Source: a virus. From it: a DNA stretch of 49,833 nucleotides. The stretch spans positions 1 through 49,833 of the IMG/VR virus record IMGVR_UViG_3300021085_002851. One strand, written 5' to 3'. Positions 1 to 49,833 of this stretch are shown piece after piece. The stretch's first letter is position 1, and each line of letters begins with the position of its first letter. The notes under the pieces were generated by a model. That model was not told where the DNA came from, made no database searches, and saw nothing but the letters and a program-made list of their open reading frames with translations. A program made the position numbers and the translations under genes.

Positions 1-11
1 AAACTAATGCA

Positions 12-509
12 ATGATGAAAGCTCATAATTTTTATCATCCTGATGCCAAAACAATTACTGAATTAGAAGGAGGAGACCCATCAAAGGGAATTCCAGCAGA
101 CCCACAGTATTATGATAAAGTAAAGGCCTTTTGGAAAGAAAAGGGAGTAGAGTTACCTGAGAATAAGGAAGATATTGATTTCAAACAAGAACCTTTCAAT
201 AAAACCTTAACTGTATATGTACAAGCTGGTAGAAGTAGAGGTGGTGCAAAAAGAAGAAGTAAAGGGCAAGACCACGAATATCTGATTGAAGAGTTTAAGA
301 AATTTAATTACTTTGGCAGTTCATTGGAAGATGATAAAAATCAAGAAGAAGTGATTGATGAAGCAAGAAAAGAAATGAACAAACAATTAGATACTAAAAG
401 AATAGAAATATTAAAAGCTCAATTATCAGACCCGAATATACAAGGTAAGAAAAGAGAAAATAGACAAAAAGAGTTGAACAAATTAGTATCTATTTATGGG
501 GAAGTATAG
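12..509 (+). CDS. hypothetical protein, probably the 3' part of a longer gene
   Basis: I do not recognise this product. The reading frame is open back to the left edge of the window (codons for Thr-Asn-Ala precede the two ATGs at 12 and 15), so it may be the C-terminal part of a longer protein. The visible 165 residues are hydrophilic, with a basic patch around residues 73-85 (GRSRGGAKRRSKG) and a highly charged, probably helical C-terminal half rich in Lys and Glu. No signal peptide or membrane segment. It is followed by a strong inverted repeat that may end its transcript. It could be a virion or assembly protein, but nothing in the sequence proves that. Confidence 0.55.
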   Translation: MMKAHNFYHPDAKTITELEGGDPSKGIPADPQYYDKVKAFWKEKGVELPENKEDIDFKQEPFNKTLTVYVQAGRSRGGAKRRSKGQDHEYLIEEFKKFNYFGSSLEDDKNQEEVIDEARKEMNKQLDTKRIEILKAQLSDPNIQGKKRENRQKELNKLVSIYGEV

Positions 510-554
510 AAATGTACATCCATGTATAACTCTAATTAGTGGTAATGTACATTT
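510..554. repeat. 10-bp inverted repeat, possible terminator or operator
   Basis: AAATGTACAT at 510-519 is the exact reverse complement of ATGTACATTT at 545-554, with a 25-base loop. Each arm contains the self-palindrome ATGTACAT. It starts just after the TAG of the preceding gene and ends about 35 bases before a putative promoter. It could act as a transcript-end hairpin for the upstream gene or as a paired protein-binding site. There is no clear T-run after the second arm, so a classic intrinsic terminator is not certain. Confidence 0.5.
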
Positions 555-586
555 GTAGTGTATTTTCAATCTTTGAAAAAATCTTA

Positions 587-600
587 TTATATTTATATGT
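587..600 (+). promoter_or_regulatory. putative promoter, TATATTTATA class
   Basis: TTATATTTATATGT. The core TATATTTATA recurs at about 1702, 4457, 32303 and 45479, always between genes. Here it lies about 28 bases before the ATG at 626. The sequence differs from the CTTG-N20-TATATTTR class seen elsewhere in the window. Function as a promoter is inferred from position and recurrence. Confidence 0.4.
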
Positions 601-625
601 GAACATATAATTGATAGGAAGATTA

Positions 626-1027
626 ATGCAAACACAGTTACTCTGTACATTTACAACTAAAGAGAAACTTCAAAATACCCTACAACTTATTAGAGAAACT
701 TACCATATAGTTTATAACTATATTTACGTTCTTCAGAATAAGGGTAATTTGGAAGAACTTTTTATTACATACAATATAGATACCAGCCATAAACCAGATA
801 AGCCAATGGATGATACTATATTAGTACATCGTAAAAAACAAAGTAATACACTTTATACCATTAACGCTCTAAACGAATTGGTAAAAGAAGAAAATGGTGG
901 TGTATTAGATAAAACATTTACTATCGATTGGGATAAATTCAAAAACTCAATTATAGTAACAAACGTAGAGGGAACAAAAAAAATCTCTACAAGAATTTTT
1001 GAAATTATAGAGTTTAACAATCTTTAA
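626..1027 (+). CDS. conserved-type phage hypothetical protein
   Basis: A 133-residue protein starting MQTQLLCTFT. An in-frame TTG at 611 would add five residues, but ATG 626 is preceded by AGGAAG at 616-621 at good spacing, so I prefer 626. The N-terminal part looks alpha/beta and the C-terminus contains a short strand-rich stretch (SIIVTNVEG). I cannot name a family. No signal peptide or membrane segment. It is followed after 10 bases by a 2OG oxygenase gene, so the two are probably co-transcribed. Confidence 0.6.
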   Translation: MQTQLLCTFTTKEKLQNTLQLIRETYHIVYNYIYVLQNKGNLEELFITYNIDTSHKPDKPMDDTILVHRKKQSNTLYTINALNELVKEENGGVLDKTFTIDWDKFKNSIIVTNVEGTKKISTRIFEIIEFNNL

Positions 1028-1037
1028 CTTAAGTTAT

Positions 1038-1661
1038 ATGCTTGAAGGTATTCATGTTTTTGATGATGTTATATCATTAGAAAAGCAAAATTTATTAGAA
1101 TCTTACTTTACTAAACACCCAGCATTCGAATATGGGAATAATTTACAAAACCTAAAAGGTATTGATGATACAATTATATTTCCACAATGGGTATTCCCCA
1201 AAAGAAAAAGTGATACATTCCCAAATAATATTAATGTTATATTACTTGAAATATCTTCAAACATCTTATCCAAACTTGGATTAAGTAAATCAATTAATTG
1301 GAGAATTAAAATAAACAAACTATGTTATTTAGATACACCTAAACATAATCAAGATTATGCTATACACCTTGATAGAGAAGAAGAGCATTTTTCTTTAGTG
1401 TACTACATAAATGACTCTGATGGTGATACTTCATTTTTTGAATTAAACGATAGTTATAATATAGATGATTGGGAAGATGCTTTGAGAAACAAAGACTTTG
1501 ATTGTTTCAAAAAAATTCAAACAAGTTCACCAAAGAAAGGTAGAGCAGTCATATTTGATGGAAAAACTCTTCATAGGTCAACGTATCCATCTAGTATAGA
1601 TAGATATGTAGTAAATATGAACTTTAACTACAATAATAAGGAAAATAAAAAATTATTTTGA
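1038..1661 (+). CDS. 2OG-Fe(II) oxygenase
   Basis: A 207-residue protein with the signature of the 2-oxoglutarate/Fe(II) dioxygenase fold (prolyl-4-hydroxylase-like). The iron-binding triad is visible as H110-x-D112 (AIHLD) and H179 (GKTLHRST), with R189 ten residues on as the likely 2-oxoglutarate anchor. The region between them (LVYYINDSDGDTSFFE) is the usual beta-sheet core with the GGxxxF-like turn. Such enzymes hydroxylate protein side chains, small molecules or nucleobases; the substrate here is unknown. It precedes the Hint-domain protein gene and follows an unknown small gene. A second, different member lies at 30710. Confidence 0.8.
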   Translation: MLEGIHVFDDVISLEKQNLLESYFTKHPAFEYGNNLQNLKGIDDTIIFPQWVFPKRKSDTFPNNINVILLEISSNILSKLGLSKSINWRIKINKLCYLDTPKHNQDYAIHLDREEEHFSLVYYINDSDGDTSFFELNDSYNIDDWEDALRNKDFDCFKKIQTSSPKKGRAVIFDGKTLHRSTYPSSIDRYVVNMNFNYNNKENKKLF

Positions 1662-1697
1662 TATGTATTATAGTCATGATTACTTTATTTTAATTTT

Positions 1698-1714
1698 GAT
1701 AATATTTATATGTA
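1698..1714 (+). promoter_or_regulatory. putative promoter, TATATTTATA class
   Basis: GATAATATTTATATGTA, about 25 bases before ATG 1739. It matches the AT-rich motif seen at 587, 4455, 32301 and 45479. If it is a promoter, it would drive the Hint protein gene. The downstream bases ACACAGTAAATAAGG resemble the start-site region of the other promoter class. Confidence 0.4.
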
Positions 1715-1738
1715 CACAGTAAATAAGGAAAAACTAGT

Positions 1739-3667
1739 ATGAGAGGAACAATAATTGGAAGTGATTATATCTTTGATGGAACTGATGCTAAAGTTCTAGA
1801 GATAAACACAAACACCGGAATATTCAACCAAGGGTTACAATATCTAGATATAGACCCATTCTTTGACTTCTTAGAAGCAAACAATATAACAACTTTAGAG
1901 TTCATTTATAATGAAAGTATTACACCCGCAACTGGTATTTATAACCAAGGTTTTAATGGTTTACTTGCATCTGAATGTGAAACAAGAAGCATTACTTTTG
2001 TTCAACATGAAGTACAAGCTAGTGCAATCACAATACCATCAGTAACAGATGCGGATGATAAATTCATTTTAAGACATGCTTATGATGTATCAGCTATTGT
2101 TGATTCAACATATTGTGCTGATAAACTTGAATTTTTAGAATTGATGAGTGGTTCTGATGCACTCCCAAAAACATATGTTTCTTCATCTGATTTCTTATAC
2201 GATACGTTAGATACAATTGATACATCTGTAACAGATGCACCTAACCTTATTGAAAAGGCTAGATATCCAAATTATGATTTATCATTATATCCAAAATTAT
2301 ATGGATTTACCGATTCAGCTGACTTAGCTTCTAAAAAAGCAGATATTACTAGTAATGATTTCTTTATTCAAGAATATATCACAGGTGATAATAATGTGGT
2401 AAATGATAGAATTACTGTAATTAGAAGTTTAGATATTATACATGGAGCTAATTTAGATATTATAAACTTAGGTTCATACAGAAACTCTTCTGTTTTACCA
2501 TTATCCCATGATAGTTCAAATTTTAGATTAAGAATTGGTGAAGAAGGATTAGAATCTAGTTCATTGAGTTCTTACACAAGGTTTAAGTATCTTAATAAAT
2601 ACTCTGGTAAACAAACCCTTCAATATCACACAGATGCAGAATCTGATATTTTAATACCTAATAATCTAACAACTAATGTTGAAAATTTAGAAATAAGTTC
2701 ATCAATAGTAGCACCTAGATTCCAATTAGTAACTGGTTCTGAATATAGTGGTGAACCTAGTGATGACTATCAAGAACATCAAGGTACTTTAGCATTAACA
2801 ACTTCTTCTCTTTCATATGAAACATCCTCGGTAGTAAGTATAATTTCGGAAAGTGTAGAAGATTTATTTGTTAGAGTAACACTTAATGATGGAACTTCTT
2901 TTGATGATGCACCTGAAAATGAAATTTATACCGTAATATCAGGTTCAAATGATATAACAAGATTTGAATTTATTAATAAATTGTTGGTAGGTGATAAGAT
3001 TGTATATTTTGAAAGTGGTTCTAGTAATCATGTAACAAAAGAAATTAGTTCCTTAGATATAGTTTATAAAGATAACTTTTACATCTATTCCGTGGATATT
3101 GAACCATATGATTATTTCTTAGTTGATTCGAAAAACGGAGATGGTTTGTTCTCAATTCATCACAATATGTGTAACTACTGTTATACAACTTGGGCACCAT
3201 GTGGTAACTATTATTGTGATAATAACTGTTCAACTTGTGGTGGATGTTTTATTGCAGGAACTAAAGTAACTTTGGCAGATGGAAGTGAAATGAACATAGA
3301 GGAAATAGAACCTGGCCAGATGGTTAAAACATTTGATACTGATGAATTAGTAGTTTCAGAGGGATTTGTGGGTGATGTTCAAGAAATAACACAAAATAAG
3401 CTAGTTAAAATAACATTATCTAATGACCATGTTATTACAACTACTACTGAACATCCATTCTATGTAACCAATAGAGAACACGAAGGATGGTGGACTATAG
3501 CAGAAGATATTAACGTAGATGATGACTTTCTAAAACTTGATGGTAGTAAAATATCTGTATCTAACATAGAAATAATTGAAGAATCGGCAACAGTATATAA
3601 CTTAGTAGCCGTTTCAGATTTCAATAACTTTTTCGTAGATGGAATATTAGTACATAATAAAAAATAA
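1739..3667 (+). CDS. large protein with C-terminal Hint (hedgehog/intein) domain
   Basis: 642 residues. From C503 (CFIAGTKVTL) to the end (LVHNKK) it is a complete Hint domain: nucleophile Cys at block A, TxxH-type block B (TTTTEHPFYV, His about 572) and a terminal HN pair at 639-640. Only two Lys follow, with no +1 Cys/Ser/Thr, so autocleavage rather than protein splicing is expected (bacterial intein-like type). Directly before it lies a Cys-rich stretch with eight Cys in about 26 residues (CNYC, CSTCGG). The N-terminal 250 residues carry ATP-grasp-like phrases (KVLEINTNTG near residue 20, then FIQEYITGD near 210) in an order that would suit a permuted fold; this is tentative. The middle is Ser/Thr-rich and beta-like. 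Probably a virion or secreted self-processing protein. Confidence 0.8.
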   Translation: MRGTIIGSDYIFDGTDAKVLEINTNTGIFNQGLQYLDIDPFFDFLEANNITTLEFIYNESITPATGIYNQGFNGLLASECETRSITFVQHEVQASAITIPSVTDADDKFILRHAYDVSAIVDSTYCADKLEFLELMSGSDALPKTYVSSSDFLYDTLDTIDTSVTDAPNLIEKARYPNYDLSLYPKLYGFTDSADLASKKADITSNDFFIQEYITGDNNVVNDRITVIRSLDIIHGANLDIINLGSYRNSSVLPLSHDSSNFRLRIGEEGLESSSLSSYTRFKYLNKYSGKQTLQYHTDAESDILIPNNLTTNVENLEISSSIVAPRFQLVTGSEYSGEPSDDYQEHQGTLALTTSSLSYETSSVVSIISESVEDLFVRVTLNDGTSFDDAPENEIYTVISGSNDITRFEFINKLLVGDKIVYFESGSSNHVTKEISSLDIVYKDNFYIYSVDIEPYDYFLVDSKNGDGLFSIHHNMCNYCYTTWAPCGNYYCDNNCSTCGGCFIAGTKVTLADGSEMNIEEIEPGQMVKTFDTDELVVSEGFVGDVQEITQNKLVKITLSNDHVITTTTEHPFYVTNREHEGWWTIAEDINVDDDFLKLDGSKISVSNIEIIEESATVYNLVAVSDFNNFFVDGILVHNKK

Positions 3668-3679
3668 AAAGGAATAAAC

Positions 3680-3814
3680 ATGGGAAATATAGCACCAAGA
3701 ATAGATAACGATATTATATCAACACAGATAACAGAAACATCTGCGGATGAAAAAACAAAGATAGCAACTATCTTCGCAGATATAGTTCAAAGAATAAAAG
3801 ACGCAAATTCATAA
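3680..3814 (+). CDS. small hypothetical protein (44 aa)
   Basis: ATG at 3680 opens 44 codons ending TAA 3812-3814 (starts MGNIAPRIDND, ends VQRIKDANS). AAAAAGGAA lies 6 bases or so upstream as a ribosome site, and the gene starts 12 bases after the Hint protein stop, so it is probably translated from the same mRNA. The peptide is soluble and amphipathic-helical in its second half. No family recognised. Confidence 0.6.
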   Translation: MGNIAPRIDNDIISTQITETSADEKTKIATIFADIVQRIKDANS

Positions 3815-3830
3815 AATTTTTTATTTTTTG

Positions 3831-3862
3831 CTTGGATTTGTGAAATATTTTTCGTATATTTG
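3831..3862 (+). promoter_or_regulatory. Bacteroidetes-type promoter for the gene at 3880
   Basis: CTTG at 3831-3834, 20 bases, then TATATTTG at 3855-3862, matching the Bacteroidetes housekeeping pattern (TTTG about -33, TAnnTTTG about -7). TTTTTCG precedes the -7 box. ATTTGTTACAAAT over 3858-3870 is an inverted repeat at the expected start site. The ATG is 17 bases downstream. Confidence 0.75.
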
Positions 3863-3879
3863 TTACAAATATTAATCTT

Positions 3880-4344
3880 ATGGCGAAAAAAAGCACAGAG
3901 ACTGGCACTACAACTCAAAAAAAAGTAGTAAAAAAACAAACTAGAAATCACAAGTTAAATTTTAAGGCACCTGATGAGGTTGAATACTCTGTAATCAAAT
4001 ACGATAATTCTGATATCGTAGAAGAAATGGAAAAACAATGGCCTGAAATGACAGATGAATTCAAAAGAATCATGTTTACTCAATATGAACTTTTCTGTAA
4101 AAAGCAGGCAAACTATGGACCAGATAATATATCAGTTGGTTCTGACTTGAAAACAAAAGCAGATATTAACATCTCTTTAACCGGTCTTTGGTTTAGGATG
4201 AATGATAAGATTCAAAGATTAAAACAAATGGTAGTACAAGGTAAGAAAGATGAGGTTGGAGAGGCAATCGAAGATTCATATCAAGACCTATCAGTTTATG
4301 GAATCATTGCTCAGATAGTTAGTAATGGTAAGTGGGCAAAATAA
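3880..4344 (+). CDS. DUF1599 / Nmad1-like protein
   Basis: 154 residues. After a Lys-rich tail (residues 1-28) the protein matches my memory of the DUF1599 family, renamed nucleotide modification associated domain 1: YELFCKKQANYGPDNI, then GLWFRMNDKIQRLKQ, then EDSYQDLSVYGIIAQ. It is all-helical, with conserved acidic and Asn/Arg positions. Members occur in Bacteroidetes and phages and have been linked by genome context to modified nucleotides; the reaction is unproven. It has its own promoter and another promoter follows it, so it may be a single-gene early unit next to the replication genes. Confidence 0.7.
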   Translation: MAKKSTETGTTTQKKVVKKQTRNHKLNFKAPDEVEYSVIKYDNSDIVEEMEKQWPEMTDEFKRIMFTQYELFCKKQANYGPDNISVGSDLKTKADINISLTGLWFRMNDKIQRLKQMVVQGKKDEVGEAIEDSYQDLSVYGIIAQIVSNGKWAK

Positions 4345-4355
4345 TTCACTTTTTG

Positions 4356-4387
4356 CTTGTATAATCAAAATATTTTTCGTATATTTA
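4356..4387 (+). promoter_or_regulatory. Bacteroidetes-type promoter upstream of the SSB gene
   Basis: CTTG 4356-4359, 20 bases, TATATTTA 4380-4387, then CATAGTAAA so that TTTAC-ATA-GTAAA (4383-4395) forms an inverted repeat at the start site. Unlike its siblings it lies far (about 158 bases) from the next start codon, with a hairpin and a second promoter-like motif in between. Confidence 0.7.
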
Positions 4388-4418
4388 CATAGTAAATTAA
4401 ATTAGCATATTGTTAATA

Positions 4419-4445
4419 AAAAACCAAAAAGATTCGGTGGTTTTT
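4419..4445 (+). terminator. hairpin, possible attenuator or terminator
   Basis: AAAAACC (4419-4425) pairs with GGTTTTT (4439-4445) around a 13-base loop. The second arm itself gives the T-run. It lies between the promoter at 4356-4387 and the AT motif at 4455, so it may stop or reduce readthrough from the first promoter before the SSB gene. The stem is A/T-heavy and therefore weak. Confidence 0.35.
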
Positions 4446-4454
4446 GAGGTTCTA

Positions 4455-4470
4455 TTATATTTATATATAC
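4455..4470 (+). promoter_or_regulatory. putative promoter, TATATTTATA class, SSB gene
   Basis: TTATATTTATATATAC, then ACCGAG. Same core as at 587, 1702, 32303 and 45479. It is 76 bases before the SSB ATG and would give the SSB gene a second, differently timed promoter. Confidence 0.4.
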
Positions 4471-4473
4471 ACC

Positions 4474-4545
4474 GAGTGTTAATAAGTTTATCACTCAAAA
4501 CTTAAACTTAAACAATTAAATTAATTAAAACTAAAAGGTAAAATT
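4474..4545 (+). promoter_or_regulatory. structured, A/T-rich 5' untranslated region of the SSB gene
   Basis: GAGTG (4474-4478) pairs with CACTC (4492-4496), extended after a T-T mismatch by TAA/TTA, giving a small hairpin at the likely 5' end of the mRNA. It is followed by about 45 bases without G that should be unstructured, ending in AAAAGGTAAAATT before the ATG. T4 gene 32 is known to repress its own translation by binding a 5' structured element and the adjoining unstructured leader. A similar autogenous operator here is inference. Confidence 0.4.
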
Positions 4546-5352
4546 ATGGCTTTAGACATTAACGCAATCAGAGGTAGACTGAACAAACTACAAAACACAC
4601 AAAGGAAATCAGACTCATTATGGAAACCAACACCTGGTAAGCACCAAGTGAGAATCGTTCCTTACAAATTCAATCAAGATAATCCTTTCATTGAATTGTA
4701 CTTTCACTACAACATTAACAACAAAACTTATTTATCACCACAATCATTTGGTAGACCAGACCCTATTGTAGAGTTTGCGGATAAACTAAAAAGAATGGGA
4801 GATAAAGAAGATTGGAAAGCGGCGAAGGCTATGGAGCCTAAGTTGAGAACTTTCGTACCTGTTGTTGTAAGAGGTGAAGAAGGTGAAGGAGTTAGATTTT
4901 GGGGATTTGGTAAAACTGTATATCAAGAAATCTTAGGTTACATTGCTGACCCTGATTATGGAGATATTACAGACCCTACAAGTGGTAGAGATTTAACAAT
5001 CGAGTACAAATCAGCTGAAGAAGCAGGTACTTCATATCCTACAACTACAATTAGAGTAAAACCAAGTGAAACTGCAGTTTCAGAAGATGCTACAAGAGCA
5101 ACTTCTTTTATAGAAACACAAACTGAAATTACAGATTTATATTCTGAATTATCTTATGATGAATTAAAATCAGTATTAGAAGGTTGGTTAAATCCAACTG
5201 CAGAAGGTGAATCTGAATCAAAAAATGAATCAGTATCCCAATCAACACTTTCAACTGAAACTAAAAGTGAACCAGTAGCTCAACCTACAACTTCAGATTC
5301 AAAGAAAACTGATGATGTGGCGGCTGCATTTGATGACTTATTTAACAACTAA
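4546..5352 (+). CDS. single-stranded DNA-binding protein, gp32-like
   Basis: 268 residues, close to T4 gp32 in plan: basic N-terminal arm (MALDINAIRGRLNKLQ), OB-fold core (QVRIVPYKFN, FIELYFHYNI, TYLSPQSFG, residues about 30-150), then a flexible Ser/Glu/Thr tail and an acidic end (DDVAAAFDDLFNN) of the kind that recruits replication partners. It coats single-stranded DNA during replication and recombination. Unlike T4 gp32, which binds zinc through three Cys and one His, this protein has no Cys at all, so the zinc site is absent. It is the first gene of the recombination/replication block and is followed 10 bases later by uvsX. Confidence 0.85.
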   Translation: MALDINAIRGRLNKLQNTQRKSDSLWKPTPGKHQVRIVPYKFNQDNPFIELYFHYNINNKTYLSPQSFGRPDPIVEFADKLKRMGDKEDWKAAKAMEPKLRTFVPVVVRGEEGEGVRFWGFGKTVYQEILGYIADPDYGDITDPTSGRDLTIEYKSAEEAGTSYPTTTIRVKPSETAVSEDATRATSFIETQTEITDLYSELSYDELKSVLEGWLNPTAEGESESKNESVSQSTLSTETKSEPVAQPTTSDSKKTDDVAAAFDDLFNN

Positions 5353-5362
5353 ACCAAACTAA

Positions 5363-6484
5363 ATGGCGAAAAAGAAAGCAAAAGAGCTTGACTTGGCAGA
5401 TATTCTGGCGGGTGAACTTAACAAACAATCCAAAGACCAAAAAGTTGCATTCTTCTTAAATGAAGATGAAGCTCCTACAAATGTAGAAGGGTGGATATCG
5501 ACTGGATGTGCTATGTTGGATGTGGCTATCTCCAATCGTCCTTATGGTGGTTTACCTGTTGGTAGAATAACAGAAGTTACAGGTTTGGAACAAAGTGGAA
5601 AATCATTACTATCGGCACACCTCCTTGCAGAAACACAAAAGCAAGGTGGTGTTGCTGTATTGATTGATACAGAAACTGCAGTAAGTAGAGAATTTTTAGA
5701 GGCAATCGGTGTTGACGTCTCTAAACTTCTTTATGTATCAGCAGATTCAGTTGAACAAATCTTTGATTTTACTGAAACTATCATTGAGAAAGTTAGAGAA
5801 ACATCTAAAGATAAAATTGTAACTATCGTAGTAGATTCAGTTGCAGCAGCATCAACCAAAACAGAACTAGCGGCTGATTATGGTAAAGATGGATATGCTA
5901 CTGATAAAGCTATTATTATCTCGAAGGCGATGAGAAAGATTACCAATATGATTGGTAGACAGAAAATCTCATTAGTATTCACTAACCAACTTAGACAAAA
6001 GATGAATGCCATGCCATTCGGTGACCCATGGACTACAAGTGGTGGAAAAGCTCTTGCTTTCCATGCATCTGTAAGATTGAGGTTGAAAGGTATGGGACAA
6101 ATCAAAATGAAGGTAAACGGCAACGATAAGGTTGTTGGAATCAAAGTTCGATGTCAAATAGTAAAGAACAGAATGGGCCCACCATTAAGAGCGGCTGATT
6201 TTGAAATTTACTTTGATAGAGGAATTGATAACTATGGTTCATGGCTAAAAGTTATGAAAGAAAACAAAATGGTAACCCAAAGTGGAGCTTGGTATAAGTA
6301 TGTTGATACTGAAACCGGTGAAGAGATTAAATTTCAATCTAAAGATTGGGTAGAACTTATGGAAGATAGAGAAGAAGTTCGAGAACAAATCTATAAAAAG
6401 ATTTGTGAAGAATCTATCTTACAGTATAAATCCGATACATTAGATATCGATAAAATGGAAATCGATACTGAAGTACCAGAATAA
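5363..6484 (+). CDS. uvsX: UvsX-like RecA recombinase
   Basis: 373 residues, RecA/UvsX family ATPase that forms presynaptic filaments on single-stranded DNA for strand exchange and recombination-dependent replication. Walker A is GLEQSGKS (residues 74-81); the catalytic-glutamate strand VLIDTE, the Walker B-like TIVVDSVAA and the L2-region FTNQLRQK are all in order. An acidic C-terminal tail is present. The gene lies just after the gp32-like SSB, its known partner, and 11 bases before the next gene, which suggests one operon. No intein or frameshift seen. Confidence 0.92.
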   Translation: MAKKKAKELDLADILAGELNKQSKDQKVAFFLNEDEAPTNVEGWISTGCAMLDVAISNRPYGGLPVGRITEVTGLEQSGKSLLSAHLLAETQKQGGVAVLIDTETAVSREFLEAIGVDVSKLLYVSADSVEQIFDFTETIIEKVRETSKDKIVTIVVDSVAAASTKTELAADYGKDGYATDKAIIISKAMRKITNMIGRQKISLVFTNQLRQKMNAMPFGDPWTTSGGKALAFHASVRLRLKGMGQIKMKVNGNDKVVGIKVRCQIVKNRMGPPLRAADFEIYFDRGIDNYGSWLKVMKENKMVTQSGAWYKYVDTETGEEIKFQSKDWVELMEDREEVREQIYKKICEESILQYKSDTLDIDKMEIDTEVPE

Positions 6485-6495
6485 ACTATAAAATT

Positions 6496-6729
6496 ATGAG
6501 CAAATTAATTATAATGTTGAGAAAATCTGCTGAGGCTGATAAAGCCAAAGCACTTTTATCTCTAGATTTATTAGATAAGAAGGCCGTTGGTATTGGAGAC
6601 CATTCGACAGAAGATTTTTATAAAAATGCTGAAGAGGCACTTTTATTATTAGCTGAATCTCAAGATAGATTAGAAGCAATAGATATCTACTTAAACGAAT
6701 CATCCAATAACAAAGAACTTCTTACATGA
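6496..6729 (+). CDS. small helical hypothetical protein
   Basis: 77 residues, starts MSKLIIMLRKS, mostly Leu/Ala/Glu helices, with no membrane segment. It sits between uvsX and the exonuclease gene and overlaps the latter's ATG by 4 bases (ATGA), so it is translationally coupled. Position would suit a small recombination accessory factor, but I see no motif for UvsY or any other known protein. Confidence 0.6.
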   Translation: MSKLIIMLRKSAEADKAKALLSLDLLDKKAVGIGDHSTEDFYKNAEEALLLLAESQDRLEAIDIYLNESSNNKELLT

Positions 6730-7781
6730 AAAAACTTTACAAAAACATATTAGAGTCAGTTGAGATTGACAGAACCCAAAATATCAATAGACACAAGAAT
6801 TCTCGTGTATTAATTATTGATGGGTTAAATACATTTATCAGATGTTGGTCATCCATTCCTACAATGAATGATGATGGTGACCATGTTGGTGGAGTGACTG
6901 GAGCATTGAAATCTATTGGATATGCAATCAGACAAACTCAACCGACTCGTGTAGTTGTAGTTTTTGATGGAAAGGGAGGTTCAACCTCTCGTAAAAAGAA
7001 ATTTGGTGGTTATAAAGCACAGAGAGATAAAAACAAACTCAGAGTAAATCGAGCATATGCTGATTTAATGAACGATGAGGATGAAAGAGAATCTATGAAA
7101 AGACAATTCGTTTGGTTAAACGAGATGTTAGATGGATTACCTCTCACAACTATGATATATGATGGTGTTGAAGCCGATGATATCATGGCTTATATAACCA
7201 CAAATCTTCTTAAAGAAGATGAACAAGCAGTACTAATGTCAACTGATAAGGATTTCCTTCAGTTAGTTGATGATACAACCATTGTTTGGTCACCTACCAA
7301 AAAGAAAATGTACAATAAATCTTTAGTAAAAGAAGAGTACGGAATAGAGTCAAAAAACCTTTTGTTATATAGAGTTCTAGATGGAGATAAATCAGATAAT
7401 ATACCTGGTGTTTATGGATGTGGAATCAAAACTTTAGTAAAGAGATTTCCTGAAATAACAGGTGAAGATACAATATCAGTAGATGATTTGTTAAACTTAG
7501 CAGAACAGAAGATAGAAGAAACAAAAGGAAAAATAAAAATATACAAAGATATTATAAATTCAAAAAATCAAATACTCCTTAATAGAGAATTAATGCAATT
7601 AGATGATGTTGATATATCAGGTACCATAAAAATGAATACCTTAGATAGATTCAATCAAGAAATCACACCACTTAGTAAAATGGATTTCATGAAACTTCTA
7701 TTAAAATATAAAGTTGTAAATAACTTTGGAGATATAAATGATTGGTTAAAAACCACTTTTGGAAATTTAATTACAAAATAA
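6726..7781 (+). CDS. 5'-3' exonuclease (T4 RNase H / FEN family)
   Basis: 351 residues. Metal-binding acidic residues of the FEN/PIN family are visible in order: D32 (LIIDGLN), VVVFDGKGGS with the basic RKKKFGGYKAQRD helical-arch region, VEADDIMAYI, STDKDFLQL, then the helix-3-turn-helix DGDKSDNIPGVYGCGIKT that binds duplex DNA. The enzyme removes RNA primers and flaps during lagging-strand synthesis, as T4 RNase H does. The C-terminal about 100 residues are charged and helical. It overlaps the previous gene by 4 bases and is followed by a promoter for the helicase gene. Confidence 0.88.
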   Translation: MKKLYKNILESVEIDRTQNINRHKNSRVLIIDGLNTFIRCWSSIPTMNDDGDHVGGVTGALKSIGYAIRQTQPTRVVVVFDGKGGSTSRKKKFGGYKAQRDKNKLRVNRAYADLMNDEDERESMKRQFVWLNEMLDGLPLTTMIYDGVEADDIMAYITTNLLKEDEQAVLMSTDKDFLQLVDDTTIVWSPTKKKMYNKSLVKEEYGIESKNLLLYRVLDGDKSDNIPGVYGCGIKTLVKRFPEITGEDTISVDDLLNLAEQKIEETKGKIKIYKDIINSKNQILLNRELMQLDDVDISGTIKMNTLDRFNQEITPLSKMDFMKLLLKYKVVNNFGDINDWLKTTFGNLITK

Positions 7782-7813
7782 TTTGGAAAATATAAATATT
7801 TTTCGTATATTTG
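7782..7813 (+). promoter_or_regulatory. Bacteroidetes-type promoter for the helicase gene
   Basis: TTTG 7782-7785 (the canonical -33), 20 bases, TATATTTG 7806-7813. The upstream box starts at the TAA of the exonuclease gene. ATG 7836 is 22 bases after the -7 box. This is the one member of the family without a clear inverted repeat at the start site. Confidence 0.75.
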
Positions 7814-7835
7814 TATCAGTTATAAAAAAGAGTCA

Positions 7836-9197
7836 ATGGCAGAACAAATAGATACATTATCAAAATATGGGCAATCCTTTCAATCAAAGGTAGTATCTGC
7901 TCTTGTTACAGATAATAAATTTCTTGATGTTATAAGTGAAATCACTAATCCAAAGTTCTTTGAGAACGATGCAAATAAATGGATTATAAGTGAAATAATT
8001 GAATATCATAACGAATATAGAAAACCTCCCACCCTAGATGTATTCAAATCTGAATTATCAAAAATAGATAACGATATATTAAAGAAAACTGTTGTAGAAC
8101 AATTACGACATGTCTTTACTAATATTGGTAATGTTGATTTAGATTACATCAAAAATGAATTTAGGGAGTTCTGTATTAATCAAAATCTTAAAGGTGTAAT
8201 ACTACGTTCAGTTGATTTACTCAAAGCTGGTTCTTATGATAGAATCAAAGATGAAGTAGATGCTGCAATGAAGGTTGGGAATGAAACCAACTTAGGTATG
8301 GATTATATCGAAGATTTTGATGAAAGAACAGAAGATTTGAAAAGAACAACAGTTGCAACAAAATGGAATCCAATCAATGATTTAATGGATGGTGGATTGG
8401 GACCAGGTGAACTTGGAGTAGTTGTAGCACCTTCGGGTGTAGGAAAAACATGGATTCTCACCGCTATCGGTGCAGAAGCTGTTCGGAAAGGTTTGAGTGT
8501 GGTACATTATACAATGGAATTATCAGAACACTACGTTGGTGCAAGATATGATACTGTATTTACAGGTATTCCCTCAGCAGATTTGAAGGTCAAGAAGGAA
8601 GAAGTTAAAGGCAAAATTAAAAATCTTCAAGGAAGATTACTTATTAAGTATTTTCCGCCAAAAGGTGTTACGGTAAAAAAGTTACAACAACATATCGAGA
8701 AGATGGTTACGTTAGATAACAAACCGGATGTTATCATAATTGATTACGCCGACTTACTACTCTCCCATTCTAATAAGTCAGACTCTACTTATCAAGAACA
8801 AGGAGGTGTCTATATTGACCTAAGAGGTATGAGTGGGGAACTCGAAATACCTGTATGGACTGCATCTCAAACCAACCGTTCAGCAATTGATTCCGAAGTT
8901 ATCGAAGCAGATAAGATTGCAGATTCATATGCAAAAGTAATGAACGCAGATTTCATTATGAGTTGGAGTAGAAAATCAAAAGATAAGTTGAACAACACTG
9001 CAAGAGCCCATGTTATGAAAAACAGATTCGGACCAGATGGGATTACATTCCCTTGTAAGATGGATACGAATACAGGTTACATTGAAGTGTATGATGGAAC
9101 ATCACCAGATGGTGTGATTGCACAGAAAGAAGCTGCAAGTGGTCAATTAGAAACCAAGAAGCTTTTACATAAGAAATATGTAGAAAATATGGGGTAA
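7836..9197 (+). CDS. DnaB/gp41-like replicative helicase
   Basis: 453 residues. N-terminal helical domain (about 1-150, starting with the DnaB-N-like QSKVVSALVTDNKFLD) and a RecA-like motor: Walker A APSGVGKT (198-205), MELSEHYVGARYD as the H1a glutamate region, VIIIDYADLL as Walker B, then WTASQTNRSA as the DnaB sensor motif. It unwinds the replication fork as a hexameric 5'-3' helicase. Length agrees with T4 gp41. I see no primase gene in the window. It has its own promoter, and the 170 bases after it hold an AT-rich leader for the Hc1-like gene. Confidence 0.9.
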   Translation: MAEQIDTLSKYGQSFQSKVVSALVTDNKFLDVISEITNPKFFENDANKWIISEIIEYHNEYRKPPTLDVFKSELSKIDNDILKKTVVEQLRHVFTNIGNVDLDYIKNEFREFCINQNLKGVILRSVDLLKAGSYDRIKDEVDAAMKVGNETNLGMDYIEDFDERTEDLKRTTVATKWNPINDLMDGGLGPGELGVVVAPSGVGKTWILTAIGAEAVRKGLSVVHYTMELSEHYVGARYDTVFTGIPSADLKVKKEEVKGKIKNLQGRLLIKYFPPKGVTVKKLQQHIEKMVTLDNKPDVIIIDYADLLLSHSNKSDSTYQEQGGVYIDLRGMSGELEIPVWTASQTNRSAIDSEVIEADKIADSYAKVMNADFIMSWSRKSKDKLNNTARAHVMKNRFGPDGITFPCKMDTNTGYIEVYDGTSPDGVIAQKEAASGQLETKKLLHKKYVENMG

Positions 9198-9320
9198 GTA
9201 TATCAAAAAATTATACCACCCCTAAGAATAAAATTAAGTTAATATAACAAAATAGAAAAGTTAAAAAATAATATAAGATTTCTATTACGTTTTTTAATAT
9301 ATATGATAATTATAAACACC

Positions 9321-9333
9321 GACCTTTAAGGTC
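9321..9333. repeat. palindrome GACCTTTAAGGTC upstream of the Hc1-like gene
   Basis: Six-base arms around a single T. It sits 35 bases before ATG 9368 in an otherwise AT-only intergenic stretch (9198-9367) that also holds an AT-rich promoter-like run (TTTTTTAATATATATGATAAT, 9290-9310 or so). It could be an operator or a short 5' hairpin. Confidence 0.4.
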
Positions 9334-9367
9334 ATTTTAATAACTAAATAAATAAGGAATAAATTTT

Positions 9368-9538
9368 ATGGCAAATTCACAAGAAATTTTCGAAAACATT
9401 AGCGAGTTATATACTCAATTCGAATCAGAACACAATGGCACTACTAAAGCTGCTAAATCAAGAGCTAGAAAAGCAATTGGTGAAATTAAGAAACTTGTAA
9501 CCGATTATAGAAAAGCTTCAGTAGAAGAATCAAAATAA
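9368..9538 (+). CDS. Hc1-like histone H1-type DNA-binding protein (56 aa)
   Basis: ATG 9368 opens 56 codons to TAA 9536-9538. The second half is KAAKSRARKAIGEIKKLV, followed by DYRKAS, which is the pattern of the histone H1-like Hc1 proteins common in Bacteroidetes chromosomes (KAAxxRARKxxxxIKKL). The first half is an acidic helix (ENISELYTQFESE). Bacterial Hc1-type proteins coat DNA and affect compaction. In a phage it could compact the replicating genome or displace host chromatin proteins; that is inference. It precedes the ribonucleotide reductase genes by 12 bases and may share their mRNA. Confidence 0.65.
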   Translation: MANSQEIFENISELYTQFESEHNGTTKAAKSRARKAIGEIKKLVTDYRKASVEESK

Positions 9539-9550
9539 TTAGGTTATATC

Positions 9551-10546
9551 ATGAGCAAACTATTTCAAGAAAGAATTCCTTTCAAACCTTTCGAATATCC
9601 AATCTACTATACAGAAGGTTGGTTAAAACAAGCACAAGCATTTTGGTTACATACAGAAATCCCAATGCAGGGTGATGTTAAAGATTGGAATGAAAGATTA
9701 ACACCTGCTGAGAAAAACTTAGTGGGGAATATTCTACTTGGTTTTGCTCAAACTGAATGTGCAGTTTCTGATTATTGGACTAATATGGTTACCGATTGGT
9801 TTCCTAAACATGAGATAAGACAGATGGCGATGATGTTTGGTTCACAAGAAACAATTCATGCTACTGCATATTCATACTTAAATGAAACATTAGGGTTGGA
9901 TGATTTCTCAGCTTTTCTGCACGAACCTGCAGTTGCTGAGAAGTTTGAACTCCTAACTTCAACTACCGCTAAATGGACACATGAAGATTTGGCAACAAAT
10001 CCACAGGCAAGACAGGAAGTTGGTAGAAGTTTAGCAATCTTCTCTGCATTTAGTGAGGGAGTATCTCTATACTCTTCATTTGCAGTACTCTACTCATTCC
10101 AAATGAGAAATCTACTAAAAGGTATCGGACAACAAATGAAATGGTCTGTAAGAGATGAATCTCTACATTCTAAGATGGGTTGTCAATTATTCAGAGAAAT
10201 GTGTAATGAATATCCTACATTATTAGATGAGTGTAAAGAATCAATTGAAGAAGCTTCAAAATTAATTGTTCAGTTAGAAACAAACTTTATTGATATGATA
10301 TTTGAACAAGGTGATTTAGAAAACCTTGAAAAAGAAGATTTGAAAGAGTTTATTAAAGCAAGAACAAATACAAAATTACAAGAATTAGGTTATGAACCAA
10401 GTTTTGAATTCGATAAAACAAAAGCAGAAAAGCTAGAATGGTTCTACCACCTTACAGGTGGATTAACACATACTGATTTCTTCGCAGTTAGACCTACCGA
10501 TTACTCCAAAGCAAACGAAGGTGAAGATTGGGGTGATTTATTTTAA
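9551..10546 (+). CDS. nrdB: class I ribonucleotide reductase, beta subunit
   Basis: 331 residues, ferritin-like radical-generating subunit. Likely metal ligands: E69 (FAQTEC), E100 and H103 (SQETIHATAY), E169 (SEGVSLY), E203 and H206 (RDESLH). Tyr107 lies seven residues after E100, the place of the radical Tyr in E. coli NrdB. The first ligand is Glu where E. coli has Asp84, if my alignment by eye is right. With NrdA it makes deoxynucleotides for phage DNA. C-terminus ends GEDWGDLF, a typical tail that docks onto the alpha subunit. First gene of nrdB-mazG-nrdA-thioredoxin. Confidence 0.92.
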   Translation: MSKLFQERIPFKPFEYPIYYTEGWLKQAQAFWLHTEIPMQGDVKDWNERLTPAEKNLVGNILLGFAQTECAVSDYWTNMVTDWFPKHEIRQMAMMFGSQETIHATAYSYLNETLGLDDFSAFLHEPAVAEKFELLTSTTAKWTHEDLATNPQARQEVGRSLAIFSAFSEGVSLYSSFAVLYSFQMRNLLKGIGQQMKWSVRDESLHSKMGCQLFREMCNEYPTLLDECKESIEEASKLIVQLETNFIDMIFEQGDLENLEKEDLKEFIKARTNTKLQELGYEPSFEFDKTKAEKLEWFYHLTGGLTHTDFFAVRPTDYSKANEGEDWGDLF

Positions 10547-10558
10547 TAAACAAAAGTT

Positions 10559-10861
10559 ATGACATTAAACGAATTAGAAGTTAAGATTCGTGATTGGGCG
10601 ATTGAACGAAACATTGATAAGAGTGAAAACGCACCAAAACAGATGATTAAGATTATGGAAGAGTTGGGAGAAACCTCAGCAGCACTTCTAAAAAAGAATG
10701 AACCTGAATTGAAAGATGGTATTGGTGATATACTTGTAACAGTTATTATCTTCGCACAACAATTAGGTTACACTCCAGCTGAATGTTTAGAAGCAGCATG
10801 GAATGAAATAAAAGATAGAAAAGGAAAGACCGAAGGTGGTGTTTTCATTAGAGAAAAATAG
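10559..10861 (+). CDS. MazG-like nucleotide pyrophosphohydrolase
   Basis: 100 residues with the all-alpha MazG/dUTPase-2 signature: MEELGE (E34, E35, E38) and DGIGDILV (D53, D57) for the metal cluster that hydrolyses NTPs or dNTPs to monophosphates and pyrophosphate. Single-domain length is normal for phage MazG. It lies between nrdB and nrdA. In phages MazG-type enzymes have been proposed to trim host dNTP or (p)ppGpp pools; here the context favours nucleotide metabolism. Confidence 0.85.
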   Translation: MTLNELEVKIRDWAIERNIDKSENAPKQMIKIMEELGETSAALLKKNEPELKDGIGDILVTVIIFAQQLGYTPAECLEAAWNEIKDRKGKTEGGVFIREK

Positions 10862-10881
10862 ATTACAATAAAAATAAAAAA

Positions 10882-12666
10882 ATGGCTAAAACAAATTACG
10901 GCGAAGAATTAGGTTGGGAACTTGATGTGGATTTCCCATCATGGGCTAACACAGAGATATACGTTAAAACTATATCAAAAGGTTATCTATTACCAGGTGA
11001 AAAACCAAAAGATGCTTATTGGAGAGTTGCAACACGAGTTGCACAGAGATTAGAAAAACCTCAGATGGCAACTAAATTCTTTGATTATATTTGGAAAGGT
11101 TGGTTAAATCTTGCAACACCAGTATTATCTAATACAGGTACAGATAGAGGTTTACCAATTTCTTGTTTTGGTATTGATGTTGCAGATTCTATTTACGATA
11201 TTGGAAGTAAAAACTTAGAACTAATGTTACTTGCAAAACATGGTGGAGGAGTTGGTATAGGAATCAACCAAATCAGACCAGCAGGTTCTAACATTAGTGG
11301 TAATGGAACATCTGATGGTGTTGTACCATTCGCTAAAATATACGATTCTACGATACTTGCAACTAACCAAGGTTCAGTAAGAAGAGGAGCAGCATCTGTT
11401 AACCTTAATATTGACCACAAAGATTTTGAAGAGTGGTTAGAAATCAGAGAACCAAAGGGAGATGTAAATAGACAATCACTAAATCTACACCAATGTGCAG
11501 TTGTAGGTGATAAGTTTATGAGAAAACTTCAAGATGGAGAACCTGATGCAAGAAGAAAGTGGGGCAAACTACTACAAAAAAGAAAAGCAACTGGTGAACC
11601 ATACATCATGTACAAAGGAAATGTTAATAAGAATAATCCTGAGATGTACAAAAAGAATGGATTGAAAGTTCATATGACAAATATATGTTCCGAGATTACA
11701 TTACACACAGATGAGAATCATTCATTTGTTTGTTGTTTATCATCAGTAAATCTTGCTAAGTACAATGAGTGGAAAGATACTGATTTAGTTTATACGGCAA
11801 CTTGGTTCTTGGATGGAGTACTTTCAGAGTTCATTCAGAAAGCAAAAAACATGAGAGGATTCGAAAACTCTGTTGCATCTGCTGAAAAGGGTAGAGCATT
11901 AGGATTAGGAGTTTTAGGATGGCACACTTACCTACAACAAAATGGTATTCCATTTGAAGGTATGGAGGCTCAATTTGAAACTCGTAAGATTTTTTCTCAG
12001 TTAAAGATAGAATCAGAAAGAGCATCAAGAGATTTAGCAACAGAATATGGTGAACCTCTTTGGTGTAGAGAAAGTGGATTTAGAAATACTCACTTAAGAG
12101 CAGTTGCTCCAACAGTTAGTAACTCTAAATTAGCAGGAAACGTATCTGCTGGTATTGAACCATGGGCAGCGAATGTATTTACTGAACAAACTGCAAAAGG
12201 AACTTTCATTAGAAAAAATACTGAGTTGGTAAAGGTTTTAAGAAAAGCAGGTATCAATAACAAAGAAACTTGGGATAAGATAATGGAAGATGGTGGTTCG
12301 GTACAAGATATCAAAGAACTTGATAAGTGGTGTTACTTGGATAGTAAAATGATACTTTGTGAAGAAGTTACTAATGGAGATAGAGATAAGATTTATCCTG
12401 TAAAAGATGTTTTCAGAACTTTCAAAGAAATTAATCAAATGGACTTAGTTAAACAGGCTGGTATTAGACAACAGTATATTGACCAAGGAGTTTCATTAAA
12501 TTTAGCATTCCCTTCCATTGCATCACCGAAATGGATTAACCAAGTAACTATGGAAGCTTGGAAACAAGGAATTAAAACGTTGTATTATATGAGAACTGAA
12601 TCAGTTCTTAGAGGTGATATAGCAACAAGAGCGGTTGACCCCGATTGTGTTGCGTGTGATGGTTAA
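10882..12666 (+). CDS. nrdA: class I ribonucleotide reductase, alpha subunit
   Basis: 594 residues, catalytic subunit that reduces ribonucleoside diphosphates. Visible active site: C95 (PISCFG), N267-I-C269-S-E271 (the radical Cys with its Asn and Glu), C284/C285, and the C-terminal shuttle pair C589/C592 (DCVACDG). GVLGWHTYLQ and PTVSNSKLAGN (substrate phosphate region) are also in place. It is shorter than E. coli NrdA because it starts directly with the catalytic core and lacks the N-terminal ATP cone, so overall activity control by ATP/dATP is probably missing. A thioredoxin gene follows 23 bases later as its likely reductant. Confidence 0.92.
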   Translation: MAKTNYGEELGWELDVDFPSWANTEIYVKTISKGYLLPGEKPKDAYWRVATRVAQRLEKPQMATKFFDYIWKGWLNLATPVLSNTGTDRGLPISCFGIDVADSIYDIGSKNLELMLLAKHGGGVGIGINQIRPAGSNISGNGTSDGVVPFAKIYDSTILATNQGSVRRGAASVNLNIDHKDFEEWLEIREPKGDVNRQSLNLHQCAVVGDKFMRKLQDGEPDARRKWGKLLQKRKATGEPYIMYKGNVNKNNPEMYKKNGLKVHMTNICSEITLHTDENHSFVCCLSSVNLAKYNEWKDTDLVYTATWFLDGVLSEFIQKAKNMRGFENSVASAEKGRALGLGVLGWHTYLQQNGIPFEGMEAQFETRKIFSQLKIESERASRDLATEYGEPLWCRESGFRNTHLRAVAPTVSNSKLAGNVSAGIEPWAANVFTEQTAKGTFIRKNTELVKVLRKAGINNKETWDKIMEDGGSVQDIKELDKWCYLDSKMILCEEVTNGDRDKIYPVKDVFRTFKEINQMDLVKQAGIRQQYIDQGVSLNLAFPSIASPKWINQVTMEAWKQGIKTLYYMRTESVLRGDIATRAVDPDCVACDG

Positions 12667-12689
12667 ATTAATTAAATAGGAGAAAAATA

Positions 12690-12953
12690 ATGATTCAAGT
12701 TAAGAAATTTTATGCTGATTGGTGCGGCCCATGTAAAATGTTAACACCAATTATGGAACAAGTTAAAGGTAATTTTAGTGATATTGATTTTCAAAATATT
12801 GATATCGAATCACAGTATGAAATAGCACAGAAGTACTATGTTAGGTCTGTACCAACTGTTATTATTGAAAAAAATGGAGAAGAAATACATAGATTTGCAG
12901 GTTTACAATCAGAGATGGCATACACAAATGCACTCAATGAATTAAAAAACTAA
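12690..12953 (+). CDS. thioredoxin-like protein
   Basis: 87 residues, short thioredoxin fold with the active site W11-C12-G13-P14-C15 and the cis-Pro in RSVPTVII. It would re-reduce NrdA through the latter's C-terminal Cys pair. AGGAG at 12679-12683 gives it a clear ribosome-binding site, which most genes in this window lack. It ends the nucleotide operon; a new promoter starts 8 bases after its stop. Confidence 0.88.
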   Translation: MIQVKKFYADWCGPCKMLTPIMEQVKGNFSDIDFQNIDIESQYEIAQKYYVRSVPTVIIEKNGEEIHRFAGLQSEMAYTNALNELKN

Positions 12954-12960
12954 GAAAAAA

Positions 12961-12992
12961 TTAGGAATTCTCGATTTTTTTTCGTATATTTA
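12961..12992 (+). promoter_or_regulatory. Bacteroidetes-type promoter for 13019
   Basis: TTAG at 12961-12964 in place of the -33 CTTG, 20 bases, TATATTTA 12985-12992. TTTAC-ATA-GTAAA (12988-13000) is the inverted repeat at the start site. ATG 13019 is 26 bases downstream. Confidence 0.7.
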
Positions 12993-13018
12993 CATAGTAA
13001 ATAAAAATAATACAATAT

Positions 13019-13255
13019 ATGGCATCAATAAAATTCGTCCACGATGACGATAAAGAAGTTAAAATTCATGGAACTCCAAAAGTTCCGATGAGTAAAAGTA
13101 AAAAATTGGTTAGTGTTGATGGTTCTCAAGAACTGTTTTATGTTGAAACTGAAATGGCTTTCAAACTTAAGATTGAATCTAGAGTAGATTTTACCAACAA
13201 ACATCCACATTACGATGATTATCATCTGATAACTATACCAATCGAAAGAATATAA
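13019..13255 (+). CDS. small beta-rich hypothetical protein
   Basis: 78 residues (starts MASIKFVHDDDKEVKI). Alternating hydrophobic residues suggest a small beta barrel or sheet. No metal or catalytic motif, signal peptide or membrane segment. It is the first gene behind the promoter at 12961 and is followed 18 bases later by the HD hydrolase gene. Confidence 0.6.
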   Translation: MASIKFVHDDDKEVKIHGTPKVPMSKSKKLVSVDGSQELFYVETEMAFKLKIESRVDFTNKHPHYDDYHLITIPIERI

Positions 13256-13273
13256 ACTATAAAACAATAAGTT

Positions 13274-13927
13274 ATGAATCGTTACAACGAAAAACAACTC
13301 GAAGAAAACTATAACAAGTTTATCGAGGCGTTAAAGAAATCGTTTGATGGAGAACGATTAGATAAATTACTCCATATGTACTCGATGGAAGAATTAGGAC
13401 CAAACCTAATGTTATCTCCAGCGAGTGGAAATGTAAACTACCACAATGCTTACGAAGGTGGTTATCTTGACCATGTTATGAATGTGGCAAGAAATTCACT
13501 TCGTATGATGAAACTCTATAAAGAAGCGGGTGGTATTGTAGATTTCACTCAAGAAGAATTATTATTTTCAGCATTTCATCACGATTTGGGAAAGTTGGGT
13601 GAGAAGGGTCATATGGCCTATAAAAAACAAACATCAGATTGGCATGTAAAAAATCGTGGAGAAGTTTATACTTGGAACGATGATATTAGTTATATGACTC
13701 ATACTGATAGAACGTTCTATCTATTATCTCAATATGATATAAAATACACAGAAAAGGAATTCTTTGGAATCAAACTTACTGATGGTATTTATGATGAAGA
13801 TAATATGAAGTATCTAAAGACCTTTGATATTAAGAAGGCACAACGAAGTAACATCGGTCATGTTCTACACTTTGCAGACCACATGAGTACTTTGATTGAA
13901 CGAGATGACCAAAGAAAACCATTTTAA
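13274..13927 (+). CDS. HD-domain phosphohydrolase
   Basis: 217 residues. HD superfamily metal site: H67 (GYLDHVMNVARN), H103-D104 (AFHHDLGKLGE), then a later Asp in HVLHFADHMS. K107 and the following GEKGH fit the HDxxK pattern. HD enzymes hydrolyse phosphoesters, often nucleotides or cyclic nucleotides; the substrate is not visible. Lying near the nucleotide operon it may be a nucleotidase. The stop shares one base with the next ATG (TAATG). Confidence 0.8.
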   Translation: MNRYNEKQLEENYNKFIEALKKSFDGERLDKLLHMYSMEELGPNLMLSPASGNVNYHNAYEGGYLDHVMNVARNSLRMMKLYKEAGGIVDFTQEELLFSAFHHDLGKLGEKGHMAYKKQTSDWHVKNRGEVYTWNDDISYMTHTDRTFYLLSQYDIKYTEKEFFGIKLTDGIYDEDNMKYLKTFDIKKAQRSNIGHVLHFADHMSTLIERDDQRKPF

Positions 13928-14130
13928 TGAACATAGAAGAACTATGGTTTTTCAGTAATAGGTTGAGAGGAGAATCTCATCCATCTGCTAAACTTACAAA
14001 CGAACAAGTAATGAAAATAAGAGAATTACACAAACAAGGATTCTCTGCTAATGTTATTGCTCGTAACTTTAAGGTAAGTAAGTGGAACGTAGAACAAATA
14101 GTTAAGAATAAAACTTGGACACACATTTGA
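13927..14130 (+). CDS. small helix-turn-helix protein
   Basis: 67 residues. From residue 15 on it has the layout GESHPSAKLT, EQVMKIRELHKQG, IARNFKVSKWNVEQI, KTWTHI. This is the helix-turn-helix found at the C-terminus of many phage HNH/GIY homing endonucleases and in lone phage proteins. No nuclease motif is present, so it is either a free-standing DNA-binding protein or what is left of a homing endonuclease. It overlaps the start of the next gene by 16 bases. Confidence 0.65.
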   Translation: MNIEELWFFSNRLRGESHPSAKLTNEQVMKIRELHKQGFSANVIARNFKVSKWNVEQIVKNKTWTHI

Positions 14131-14888
14131 AACAGTTAGAGTTTTTTGATTTCAAATCAGTTGGAGAATCATCCATTAAATTACCTAAACCTATCATCAA
14201 AGAACACGATGGTATAAGAGTAGTACGAGATGATTTATTAGATGGTGGTACTAAGAGAAGAGCATTCAACGTATTCGTTGAATCATTTCCTGATGTAAAA
14301 GAATGGGTTTATGCCTCACCAAGAGAAGGATATGCACAATTATCATTAGCATATGCTTGTCATGATTTGGATAGAAAGGCAACTGTAACTGTTCCAAAAG
14401 GAAAACACAATTGGTTAACAACCGAATCAATTCGTTTAGGTTGTAACATTATTGAAGTACCAATGGGATATCTAACTAACATTCAGGCTAAAGCCAGATA
14501 TTATGTTGAAGAAAATGAAGGTTCTCAATTGATTCCTTTCGGTGGTGACCATCCGATAATAATAGAGGCAATGAAAAATACTGCTCTCTCACTTGATATA
14601 GAACCTCCTAAAGAGGTTTGGACTGTAATGAGTAGTGGAGTATTATCTAGAGGATTACAACTTGCTTGGCCAGATGCAAAAGTATATGGAGTTAGAATAG
14701 GTCATAACACAACAGAAAGAGAAAGAGGTAGAGCTGAAACATTCTTATCGAAATACAAATTCAATCAAGAATGTAAAGAACCAGAAAGACCTCCATTCCC
14801 ATCTTCACTTACATATGATAGTAAAGCTTGGGAATTTATAAAAGAACATGCTTCTGAAGGAGCCCTTTTTTGGAATGTAGGAAAATAA
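14115..14888 (+). CDS. fold-type II PLP-dependent enzyme-like protein
   Basis: 257 residues. RDDLLDGGTKRRA (about 39-50) matches the Schiff-base Lys region of the tryptophan synthase beta / ACC deaminase group (K47). YASPREGYAQ fits the substrate-carboxylate loop, and TVMSSGVLSRGLQ the PLP-phosphate glycine/serine loop. It is shorter than bacterial members (about 320-400), so it is a minimal version. The substrate is not visible. Fold-type II PLP enzymes have been implicated in thymine hypermodification in some phages; whether that applies here is open. Start ATG 14115 overlaps the HTH gene. Confidence 0.65.
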   Translation: MDTHLKQLEFFDFKSVGESSIKLPKPIIKEHDGIRVVRDDLLDGGTKRRAFNVFVESFPDVKEWVYASPREGYAQLSLAYACHDLDRKATVTVPKGKHNWLTTESIRLGCNIIEVPMGYLTNIQAKARYYVEENEGSQLIPFGGDHPIIIEAMKNTALSLDIEPPKEVWTVMSSGVLSRGLQLAWPDAKVYGVRIGHNTTERERGRAETFLSKYKFNQECKEPERPPFPSSLTYDSKAWEFIKEHASEGALFWNVGK

Positions 14889-14900
14889 TTTAATTTTAAT

Positions 14901-16478
14901 ATGAAAGTAATAAGTAACAATTTAGAATCAATCAATGTAGATGTTCTACCTAAATCTGACATAATTAATCGAGTTGAAGAAAGACATAATAGTTTCCCAC
15001 CATTTAGTGGAGGAGGTATTACAGTAATACATGGAGAAACTCAATCAGGTAAAACCTGGTTGATAAATGAAATATGTGGTCGGGTATGGCGTGCAAGTAA
15101 ACAACAAATTATTCTAACAACAACTTTATCACAAAAAGCAGAAAACAATCAACTTAAACAAAGAATATCTGGATTTGTAAAAACAATAAAACTTTACGAT
15201 TTAGATAATATACCAGCAGAAAAGTATAATGATTTATTTGGTAAGTTATTTATAATTGATGAGGGTGATTATGGTGTAGGTGAAAATGGTAGACTACATA
15301 GAGTTATTAGTAAGTTATTAAGTTCTAAACTTGGGATGCATATCATACTCGTAGGAGCAACTAACTTTTCGTTACTTGTTTCTGATATGATTAATACTGA
15401 GCTTAAAAAAGAAGGAGCTAACATTAAACATTTTGGAATGTTGCCAGAAGAAAGAGATGGTAAGAGATATTATGGAATATGTGATATGATGAAAAACAAT
15501 CAGATTATTGATATTAAAGAAAACTCATTAGAAATTGATAAAAAAACTGGCAAGATTCCAGTAGTGGTTAAAAATAAAATTATCGAAAAACATAATATTA
15601 AATCAGGATTATCAACCATTCGAGTTTCACTTCGTGATAAAGAAGATAAGACTTCTATAACACTTGCAGATAAAGTTTATAAAAACTTAAAATCAGATTC
15701 TAAATTTGATAACTTTAAGGTTTTCAAAATGTATGATACAAGTAAAAGAAATTTATTAAAGATTTTTGAAGAAGCTCAATATCAGGCATATTATGGAGAT
15801 GTAATTATACTACATATAAGTGGATTATCAGCTTCAATTTCTTTTCAGAATGACTTAAAATTAGGTGGACATTTACGAACTGCTTATGAAACTAATGAGG
15901 TTGTATCATCTTGTGCTCAAGGAACACCAGGTAGAATGAGTGGAGAGAGATTTTCAAATGAAATTCCTGATATAACTATTTTCTCTCATAAAGATGTTTT
16001 ACAACAGTATGTTGATATGTGGAATGGTATCTATAAAGAAGGTAAAGTATTTTTTAGTGAAAGTGATATTACTAAGTTATCAACACACTCAACTCACAAA
16101 GCTAAATCTAAAACTATTGAAAAACCTATGAATGCTATTTGGAAAGGTAGTATTTCATCTTTAGCAATGTTAGATAAAGAAATTTTAGATGACTCATATA
16201 CAACATCTAGAAAAGAAAGAAAGACTTTTGATTATAATACTTACTCCGAAATTTTCGATACTAAAAATCTAAAAGAGGAAATTTATGATTTCAAAAAATT
16301 ATATCATGGAATGGCCCATGGTAACTTTAGAAAAAGTGGTTATATTTGGAGAAATTATTTTATTATGAAAGAAGATTTAGATAATGATACTTGTATTCTT
16401 TTTGAACTACACGATGGTGTTCATTCTAATACAACTCATACATTGAAAACTAAATCACTATTTACAAGAACTTTATAG
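14901..16478 (+). CDS. SF2-helicase-like P-loop ATPase
   Basis: 525 residues. Walker A GETQSGKT (45-52), DEGD box (120-123), a motif III-like VGAT (151-154), and in the second half SCAQGTPGRMSGER (337-350), which resembles the SF2 motif VI arginine finger (QxxGR). LHISGLSAS near 304-312 may be motif V-like. So it looks like a two-domain DNA translocase of the type III restriction or Z1-like kind, followed by about 170 residues of unknown fold. A promoter and a PD-(D/E)XK nuclease gene follow directly. It could repair, remodel or degrade DNA; UvsW is an alternative, but the motifs do not look like it. Confidence 0.65.
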   Translation: MKVISNNLESINVDVLPKSDIINRVEERHNSFPPFSGGGITVIHGETQSGKTWLINEICGRVWRASKQQIILTTTLSQKAENNQLKQRISGFVKTIKLYDLDNIPAEKYNDLFGKLFIIDEGDYGVGENGRLHRVISKLLSSKLGMHIILVGATNFSLLVSDMINTELKKEGANIKHFGMLPEERDGKRYYGICDMMKNNQIIDIKENSLEIDKKTGKIPVVVKNKIIEKHNIKSGLSTIRVSLRDKEDKTSITLADKVYKNLKSDSKFDNFKVFKMYDTSKRNLLKIFEEAQYQAYYGDVIILHISGLSASISFQNDLKLGGHLRTAYETNEVVSSCAQGTPGRMSGERFSNEIPDITIFSHKDVLQQYVDMWNGIYKEGKVFFSESDITKLSTHSTHKAKSKTIEKPMNAIWKGSISSLAMLDKEILDDSYTTSRKERKTFDYNTYSEIFDTKNLKEEIYDFKKLYHGMAHGNFRKSGYIWRNYFIMKEDLDNDTCILFELHDGVHSNTTHTLKTKSLFTRTL

Positions 16479-16486
16479 TAAAAAAG

Positions 16487-16518
16487 CTTGGATTTATCAG
16501 TTATTTTTCGTATATTTA
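16487..16518 (+). promoter_or_regulatory. Bacteroidetes-type promoter for the nuclease/polymerase genes
   Basis: CTTG 16487-16490, 20 bases, TATATTTA 16511-16518, then CATAGTAAATAAG. TTTAC-ATA-GTAAA spans 16514-16526. ATG 16539 is 20 bases after the -7 box. It starts 8 bases after the upstream stop codon. Confidence 0.78.
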
Positions 16519-16538
16519 CATAGTAAATAAGAGATGAT

Positions 16539-17135
16539 ATGACAAATTTAGAACTACAAAATTTAGTTAAAAAGAACTTAAAAGGTTTTAGTTTAGATGA
16601 CCAATTTGAACAACGTTCAGTTGGTGATAAGATTGAGAATGATTGTAAGGAAATAGTTAAAAGTAATTTACCAAATAACTATCAAGAACCTCGTTCAAAG
16701 AAATCAACAGAAGATTTTACAATATTTGAAAACAAAGCAGATAAAGTATATGATGATTATATTGATGTAAAAACTCACTTTATTCAAGAAGAAGAAGGAT
16801 TCTCAATGCCAAACCTTATATCAGTTGATAAACTTAAACCATTACTAGAAGATGATACCAAAACACTATCTTATCTTTTTGTTGATTATACTCGTAAAAA
16901 TGGTAATCTTAATATAGAAGATGTTAAAGTAAAATATATTTGGGAATTAGATTGGAGTATATTAGGTATTGGAGGATTAGGAAGAGGACAATTACAAATT
17001 AAAAATGCTAATAAAGATTTAGTGTTTACAGATATGGGTAAAGAAGCTTGGTTGGAAATACTTGAATCAGAAGTTCCTGTATTTTATGATAAACAAATAG
17101 AGAAGTTTAAGAAACTAAAAACTAAATGGAGTTAA
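16539..17135 (+). CDS. PD-(D/E)XK-type nuclease, restriction endonuclease-like
   Basis: 198 residues. E33 in the first helix, then STEDF (E58, D59) and YIDVKTH (D76-V-K78) form a PD-(D/E)XK-type metal site. WSILGIGGLGRGQLQIKN (about 145-165) resembles a strand-loop seen in some type II restriction enzymes. It probably cuts double-stranded DNA; specificity is unknown. Neighbours are an SF2-like ATPase gene upstream and DNA polymerase 4 bases downstream. It may degrade host or competitor DNA, or process phage DNA. The DNA methyltransferase-like protein at 22137 could be its protective partner, though 5 kb away. Confidence 0.65.
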   Translation: MTNLELQNLVKKNLKGFSLDDQFEQRSVGDKIENDCKEIVKSNLPNNYQEPRSKKSTEDFTIFENKADKVYDDYIDVKTHFIQEEEGFSMPNLISVDKLKPLLEDDTKTLSYLFVDYTRKNGNLNIEDVKVKYIWELDWSILGIGGLGRGQLQIKNANKDLVFTDMGKEAWLEILESEVPVFYDKQIEKFKKLKTKWS

Positions 17136-17139
17136 TTTA

Positions 17140-19656
17140 ATGTATAAGAATATATACTATCAGAGAGAGAGAAATTTAATTCACCTTTGGGATGACCAGA
17201 GGGGATATTCTTCATTTCCATATACTCGTTATGCTTATGAGAAGGTTCAAAGGGGTGAGCATAAATCTATTTATGGTGATACCTTAACCAAGGTTTATAA
17301 GTTTAAGAAGGATGACCCTGATTTATTTGAATCAGATGTACCCGAAACTACAAGAGCTTTAGTAGATTTATATTCCGAAACAGATGATGTATCAACAGGC
17401 CATGTTGTACTCACATACGATATTGAGTGTGAGATGTTGAGTGGATTACCTAATCCTGAAGAGGCTAAGAATGAACTTACTTCTATTGCACTTCATGATT
17501 CTGCCACTAACCAATATTGGGTATTAGTTGTTGATAAGGAGGGTGGTATGAAAGAAAAAACTACCGATAAGTGTATTGTTCTTCCATTCCAAGATGAAAG
17601 AGATATGTTAATGAAGTATTTGGAGTTATATGAAATGATTAATCCATCTATTGTTACAGGTTGGAATATTGATTTCTTTGATACACCAATGTTATACAAC
17701 AGAATCAAAAGATTGTTAGGTGAAAGACAAGCAAATAGATTATCACCAATAGGACAATGTTTCTGGTCACCTTATAGAAAAAGATATTTTATGGCTGGTG
17801 TATCTTATTTAGATTATATCACTCTTTATAAGATTTACAACTATGGTGAACTTCCAAACTATCGATTAGATACAGTTGCACAAATAGAATTGGGTAGAGG
17901 TAAGATTGAATACCAAGGTAACTTAGACCAATTATTCAGAGATGATATTGAAAAGTTTATTGAGTATAACTTAGTGGATGTTGAACTTGTTGTAGATTTT
18001 GATAAGAAACTTCAGTTCATTGATTTATGTAGAGGTATTTGTCATGCTGGTCATGTACCATATGAAGATTTTGTTTACTCATCAAAGTATCTAGAAGGAG
18101 CGATGTTAACTTATCTAAGAAGAAGAAACTTAGTTGCACCAAATAAACCAGCGGATAGACAAGAACGAATGCAAGCCATTCGAGATAACAATGAAGAAAA
18201 GTTTATTGGAGCATATGTTAAATCACCAATCGTTGGTAAGTATGATTGGATATATGATTTAGATTTAACTTCACTATATCCATCAATTATTATGACTTTG
18301 AACATCTCACCTGAAACCAAAATTGGTAAGATTCAAGATTGGGATGCAAATAAGTTTGTTAAAGGTGAGGTAGATACTTACTACATTGGTGAGGACACAA
18401 TTACAAAAGATAATCTAAAACAATATTTAGAACAATCTAAATTCTCAGTAGCATCTAATGGTGTTCTTTACAGAACAGATTCAGTTGGATGTATACCTGG
18501 TATTCTTGACTTGTGGTTTCAAAAACGAGTTGAGTATAAAGATGAAATGAAAAAATATGGAAAAGCAGGAAACAAAGAAAAATATGCCTTCTTTCACAAA
18601 CGTCAGTTGGTTCAGAAGATTTTACTTAACTCTTTATATGGTGTGCTTGGGCTTCCTGCCTTTCGGTTCTATGATGTTGATAATGCTACCGCTGTTACCA
18701 CGACAGGACAGACAGTTATTAAATCAACTGCTGATATGGCTAACATCAAGTACAACAAGGAACTTGGTAATCCTGATTTGGATTCTAACATATACATCGA
18801 TACTGATTCTGTATTCTTCTCGGCAGTTCCTTTAATGGATAAACGAATTCCTAATTGGAAGGAACAAGACCAAGATACAATTGCTGGTTATGTAAATGAT
18901 ATTGCAGAAGAGATGCAAGATTACCTTAATGATTTCTATGATATCTTATCAACAAAAGTTTTGAATGTTGATAAAGATAAACATAGATTAGAGATTAAGA
19001 AGGAGTATGTTGCAAAAGCAGGATTGTGGATTGCTAAGAAAAGATATGCACAATGGATTATATCAGATAATGGTGTACCTGTTGATAAGTTGGATGTAAA
19101 GGGATTAGATGTTAAACGTTCATCATTCCCAAAAGCATTCCAAGAATGTATGGGTACAGTTTTGATTGATATTCTAAAAGGTAAAACCGAAGAAGAGATT
19201 TCAGATTATGTTTTAGATTTCAAAAAGAATATGATAAACAGACCAACATCTGAGATTGCAAAGAACTCAGCGGTAAAGAATCTTAAGAAGTATATGCCGA
19301 AAGGTAAGAGAGAACGATTCTCTATGATGAAAGGAACACCTGCTCATGTTAAAGCATCTATTTTATATAATGATTGTTTGAAACATTTCAAAGCTCCTTT
19401 CAAATATGAACCACTAAAAAATGGTGATAAAGTAAAATGGGTATATCTTAAAGATAATCCATTAGGAATAGATGGGTTGGCATTTACAGGTTACAATGAC
19501 CCACCAGAAATAGAAGAGTTTTTAGCTACTTACATTGACCACAACAAAATCTTCGAAAGAGAATTAGGACATAAACTTCAAGATTTCTTTGATGCAGTTG
19601 GTTGGGGTGAAGTAATTAGTGAACAAAGAACTGCTGAAAAGTTCTTTAACTTCTAA
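17140..19656 (+). CDS. family B DNA polymerase
   Basis: 838 residues, replicative polymerase related to T4 gp43. Exonuclease motif I YDIECE (D94, E96) and later exonuclease motifs (TGWNIDFFD, YNLVDVELV) are followed by polymerase motif A DLTSLYPSI, motif B KILLNSLYGVLG and motif C YIDTDSVFF. All catalytic acids are present, so both proofreading and synthesis should work. Slightly shorter than gp43 (898). No intein. It follows the nuclease gene by 4 bases and is followed by the groEL leader. Confidence 0.95.
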   Translation: MYKNIYYQRERNLIHLWDDQRGYSSFPYTRYAYEKVQRGEHKSIYGDTLTKVYKFKKDDPDLFESDVPETTRALVDLYSETDDVSTGHVVLTYDIECEMLSGLPNPEEAKNELTSIALHDSATNQYWVLVVDKEGGMKEKTTDKCIVLPFQDERDMLMKYLELYEMINPSIVTGWNIDFFDTPMLYNRIKRLLGERQANRLSPIGQCFWSPYRKRYFMAGVSYLDYITLYKIYNYGELPNYRLDTVAQIELGRGKIEYQGNLDQLFRDDIEKFIEYNLVDVELVVDFDKKLQFIDLCRGICHAGHVPYEDFVYSSKYLEGAMLTYLRRRNLVAPNKPADRQERMQAIRDNNEEKFIGAYVKSPIVGKYDWIYDLDLTSLYPSIIMTLNISPETKIGKIQDWDANKFVKGEVDTYYIGEDTITKDNLKQYLEQSKFSVASNGVLYRTDSVGCIPGILDLWFQKRVEYKDEMKKYGKAGNKEKYAFFHKRQLVQKILLNSLYGVLGLPAFRFYDVDNATAVTTTGQTVIKSTADMANIKYNKELGNPDLDSNIYIDTDSVFFSAVPLMDKRIPNWKEQDQDTIAGYVNDIAEEMQDYLNDFYDILSTKVLNVDKDKHRLEIKKEYVAKAGLWIAKKRYAQWIISDNGVPVDKLDVKGLDVKRSSFPKAFQECMGTVLIDILKGKTEEEISDYVLDFKKNMINRPTSEIAKNSAVKNLKKYMPKGKRERFSMMKGTPAHVKASILYNDCLKHFKAPFKYEPLKNGDKVKWVYLKDNPLGIDGLAFTGYNDPPEIEEFLATYIDHNKIFERELGHKLQDFFDAVGWGEVISEQRTAEKFFNF

Positions 19657-19659
19657 CAT

Positions 19660-19709
19660 GACAATGTGTCGGTATAATACCACATGGTATAATAAATGAA
19701 TTATAATAT
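19660..19709 (+). promoter_or_regulatory. repeat-rich leader of groEL with three TATAAT boxes
   Basis: The 70 bases before groEL hold GACA-ATG-TGTC (19660-19670), the palindrome GGTATAATACC (19671-19681) and a direct repeat GGTATAATA (19686-19694), then a third TATAAT at 19702-19707. ATGTG...ACAT arms around the palindrome extend it into a longer imperfect hairpin. The TATAAT copies start at 19673, 19688 and 19702. This is unlike both other promoter classes here. It may be a terminator of the polymerase transcript, an operator, or a distinct promoter; I cannot decide. Confidence 0.4.
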
Positions 19710-19714
19710 AATAA

Positions 19715-21343
<1,629 letters not shown>

Positions 21344-21358
21344 ATAAATACGAAAAGA

Positions 21359-21390
21359 CTTGGTAGTTTCAAATAAATTTCGTATATTTG
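21359..21390 (+). promoter_or_regulatory. Bacteroidetes-type promoter for the clamp gene
   Basis: CTTG 21359-21362, 20 bases, TATATTTG 21383-21390. ATATTTGTACAAATAT (21384-21399) is a perfect 16-base palindrome across the -7 box and start site, the strongest in the family. ATG 21424 is 33 bases after the box. Confidence 0.78.
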
Positions 21391-21423
21391 TACAAATATA
21401 AATTATAATAGTAAATAAAAACA

Positions 21424-22137
21424 ATGGAAAAACAATCATTAAATAGGTTTGTATCAAAATACAACCTCGCAGGTTTAGTAGAATCTGTAAAGTGGGAATC
21501 TAAAGATGGTTCTCTAACTACTTCTTTCATCTCTGATGATAAATCGGTTTTAGGAAGTGTAAGTATGAAAGAGTTCGAAGGAACTAATTCAGAATTTGGT
21601 GTATATGATACAACCAAACTAACAAAAATGTTATCAGTACTTGGAAGTGATGTAGATTTCACTATTAATGATATCGATGGTAAGCCAGTTTCTTTGAAAT
21701 TCAAAGATGGTTCAACAAATGTAAATTATATGTTAGCTGATTTATCAGTTATTCCTAATGTACCAGATTTGAAACAATTACCAAACTTTGATAGTGAGAT
21801 TAAATTAGATTCAAACTTTATTTCAAAGTTTATCAAAGCAAAGGGTGCTTTACAAGATGAGAACAACTTTACGTTTACTTGTAAAGATAACAAAGGAACT
21901 ATTGTATTAGGTTATTCAAATATTAACACAAACAGAATTAACATTGATGTTGATTGTACTTGTGAGGGTGATGTAAAACCCATTTCTTTTTCGGCAACAT
22001 ACTTAAAAGAGATACTAGTTGCAAACAAAGAAGCAACAGATGCTACCTTAAAGATTTCATCACAAGGATTGGCACATATTTCTTTTTCAATCGATAACTA
22101 CGAATCTAATTATTATCTTGTAGAAATTCAATCTTAA
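21424..22137 (+). CDS. sliding clamp, gp45-like
   Basis: 237 residues, close to T4 gp45 (228). Two repeated beta-alpha-beta clamp domains are apparent: residues about 1-115 (ending VNYMLADLSVIP) and 120-237 (SATYLKEILVAN, ending SNYYLVEIQS). As a trimeric ring it tethers the polymerase to DNA and, in T4, also activates late transcription. Methyltransferase, a 71-residue gene and the clamp loader follow without gaps. The stop overlaps the next ATG by one base. Confidence 0.85.
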   Translation: MEKQSLNRFVSKYNLAGLVESVKWESKDGSLTTSFISDDKSVLGSVSMKEFEGTNSEFGVYDTTKLTKMLSVLGSDVDFTINDIDGKPVSLKFKDGSTNVNYMLADLSVIPNVPDLKQLPNFDSEIKLDSNFISKFIKAKGALQDENNFTFTCKDNKGTIVLGYSNINTNRINIDVDCTCEGDVKPISFSATYLKEILVANKEATDATLKISSQGLAHISFSIDNYESNYYLVEIQS

Positions 22138-23777
22138 TGAGTAACAAACACTTTTACGAAAGAAGTAAGTTTTCCGAGTTTAATTCCAATAGAACATATC
22201 ATCAGTTGTTAGAAATGACCGATGATGAGTTTGTGTCTTGGGCTCGTTTACTTCGTAAAGAGGTTACTGAACAATGGGATGAACGAGGTACTCCACCAGT
22301 AATTGGTAGAGATGAAGATGGTATTATTGAAAAGTTCAAGAAACTTAAATCTAACCCAGCAAATTATTGGGAAAAGGATTTAAGTGGTGATGATGAATCA
22401 TTGGGTATCATTAAAAACTTTAATAAAGATGCATCAGTAGTAAATCAGTTTTTTCCTACAATGTTAAAAACTAAGATTTCAATTGGTAAATCTGCTGATA
22501 ATGGTTTATCTATTTATGACCACTTTTCAGACCCAACAATGGAAGATAAGTTTGTTCATATAATGAAACGAGCAGTTAAAAGAGATTCAATGTACTCGTG
22601 GTCTCGTTCTGTTGTAGATAAAAAAGATGAGAATCCATTTTGGAATGGACAAGGTGCTATTGATTTTATCAAAGATGTACACGATGGTAAGGTATTTAAT
22701 GGTAAATATTCTGATTTAGGTATTTGGATTTCAAAAGTAAATACAAGAACTCTTGAAAATTATGGTACTTTTAACGAAGAGTATATTGGTACTAAAAATC
22801 TTTATCTAAAAGCAGAACAAGTACAACAACTCAAAGATGATGGATACTTATCAGATATTCAATTATCTAATATCAATCGTATAGAAGAATCACATACATC
22901 TGATACAGGTAATACTCAAAATTACGCATATCAAATACGTTGGTATGAAAAGGATTCAGGTATCTTTCCAAAGATATTACAAGTATTTAGATTATCTTGT
23001 GGACAACCTGCTGTAAACTTCCCTGCATTAACTGCAAAGTGGATTTACGAAAACTATACTAATCATATCGATACAGATGAACCATTACATATTTATGATT
23101 CATCAAGTGGATGGGGTGGTAGGATACTTGGAGCAATGAGTTCTCGTAAGAAAATTCACTATGTTGGTACAGACCCTAATCCTGATAACTTCTTAGATGA
23201 AGAAGGTATTTCTCGTTATGAGTACATGGCTAAGTTCTATAATGATAATTGTGTAGATGATTTCTCAGACAAACTTACATCATTCTTTAATGTAGAAAAA
23301 CAAGGTAATACATATGAACTATTCCAAGATGGTTCAGAACTAATCTCAAACAATCCAAAGTTTCAAAAGTATAAAGGTAAATTAGATATTTCATTTACTT
23401 CACCTCCTTACTTTAATAGAGAACAATATTCACAAGATGAGAACCAATCGTTCAAAGCATATGGTGAGTATGAAGATTGGAGAGATAACTTTTTAAGACC
23501 TACTCTAACAACAATTTATGAGTATCTTAAAAATGATAGATATATTCTATGGAATATAGCCGATATTAAAATCGGCGAATCTACTTACTATCCACTTGAA
23601 CAAGATTCAATTGATATATTGGAAGAGTTAGGATGTGAGTACAAAGGTAAACTCAAAATGTTAATGACCAGAATGGTTGGATTAGACCCTTCCAAAAGTG
23701 GTATCAAAAACGCAGTAGAGTTTGAAGGTAAACAATATAAATTCGAACCGATTTTCGTGTTCCACAAAAAAAATTAA
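22137..23777 (+). CDS. DNA methyltransferase-like protein
   Basis: 546 residues. The C-terminal half has the signs of an amino-type DNA methyltransferase: IYDSSSGWGGRI (about 319-330) and VGTDPNP (343-349) for the S-adenosylmethionine pocket, and catalytic motif IV TSPPY (421-425), followed by WNIADIKIG. Permutation class is hard to tell; motif I precedes IV. The N-terminal 280 residues do not match anything I know and may bind DNA or set specificity. It lies between the clamp and clamp loader genes, so methylation may happen at the fork. It could shield phage DNA from host enzymes or from the phage nuclease at 16539. Confidence 0.75.
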   Translation: MSNKHFYERSKFSEFNSNRTYHQLLEMTDDEFVSWARLLRKEVTEQWDERGTPPVIGRDEDGIIEKFKKLKSNPANYWEKDLSGDDESLGIIKNFNKDASVVNQFFPTMLKTKISIGKSADNGLSIYDHFSDPTMEDKFVHIMKRAVKRDSMYSWSRSVVDKKDENPFWNGQGAIDFIKDVHDGKVFNGKYSDLGIWISKVNTRTLENYGTFNEEYIGTKNLYLKAEQVQQLKDDGYLSDIQLSNINRIEESHTSDTGNTQNYAYQIRWYEKDSGIFPKILQVFRLSCGQPAVNFPALTAKWIYENYTNHIDTDEPLHIYDSSSGWGGRILGAMSSRKKIHYVGTDPNPDNFLDEEGISRYEYMAKFYNDNCVDDFSDKLTSFFNVEKQGNTYELFQDGSELISNNPKFQKYKGKLDISFTSPPYFNREQYSQDENQSFKAYGEYEDWRDNFLRPTLTTIYEYLKNDRYILWNIADIKIGESTYYPLEQDSIDILEELGCEYKGKLKMLMTRMVGLDPSKSGIKNAVEFEGKQYKFEPIFVFHKKN

Positions 23778-23780
23778 ATT

Positions 23781-23996
23781 ATGGCAAATTTACAAGAAAT
23801 TGCAAAGAAGTTTAGAATCTCAGATAATTTTCTAAACTCAAAAGAAGATGGGTTACTAATTGTAGCATCATCATTACAAGATATTATCGGTGAAATGAAT
23901 AGTGGTAATATCGATAGAAATAGAAAAGAATCTCTAATTGAAAAGTTAGAAAGATTATCAGAGTTCTGTAAGGAAGTAAAAAACTCATCATTCTAA
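23781..23996 (+). CDS. small helical hypothetical protein
   Basis: 71 residues (starts MANLQEIAKKFRISDNF), all-helical, with charged C-terminal helix. It is packed between the methyltransferase and clamp loader genes, with gaps of 3 and 1 bases, so it is translated with them. No motif recognised. Its position alone suggests a replication accessory role. Confidence 0.6.
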   Translation: MANLQEIAKKFRISDNFLNSKEDGLLIVASSLQDIIGEMNSGNIDRNRKESLIEKLERLSEFCKEVKNSSF

Positions 23997-23997
23997 T

Positions 23998-24942
23998 ATG
24001 GGATTCTTTGAAGATACAACAAATCAAGAGGTAAACAACTCTTTATGGGTTGAAAAATATAGGCCTCGTAAACTAACAGAATATGTTGGTAACGAACATC
24101 TTAAACAAAAGGTAAGTGATTATCTTCAAAGTGGAGATGTACCTCACCTTTTATTTTTTGGTAAGGCAGGTACAGGTAAAACAACTTTAGCAAAGTTAAT
24201 TGTTAACTCAATTAATTGTGACCATATTATTATAAATGCATCTGATGAGAACAATGTAGATACTGTTAGAAACAAAGTAAAAGGATTTGCATCAACAGTT
24301 GGTTTTAAGGATATGAAGGTGGTAATATTAGACGAGTTTGATTACATGACACCAAATGCACAAGCAATCCTTAGAAACTTGATGGAAACATTCTCAAAAC
24401 ATTGTAGATTTATTCTAACTTGTAATTATGTTGAGAAGGTTATTGACCCGATTCAAAGTAGATGTCAAACATTTCAGATTGTTCCTCCATCTAAAAAAGA
24501 AGTGGCAGTACAAATCTCACAAATTTTGGGTAAGGAGCAAGTTCAATTCAAACCAACAGACCTTGTACCTATCATTGATAGTTCATATCCTGATATTAGA
24601 AAGATTATTAATACTTGTCAGTTAAATTCTACCAAAGGAGAATTAAAACTTGATACAACATCTGTAATCGATTCAGATATCAAATCAAAGGTAGTTGATA
24701 TACTTAAAGGAAGTGATTCAAAACCAAACAAATGGAAAAATATCAGACAGGCTGTTGCTGATGCAAGAATACAAGATTTCACAGAACTATATACATTCTT
24801 ATATGAGAAGGTTGATGAATATGGGAGTTCTAATACTTCTAATATTATACTGATTTTATCAGAATCACAACACAAAGATGCCTTAGTAGTTGATAAAGAA
24901 ATTACGTTCATGAGTTGTATCATACAGATAGTTGCTTTATAA
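23998..24942 (+). CDS. clamp loader large subunit, gp44/RFC-like AAA+ ATPase
   Basis: 314 residues. Walker A GKAGTGKT (55-62), Walker B VILDEFD (109-115) and the RFC/gp44 sensor region with SRC (154-156, arginine finger) are all present; the start WVEKYRPRKLTEYVG is the classic RFC-box II. It opens the gp45-like clamp and loads it on primer-template DNA. T4 gp44 is 319 residues. In T4 the next gene is 62; here the gp62-like gene is at 30255, with the TonB receptor block in between. Confidence 0.92.
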   Translation: MGFFEDTTNQEVNNSLWVEKYRPRKLTEYVGNEHLKQKVSDYLQSGDVPHLLFFGKAGTGKTTLAKLIVNSINCDHIIINASDENNVDTVRNKVKGFASTVGFKDMKVVILDEFDYMTPNAQAILRNLMETFSKHCRFILTCNYVEKVIDPIQSRCQTFQIVPPSKKEVAVQISQILGKEQVQFKPTDLVPIIDSSYPDIRKIINTCQLNSTKGELKLDTTSVIDSDIKSKVVDILKGSDSKPNKWKNIRQAVADARIQDFTELYTFLYEKVDEYGSSNTSNIILILSESQHKDALVVDKEITFMSCIIQIVAL

Positions 24943-25055
24943 TGATATACTCAGAAATAAAGTAGTTACTAAACTAAGCAATTATAAACAAAAAATTAAC
25001 ACAAAGATAAAGTTATTTAACAAACTTTTTAGATATATACAATAGTTATTAACAG

Positions 25056-25208
25056 ATGAATCAGGTTTATATGAACAATCTACAAGACATTACAAACAAC
25101 GAAAGTTGTGATAGCACTTACACCCCTAATCTGGGGAACTTTACAAGCACAAATACAATACACGAAAATATTAAAATTTACTATAATTTCATTAAGGAGG
25201 ATTTGTAG
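25056..25208 (+). CDS. possible small leader protein (50 aa) upstream of the TonB receptor
   Basis: ATG 25056 (or in-frame ATG 25071) to TAG 25206-25208. The product is Asn/Thr-rich with one Cys and no membrane segment (starts MNQVYMNNLQDITNN, ends YYNFIKEDL). Its last codons contain the AAGGAGG that precedes the next ATG. It may be a genuine small protein, a regulatory leader peptide, or a chance ORF over a structured RNA. The region's hairpin content argues that the RNA itself matters. Confidence 0.3.
   Translation: MNQVYMNNLQDITNNESCDSTYTPNLGNFTSTNTIHENIKIYYNFIKEDL
25096..25142 (+). promoter_or_regulatory. candidate structured RNA element upstream of the TonB receptor
   Basis: ACAAC-GAAA-GTTGT (25096-25109) is a perfect 5-bp hairpin with a GNRA tetraloop. 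Alternatively AAAGTT (25102-25107) pairs with AACTTT (25137-25142) enclosing GTG-ATAG-CAC (25108-25117) and CCCC-TAATCT-GGGG (25123-25136), a small three-way junction. The two folds share GTT and exclude each other, the arrangement expected of a switch or attenuator. No known riboswitch class is recognised. Confidence 0.4.
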
Positions 25209-25209
25209 T

Positions 25210-25233
25210 ATGAATATGTTATGTTTAATTTAA
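25210..25233 (+). CDS. possible 7-codon leader peptide
   Basis: ATG 25210 opens MNMLCLI and stops at TAA 25231-25233. It is placed 9 bases after AAGGAGG (25194-25200), the best Shine-Dalgarno sequence in the area, while the receptor's likely ATG (25254) is 53 bases from it. A ribosome ending at 25233 could restart at 25254, which would couple receptor translation to the leader. Functional status is inference. Confidence 0.25.
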   Translation: MNMLCLI

Positions 25234-25253
25234 TAAAAATGGAAATTACAATT

Positions 25254-27956
25254 ATGAAAAAACTATTATTAGTTGGATTGATGATGTTATCATCATTTAT
25301 TACTTTCGCACAAATTAGTGGGACAGTATTAGATTCTGATACAAATTCACCATTACCAGGAGCAACAGTAATCATTCAAGGAACGAGTGATGGAGTTGTT
25401 ACTGATTTTGATGGTAAATTTAGTTTAGAATCTGCGGTTGCAGGAAATACTCTTGTTATTTCGTATCTTGGATATGAAACAACAGAAGTTTCAGCAACTA
25501 ATGGATTATCTGTTGGACTTCTACAAAGCTTGAATACACTTCAAGAAGTAGTTGTTACATCAGGTGTAATTGATGTTGCGAAAGTGAGAGAAACACCAGT
25601 AGCAGTATCAACGATTAGGGCAAGTGAAATTGCACTAAAGGTAGGGAACTTAGAATTTCCTGAAATCATGAACAAGACACCAGGAGTCTACGCAACCAAA
25701 CAAGGTGGTGGATATGGTGATTCGAGAATCTCTTTAAGAGGATTCGACCAAAGAAACACATCTTTCCTTATCAATGGGCAACCAGTAAATGATATGGAAA
25801 ATGGATGGGTTTATTGGTCTAACTGGCAAGGTCTTACTGATGTTGCAAGTGGAATCCAAATTCAGAGAGGATTAGGAGCTTCAAGATTAGCAGTACCATC
25901 AGTAGGTGGAACTGTATCAATCTTTACAAGAGCTGCTGAAAAAGAAGAAGGTGGTTCTGTTGCTCAAATGGCAGGGAACGATGGATACTTCAAAACTACT
26001 GCTACCTATAATACAGGTAAAAACGAAAAAGGATGGGCTTCATCTTTCTTGTTATCAAGATGGCAAGGTGATGGATATATCTACAACACAAGTGGTGAGG
26101 GATATACTTACTTTTTCGCAGTTGGTTATTCGCCAGAAGGTTCAAAGCACGATTTGAACTTTTCTTTTTTAGGGGCTGGACAATGGCACCATCAAAGAGA
26201 TGTGTGGGTATCTATTAGAGATTACCAAAACTTCGGTACTGAAGGTATTGATAGAAGATGGAACTCAAATGGTGGTACTTACCAAGGTGAAGAATTCTCA
26301 ATGAGAAGAAACTTCTACAACAAACCATTAGCAACATTTAACTGGGATTTCCAAATCTCTGATAATGTTAAACTTGCTACCTCCTTATATGGTTCAGCAG
26401 GTAGAGGTGGAGGAACAGGTCCAAGAGGTAGAAACTACTACAACTCGGAAACTGATATTCTTCCTTTCAGAAAAGATTTAACTGAACACTACTTAGAAAA
26501 TGGTAGAGGTTCAAGAACTGCAGATGGATTTATCGATTACGATGCAGTAGTTGCATTCCAAACTTCTAATACCGATGCTTATAGTGGTGGTATTAGTGGA
26601 TATGATGGACAACTTATCGCATCTAATGGATTCAAAGATGATGGTGTAAATAGAGCTGGTCTTATTAGAAGAGCATCTATGAACTCTCATGACTGGGTTG
26701 GAGCAATCTCTAACTTAGAAATCGATAGTGGTAAATTTAAGTACTCAATCGGAATCGATTTGAGAAACTATAAAGGATACCATTATAGAACTGTGAATAA
26801 CCTAATGGGATTTGATGGTTACTACTCAACTGGTAACAAGAACTCAGCAGGACAAATTATTAATACTACAATCGATGCTTCTCCATTCCAAGATACTGGA
26901 ATTAGAGGACCTAAGATTGATTACTTCAACATTGGATATGTTGGATGGCAAGGTGTTAATGGTTTGATTGAATACAATGATGATGAGAAACTAACTGCAG
27001 TATTACAAGCAGGTTTATCTAATCAATCATTCCAAAGAGAAGATTTATTTGACCAACCAGCACTACCATTATCTGAAAAAGTTAATGTAGGTGGTGGATA
27101 TCTTAAAGGTGGTGCAAACTACAACTTTAATGAAAAATCAAATGTATTCTTCAACGCAGGTTTCATTTCAAGACAACCTCAGTTTGGAACTGTATTCCCT
27201 AACTACGCAAACATCGTTAATGATGATTTACAAAACGAAGAAATTCGTTCAGTAGAATTAGGATATGGATTCACATCTTCTAAATTAAATGTTAACGTAA
27301 ACCTTTACTCTACAACATGGGGTAACAGATTCGTTACAAGAAGTTTATCTAACCAACAAGGTGTAGATGGTTCAGCACAATTTAGAAACATTGATGTAGT
27401 ACACAATGGTATTGAATTCGAAGGAGTTTATAGAGCAACATCTAAGTTAACTCTTAAAGGTATGTTATCAATCGGTGATTGGAAATATACTAACGATTTC
27501 TCAGCTGAATTGTTTGATGAAAATCAACAATCAATTGGTACAGGTACTCTTTATACAAAAGATGCTAAAGTTGGTGATGCAGCACAATTCACTTCTTATG
27601 TAGAAGCTGATTACAGACTCGGTAAATTTAATGTAGATTTAGGATATAGATTCGTAGATGGATTATATGCTGATTACTCTATTACTGATTCAGCATTTAC
27701 TCAACCAGATAATGATGGAGCATTAAAACTTCCTTCATATGGTTTATTAGATGGTGGTGTTACTTTTAACATTGGTAAAGGATTATCCTTTAGAGCAAAT
27801 GTTAATAACCTATTAGATACAGTTTATATTGCTGAATCTAATTCTAACATTCACGCAACTTCAACTTCAACTACTTGGAATGGTATAGATACGAGAAACT
27901 CAGTATGGTTCGGATTCGGACGTACTTGGAATGCTTCTCTAAAATACAGATTCTAA
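25254..27956 (+). CDS. TonB-dependent outer membrane receptor
   Basis: 900 residues, complete. Start 25254 is chosen because it opens directly with a signal peptide (MKKLLLVGLMMLSSFITFA, cut before Q20); an in-frame ATG at 25221 would add 11 polar residues. Order: signal peptide; carboxypeptidase-regulatory-like beta domain (about 20-85, ISGTVLDSDTNSPLPGATV); TonB box-like LQEVVVT; plug domain (about 100-220, RISLRGFDQRNTSFLINGQ); 22-strand-type barrel to the terminal Phe (ASLKYRF). It is a TonB-energised importer of the kind flavobacteria use for siderophores, peptides or glycans. No SusD follows. It is flanked by its own leader and a strong terminator, and lies in a phage replication region. 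Ligand unknown. Confidence 0.93.
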   Translation: MKKLLLVGLMMLSSFITFAQISGTVLDSDTNSPLPGATVIIQGTSDGVVTDFDGKFSLESAVAGNTLVISYLGYETTEVSATNGLSVGLLQSLNTLQEVVVTSGVIDVAKVRETPVAVSTIRASEIALKVGNLEFPEIMNKTPGVYATKQGGGYGDSRISLRGFDQRNTSFLINGQPVNDMENGWVYWSNWQGLTDVASGIQIQRGLGASRLAVPSVGGTVSIFTRAAEKEEGGSVAQMAGNDGYFKTTATYNTGKNEKGWASSFLLSRWQGDGYIYNTSGEGYTYFFAVGYSPEGSKHDLNFSFLGAGQWHHQRDVWVSIRDYQNFGTEGIDRRWNSNGGTYQGEEFSMRRNFYNKPLATFNWDFQISDNVKLATSLYGSAGRGGGTGPRGRNYYNSETDILPFRKDLTEHYLENGRGSRTADGFIDYDAVVAFQTSNTDAYSGGISGYDGQLIASNGFKDDGVNRAGLIRRASMNSHDWVGAISNLEIDSGKFKYSIGIDLRNYKGYHYRTVNNLMGFDGYYSTGNKNSAGQIINTTIDASPFQDTGIRGPKIDYFNIGYVGWQGVNGLIEYNDDEKLTAVLQAGLSNQSFQREDLFDQPALPLSEKVNVGGGYLKGGANYNFNEKSNVFFNAGFISRQPQFGTVFPNYANIVNDDLQNEEIRSVELGYGFTSSKLNVNVNLYSTTWGNRFVTRSLSNQQGVDGSAQFRNIDVVHNGIEFEGVYRATSKLTLKGMLSIGDWKYTNDFSAELFDENQQSIGTGTLYTKDAKVGDAAQFTSYVEADYRLGKFNVDLGYRFVDGLYADYSITDSAFTQPDNDGALKLPSYGLLDGGVTFNIGKGLSFRANVNNLLDTVYIAESNSNIHATSTSTTWNGIDTRNSVWFGFGRTWNASLKYRF

Positions 27957-27967
27957 AAAAACATAAT

Positions 27968-27996
27968 AAAGGGGGATTTAATTATCCCCTTTTTTA
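27968..27996 (+). terminator. intrinsic terminator of the TonB receptor gene
   Basis: GGGGAT (27972-27977) pairs with ATCCCC (27984-27989) around TTAATT, extended by a G-T wobble and AAA/TTT, followed by a run of T to 27995. It begins 11 bases after the receptor stop codon. This is the clearest intrinsic terminator in the window. Confidence 0.88.
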
Positions 27997-28020
27997 TTCT
28001 AACTACAAAATCCTTTCCTA

Positions 28021-28260
28021 ATGAAAAAGAAAAAAGACTTAAAAGCATTATTATACCAATATGGTGTAATATATTTCGGAACAGGCCTAATGATGGCTTC
28101 TCCTCCAATGATTGATTCCATTTATGGAAAGATAGGAATGATTCTTGGACTAATCCTTATAACAGTTCAAACACAAGTAACAAAACAATATAACCTAACT
28201 CTATTAAACTTAGTAGGGATAACAGGTTACATATATGCACTTATAACATCTTTATCCTAA
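28021..28260 (+). CDS. small membrane protein with two segments
   Basis: 79 residues. A Lys-rich cytoplasmic start (MKKKKDLKALLYQYG) is followed by hydrophobic segments at about 15-30, 35-50 and 60-78. It looks like a small inner-membrane protein. It is the first gene after the receptor's terminator and sits one base before the kinase gene. No known family is recognised; holin is possible on size but nothing specific supports it. Confidence 0.55.
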   Translation: MKKKKDLKALLYQYGVIYFGTGLMMASPPMIDSIYGKIGMILGLILITVQTQVTKQYNLTLLNLVGITGYIYALITSLS

Positions 28261-28261
28261 A

Positions 28262-28798
28262 ATGAGTAAGTTAATAAATCTCTATGGTGGACCTGGTATT
28301 GGAAAATCTTCCATTGCTGCAGGTATAACTTACAAATTAAAAAAGAAACACATAAGTTGTAATAATCCTTATGAATTCCCAAAAAGATTAGCATGGGATA
28401 AAAACATACCAGCGATATCAGACCAGTTGTATGTATTTGCTAATCAACATAGAGGGATAGCAGAATGTTATGGTAAGGTAGATTATATAGTGATTGATTC
28501 ACCAATTTTATTCTCTACAATTTACCACAGATATTATACAAAAGGATATCCTGCTGAATTTTATGGACAACCTTTTCATGATTTTATTATTGATTTACAT
28601 AAAAAATATGATTGTATTGATATTCTTTTAGATAGAACCAATCAAGGTACTCATAATGAAAAAGAAAGATATCAAGATTTAGAAGAGTCAATTGCTATTG
28701 ATAATCTATGTAAAGAAGTATTAGATGAGGTTGGTAACCCATATCATACTATAAAAGTAGGACCAAAAACAGTTAAGAATATACTAAAGTTATTATGA
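28262..28798 (+). CDS. P-loop kinase-like ATPase (AAA_28 / NMP kinase-like)
   Basis: 178 residues. Walker A GGPGIGKS (9-16), then YIVIDSPILFS as the Walker B / substrate Asp strand, and LDRTNQGTHNEKERYQD as a lid-like arginine segment. The overall plan is that of small nucleotide or nicotinamide-riboside kinase-like P-loop proteins that phages often carry. Substrate unknown. The stop overlaps the next ATG by 4 bases. Confidence 0.7.
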   Translation: MSKLINLYGGPGIGKSSIAAGITYKLKKKHISCNNPYEFPKRLAWDKNIPAISDQLYVFANQHRGIAECYGKVDYIVIDSPILFSTIYHRYYTKGYPAEFYGQPFHDFIIDLHKKYDCIDILLDRTNQGTHNEKERYQDLEESIAIDNLCKEVLDEVGNPYHTIKVGPKTVKNILKLL

Positions 28799-29718
28799 GT
28801 AAATTAATATCAGTTGGATGTAGTTTCACTAATTGGCATTTTCCAACTGTTCCTGATTGGCTAGGATATTGTTTTGATGAATATGAAAATTTAGGTAAAG
28901 AAGGAGCGGGTAATCGTTATATCTTTAATCAGTTATTTAACTATATTCAAGATAATGATATATCTGATACATTTTTTTATATACAATGGACTGGCATTCC
29001 AAGAAGAGATTGGATGGGAGTTGGTAATGAACATTGGAATACTTTGGGTACATTCAATGAAGATGATGGATTAGATGACTTGAGTGAATTAAACTTATTA
29101 CAATTTTCCACAGAATTTAGAAATTACCTATACACTACCAAAACACACTTTGATTCTTTTAATATACCTTATATTATGAATCATATGCTAGACCCTTGGT
29201 TTGATGGTAATTTAGGAGAACCAGGAATAGGAACTGTTCCTAATCACATTTATAAAGAGGGAATCAAACTCATAAATAACTCTACACATCTAGATGATAT
29301 AAAAAAAATATCAAAAGATAATTTTTTAGAACCTTGTTTGGAATTCTTTTCAATAGATAATAAAAACAAAGAATATGGCCACATTGCATTAGGGCAAGAA
29401 AGTGAACCTATGCAAGATTACCACATGAATCCTATGTTATGTCTAAAATATGCAAGAGAAGTTGTTTATCCTAGACTTAAAGATATGATTAGTTTAGAAT
29501 CTATATTTGATAAAAAATTAGACAAACTATCAGAAGAGTGGTTAGAATCACTTAAAAATCCTGATTTTATGAAACAACATAGAATCCTACATGATAGAAG
29601 AGAATTTCAAAATTACTTACATCCATATCCTTGGAATAAAGAATTTAAGAAGATGGATGATGATAAAGATTTTCTTCCAACACCTTTATATAAAATAATT
29701 AATGAAAGGCTTGTATAA
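28795..29718 (+). CDS. SGNH/GDSL-hydrolase-like protein
   Basis: 307 residues. The N-terminus SVGCSFTNWH (S10 in the nucleophile position) followed by NLGKEGAGNRYIFNQL corresponds to blocks I and II of SGNH hydrolases, and DYHMNP near residue 204-209 fits the catalytic Asp-x-x-His block. The family removes acyl groups from sugars, lipids or peptides. A role in modifying surface glycans would fit the sugar locus further on. No signal peptide, so it acts inside the cell or on virions. A promoter overlaps its 3' end. Confidence 0.6.
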   Translation: MSKLISVGCSFTNWHFPTVPDWLGYCFDEYENLGKEGAGNRYIFNQLFNYIQDNDISDTFFYIQWTGIPRRDWMGVGNEHWNTLGTFNEDDGLDDLSELNLLQFSTEFRNYLYTTKTHFDSFNIPYIMNHMLDPWFDGNLGEPGIGTVPNHIYKEGIKLINNSTHLDDIKKISKDNFLEPCLEFFSIDNKNKEYGHIALGQESEPMQDYHMNPMLCLKYAREVVYPRLKDMISLESIFDKKLDKLSEEWLESLKNPDFMKQHRILHDRREFQNYLHPYPWNKEFKKMDDDKDFLPTPLYKIINERLV

Positions 29719-29741
29719 TTCATAAAATTTTCGTATATTTA
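29710..29741 (+). promoter_or_regulatory. Bacteroidetes-type promoter for 29760
   Basis: CTTG 29710-29713 lies inside the last codons of the previous gene, then 20 bases, then TATATTTA 29734-29741. TTTAC-AAA-GTAAA (29737-29749) is the inverted repeat. ATG 29760 is 18 bases after the box. Confidence 0.77.
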
Positions 29742-29759
29742 CAAAGTAAATTATAAACT

Positions 29760-30026
29760 ATGAAATATGACCCAAATAATCCAATATCTGATGAAGAGTT
29801 GGATAAGATTGCAAAAGAAGATTTTGATAAGTTTTTAGAGTACTTAGATTCAAAATCAGCATATCTTAAAACTAAAACAAGACCTCTTAATTCCCATGAG
29901 TTAAAAAAGATGGCAATGTTAGATGCTAAAATACAAGGAAAAGAAGTATCTGATGAAGAATGGGAATCTATTAAAGAAATAGGAAAACAAAACGAGGAAC
30001 AAATAAAAAAAAGATGGCACAAATAA
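29760..30026 (+). CDS. small acidic helical hypothetical protein
   Basis: 88 residues, strongly charged (starts MKYDPNNPISDEELDKIAKED), helical, without motifs known to me. It heads the operon that holds the zinc ribbon protein and the gp62-like clamp loader subunit, and overlaps the next gene by 13 bases. Confidence 0.6.
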   Translation: MKYDPNNPISDEELDKIAKEDFDKFLEYLDSKSAYLKTKTRPLNSHELKKMAMLDAKIQGKEVSDEEWESIKEIGKQNEEQIKKRWHK

Positions 30027-30268
30027 TCGGAAGTGGTAATAACCCACAACAACCAAAGATAGATTTATCTAAAGCAAAAGAAATGAAATGTCAGAATTGT
30101 GGAGGTACTGTATTTATACAAGGTACTAAATTCTTAAAGATTTCTAAAATAGTAACAGGTACACCAAATGATGCAATTATACCAGTAGAGTTATATCTAT
30201 GTGGTGATTGTGGAGAAATCTGTGAAGAGTTACTACCAAAAGAATTAAAAGGAAATGATAAAGAGTAA
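30014..30268 (+). CDS. small zinc-ribbon protein
   Basis: 84 residues. Two Cys pairs, CQNCGG (about 26-29) and CGDCGE (about 63-66), with beta strands between them, form a typical zinc ribbon. Such small ribbon proteins bind DNA, RNA or protein partners. It overlaps both neighbours (13 and 14 bases) in an operon with a clamp loader subunit, so a replication or transcription role is plausible but unproven. Confidence 0.65.
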   Translation: MAQIIGSGNNPQQPKIDLSKAKEMKCQNCGGTVFIQGTKFLKISKIVTGTPNDAIIPVELYLCGDCGEICEELLPKELKGNDKE

Positions 30269-30710
30269 AACATTATTTGACCATATAAAGGCAGTTACAC
30301 AATTTCAAGACCCAAAGTATTGGGATAAACTTGAGGATGGTGATAAGAAAACTTGGAGTAACTATATGGTACATCGTTTTCTTTCTATGAATCCTGATTG
30401 GATTCAAGTTCTTTCTGAAATACAACCATATACTCAAGTGTTAGAACCAAAACAATTATATCTTGCTCTTATTGGATTACTACCAAAAGGTAGATATTTT
30501 CTTAAATATACAAAAGGAAAGGGTGAGGTTAAATATGAAAGTTGGTTAGTAGAATTAATAGTTAAAGAGTTCACTTGTTCTAAAAATGAAGCATTAGATT
30601 ATTTAGAAATATTTTATGCAACCAAAGAGGGTAGAGAAAACGTAAAGTATATTTGTGAAAAATATGGTATTGACAAAAAAGAAATAACTAAATTAAAGTT
30701 AAAAGTGTAA
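30255..30710 (+). CDS. clamp loader small subunit, gp62-like
   Basis: 151 residues. By eye it follows T4 gp62: YMVHRFLSMNP (T4 FMVENALSQFP), then LIGLLPKGRYFLKYTK (T4 MAAVPRGKRYGKWAK), then LIVKEFTCSKNEALDY (T4 LAKRYQVNTNDAINY). It is about 35 residues shorter than gp62. It would complete the gp44-gp62 clamp loader with 23998. In T4, 44 and 62 are adjacent and coupled; here more than 5 kb including the TonB receptor lies between them. Confidence 0.72.
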   Translation: MIKSKTLFDHIKAVTQFQDPKYWDKLEDGDKKTWSNYMVHRFLSMNPDWIQVLSEIQPYTQVLEPKQLYLALIGLLPKGRYFLKYTKGKGEVKYESWLVELIVKEFTCSKNEALDYLEIFYATKEGRENVKYICEKYGIDKKEITKLKLKV

Positions 30711-31381
30711 TGGATTCATATTGGGATTGGAATAAAGAAAATTTCGATTGGCACTTCGATTCTCAAAAGAAAGTTGAAGATGTGCAATATGTTGGTAGAT
30801 TTGTATCAGATAAATTAGAATCTTCGGTAAAGAGTGTTGTAGATGTATTGTTATCAGATGAAGATAAATTCTCAGAAACAAGAATAAAGGGAACTTACTA
30901 CAATAAAGAATCTCAAGATTTCATGGAAGGATATCACAACGATTTAGAAAAAGCTGGTTATGATGAACATAATACTGGTGGTAGACAAACACGAAACCTC
31001 CCTCCTATCTTTCACAAAATGGCAGAATTAAGTGGATTATCTAATCCACAGATAATGTTTTTAGAACAACCAAGTGGTAAAATAATTCCATGGCATAGAG
31101 ATTCCTATAACAATTACAGAAGAAATTATGCAAAAGTACCTGATGATACAGAAGTAATTCGATATCTAATACAACTAAACGATTGGAATTGGGGACATCA
31201 TGTACTAGTTGGTAACTCTGCAATTCACCAATGGAAACTTGGTGATATTCATTGCTGGGAAGAGGGAATATATCACTCTACTGCAAATTCAGGTTACTGG
31301 CCAAGATACTGTTTAACTATTACAGGTATTGTTACAGAAAATTCTTTACATAAAAAATCTCCTAAAAAGCTTGTTTTTTAA
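30710..31381 (+). CDS. 2OG-Fe(II) oxygenase, aspartyl-hydroxylase-like
   Basis: 223 residues. Iron site H129-x-D131 (IIPWHRDSY), H189 (GIYHSTANSG), and R199 as 2-oxoglutarate anchor. RYLIQLNDWNWGHHVLVG is the beta-core between them, in the style of aspartyl/asparaginyl beta-hydroxylases. Substrate unknown; a protein or sugar target is possible. It starts on the last base of the gp62-like gene. It shares only fold and triad with the oxygenase at 1038. Confidence 0.75.
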   Translation: MDSYWDWNKENFDWHFDSQKKVEDVQYVGRFVSDKLESSVKSVVDVLLSDEDKFSETRIKGTYYNKESQDFMEGYHNDLEKAGYDEHNTGGRQTRNLPPIFHKMAELSGLSNPQIMFLEQPSGKIIPWHRDSYNNYRRNYAKVPDDTEVIRYLIQLNDWNWGHHVLVGNSAIHQWKLGDIHCWEEGIYHSTANSGYWPRYCLTITGIVTENSLHKKSPKKLVF

Positions 31382-31401
31382 CAAAATTTTTCGTATCTTT
31401 A
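31370..31401 (+). promoter_or_regulatory. Bacteroidetes-type promoter for the nuclease gene at 31423
   Basis: CTTG 31370-31373 lies in the 3' end of the oxygenase gene, then 20 bases, then TATCTTTA 31394-31401. TTTAC-ATA-GTAAA (31397-31409) is again the start-site inverted repeat. ATG 31423 is 21 bases after the box. Confidence 0.75.
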
Positions 31402-31422
31402 CATAGTAAAAGATAAAATATT

Positions 31423-32283
31423 ATGGCAAGAGTAAGTTACTCACAATATGGAATGTATTCAACTTGTCAAGAACAATATAAACTAAATTATATTGATAAG
31501 TTAGGAACATCCTCAGCAAACATCCACACAATTTTCGGTAGTGCAATGCACGAAACAATACAACACTTCTTAGATGTGATGTATAATGTTACCAAAAAAC
31601 AAGCCTTACAACTCAACTTAGAACAAATGTTATACAAACAAATGGTAGAACATTTTACTAAGGAATCTGAGAAGATGGAAGATGGTATGTATCCATGTAA
31701 AAAAGAAGAGTTAGGAGAATTCTTTGAAGATGGTAAAAAAATACTTAGTTATTTTACAAAAAAATTAGATAAGTTATATACTAAAAGTGGATATGAACTT
31801 GTAGCAATAGAACAGAGATTGAATGCTGAGATTAAACCTGGTGTTCATTTCATTGGTTTTATTGATGTACTTCTAAAAGATAAAACAACTCAAGAATATG
31901 TTATCATTGACTTGAAAACTTCAACAAGAGGTTGGAACAAGTATCAAAAGAATGATAAGGTAAAAACCTCACAGATGTTATTATATAAGAAGTTCTATTC
32001 AGATAAGTACGATATTCCCTTAGATAAAATTAAAGTAGAATACCAAATATTGAAAAGAAAGATAAGTGAAGATTTTGAATACCCAATACCAAGAATATCT
32101 AAGTTCGTTCCAGCCAATGGTAAACCTTCAATGAACATGGCTTGGAATGGATTCAAAGGGTTTGTTGATTCGGTATTTGCTGAGGGTGGTGATATCATAC
32201 AAGAAGTGTTTCCTTCTAACAAAGGAAACCATTGTAAGTGGTGTGAGTTTAAGGAAAGAGGATTGTGTTCAGCATGGAATTAG
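31423..32283 (+). CDS. Cas4/RecB-like PD-(D/E)XK nuclease with likely Fe-S cluster
   Basis: 286 residues. Starts SYSQYGMYSTCQEQYKLNY like RecB-family nucleases. Catalytic residues: H43 (SAMHETIQ), D148 (GFIDVL), D163-L-K165 (IIDLKTS), then a QxxxY-like SQMLLYKKF. C15 plus C271, C274 and C282 (HCKWCEFKERGLC) look like an AddB/Cas4-type 4Fe-4S site. It is a single-strand exonuclease type used in recombination or DNA end processing. No CRISPR array is near. A single-gene early unit with its own promoter. Confidence 0.85.
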   Translation: MARVSYSQYGMYSTCQEQYKLNYIDKLGTSSANIHTIFGSAMHETIQHFLDVMYNVTKKQALQLNLEQMLYKQMVEHFTKESEKMEDGMYPCKKEELGEFFEDGKKILSYFTKKLDKLYTKSGYELVAIEQRLNAEIKPGVHFIGFIDVLLKDKTTQEYVIIDLKTSTRGWNKYQKNDKVKTSQMLLYKKFYSDKYDIPLDKIKVEYQILKRKISEDFEYPIPRISKFVPANGKPSMNMAWNGFKGFVDSVFAEGGDIIQEVFPSNKGNHCKWCEFKERGLCSAWN

Positions 32284-32300
32284 ACTGTTTTTTATATTTG

Positions 32301-32314
32301 TATATATTTATATA
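32301..32314 (+). promoter_or_regulatory. putative promoter, TATATTTATA class
   Basis: TATATATTTATATA, followed by AAAACATATAAAAGG. Same core as at 587, 1702, 4457 and 45479. It lies between the Cas4-like gene's stop and ATG 32336, 22 bases before the latter. Confidence 0.4.
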
Positions 32315-32335
32315 AAAACATATAAAAGGATAGTT

Positions 32336-32530
32336 ATGGCAGATACTAAATTAACAACTGTAAAAATAGTAAAAGATATTTACTCTTCATTTAAGAGAAT
32401 ATCTTTTGATTCGAATATCACACTTCAAAAACTAGTAAACCGTTCTGTACACAAGTATATAAACGAAGAAGAGTTTAGAGGAGATATAAACAATTACACA
32501 GAACTACAACATAGTGGTTCACAATTTTAA
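32336..32530 (+). CDS. ribbon-helix-helix DNA-binding protein
   Basis: 64 residues. KLTTVKIV is a beta strand, followed by two helices, DIYSSFKRISFDS and TLQKLVNRSVHKYIN, the plan of MetJ/Arc-type RHH repressors. Start ATG 32336 is preceded by AAAAGGATAG. It would bind palindromic DNA as a dimer and is a candidate regulator for the inverted repeats at the phage promoters. It precedes the sugar locus and is followed two bases later by a 45-residue gene. Confidence 0.65.
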   Translation: MADTKLTTVKIVKDIYSSFKRISFDSNITLQKLVNRSVHKYINEEEFRGDINNYTELQHSGSQF

Positions 32531-32532
32531 TT

Positions 32533-32670
32533 ATGAAACGAGAAGATAACGGCAACACCCAACTTAATACTATTCGTAGTGAGTTCAACGATAGGGTTGA
32601 AAACAAAACCTACTTAGGTAATACAGTACGAGTAAAGTTAAACTCAAAAAGACGTTACAGAACAATTTAA
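32533..32670 (+). CDS. small basic hypothetical protein (45 aa)
   Basis: ATG 32533 to TAA 32668-32670, encoding MKREDNGNTQ to RRYRTI. It is basic at the C-terminus (KLNSKRRYR). It sits 2 bases after the RHH gene and 10 bases before the first glycosyltransferase gene, so it is probably translated from the same mRNA. No family recognised. Confidence 0.55.
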   Translation: MKREDNGNTQLNTIRSEFNDRVENKTYLGNTVRVKLNSKRRYRTI

Positions 32671-32680
32671 TAACATTTTA

Positions 32681-34063
32681 ATGGCGAAAAAGAAAAAGAT
32701 TTTACTACTCTCTGATGACTTAAGAATGTCATCAGGTATAGCAACTGTATCCAAAGAATTCGTATTTGGAAACTTTGATAAATTTGATTGGGTTCAATTG
32801 GGAGCTGCAGTTAATCATCCAGAAAAAGGTAAAGAAATCGATTTAGGAGATGATGCACGAAAAATTAGTGGTATCGAAGATGCTTCACTTAAAATCATCC
32901 CTTGGAGTGGGTATGGTGATGCAAATATTCTTAGAGAATTAATCATGAGACATCAACCTGATGCTATCCTACACTTTACAGACCCAAGATATTGGAGATG
33001 GTTATATGAAATGGAAGCTGAAGTTAGACAAAACATTCCAATTCTATTTTATCATATATGGGATGATTTACCAGACCCTCATTACAATAGAAATTACTAC
33101 GAAAGTTGTGATTGGTTAGGATGTATCTCAAGACAAACTTATGGTATCGTAAGTAGAGTTGGTAAATTAGAATCAGAAACAATCAAACCCTTAGAAGATT
33201 GGCAAGTGGATTATGTACCACATGGTATAAATTCAAATATCTACAAACCAACAGAAGTACCAGCTAAGTTCAAAAAAGAACTTTTAGGTGATAAACAATA
33301 TAAGCTTGTTTTATTTTGGATGAATCGAAACATTAAACGTAAACAACCATCAGATGTTATTTGGGCATTCAAGAAATTTGTAGATAGATTACCAAAAAAA
33401 GATAAAGATAAGGTGTGTTTAATAATGCACACTGCACCTAGAGACCAAAATGGAACTGACTTAATCGAAGTTAAAAGAAGATTAGCAGATGATTGTGATA
33501 TCAAATTTTCAACAGAAAGAGTTACACAAGAACAATTAAATTGGATTTATAATTTATCAGATGTTACAATTAATATTGCAGGTAACGAAGGATTTGGATT
33601 AACAACTGCAGAATCAATCATGGCAGGAACTCCTGCAATCATAAATGTTACTGGTGGATTACAAGACCAATGTGGATTCAAGGTAGATGGTAAATATCTA
33701 ACTGCAGAAGATTATAAAGAAATTGGTTCACTTCACAATTACAGAGAGTGGGAAGATAAAGTAACTCATGGTGAGTGGGTAAAGCCAGTATGGCCAAGAG
33801 TTCAAACAATGGTTGGTTCACTTCCAACTCCTTATATCATTGATGATAAGGTTGATGTTGAAGAAGTATCTGAGGCTATAGAATATTGGTATAATAAAAC
33901 ACCTAAACAAAGAAAAGAAGCTGGATTGGTAGGTAGAACAGAATTCATGGGTGAAATGGGATTGAATGCTAAAAATCAAAATAAAAGAATGGCAGATGGA
34001 ATTCTTAAAGCAATTGAGAATTGGAAACCAAAGAAGAAGTTCAATGTATATAAAATTAAATAA
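32681..34063 (+). CDS. glycosyltransferase, GT4-like (GT-B fold)
   Basis: 460 residues. N-terminal Rossmann-like start KILLLSDDLRMSSGIATVSKEF and the C-terminal donor-site signature NEGFGLTTAESIMAGTPAI, typical of group 1 glycosyltransferases (E-x7-E). It would transfer a sugar from a nucleotide donor onto a glycan or protein. First gene of the sugar locus; its stop overlaps the next ATG (TAATG). Confidence 0.82.
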   Translation: MAKKKKILLLSDDLRMSSGIATVSKEFVFGNFDKFDWVQLGAAVNHPEKGKEIDLGDDARKISGIEDASLKIIPWSGYGDANILRELIMRHQPDAILHFTDPRYWRWLYEMEAEVRQNIPILFYHIWDDLPDPHYNRNYYESCDWLGCISRQTYGIVSRVGKLESETIKPLEDWQVDYVPHGINSNIYKPTEVPAKFKKELLGDKQYKLVLFWMNRNIKRKQPSDVIWAFKKFVDRLPKKDKDKVCLIMHTAPRDQNGTDLIEVKRRLADDCDIKFSTERVTQEQLNWIYNLSDVTINIAGNEGFGLTTAESIMAGTPAIINVTGGLQDQCGFKVDGKYLTAEDYKEIGSLHNYREWEDKVTHGEWVKPVWPRVQTMVGSLPTPYIIDDKVDVEEVSEAIEYWYNKTPKQRKEAGLVGRTEFMGEMGLNAKNQNKRMADGILKAIENWKPKKKFNVYKIK

Positions 34064-34341
34064 TGAGTAAACCAATATTCATTGTTAGATTTCCTGGTTA
34101 TTGGAATAATAATCAAGTTCAGGAATCTCGTAGAGCTATTCATAACATGAAAGAACTTAGTGATGAGTATCATATTCTGACTTTACAAGATAATGAAATT
34201 GAAACTACAAAATTTGAATGTTATAATTCACCACACGAACCAGAAAAGTTAGAAGAAATAACAAAACTAACTGAACTCTCAATACAGAGATGTTTAAGAA
34301 ACGAAGAAGAAAACCGATTAAGAGAATTAGAAAATGAATAA
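34063..34341 (+). CDS. small hypothetical protein in the sugar locus
   Basis: 92 residues (starts MSKPIFIVRFPGYW). The start is strand-like and the C-terminal third is a charged helix (RNEEENRLRELENE). It lies between two glycosyltransferase genes and overlaps the second by 8 bases. No catalytic motif seen. Confidence 0.55.
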   Translation: MSKPIFIVRFPGYWNNNQVQESRRAIHNMKELSDEYHILTLQDNEIETTKFECYNSPHEPEKLEEITKLTELSIQRCLRNEEENRLRELENE

Positions 34342-35593
34342 ACCATTAGTAATATTTCAGGCACCAGTAGCAACAAGAAGTGGTTATGGTGACCATTCAA
34401 GAGATATCTTGAAATCATTATTTGAATTAGATAAGTACGATATAAAAGTTGTACCAACACGATGGGGAAACACCCCACAAGACCAAATCAACCCACAAAC
34501 TAAATTTGGTAAAAGGATATTAGAAAGTTTAACAACTCAAGTCAATAGACAACCTGATATTTTCATCCAAGTATCAGTTGCAAATGAATTTAGAAGAGTT
34601 GGTAAATATAATATTGGTATCACTGCAGGGGTTGAAACTACAACTGCACCACAAGAATTTTTACAAGGTGGTAATCAAATGGATTTAATTATAACTCCAT
34701 CTGAGTTTACAAAAGAAACGTTAGTAAAGACAGTTTATACTCAAGTTGATAAAAATACACAGAAAAAAACAGGTGAACTCAAATTACAAAAACCAGTTGA
34801 GGTTTTATTTGAAGGAGTAAATACAGAAGTATTTAATGGTAAATGCTCAAAATCTGTTTTAGATTCAGTTGATACTGATTTTAATTTCTTATTTGTAGGA
34901 CATTGGTTGGCTGGAGATTTAGGGCAAGATAGAAAAGATGTTGGGATGATGATTCAAACATTTTGTACTGTTTTCAAAGATATACCAAAGAAACAACAAC
35001 CAGGACTAATCATAAAAAGTTCACAGGCAGGATTTTCTGTAATGGAAAGAGAATCAATATCAAACAAAATAAAAGATTTGACAAATCAGTTTGGAGATAA
35101 ATGTCCTCCTATTCATTTAGTATTTGGTGATTTATCTGAATCAGAATTAAATGATTTATATAACGATGAAAAAGTAAAATCATTTTTAATGTTCACTAAA
35201 GGAGAAGGATATGGTAGACCACTTGCAGAGTTTGCAACAACTGGTAAACCAATCATCGTTTCTAATTGGAGTGGACATAAAGATTTCTTACCAGAAGAAA
35301 ACACAGTTTACTTAGAGGGTGAGCTAAAAGCAGTTCATGAATCTGCTGCAAATAAGTTTTTACTTAAAGAATCAAACTGGTTTAATGTTGATTACTCTAA
35401 GGCAGCAGGTCAAATATTTGATGTTTATAAAAACTATAATAAACATATCAAAAAATCTGCTGGATTAAAAACTAATATAAACGATAACTTTACATTAGAT
35501 AAGATGACACAAAAATTAGGTGAGATACTTGATAAACATGCTAAAGTTGCTGTACCAGTTGCATTAAAGTTACCTGAAATTAAAAAACTGTAA
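34334..35593 (+). CDS. glycosyltransferase, GT4-like (GT-B fold)
   Basis: 419 residues. VIFQAPVATRSGYGDHSRDI at the start and KGEGYGRPLAEFATTGKPI in the donor domain mark it as a group 1 glycosyltransferase. FLFVGHWL and the following segment match the start of the C-terminal Rossmann domain. It is probably a paralogue of 32681 with different specificity. Acceptor and donor unknown. Confidence 0.82.
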   Translation: MNKPLVIFQAPVATRSGYGDHSRDILKSLFELDKYDIKVVPTRWGNTPQDQINPQTKFGKRILESLTTQVNRQPDIFIQVSVANEFRRVGKYNIGITAGVETTTAPQEFLQGGNQMDLIITPSEFTKETLVKTVYTQVDKNTQKKTGELKLQKPVEVLFEGVNTEVFNGKCSKSVLDSVDTDFNFLFVGHWLAGDLGQDRKDVGMMIQTFCTVFKDIPKKQQPGLIIKSSQAGFSVMERESISNKIKDLTNQFGDKCPPIHLVFGDLSESELNDLYNDEKVKSFLMFTKGEGYGRPLAEFATTGKPIIVSNWSGHKDFLPEENTVYLEGELKAVHESAANKFLLKESNWFNVDYSKAAGQIFDVYKNYNKHIKKSAGLKTNINDNFTLDKMTQKLGEILDKHAKVAVPVALKLPEIKKL

Positions 35594-35596
35594 TGA

Positions 35597-36121
35597 ATGG
35601 CGTTTACAAGACAATATAAAGCATTTCTAAGACCTGAGAAGAGAGTACCTCGTTCACAAATACGACCAAGAAATATTTATCGTATCACCACTTATAAAGG
35701 CGGAGAACCAGCAACAAGAAGTGGTGAAGATGCAAGATATATTTTTGTGATTGGTATTGTTAATGGTAAGGTTCATGCGATTAAACTTAATCCAATACAA
35801 CCTATTCACTTTACTAACTTTATTGGTAAACTTAGAGATAAGAGAATCCCAATAGGTTCAGACCAAGCATTAGAACTTTTATTAAAAAGATTCTCTAAAG
35901 ATGGTAGTTCTTTATTTGAATCGTATATTAAGAATAATTCTAAATTATATTCTCGTTCTCTTGGAAATTACAGAACCTATATATTAAACAGTATTGTTAA
36001 TGTATATGAAATTAGATTTGAAGAGGATGTACTCAAAAGATTATTTAATGAACCAGGTACAACATCAACTCGTAGAGAAATTATACAAGATGAAGTAAAC
36101 GAAGATACAAATGAAGATTAG
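35597..36121 (+). CDS. phage hypothetical protein in the sugar locus
   Basis: 174 residues (starts MAFTRQYKAFLRPEKRV). The first half is basic and strand-rich (IYRITTYKGG, YIFVIGIVNGKVHAIKL), the C-terminus is acidic (VNEDTNED). No signal peptide. Surrounded by glycosyltransferases but without a sugar-enzyme motif, it looks more like a conserved phage protein carried within the locus. The start at 35597 is used because the nearer ATG at 35593 is out of frame. Confidence 0.6.
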   Translation: MAFTRQYKAFLRPEKRVPRSQIRPRNIYRITTYKGGEPATRSGEDARYIFVIGIVNGKVHAIKLNPIQPIHFTNFIGKLRDKRIPIGSDQALELLLKRFSKDGSSLFESYIKNNSKLYSRSLGNYRTYILNSIVNVYEIRFEEDVLKRLFNEPGTTSTRREIIQDEVNEDTNED

Positions 36122-36731
36122 TTACGGAATAACAGTACATAATGAATTAGAAGAACTAACTAAATTATTAGATTTTCTAAATAATAATATAAGGGAAGAA
36201 GATGAAATTGTAATTCAGTATGATGAGGGTGGTGTTACACCTGAAGTACTAGAGTTTCTAAAAATCAAAAAACAAATTCATGGTTATACTGTAATTGGAT
36301 TTCCTTTGAATAAAGATTTTGCATCCTATAAAAATAATCTTAAGAAACATTGTACTAAAGATTATATATTTCAGATAGATGCAGATGAAATTCCACATGA
36401 AGTTATGATAGGTTATCTTCCACAGGTATTGGCAGATAATCCAGTCGATATAATATTCGTACCACGAGTAAATACAGTTAGTGGTTTATCACAAGAACAT
36501 ATTGAAAAGTGGAGATGGAACGTAAATGAAAAAGGTTGGGTTAATTGGCCCGATTATCAAACTAGAATTTACAGAAATACAGAAGATGTAACTTGGATGA
36601 ACAAGGTACATGAAAAGATTACAGGATATGATACATTCTCAAACTTTCCAGCAGAAGAACATTGGGCATTATATCATCCAAAAGAAATAAATAGACAAGA
36701 AAAACAAAACGAATTTTACGAAACAATATAA
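36111..36731 (+). CDS. glycosyltransferase, GT2-like (GT-A fold)
   Basis: 206 residues. SYGITVHNELEELTKLLDFL is the usual GT2 start and FQIDADEIPH the metal-binding DxD region. It is short for the family, but keeps the nucleotide-sugar domain. It overlaps the previous gene by 11 bases; GroES follows one base later. Confidence 0.78.
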   Translation: MKISYGITVHNELEELTKLLDFLNNNIREEDEIVIQYDEGGVTPEVLEFLKIKKQIHGYTVIGFPLNKDFASYKNNLKKHCTKDYIFQIDADEIPHEVMIGYLPQVLADNPVDIIFVPRVNTVSGLSQEHIEKWRWNVNEKGWVNWPDYQTRIYRNTEDVTWMNKVHEKITGYDTFSNFPAEEHWALYHPKEINRQEKQNEFYETI

Positions 36732-36732
36732 T

Positions 36733-37038
36733 ATGGAAGGAACATTTACACCACTAGGTGATAGAGTATTAATAAAACCTAGTAAAAAAGAAGAAGCTAA
36801 AACAAAGAGCGGAATTATTCTAACTGATTCATCTACACAAGGAAAGAAAGTTTATGGTGAAGTTATAGAAGTTGGTACAGGTATATTTTCTCAAAGTGGA
36901 GAAAGAATCCCTATGACTGTAAAAAGAGGAGATACTGTTATGTATGAAAAAGGACAAGGAATCAATGAAATAGAGATTGATTCAGAAAAGTATTTATTGT
37001 TTAACGAACACCAATTAATTGGATTAATAAGAAAATGA
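36733..37038 (+). CDS. groES: GroES-like co-chaperonin
   Basis: 101 residues. PLGDRVLIKPSK is the GroES start, the mobile loop is TKSGIILTDSST and the end has YEKGQGINEIEIDSEKYLL, then NEHQLIGLIRK. It would cap the phage GroEL ring encoded at 19727. It sits oddly inside the sugar locus rather than next to groEL and overlaps the epimerase ATG by 4 bases. Full-length bacterial type, not a gp31-like divergent form. Confidence 0.92.
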   Translation: MEGTFTPLGDRVLIKPSKKEEAKTKSGIILTDSSTQGKKVYGEVIEVGTGIFSQSGERIPMTVKRGDTVMYEKGQGINEIEIDSEKYLLFNEHQLIGLIRK

Positions 37039-37886
37039 AAATATTAGTAACAGGAGGAGCTGGTTTTATAGGAACTAACCTCATTAAAAGATTATTAAAA
37101 GAAGGTCATGAAGTGGTATCACTTGATGATTACGAAACAGGTACAGAGGATAACCATGTAGATGGTGCTACCTATGTTAACGGTGATATCGATTCCCTTA
37201 CTTATTGGAAAGGTGAATCATTTGATTTAGTATATCATTTAGCAGCACTAAGTAGAATACAACCATCATTTGATGACCCAACAGAATGTTTTAGAGTAAA
37301 TGCACAAGGTTCACAAGTTGTTGCTGAATGGGCAAGATTAAATGATGTAAAGGTAGTATATGCTGGTTCATCTTCAAGATGGCATGACCCATTTCAATCA
37401 CCATATGCAGCATTCAAACATATGGGTGAGGAGATATTCAAACTATATAGACAAACTTATGGTATCGATGCAGAGATTTGTAGATTTTACAATGTATATG
37501 GACCTGATGAAATCATCGAAGGTGATTGGGCAGCAGTCATTGGTATATGGAGGAGACAAGTTAGAGATAATCAAGCAATAACAATCATCGGTGATGGAGA
37601 ACAAAGAAGAGATTTTACTCATGTTATAGATATCGTTGATGGATTATATAAAGTGGGTACTGGTTCTGAAAAACATGAAGATGCATGGGAACTTGGTTGT
37701 GGTGTAAACTATTCAATCAATGAAGTATATGGAATGTTCAAAGAAAAGTTTCCACAGGTTGAATCACTTTATTTACCAGACCAAAAAGGTAATTATAGAA
37801 AAACTCTAAGAGAAAACGATGATACATTAGAGAGATTGGGATGGAAACCAGGAGATAGATTAAGAGATTATATTCAATCACTATGA
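37035..37886 (+). CDS. NAD-dependent nucleotide-sugar epimerase/dehydratase
   Basis: 283 residues, extended short-chain dehydrogenase. GGAGFIG (7-13) binds NAD; GSSS (111-114) and Y124-AAF-K128 are the catalytic Ser and YxxxK. It resembles UDP-glucose 4-epimerase-type enzymes that convert nucleotide sugars. With the UDP-galactopyranose mutase at 41124, a path to UDP-galactofuranose is possible, but the exact substrate is not visible. Confidence 0.85.
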   Translation: MKILVTGGAGFIGTNLIKRLLKEGHEVVSLDDYETGTEDNHVDGATYVNGDIDSLTYWKGESFDLVYHLAALSRIQPSFDDPTECFRVNAQGSQVVAEWARLNDVKVVYAGSSSRWHDPFQSPYAAFKHMGEEIFKLYRQTYGIDAEICRFYNVYGPDEIIEGDWAAVIGIWRRQVRDNQAITIIGDGEQRRDFTHVIDIVDGLYKVGTGSEKHEDAWELGCGVNYSINEVYGMFKEKFPQVESLYLPDQKGNYRKTLRENDDTLERLGWKPGDRLRDYIQSL

Positions 37887-38725
37887 TAGGAATAGTAGGG
37901 CAGGGTTTTGTAGGTAATGCAGTTTATCAGAAGTTTAAGAATTACTATGATGTTCTTACTCACGATAAAGATGATACCAAATCAACATCAACACTAGGTA
38001 ATATGGTTCATTTGTGTGATATCATATTTTTATGTTTACCAACTCCAATGAAATCAGATGGTAGTTGTGATGTATCTATACTTGAAAATGTATTACAAGA
38101 AATAGATTTAATTGCAGATAATTATGAATTTGGAGTAACTAAAAGAACTATTGTAATCAAATCAACAATCTCACCAGGTACAACTAAAAAATGGAATAAT
38201 AAATACGAATCACTTAGATTAGTATTTAATCCAGAATTTCTTACAGAAAGAAATGCAGAAAAGGATTACGAAAATCAAAATAGAATTATATTAGGAGGAC
38301 CAAGACCTGCAACAACTGAATTGAAACAGATATTTTCAAAGGTATTTCCAAAAGCACATATAATTAAAACTGATTCTACTCACGCTGAAATGGTGAAATA
38401 CTTAACAAACAATTTCCTTTCAGTAAAAGTATCATTCGCAAATGAGATGTATCAGTTATGTGATAAATTAAATATTGATTACGATAAAGTTGTAGAATAT
38501 GCAACTTATGATGATAGGTTAGGTAAATCTCATTGGAATGTGCCAGGCCATGATGGAGATTTTGGATTTGGTGGACATTGTTTCCCCAAAGATTTAGCAG
38601 CAATACTTCATCTAACTGAGGAATTAAAAACAGTTAATAATGTATTATGTGCAACTCAAGAAACTAACAACAATGTTAGAAAAGATAGGGATTGGGAAAA
38701 AATGAAAGGAAGAGCAGTATCATGA
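37883..38725 (+). CDS. UDP-glucose/nucleotide-sugar dehydrogenase, short form
   Basis: 280 residues. GQGFVG (6-11) binds NAD, FNPEFL (115-120), K182/N187 and the catalytic Cys C233 (GFGGHCFPKD) are present. The family is usually 390-450 residues; here the C-terminal UDP-binding Rossmann domain is missing and the protein stops about 47 residues after the Cys. It may work as a minimal dimer with donated binding surface or be altered in substrate. It overlaps both neighbours by 4 bases. Confidence 0.82.
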   Translation: MIGIVGQGFVGNAVYQKFKNYYDVLTHDKDDTKSTSTLGNMVHLCDIIFLCLPTPMKSDGSCDVSILENVLQEIDLIADNYEFGVTKRTIVIKSTISPGTTKKWNNKYESLRLVFNPEFLTERNAEKDYENQNRIILGGPRPATTELKQIFSKVFPKAHIIKTDSTHAEMVKYLTNNFLSVKVSFANEMYQLCDKLNIDYDKVVEYATYDDRLGKSHWNVPGHDGDFGFGGHCFPKDLAAILHLTEELKTVNNVLCATQETNNNVRKDRDWEKMKGRAVS

Positions 38726-39609
38726 AAGTAACCTTTATATATGCATACGAAAAAGAAGAGTGGTCAACACCACTATCCTTGGCTAAAGAATTTCAATCTC
38801 AAGGTTGGGAAGTTGAGTTCGTATCAATAGGTTCTAATAGATTACAGAATTGGAATGATTCTCAAATAAAAAATTGGATAGATTCAAAACCAAAAACAGA
38901 TATTGTTTTGTTTATGGATTGGGGTAGATTTGATTCTCCTTTATTAGATAAGAAATTAGTAGATGCATTTTGGGTACAAGAAAGTGGAGATGACCCTCAA
39001 AACTTTGATAGAAACTTTCCTAAATCAGAAAGATTTCATATAACTCTTTCACCTGATTTTGAATCAACAACTGAATATCGAAAAAGAAATCAAGATGCTC
39101 ATTGGTGGACACATTTTGCAGATACACGAGTTCAATATCCTATGGATATACCAGCTGAATATGTTGCAGTAACAACAAGAGGATTGGGTAATTCTGAATT
39201 CTTAGATGTAGTTACACAACATGGTGGTGGTACTATTGGAAATCAGAATGGATTCAATTCAAAAGAACATACTGAATTTCTTAACAAGGGATTGATGGTT
39301 ATTCAAAACTCAAGATGGGGTGAGGTAACTCGTAGAATTTTTGAAGGTATGGCTTGTGGTAAATTAGTGTTATGTGATAGATTACATGAAAATAAAAAAC
39401 TACACGAATTATTTACAGATGGTGAGGATATCATTTACTATGATGATATGGTTGATTGTATTACTAAGATGAATAAATACAATGAAGATGATATAGAAAG
39501 AAATCGTATTGCAGAGAATGGATACAAAAAAGTTTTAGAAAATCATACTCAAAAACAAAGAGTAGAATTTGTAATAAAAAAATATAAAGAATGGAAAAAT
39601 TACCAATAA
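38722..39609 (+). CDS. glycosyltransferase, CgeB-like (GT-B)
   Basis: 295 residues from ATG 38722, which overlaps the preceding TGA; the in-frame ATG at 38692 would extend 30 bases into the upstream gene and is less likely. The C-terminal half has NSRWGEVTRRIFEGMACGKL, LFTDGEDIIYY and AENGYKKVLENHT, the pattern of the CgeB/Glyco_trans_1_2 donor domain. It transfers a sugar to an unknown acceptor. It overlaps the next gene by 19 bases. Confidence 0.75.
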   Translation: MKVTFIYAYEKEEWSTPLSLAKEFQSQGWEVEFVSIGSNRLQNWNDSQIKNWIDSKPKTDIVLFMDWGRFDSPLLDKKLVDAFWVQESGDDPQNFDRNFPKSERFHITLSPDFESTTEYRKRNQDAHWWTHFADTRVQYPMDIPAEYVAVTTRGLGNSEFLDVVTQHGGGTIGNQNGFNSKEHTEFLNKGLMVIQNSRWGEVTRRIFEGMACGKLVLCDRLHENKKLHELFTDGEDIIYYDDMVDCITKMNKYNEDDIERNRIAENGYKKVLENHTQKQRVEFVIKKYKEWKNYQ

Positions 39610-40400
39610 GTATCGGAATATTAGGATGGAATAGTAATAATTCATCTTTACCAAATACACTATTTTCTTATTTAAGAAATGAATTTTTTGATGTAACTGA
39701 TGATATTACCATCTTCTTTCAAGAGTTAAAAGAAGAAGATAAAAAACTAGCTAAATATTTTAACTTAAATTACATTGGTGATTCTGAAAATGTTGGAATT
39801 GCAAAAGCTTTTAATGCACTAGTAAATAACGCTAAACATGAAAACTTTCTTATATTAGAGCATGATTGGTATTTACAAGAAAATGCAGAAACAGTATTCA
39901 AAAGAATAAAATCTTCTATAAAATTATTAGATGATGGATATGATTGTATAAAGATGAGAAGTATGACCAGACCAGGTTTTACAGATTTTTCGGTAATAAG
40001 ATACTTAGATAATCCATTGGAATATTTTGATGAAGAACTACAATTACCATATCCTCATCTATTAGATACTTGTCATGTTTACAAAGATATACATAAAATG
40101 TATCCTGAAATGATAGAACAGATACATGATGGTGATTGTATGTATTATACATCATCTAGTAGATATGGAAACTATACAAATAATCCTTGTATTTACAAAA
40201 CCAAATTCTTTAAGGAAATACTTGAAAGATTTTTAGGAGATGTAGATTCCCTTGAAGGTTTAATTTCAAGATGGTGGGCTCACCAAAACTATAAAGTTGC
40301 TCATTCTGAAGGATTGTTTACTCATTTTGATGTTGTAAAATATGCTCCATATTGGGATACCATAAATTATTACACAAAAGAAAAAGGAATTCTTAAGTAA
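39591..40400 (+). CDS. glycosyltransferase-like protein (GT-A)
   Basis: 269 residues. PISIGILGWNSNNSSLPNTL at the start, NVGIAKAFNALV and FLILEHDWYL mimic the GT2 layout with EHDW at the place of the DxD motif. Donor and acceptor unknown. Starts within the preceding gene. Confidence 0.7.
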   Translation: MEKLPISIGILGWNSNNSSLPNTLFSYLRNEFFDVTDDITIFFQELKEEDKKLAKYFNLNYIGDSENVGIAKAFNALVNNAKHENFLILEHDWYLQENAETVFKRIKSSIKLLDDGYDCIKMRSMTRPGFTDFSVIRYLDNPLEYFDEELQLPYPHLLDTCHVYKDIHKMYPEMIEQIHDGDCMYYTSSSRYGNYTNNPCIYKTKFFKEILERFLGDVDSLEGLISRWWAHQNYKVAHSEGLFTHFDVVKYAPYWDTINYYTKEKGILK

Positions 40401-40425
40401 GGTGGATTTAATAATTTTAGACCTC

Positions 40426-41124
40426 ATGGAAAATAAAATGAATGAACAAAAAAATTTCTCAGTACATTATCAAACTTGGAAGAATAAAAAAGCAGTTAAA
40501 AAAGTTTTAACTGATTTTAGAAAAAACTTTCCAACTAATCCTGTAAGATTGGTTTCTGATAATGGCGAAGATTACCAAGATTTCGTTGATACTTTTGAAG
40601 TAGTGTATGAATTCAAAAAATCAAATGTTTTTCCTGGTGGTAAGTTTGGGGACATATCTCATTGTTATGAGTGGTTAAGTAGATTAAATGAAACTTGTCA
40701 AGTTTTTGATACAGATTGGGTAGTTATATTTGAAGATGATGTTCTTACAAAAAATAGTAATATAAAATTCCCAAATTCAGATTCAGGTGGAGTATATGTA
40801 CATCCATGGAAGCAACCATTAACCAATAAGTTAAAAGAAAGAAATACTTCAAACCAAAATTGGGGGTATGGAATGTGTGGAGGTTCTATTTTTAGAAGGC
40901 AATCTTTTTTAGATTCCTATAATAAAATAAATGAATTCCCATTAGAAGAGCTATCTAAGTTAGATGATAGAATCATTGGATGGTCTGATACTCTTATTAA
41001 TTGTTTCCTACAATACTTTGGGTACAGTTATGAAATTTGGAGTGGAATGGATGATATGTTATATCCTAATTGGAAACCAAAAGAAGATACTATTTTTCTT
41101 CATGGTTATAAAGAATTATATTAA
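40426..41124 (+). CDS. glycosyltransferase-like protein (GT-A)
   Basis: 232 residues from ATG 40426; a GTG at 40402 and an ATG at 40438 are in-frame alternatives and none has a clear ribosome site. VIFEDDVL (acidic metal site) and GYGMCGGSIFRRQSFLD (acceptor-side GG loop) suggest a GT-A enzyme related to the galactosyl or LPS-type GT25 group. Its stop overlaps the mutase ATG by one base. Confidence 0.65.
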   Translation: MENKMNEQKNFSVHYQTWKNKKAVKKVLTDFRKNFPTNPVRLVSDNGEDYQDFVDTFEVVYEFKKSNVFPGGKFGDISHCYEWLSRLNETCQVFDTDWVVIFEDDVLTKNSNIKFPNSDSGGVYVHPWKQPLTNKLKERNTSNQNWGYGMCGGSIFRRQSFLDSYNKINEFPLEELSKLDDRIIGWSDTLINCFLQYFGYSYEIWSGMDDMLYPNWKPKEDTIFLHGYKELY

Positions 41125-42206
41125 TGTTTGATTATCTAATAGTAGGAAGTGGATTTTTTGGTTCAATATGTGCAAGAGAACTTACTGATAATGGTAAGAA
41201 GGTTTGTGTAATAGAGAACAGAAATCATATTGGTGGTAATTGTTATACATCTAAAAGAGATGGTATAAATGTGCATGATTATGGCCCACATATATTTCAT
41301 ACTTCAAATGAAGAAGTTTGGAAGTGGATTAACCAATATGTAGATTTCAACGATTTTACATTAAGACCAGTTGCAAATTATAAAGGTGAAATTTATTCTT
41401 TACCTTTTAGTATGTGGACTTTTTCTAAGTTATGGAATATATCACATCCACATCAGGCAAAAGAAATTATAGAAGAACAAAGTTCTCATATAGATAACCC
41501 AAAAAACTTAGAAGAACAGGCAATCAAACTCGTTGGTAAAGATGTATATGAAAGGTTAATCAAAGGATATACAGAAAAGCAATGGAGAAAAGATGCAAAG
41601 GATTTACCAAAAGAAATTATAAAAAGATTACCTGTAAGATTTACTTATGATAATAATTATTTCAATGATAAGTACCAAGGTATTCCAATTGGTGGATATA
41701 CTCAAATATTTGAAAAGCTTTTAGATGGAATTGAAGTGAGATTAGAAACTGATTTTTTCAAAGCAGAGTTACCAAAATCTAAAAAAGTAATTTATACAGG
41801 ACCAATCGATAGATACTTTGATTATAAATTTGGCGAGTTAGAATATAAAACAACCAAATTTGAACATAAAAAAATGGATACTGATAATTATCAAGGAGTG
41901 GTAATGATGAACTATACTGAAAAAGATATTCCTTTTACAAGAACAATAGAACATAAGCACTTTGAGAAAGTAGAATCGGATTCAAGTTGGGTAACATGGG
42001 AGTTTCCAACTGAATATAAAGCAGAAGAAACAGAACCATATTATCCAGTCAATGATAAAGAAAATACAAATATATATAACAAGTATAAAAAACTTGCTAA
42101 TAAAGAAAAAGATGTTTATTTTGGTGGTAGATTGGCAGAATACAAATATTACGATATGCACAAAGTAATTGAATCAGCACTAAATTTTGTAAAAAATATT
42201 AAATGA
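41124..42206 (+). CDS. glf: UDP-galactopyranose mutase
   Basis: 360 residues. FAD site GSGFFG (8-13) and VIENRNHIGGN, then the mutase signatures YGPHIFHTS, RLPVRFTYDNNYF and the late WVTWEFP and FGGRLAEYKYYDM. It converts UDP-galactopyranose to UDP-galactofuranose, a precursor of bacterial surface glycans. Length is normal. Strong sign that the locus makes a galactofuranose-bearing glycan. Confidence 0.93.
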   Translation: MFDYLIVGSGFFGSICARELTDNGKKVCVIENRNHIGGNCYTSKRDGINVHDYGPHIFHTSNEEVWKWINQYVDFNDFTLRPVANYKGEIYSLPFSMWTFSKLWNISHPHQAKEIIEEQSSHIDNPKNLEEQAIKLVGKDVYERLIKGYTEKQWRKDAKDLPKEIIKRLPVRFTYDNNYFNDKYQGIPIGGYTQIFEKLLDGIEVRLETDFFKAELPKSKKVIYTGPIDRYFDYKFGELEYKTTKFEHKKMDTDNYQGVVMMNYTEKDIPFTRTIEHKHFEKVESDSSWVTWEFPTEYKAEETEPYYPVNDKENTNIYNKYKKLANKEKDVYFGGRLAEYKYYDMHKVIESALNFVKNIK

Positions 42207-42979
42207 GTATAAAGATTAATTGTGAATTCGGTTCGGAACTTGTTTTCAAGGTTGCTCAAGTATATAAAGAGTGGAAGTCAAATCCAAATATTCAAGTACA
42301 AACATTTAAGGGTATGGCACCTTTTTATTTTTATATGAATAGTGATAATCTTACATTAAAAGATGGTAAGAGAGGATTGGGTTCACCTGGTGGTTGTTTT
42401 CTACATAAGGCAGAACTACCATCGTATTGTGATGAATATCCTGATTTTAGAAAAAAATACTCAGAATATAAATTACCTTTTGAAACTAGTAGAGAGATAA
42501 TTTTAATCAGTAACAAATACAATAAAGAGTGGAATAAACCACCAATAAATTTTTTAGATATACCAACACTAACTCAACTATTTGAAACTCTTAGTAAAAA
42601 ATATTTAGTTGTATATAATCGAATACAGAGTTCTGAAATAGTAGAAGATGTGCAATTAGAAAAGTATAACTTGGGTGATTATGAATTGGTAGAAAAATAT
42701 GATAATGTTATTGATTTCAATAAAATAGAATCAGATTATACTCCAAATGAATTACAACTAATATTAGTTTCACAAGCAAAACACAAAATATCTGTACAAG
42801 GTGGTACAAGTATTTTATCAAGTTTGGGAGGTGGAACAAATGATATTTTTGTGGTAAAAGGTGGAGAATTAGAAAATGATACAATGAACGTTTGGTATAA
42901 GAATTTATCAAATGGTGATATAAAAATTACAACTCATTCTAAGTATGAAACTTTGATAGAAAAATTTAGAACAATATGA
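42203..42979 (+). CDS. possible glycosyltransferase-like protein
   Basis: 258 residues, no signal peptide. The second half contains HKISVQGGTSILSSLGGGTN and a Lys-rich helical end, which reminds me of the donor-binding region of some GT-B enzymes (Gly-rich loop after a strand). The first part has PFYFYMNSDNLTL and LPSYCDEYPDF. I cannot place the family. It sits in a string of glycosyltransferase genes with 4-base overlaps on both sides. Confidence 0.5.
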   Translation: MSIKINCEFGSELVFKVAQVYKEWKSNPNIQVQTFKGMAPFYFYMNSDNLTLKDGKRGLGSPGGCFLHKAELPSYCDEYPDFRKKYSEYKLPFETSREIILISNKYNKEWNKPPINFLDIPTLTQLFETLSKKYLVVYNRIQSSEIVEDVQLEKYNLGDYELVEKYDNVIDFNKIESDYTPNELQLILVSQAKHKISVQGGTSILSSLGGGTNDIFVVKGGELENDTMNVWYKNLSNGDIKITTHSKYETLIEKFRTI

Positions 42980-43770
42980 GCAGAGGATATTTATTTTATG
43001 CAATAGGTGATTATTGGTTAGATGAAGCAATCAATCTAGGTAAGAGTATAAGAAAATATGGTAATGATACATATCCTATTTCCTTGGTTGTGAACGAAGA
43101 TAGTATTGATAAAGCAAATGAAACAAATTTGTTTGATAAGTTAATCATACTAAATGAAGATAGTGAGTTGTTTACAAAAACAAAATTAAATCATGAAAGG
43201 TATGGAGTTATTGCATCATTCTTTATGTTCGATATTGCACCTTATGATGAAACAATGATTATAGATACAGATGTACTATGTTTATCAGATACAAAAATAG
43301 CATGGGAAAAGTTAACATCTAAAGACCAATGTTTCACACCTGTTGGTAGAAACGTATCACCTGATTGGCACTTTGGTCATAATAGAAAACTTACTCAAGA
43401 TTTAGGATTTAACATACCAGAAACACATAATGGATGTCAAGTAGTAAAACCACAACATCCTGATGTTCCAAAGTTTATAGAAAATTTATTATATAGTTGG
43501 GATAATTACGATAAGTTGGGGTTTCAGAGAAAGTTTAGAGGAGGTGCATGTCAAGAAATAAACTTTGGATATGCAAGTGGTAAGATGAATTACAAGGTAA
43601 TTGAGTTTAGTGAAGAACCTATAATGACTTTCAATATAGGTTTAGATACAAAAATACCAACAAAGATACAAACACTTGATAATACTGAATTGTATGATAA
43701 TATACCATTCATTCATATGTTCAAACCACATAGAAACACTTATTTAGAGTTAATTAAAAGATTATTATGA
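42976..43770 (+). CDS. glycosyltransferase, GT8-like (GT-A)
   Basis: 264 residues. AIGDYWLDEAINLGKSIRKY at the start, MIIDTDVLCLSD as the DxD metal site, HNGCQVVKP and FGYASGKMNY in the acceptor region and a late FIHMFKPHRN. This is the plan of GT8-type enzymes that use UDP-sugars. Acceptor unknown. Confidence 0.75.
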   Translation: MSRGYLFYAIGDYWLDEAINLGKSIRKYGNDTYPISLVVNEDSIDKANETNLFDKLIILNEDSELFTKTKLNHERYGVIASFFMFDIAPYDETMIIDTDVLCLSDTKIAWEKLTSKDQCFTPVGRNVSPDWHFGHNRKLTQDLGFNIPETHNGCQVVKPQHPDVPKFIENLLYSWDNYDKLGFQRKFRGGACQEINFGYASGKMNYKVIEFSEEPIMTFNIGLDTKIPTKIQTLDNTELYDNIPFIHMFKPHRNTYLELIKRLL

Positions 43771-44561
43771 TTATACTTGGATGTATTACAAAATATAAAG
43801 CAGAGGATATAAGACCTTATGTAGAATCTATTGAACAAACTGAGTTTAGTGGTAAAAAAATAATGATGGTATATGATGTACCACAAGAAACAATAGATTA
43901 TCTTAAATCTAAAAATTGGGAAATATATGGCGGTAAGTTAAATCAACATATAATCTTACAAAGATTTATTGATATCTATAAATTATTAGAATCCTTTCCA
44001 AATGAAATTGTAATTTGGACGGATGTTAAAGATATTATATTTCAAAAAGACCCAACATCTTGGATAGAGCAAAACAAAAACAAACCTATACTTTCATTTT
44101 CAGAATGTATTACTTTCAAAGATGATGAATGGGCTTGTGTAAATAGTGGAACTTCTTTTCCTATGGAATGGGAATGGATGAAAAATCTCCCATCTTATTG
44201 TGCAGGAACAATTGTTGGTGAATCTGAATATCTCAGAGACTTATTTATAAACATTTATAGATGGAGTATGACAACATCAAATCCTGACCAATTATCAGAC
44301 CAAGCTGCATATAATGTATTGATTAATCAAACACAATATAAAGATATAGTACAAAAAGTGGAGCAAGAAGAAGGATTTGTAACTCAGTTAGGAACTGTAT
44401 GGATGAAAAAAGACCATTTTGGAGATAAATTATTAGAACCTACACCTAAGTTAGAAATAGATGGTAAGTTTGTAAATCAAAAAGGAGATGCTTTTGTAAT
44501 AGTTCATCAATACGATAGAGAAAAAAGTATAAAAGAGCTTATAGAAAAAAAATATAAATGA
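43767..44561 (+). CDS. glycosyltransferase-like protein
   Basis: 264 residues. VIWTDVKDIIFQKDPTSWI is a DxxD-type metal site like that in bacterial and eukaryotic nucleotide-sugar transferases; SGTSFPMEWEWM, YCAGTIVGESEYLRDLF and SDQAAYNVLIN complete a GT-A-like C-terminus. Overlaps both neighbours by 4 bases. Confidence 0.65.
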   Translation: MIILGCITKYKAEDIRPYVESIEQTEFSGKKIMMVYDVPQETIDYLKSKNWEIYGGKLNQHIILQRFIDIYKLLESFPNEIVIWTDVKDIIFQKDPTSWIEQNKNKPILSFSECITFKDDEWACVNSGTSFPMEWEWMKNLPSYCAGTIVGESEYLRDLFINIYRWSMTTSNPDQLSDQAAYNVLINQTQYKDIVQKVEQEEGFVTQLGTVWMKKDHFGDKLLEPTPKLEIDGKFVNQKGDAFVIVHQYDREKSIKELIEKKYK

Positions 44562-45448
44562 AGATAGTAATATCAATATTTTGTTTACCTTATGAAATTG
44601 ATGAATTAGAGAATACTATAAATCAACTAAAAAAGGCATCTTATTACCTTACAAATAAAGAAGTAGAATGGTATCTTGATGTTACTATGTGTACTTCAAG
44701 TGATATGGTAAATTGGGGTAAATCATCTTTACCCAAAAGACTCTTTGAAGAAAAATTGATGAAGATATCAACTAGTACTGATTGGTGTGTTAAATACTTT
44801 AGAACTTCAGATACTATAAAAGGATGTGTATCTCAAAGAAGGGAATCGATAAAATCTCATAAAGATGCTCACTATTTTATTTGGTTAGATACCGATATTA
44901 TCTTTGATGAAAGAACTCTTTCTTATATAGAAAACTCAATAATTGGTGTTAAGGATATTCCTTACTCTATAATAACTCCTGAACTTGTTAGGATTTGGGA
45001 TAACACTTGGGATTGTTTGGTAAACGAAAACTTTATAAATGAAAAAGTTGGATACCAAAAGATTGCAGACCCATATCAATGTAGTGGATTAAAGGGAGAT
45101 ATATCTTTAGAAAGAGTAGAAAACATAAAATCACCACAATCTCGATTTAAGTTTGCAGGTGGATGGTTTACTTGTATTAGTGCATCCCTACTGAACAAAG
45201 TTGGTGTACCTGAATCATTTGGACATTATGGATATGAAGATACATTTATAATGGTTGCTTGTGAAAAGTTAGTTAGAATGGGAGAAGATATCCAACAGTT
45301 CAAAATAAAAAACCTAGTAGTTTGTGAAAACTACAAATATAGAAATAACTCCCATTACATAAATAATATGTCAGTATATGATAGAAGAGAAGAATTCAAA
45401 AAACTTGGATTTGATTCTTTTAATGCTGAACTTGAAAAAATTATTTAA
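44558..45448 (+). CDS. glycosyltransferase-like protein (GT2-type)
   Basis: 296 residues. SIFCLPYEIDELENTINQL at the start, YFIWLDTDIIFDERTL as the DxD region, then FAGGWFTCISASLLNKVG and GHYGYEDTFIM for acceptor and catalytic acid. Last gene of the sugar locus; 142 bases without a gene follow. Confidence 0.72.
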   Translation: MKIVISIFCLPYEIDELENTINQLKKASYYLTNKEVEWYLDVTMCTSSDMVNWGKSSLPKRLFEEKLMKISTSTDWCVKYFRTSDTIKGCVSQRRESIKSHKDAHYFIWLDTDIIFDERTLSYIENSIIGVKDIPYSIITPELVRIWDNTWDCLVNENFINEKVGYQKIADPYQCSGLKGDISLERVENIKSPQSRFKFAGGWFTCISASLLNKVGVPESFGHYGYEDTFIMVACEKLVRMGEDIQQFKIKNLVVCENYKYRNNSHYINNMSVYDRREEFKKLGFDSFNAELEKII

Positions 45449-45478
45449 TATAAAATACCCATTTTTCTTCACCCACGA

Positions 45479-45488
45479 TATATTTATA
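45479..45488 (+). promoter_or_regulatory. putative promoter, TATATTTATA class, exported module
   Basis: TATATTTATA then GGAAATGTG, in the 142-base gap between the sugar locus and the exported-protein module. It is 103 bases before the TTG start at 45591. The rest of the gap is AT-rich and I see no further structure. Confidence 0.35.
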
Positions 45489-45590
45489 GGAAATGTGTTA
45501 TAGAAACTTGTTACTTTATTAGTTTCAAAAATTAGTTTTATTTATCGGTTTTGCAAATAAGTTATGGTAATCTAAGAAAAGGAGATTACT

Positions 45591-46097
45591 TTGAAAACAA
45601 ACTTTGTACATAATCTCTTGTTTGGGTTGACGTTGATACTGTTATGTTCTACACTACAATCATCAGACCCTTTACAAGATAACACTATCTCAGTCGGAGA
45701 GGTAACCAACGAAATCAGAGTTGGACCTTTTGCGGGCAATCCTTCCATGGCCTATGGAGTTCGAAATATCTTAGAAGAACTCTTAATGGATTTAGATTAC
45801 GACTTATCGGAAAACTCAGACAGAAAAATCAACATAAGGTTGGTATTTTTTGATGTCAAAAATATAGGTAAATCAATCGGTATTTACCACAATAAAGTAT
45901 CACTAACTCAGATTATAGCAATAGGAGAGTTAGAAATTAAAGGTAAAGTAAAGAAAAGAACTACTCAAAGAGGAAGTAGTAAAGAAATCTCTACTTCTAC
46001 CTTAGTGGTTGCATCAGATGGACAATTTAATCAACAAACGGCTTCTAACTCATTAAAGAAAGTATTAGAGGCAATTATTAAGGACTTATTAAAATGA
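45591..46097 (+). CDS. exported protein with unusual TTG start
   Basis: 168 residues starting at TTG 45591, chosen because AAAAGGAG (45577-45584) sits 6 bases upstream, the best ribosome site nearby, and no ATG fits. Residues 1-24 form a signal peptide (hydrophobic LLFGLTLILLCST). The mature part is alpha/beta (EIRVGPFAGNPSMAYGVRNIL, INIRLVFFDVKN) and ends with a helix. I do not recognise the family; it resembles envelope proteins in plan. It overlaps the next gene by 4 bases. Confidence 0.65.
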   Translation: MKTNFVHNLLFGLTLILLCSTLQSSDPLQDNTISVGEVTNEIRVGPFAGNPSMAYGVRNILEELLMDLDYDLSENSDRKINIRLVFFDVKNIGKSIGIYHNKVSLTQIIAIGELEIKGKVKKRTTQRGSSKEISTSTLVVASDGQFNQQTASNSLKKVLEAIIKDLLK

Positions 46098-47779
46098 AAA
46101 AATTATTAACATTATTATTTCTTCTAGGTACATTCATTTCGTTTGGCCAAGAAACAATTAAAATCAACAAGACGAACACAGTTTCGAAGGTTGGTGACAC
46201 TATCAAACTAAAAGTGGAGTATTCAGGTACGGCAGGAACTGCAAAACTTACTCAGTTTGATTTTGAGTACAACAACAAGTTAGTATCGTTAGAATCAAGA
46301 AATTGGATTATATCTTCAAATTCAGCTCAAAAGGCTTACAACTCATGGAATGGATATAAATTTAATCTATCAAGCCCATCATCAGATATTGATGCTAACT
46401 ATACATCTTATGTAGCAGGAAATCTTCAATATGGTTCAAACACAGATTGGTCAGTAGAGAGAATCACTATCCAAGATGTAACTGCATTTGCTGATGGAGA
46501 TGGTTGGATGGAGTATAACTTTATTATTAAAGATAAAGCAGGTACTAACTATTCAAATTACTCTAATATACTAAATATGAACTGGGGTTATCTTAAAAAA
46601 GATGATGGAACTGAAGTAGCAGTAGAAGGTAAGGTAGATAACGGAACTGGTTTAAGTTTAAGTGGTATCACAGGTGGTAATGCTGGAAATGTAACTCTTA
46701 AAATATTCAGTAATGCATTATCTGAATCAGCAATTGATGGTACAGATTATACTTACAACGTTTATCTTAAATCAGATATTGGTAGTGGTAACCAAGTAAA
46801 TCAAGGAGCATCTGCTGTTAAAACAGGTAACTATGATGCATCAGGTGAAGCAACTATAAGTGGTTTGGAAAATGATGTAGAATACTTTGTTTGGAACTTT
46901 ATAGATGGTTCTAAAGATTATATGGATGATGTAGTAACTGTATCTGATTTAGCATTAGTATTCGCAGAAGCAATCGGAGCAGGTTCTTCACCAAATGGTT
47001 CATCCACAACATTTGATTATCACATTCAAACATTTATGGCGAATGTATTTCATGATTCAGCATTTGATGGAGTAGTTGATTTCAAAGATTCATATGAAAT
47101 ACTTGCACACTTACAAGGTGTAACAAGTGGAAACAGTAACTATGTTTCTAAGAAAGGTGGAGCAGTACAGAGTGGTGGTACTAAATCAATATTTGGTACA
47201 GTAGATTCAAATGGAAGTTATTTCGTTGGATTAGATGCAACTTTCAAACCAACTGATTCTAATAAATCATTCGAGTTTGCTCATATTCTAATTGGTGATG
47301 TTAACTTCTCACATTCATATCAACCAGCATCAACTTCTGATTTCCAAATTAGTTCTATGAATATCAGTAACTCAGCACCTCTTGCATCAAGTGCAAGATA
47401 TAATCCAATCCAACAAAGTGTTGATTTAACATCTCAAATTGTAGATGGTGAGGTAATCTTCTCAATCAAATCAGAAGTAGCAGGTATGATTGGAACGCAA
47501 TTTAACATCGTATATGATGATACAAGATTAGAATTAAAGAACGTAATATTCGATACTGGTAACGAAATGACTAATTTCGCTAATCACATCGAAGAAGAAG
47601 GAAAAATAAACATAGGTTCATTTGACCAACAGTTTACACAAACTGTAAAAACAGGTACTCCATATCAATTAATATTCACACCATTAGTTGAGTTGAGTAA
47701 CACATCGGGTTTAATCTCATTTAAGGTTAACGAAGGTGTAAAGGCAGATGGTACACAAATTAAATTAAACATGGAATAA
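46094..47779 (+). CDS. exported protein with cohesin-like and dockerin-like regions
   Basis: 561 residues. Signal peptide MKKLLTLLFLLGTFISFG, cut before Q20. Residues about 25-170 and 440-560 read like cohesin-type beta sandwiches (VGDTIKLKVEYSG, FDFEYNNKLVSLES; VEGKI-like DGEVIFSIKSEV, GTQFNIVYDDTRLE). The centre has two dockerin-like segments, DDVVTVSDLALVFAEAIG and AFDGVVDFKDSYEILAHLQG. It is not a typical virion protein, and seems to be sent to the envelope. No type IX secretion tail is seen. Assignment of cohesin/dockerin is by eye. Confidence 0.6.
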   Translation: MKKLLTLLFLLGTFISFGQETIKINKTNTVSKVGDTIKLKVEYSGTAGTAKLTQFDFEYNNKLVSLESRNWIISSNSAQKAYNSWNGYKFNLSSPSSDIDANYTSYVAGNLQYGSNTDWSVERITIQDVTAFADGDGWMEYNFIIKDKAGTNYSNYSNILNMNWGYLKKDDGTEVAVEGKVDNGTGLSLSGITGGNAGNVTLKIFSNALSESAIDGTDYTYNVYLKSDIGSGNQVNQGASAVKTGNYDASGEATISGLENDVEYFVWNFIDGSKDYMDDVVTVSDLALVFAEAIGAGSSPNGSSTTFDYHIQTFMANVFHDSAFDGVVDFKDSYEILAHLQGVTSGNSNYVSKKGGAVQSGGTKSIFGTVDSNGSYFVGLDATFKPTDSNKSFEFAHILIGDVNFSHSYQPASTSDFQISSMNISNSAPLASSARYNPIQQSVDLTSQIVDGEVIFSIKSEVAGMIGTQFNIVYDDTRLELKNVIFDTGNEMTNFANHIEEEGKINIGSFDQQFTQTVKTGTPYQLIFTPLVELSNTSGLISFKVNEGVKADGTQIKLNME

Positions 47780-47783
47780 AGAT

Positions 47784-48155
47784 ATGAAAAAACTATTAAC
47801 ACTTTTAGTATTATTAACATTAACATCTTGTATGAAAGATGATATAATGGAACCTGTATTCGTTAGTGAAGTACCAGAGACACTTCTAATAGATGAATTG
47901 GTAGGAATTAAATTAGAATCTACAATCGTTTCAAGTGAGGTAAGAATGAACGTAAAGTTACCTAACGATGGAACATACAGAGTGAAGATAAGAGATTTAG
48001 ATAACTCTTTGATTTCACAAGAAAAACTTACTGCACAAGAGGGAGATAACATCCTTTCTGTGTACACCAGTAGTTTAGATAAATCTTCATTTACACTTGA
48101 ATTAACAGATGTTAATCATAATGTAATAGGAAGAACGGTTTTCGTTAATCAATAA
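47784..48155 (+). CDS. lipoprotein, possibly surface-exposed
   Basis: 123 residues. Lipobox LTSC with C16 as the lipidated Cys after a hydrophobic MKKLLTLLVLLTL. The next residues are MKDD; a Lys followed by two acids right after the Cys matches the flavobacterial lipoprotein export signal that sends lipoproteins to the cell surface. The mature part is beta-rich (VRMNVKLPNDGTYRVKIRDL), an immunoglobulin-like fold. T5 Llp, a phage lipoprotein, blocks a TonB receptor; this could act similarly. Confidence 0.7.
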   Translation: MKKLLTLLVLLTLTSCMKDDIMEPVFVSEVPETLLIDELVGIKLESTIVSSEVRMNVKLPNDGTYRVKIRDLDNSLISQEKLTAQEGDNILSVYTSSLDKSSFTLELTDVNHNVIGRTVFVNQ

Positions 48156-48165
48156 GGAAATAAAA

Positions 48166-48858
48166 ATGAAAAAAGTTGTACTAGTAATTATTACGTTAGT
48201 GTTATCACTTTCTTCTATGGCGTGTATTAACCCGTCAATGGAGAATGGATTCGAAAAACTGAACCAATCTTTATCGGAATTAGTTGCATCATTTGATGCA
48301 GTTAACATTCCACAGATAACATCAGATATGGAACAGATTACAGATGATTTAGAAAGTATTGTTGTAGGAATAGAAAATTATGTTTCTGCAGTAGAAGAAT
48401 ACAATCAAGCAATTTTAATTTACAACGAAGCATTACTTGAATATAATGATGCGATGATGGAATATGATGAGGCTTTAACAGCAACTAATGATTTCTTATC
48501 ACAAATAGATTCTTCGATAGAAGGAATGTTACAAGCATTAGAAGGTTTAAGAGAAATGAAAGAGGAAGGCAATGAATGGGCAGGAATCTTTTTACAAATA
48601 GCAGAAATAAGAATAGGATTACAAGATATTCTTGCTATAATGAAAACAAAAGCAACTAAAGAACAAATGGAAGCATTGTTAGCTCAAGTACAAGAAATGG
48701 GTGAGGGTGTTGACCAGTTGGTATTTTTAGCTGATTATGATTATGATGGAGTTATCAATGGAATAGATAAGTGTCCAGATACACCTTTATCAGATATCAA
48801 TAATGTAAATGCACAAGGTTGTGCACCAGGTCAAACACCTGTAACCGAAGGAGATTAA
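48166..48858 (+). CDS. lipoprotein with coiled coil and thrombospondin-type-3-like repeat
   Basis: 230 residues. Signal MKKVVLVIITLVLSLSSMA with lipobox SMAC (C20). Residues about 30-175 are helical with coiled-coil-like repeats (YNEALLEYNDAMMEYDEAL). The C-terminus DYDYDGVINGIDKCPDTPL, then a later GCAP, is the OmpA-type thrombospondin-3 calcium-binding repeat. It would be anchored in the outer membrane and span the periplasm or face outward. AAGGAAA lies upstream as ribosome site. Confidence 0.75.
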   Translation: MKKVVLVIITLVLSLSSMACINPSMENGFEKLNQSLSELVASFDAVNIPQITSDMEQITDDLESIVVGIENYVSAVEEYNQAILIYNEALLEYNDAMMEYDEALTATNDFLSQIDSSIEGMLQALEGLREMKEEGNEWAGIFLQIAEIRIGLQDILAIMKTKATKEQMEALLAQVQEMGEGVDQLVFLADYDYDGVINGIDKCPDTPLSDINNVNAQGCAPGQTPVTEGD

Positions 48859-48861
48859 ATT

Positions 48862-49152
48862 ATGAGTGAAAAAAAAGAAGGATTCTTTTCACAACTTAAA
48901 AATCAAATCATAGCTGGTGTAGGAGTAATCCTCACCGGTCTTGGTGGTTTGTTTATGGATGAGGTAAAATCATTCATTGGTATTGAAGATAGTGAAGCAG
49001 CAATAGAAGTTGTCCAAGAACAAAACGTAAATGTTGAAGGACCTACTATTAATGTTATCATACCAGAACAAAAGAAAGATACAGTTGTAAAAAAAGTATA
49101 TATTAAACCCAAAGTAAAGAAAAAAGAAAAAGAAGAGGAAATAGATTGGTAA
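48862..49152 (+). CDS. small membrane-anchored protein
   Basis: 96 residues. A helical start (MSEKKEGFFSQLKNQ), one hydrophobic segment (IIAGVGVILTGLGGLFM, 16-32), then a polar C-terminal arm ending in a Lys/Glu-rich stretch (KPKVKKKEKEEEIDW). It may be a membrane anchor or spanin/holin partner. Next to two further small membrane proteins. Confidence 0.6.
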   Translation: MSEKKEGFFSQLKNQIIAGVGVILTGLGGLFMDEVKSFIGIEDSEAAIEVVQEQNVNVEGPTINVIIPEQKKDTVVKKVYIKPKVKKKEKEEEIDW

Positions 49153-49153
49153 T

Positions 49154-49474
49154 ATGGAAGAAGTAAAAAAACAAATACATCCTGCCGATACAAATGGGGA
49201 TGGTAAAGTTTCAAAAGCAGAAGAAGCAATGTACTTGGAGTTCAAGAGAAAAGAACTTGATGACCAAGATGCAATGAGAGATGCTCAAAGGAAGATGGCA
49301 TGGTTTGCTATGTTCGGTATGTTACTTTACCCATTTGCAGTTGTACTTGCAGATTTAGTAGGATTAGACCAAGCATCTAAAATATTAGGTGATATGGCTG
49401 CTACCTACTTCGTTTCAGTTGCAGCAATAGTTGCAGCATTCTTTGGAACACAAGCTTATAGTAAAAATAAATAA
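49154..49474 (+). CDS. membrane protein with an EF-hand loop
   Basis: 106 residues. ADTNGDGKVSKAEE (about 11-24) is an EF-hand calcium loop; two hydrophobic segments follow (about 50-72 and 80-100). It starts one base after the preceding stop. A calcium-sensing small phage membrane protein is unusual. A role in lysis timing is possible but unproven. Confidence 0.65.
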   Translation: MEEVKKQIHPADTNGDGKVSKAEEAMYLEFKRKELDDQDAMRDAQRKMAWFAMFGMLLYPFAVVLADLVGLDQASKILGDMAATYFVSVAAIVAAFFGTQAYSKNK

Positions 49475-49493
49475 GTTAAATTAAGGAGAGATT

Positions 49494-49697
49494 ATGAGAA
49501 ATGTTTTGAAAAATAACCCAATTACAATGATGTGGAATCGGGCTGAAAACCTATTAGATTACACACTTGCACTTTGGGCTACAGCATTGATGGCACTTGC
49601 ATTTAGTGGTATATTAGCAGTAATAATACAACTAATTACAGACCCTGCATCATTTGATAATGCTACATTTGGTGTATTTGATACACTAGGAAGTTAA
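49494..49697 (+). CDS. small membrane protein
   Basis: 67 residues, with a central hydrophobic segment (LWATALMALAFSGILAVIIQL, about 28-47). AAGGAGAGATT lies immediately upstream of ATG 49494, a strong ribosome site. Probably part of the same envelope module. Confidence 0.6.
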   Translation: MRNVLKNNPITMMWNRAENLLDYTLALWATALMALAFSGILAVIIQLITDPASFDNATFGVFDTLGS

Positions 49698-49721
49698 GTT
49701 TATAATAAAAAAGGAGAGATT

Positions 49722-49833
49722 ATGGAAACGTTAAAAACGATTTTTACAGATACACTGTCAGACTACAAGGTAGTTGATATAGTTTTAAAAGTTTGGTTAG
49801 CAGTTTTGTTAGTAATGTTTGTACTTGGAATGG
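49722..49833 (+). CDS. small membrane protein, cut by the window end
   Basis: ATG 49722 opens 37 codons that run off the window: METLKTIFTDTLSDYKVV, then a hydrophobic segment (VWLAVLLVMFVLGM). The same AAGGAGAGATT ribosome site as the preceding gene is present upstream. The two genes may be paralogues or parts of one membrane operon. Confidence 0.6.
   Translation, partial: METLKTIFTDTLSDYKVVDIVLKVWLAVLLVMFVLGM

Follow-up and report, generated by a model that had tools for sequence, protein, structure and literature searches.

A viral protein with a predicted permuted ATP-grasp head, a putatively silent Hint domain and a six-cysteine peptide

The locus analyzed here raises the question of what a viral protein might do that begins with motifs of ATP-grasp enzymes and ends with a self-processing Hint domain. 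The gene lies in a window of 49,833 nucleotides, which is the whole stretch of DNA that was analyzed, and consists of a 642-amino-acid ORF (1739-3667, + strand) that starts with ATG and is preceded, at a distance of about 9 nt, by the ribosome-binding site AAGGA. The predicted order of its parts is a permuted ATP-grasp head, a silent Hint domain, a six-Cys peptide, a canonical Hint domain and a terminal KK. The domain folds rest on prediction and homology, and we are confident of the architecture itself. The residues that are invariant in 96 of 96 homologues, together with a dN/dS of about 0.13-0.17, indicate that this architecture is not due to chance. The features of the locus are the following.

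1038..1661, + strand: 2OG-Fe(II) oxygenase gene, directly upstream of the Hint gene (PF13640, 2.7e-7)
1725..1729, + strand: AAGGA ribosome-binding site (sequence)
1739..3667, + strand: whole gene, 642 aa (ORF; 96 distinct complete homologues)
1739..2608, + strand: predicted circularly permuted ATP-grasp, residues 1-290, with K129, K173, Q211-E212, R229 and D232 (AlphaFold, Foldseek, hhalign, conservation)
1742..1819, + strand: beta hairpin IIGSDYI..VLEINTNTG, residues 2-27 (RimK alignment; D9/E21/N23 in 96/96)
2609..3166, + strand: degenerate (silent) Hint, residues 291-476, with H297 at the Cys1 position and without TxxH (model, Foldseek, hhalign)
3161..3166, + strand: terminal H475-N476 of the silent Hint (kept in 96/96)
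3167..3244, + strand: six-Cys aromatic-rich peptide, residues 477-502, MCNYCYTTWAPCGNYYCDNNCSTCGG (sequence; C-terminus of most homologues)
3245..3658, + strand: canonical BIL-like Hint, residues 503-640, with C503, T568/T569..H572, H639 and N640 (profile matches)
3659..3664, + strand: K641-K642, the sole residues past the terminal Asn, with no +1 nucleophile (ORF translation)

The N-terminal head

The head was modeled by AlphaFold with a pLDDT of 80 and a pTM of 0.77. A Foldseek search of the PDB with this model returned a sole match at E<0.001, the ATP-grasp-type gamma-glutamylcysteine synthetase 3k1t (E 1.8e-4, probability 1.0), with the glutathione-synthetase-like 5oev (E 0.03) in second place. 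The corresponding TM-scores are low (0.40/0.30), plausibly because a sequential aligner here meets a permuted domain, and they also leave some doubt. By sequence, the head has no significant match in Pfam, PHROGs, NCBIfam or the PDB, and no significant match to it was found in the viral structure library. Curated ATP-grasp family models likewise gave no match at cut-off, RimK being matched by 9 of 43 family members with a best E of 0.012, and none of the 43 was matched by the R2K Pfam models at E<=0.5. The end of the RimK Pfam profile (positions 142-168 of 188) weakly matches residues 1-27 of one homologue.

The head family was then compared by hhalign with nine RimK-type proteins fetched for this purpose. 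Taken in its native order, the head aligns through residues 2-27 alone, to RimK 241-266. Once the first 36 residues are moved to the end, a single alignment of 145 columns is obtained, in which the motifs CADK/DK, PN..K/V.K, FIQEYI/LQEYI and SDYI..VLEIN/VDIL..VMEVN (head/RimK) follow one another in this order. Residues D9/E21/N23 of the head fall on D248/E260/N262 of E. coli RimK, which are the metal-ligand D and the E-x-N on adjacent strands. The rotated alignment scores 25.5, against a best of 24.7 and a mean of 13.7 in 200 column shuffles, with an hhalign match probability of just about 4%; the N-terminal 36 residues alone match RimK with a P of 7e-4. D9, E21, N23, K173, R229 and D232 are invariant among the 96 homologues, and K129 and E212 are kept in 93 and 94 of them, respectively; the head thus has the two ATP-binding lysines (K129, K173) and the acidic hinge (E212) of ATP-grasp enzymes. 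Eukaryotic-type glutathione synthetase is a circularly permuted ATP-grasp, with its E-x-N motif ahead of the ATP-binding lysines.

The original prediction had seen a possible permuted ATP-grasp in the motifs KVLEINTNTG and FIQEYI. Both were found, at residues 18-27 and 209-214, and the guess of a permuted ATP-grasp is supported by the 3k1t match and by the rotated RimK alignment. It had also held that the lack of an ATP-grasp fold in a predicted structure would count against it, and the predicted fold of the head is ATP-grasp-like. It is very likely that the head is a circularly permuted ATP-grasp of the RimK/glutathione-synthetase type. Because the ATP-grasp residues are invariant, the head is probably active as an ATP-dependent amide ligase.

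The two Hint domains and the peptide between them

Residues 503-640 are matched above the cut-offs by the Pfam models PT-HINT (7.8e-13), Hint (2.8e-9) and Intein_splicing (3.8e-9), as well as by TIGR01445 above its own cut-off, and solved BIL/PT-HINT relatives match residues 500-640 with an E of 1e-9. Cys1 of this second Hint is C503, block B contains T568/T569..H572, and the terminal H639-N640 is followed by K641-K642 only. The earlier description of a full Hint with two residues past the terminal Asn therefore agrees with the profile matches and with the KK ending. No catalytic motif is damaged in the double-Hint members that were examined, and across the family the +1 residue of the second Hint is K, F, N or M, never C, S or T. 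Ordinary splicing at the second Hint was considered and rejected, as the +1 residue is Lys and KK alone lies downstream; cleavage without splicing at C503 would fit the non-nucleophilic +1 residue. Type A BIL domains have a terminal His-Asn and no +1 nucleophile, and their chemistry, a thioester at the start of the Hint and Asn cyclisation at its end, leads mostly to cleavage (PMC4031507). By analogy, the second Hint is expected to form a thioester at 502-503 and to cyclise Asn at 640, with cleavage as the main outcome. It evolves faster than the rest of the protein (dN/dS 0.30-0.90), and its activity may therefore be dispensable. Relatives of the second Hint are present in unrelated intein-bearing phage genes among the cultured-phage records.

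The preceding residues, 291-476, are given no domain name by sequence profiles. A model of residues 286-500 (pTM 0.79) is matched in Foldseek by inteins, Hog (Hedgehog autoprocessing) and BIL domains, with a best E of 5e-7, all of the top 50 matches at or below 1.6e-4, and a target TM of up to 0.78. In addition, the family profile of this first Hint matches the protein's own second Hint (hhalign P 5.6e-5). Since residues 291-476 have a Hint fold, the Cys-rich stretch that follows joins two Hint domains. The Cys1 position of the first Hint is occupied by His in 89 homologues and by Ile in 7, a Cys or Ser nucleophile being absent in all 96, and the TxxH of block B is lost (DGTSFDDAPENEIY and equivalents). 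The terminal His-Asn and D458 at the block-F position are kept in 96 of 96. Among members of the window clade, dN/dS is 0.11-0.14 for the head, 0.14-0.17 for the first Hint and 0.30-0.90 for the canonical Hint, so that the 'dead' Hint is the better conserved of the two. We considered H297 as an invariant rewired catalytic residue, and this idea is weakened by the Ile at that position in the divergent members L394-L402. The residue after the first-Hint Asn is Pro in 17 of the 96 homologues, which argues against cleavage by Asn cyclisation as the conserved role of this domain, and nothing suggests splicing. We favor a role of the first Hint as a non-cleaving presenter or scaffold.

The peptide between the two Hints contains Cys at 478, 481, 488, 493, 497 and 500, which makes six before C503 and seven if C503 is counted; the original prediction had put eight in about 26 residues. 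Exactly six Cys occur within 27 residues after HN in 82/96 homologues and five to eight in 95/96. A Cys stands at +2 after HN in 92/96, and the peptide usually has two to four Trp. Most homologues stop with this peptide; in the window protein it connects the two Hints, and its last residues before C503 are GG. The Cys-rich hinge had been proposed as an adjunct of the C503 thioester. An eight-Cys hinge tied to that thioester had to be given up, both because there are six Cys and because the same peptide ends homologues that have no second Hint. Searched against the PDB, the six-Cys peptide gave no match. In a DNA-pattern scan for CWCxWx.CG, the common single-Hint form, the in-frame gene matches were, among the matches listed, all family members, and the ones outside it arose by chance, being either short or out of frame.

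Distribution, descent and gene neighborhood

Homologues were gathered by scanning the viral contigs of IMG/VR with successive alignments, which yielded 96 distinct, complete sequences. The family is widespread in IMG/VR metagenomic virus contigs. The head had no match in 50,697 cultured-phage records, nor in GTDB, where two pattern-based scans covered 84,980 prokaryote species with one genome per species. No paper with both 'Hint domain' and 'ATP-grasp' was present in the literature searched, and the combination of parts described here was not found there. As there is neither such a paper nor a cultured-phage match, the family appears to be undescribed; judging from the searches made, it appears to be virus-only and previously unrecognized.

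Most members are about 495 aa long and end after the six-Cys peptide. The canonical second Hint is present in about 10 of the 96, namely in the window clade, L011, L015, L076, L142, L146/L147 and L404. In the single-Hint member L378:4327-6018, a stretch resembling Peptidase_S74 (PF13884 below the cut-off, E 0.02) takes the place of the second Hint. The members L394-L402 represent divergent branches with Ile at the Cys1 position and another Cys spacing, and they keep the HN ending. A tree of 41 sequences has double-Hint members in each of its two deep branches; under midpoint rooting this points to an ancestral second Hint and to its loss in a large clade of single-Hint members. This conclusion is only tentative because the window clade and L076 are on long branches.

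Among 75 distinct loci, whose shared descent means that co-occurrence counts are not independent, a Zn-ribbon-like gene with a product of 95-110 aa lies directly upstream of the head gene in 64, a PF04820 flavoprotein gene ('Trp halogenase' type) lies within seven genes of the head in 46 and tail-fibre-like genes are nearby in 15, while genes for 2OG-Fe(II) oxygenases, sulfotransferase-like, GDSL and radical SAM proteins are common at a distance of up to seven genes. A search by the ribbon protein alone found the head on the same strand in 62 of 66 newly fetched loci. Each of 20 long contigs (53-289 kb) carries one head. Thirteen of them also carry a single PF04820 gene, which in all 13 is no more than about 4 kb away from the head and in L146 is located on its other side. 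The NCBIfam neighbors of this flavoprotein (L139:1535-2803 and equivalents) include LodB, QhpG and GoxB, all far below the cut-offs. LodB, QhpG and GoxB act on Trp in proteins. That the PF04820 flavoprotein might, by analogy, modify Trp in a protein is only a lead.

The 93 distinct ribbon sequences most commonly end in [ST]-[IL]-[ILM] and are without EDWGE. LysX attaches amino acids to LysW, a carrier protein that binds Zn, at its C-terminus, where the EDWGE motif contains the acceptor Glu (PMC10433800). An identification of the ribbon protein with LysW was rejected, the EDWGE C-terminus being missing in the 93 sequences; by analogy, the Zn-ribbon protein could serve as a carrier or acceptor for the ligase.

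In the contig of the window, which may be a linear fragment, the 2OG oxygenase is the sole member of the conserved neighborhood that was found. The Hint gene stands beside gp32/uvsX, not beside the tail module, and is directly followed by an ORF of 44 aa that has the ribosome-binding site AAGGA (3680-3814, + strand). Elsewhere, this T4-like phage contig encodes a SusC/RagA-type TonB-dependent receptor (25221-27956, + strand; PF13715 4.6e-20, PF07715, PF00593), an unusual gene for a phage that suggests a Bacteroidota host. Three near-identical motifs, TTGG...AAATA(T/A)(T/A)TTTCGTATATTTG, are found close to gene starts on the + strand at 3832-3862, 7783-7813 and 21360-21390, resembling the Bacteroidota promoter type TTG-N19-20-TAnnTTTG; TAnnTTTG by itself showed no enrichment over shuffles. 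The phage also encodes a GroEL-like chaperonin (19727-21343, + strand; PF00118 2.3e-72; phrog_5725). A long run of ORFs at 32681-45448 (+ strand) includes glycosyltransferase- and epimerase-like genes, several of 260-300 aa, and suggests a surface-sugar module.

A proposed mechanism, its alternatives and known systems

The reading that we prefer combines an amide ligase, a silent Hint that presents the six-Cys peptide and a live BIL-like Hint for optional release; we put it forward tentatively, rating its chance at a little short of even. The head would use ATP and metal ions to activate a carboxylate, which it would then couple to an amine. The first Hint, its N-terminal nucleophile lost, would act without cleavage as a rigid presenter that keeps the six-Cys Trp/Tyr-rich peptide close to the ligase or to partner enzymes whose genes are neighbors in relatives. 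The candidate partners are the 2OG-Fe oxygenases, the flavin Trp-modifying enzyme, the sulfotransferase-like proteins and the Zn-ribbon protein. In the phage of the window and a few relatives, the second Hint would form a thioester at G502-C503, from which the upstream part would be released or transferred, as in type A BIL domains; release or transfer, not splicing, is expected because there is no +1 nucleophile. The covalent attachment envisaged in the original prediction would be only one possible outcome of such ligase or thioester chemistry. A wider proposal, which we consider unlikely, is a virus-only system for modifying peptides or proteins, consisting of a permuted ligase, a presenter Hint and its own six-Cys substrate, with the ribbon carrier, oxygenases and flavoenzyme acting in trans and a live Hint as an option.

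Other readings assign different roles to the same parts. The domains could be structural folds of a virion or tail accessory protein, with the six-Cys peptide as a tip stabilised by disulfides or metal and the second Hint as a self-removing assembly domain. The S74-like region of L378, which resembles a tail-fibre chaperone, would fit such a role, as would the tail-fibre-like genes of the 15 loci, but structural reuse would not need metal ligands and catalytic Lys/Arg/Asp to be invariant in 96/96, and the window gene adjoins gp32/uvsX rather than the tail module; we regard this reading as unlikely. It is distinctly unlikely, in our judgment, that the first Hint is live and that its Asn cyclisation frees the six-Cys peptide, with or without the second Hint attached, from a RiPP-like precursor. 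Asn cyclisation needs no Cys1, and the constancy of His-Asn despite the lost Cys1, the equally constant D458 at the block-F position, and a Cys/Trp/Tyr-rich peptide encoded near oxygenases, a flavin Trp-halogenase-type enzyme and radical SAM proteins in relatives all speak for it. Yet 17 homologues have Pro after the Asn, a residue that leaves poorly in this reaction, block B no longer has its TxxH, the Trp content of the tail has no obvious link to the presence of the halogenase gene, and neither an exporter nor a leader peptidase was identified.

The second Hint might also be a hitch-hiking, decaying intein-like element, the head, first Hint and peptide being the working unit. Its presence in about 10 of 96 complete homologues, its dN/dS of 0.30-0.90 against 0.13-0.17 upstream and its replacement in L378 are as such an element would predict. 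We nevertheless hold this to be improbable, since the double-Hint members examined keep all of their catalytic motifs, the domain occurs in both deep branches and may be ancestral, and its position directly past the six-Cys peptide is constant. Finally, the head could be of a different fold, its likeness to ATP-grasp superficial and its EINTN motif a product of chance, as the lack of a significant sequence match in Pfam, PHROGs, NCBIfam or the PDB would allow. The secondary structure of the model and the top Foldseek matches, however, point to ATP-grasp, and the RimK motifs align in order, including metal ligands, at residues that are invariant; a different fold is thus highly improbable. If the preferred reading of a Hint turned presenter beside an amide ligase is true, it would show how such folds change function and would offer a defined and expressible model of phage peptide modification driven by ATP. 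A new viral route to the modification or release of peptides is thereby opened to experiment.

Among known systems, RimK/LysX (PF08443) shares with the head, once rotated, the DK motif, the catalytic Lys, the QEYI-type hinge and the D...ExN, with the same identity and order. LysX pairs with the small Zn-binding LysW (PMC10433800), and the head is usually encoded beside a small Zn-ribbon-like protein. Unlike RimK/LysX, the head is permuted, with the metal-ligand hairpin N-terminal, falls below the Pfam cut-off and is fused to Hints; unlike LysW, the ribbon proteins are without EDWGE and mostly end in the short motif described above. The ATP-grasps of glutathione biosynthesis (3k1t of the GshA type, and glutathione synthetase) are the best Foldseek matches of the head, which differs from them in being phage-borne and multidomain, with no sequence similarity found. 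The R2K ATP-grasp ligases of jumbo phages resemble the head as phage-encoded ATP-grasps of the peptide-ligase type, whereas the R2K Pfam models do not match it, and neither permutation nor Hint fusion is described for R2K in the accessible part of that source (PMC7824862). With type A BIL domains (PMC4031507) the second Hint has in common Cys1, the block-B T..H, the terminal His-Asn and the absence of a +1 nucleophile; it differs in having two residues after it and another Hint plus the six-Cys peptide before it. The first Hint is like class 2 and class 3 inteins (PMC4031507, PMC7664689) in that the N-terminal nucleophile is gone and His-Asn is kept, and unlike them in being without the block-B TxxH and without the block-F Cys of the class 3 WCT motif, which is replaced by D. 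Every part is of a known kind, and a strictly conserved, converted Hint next to a permuted ligase is new to us.
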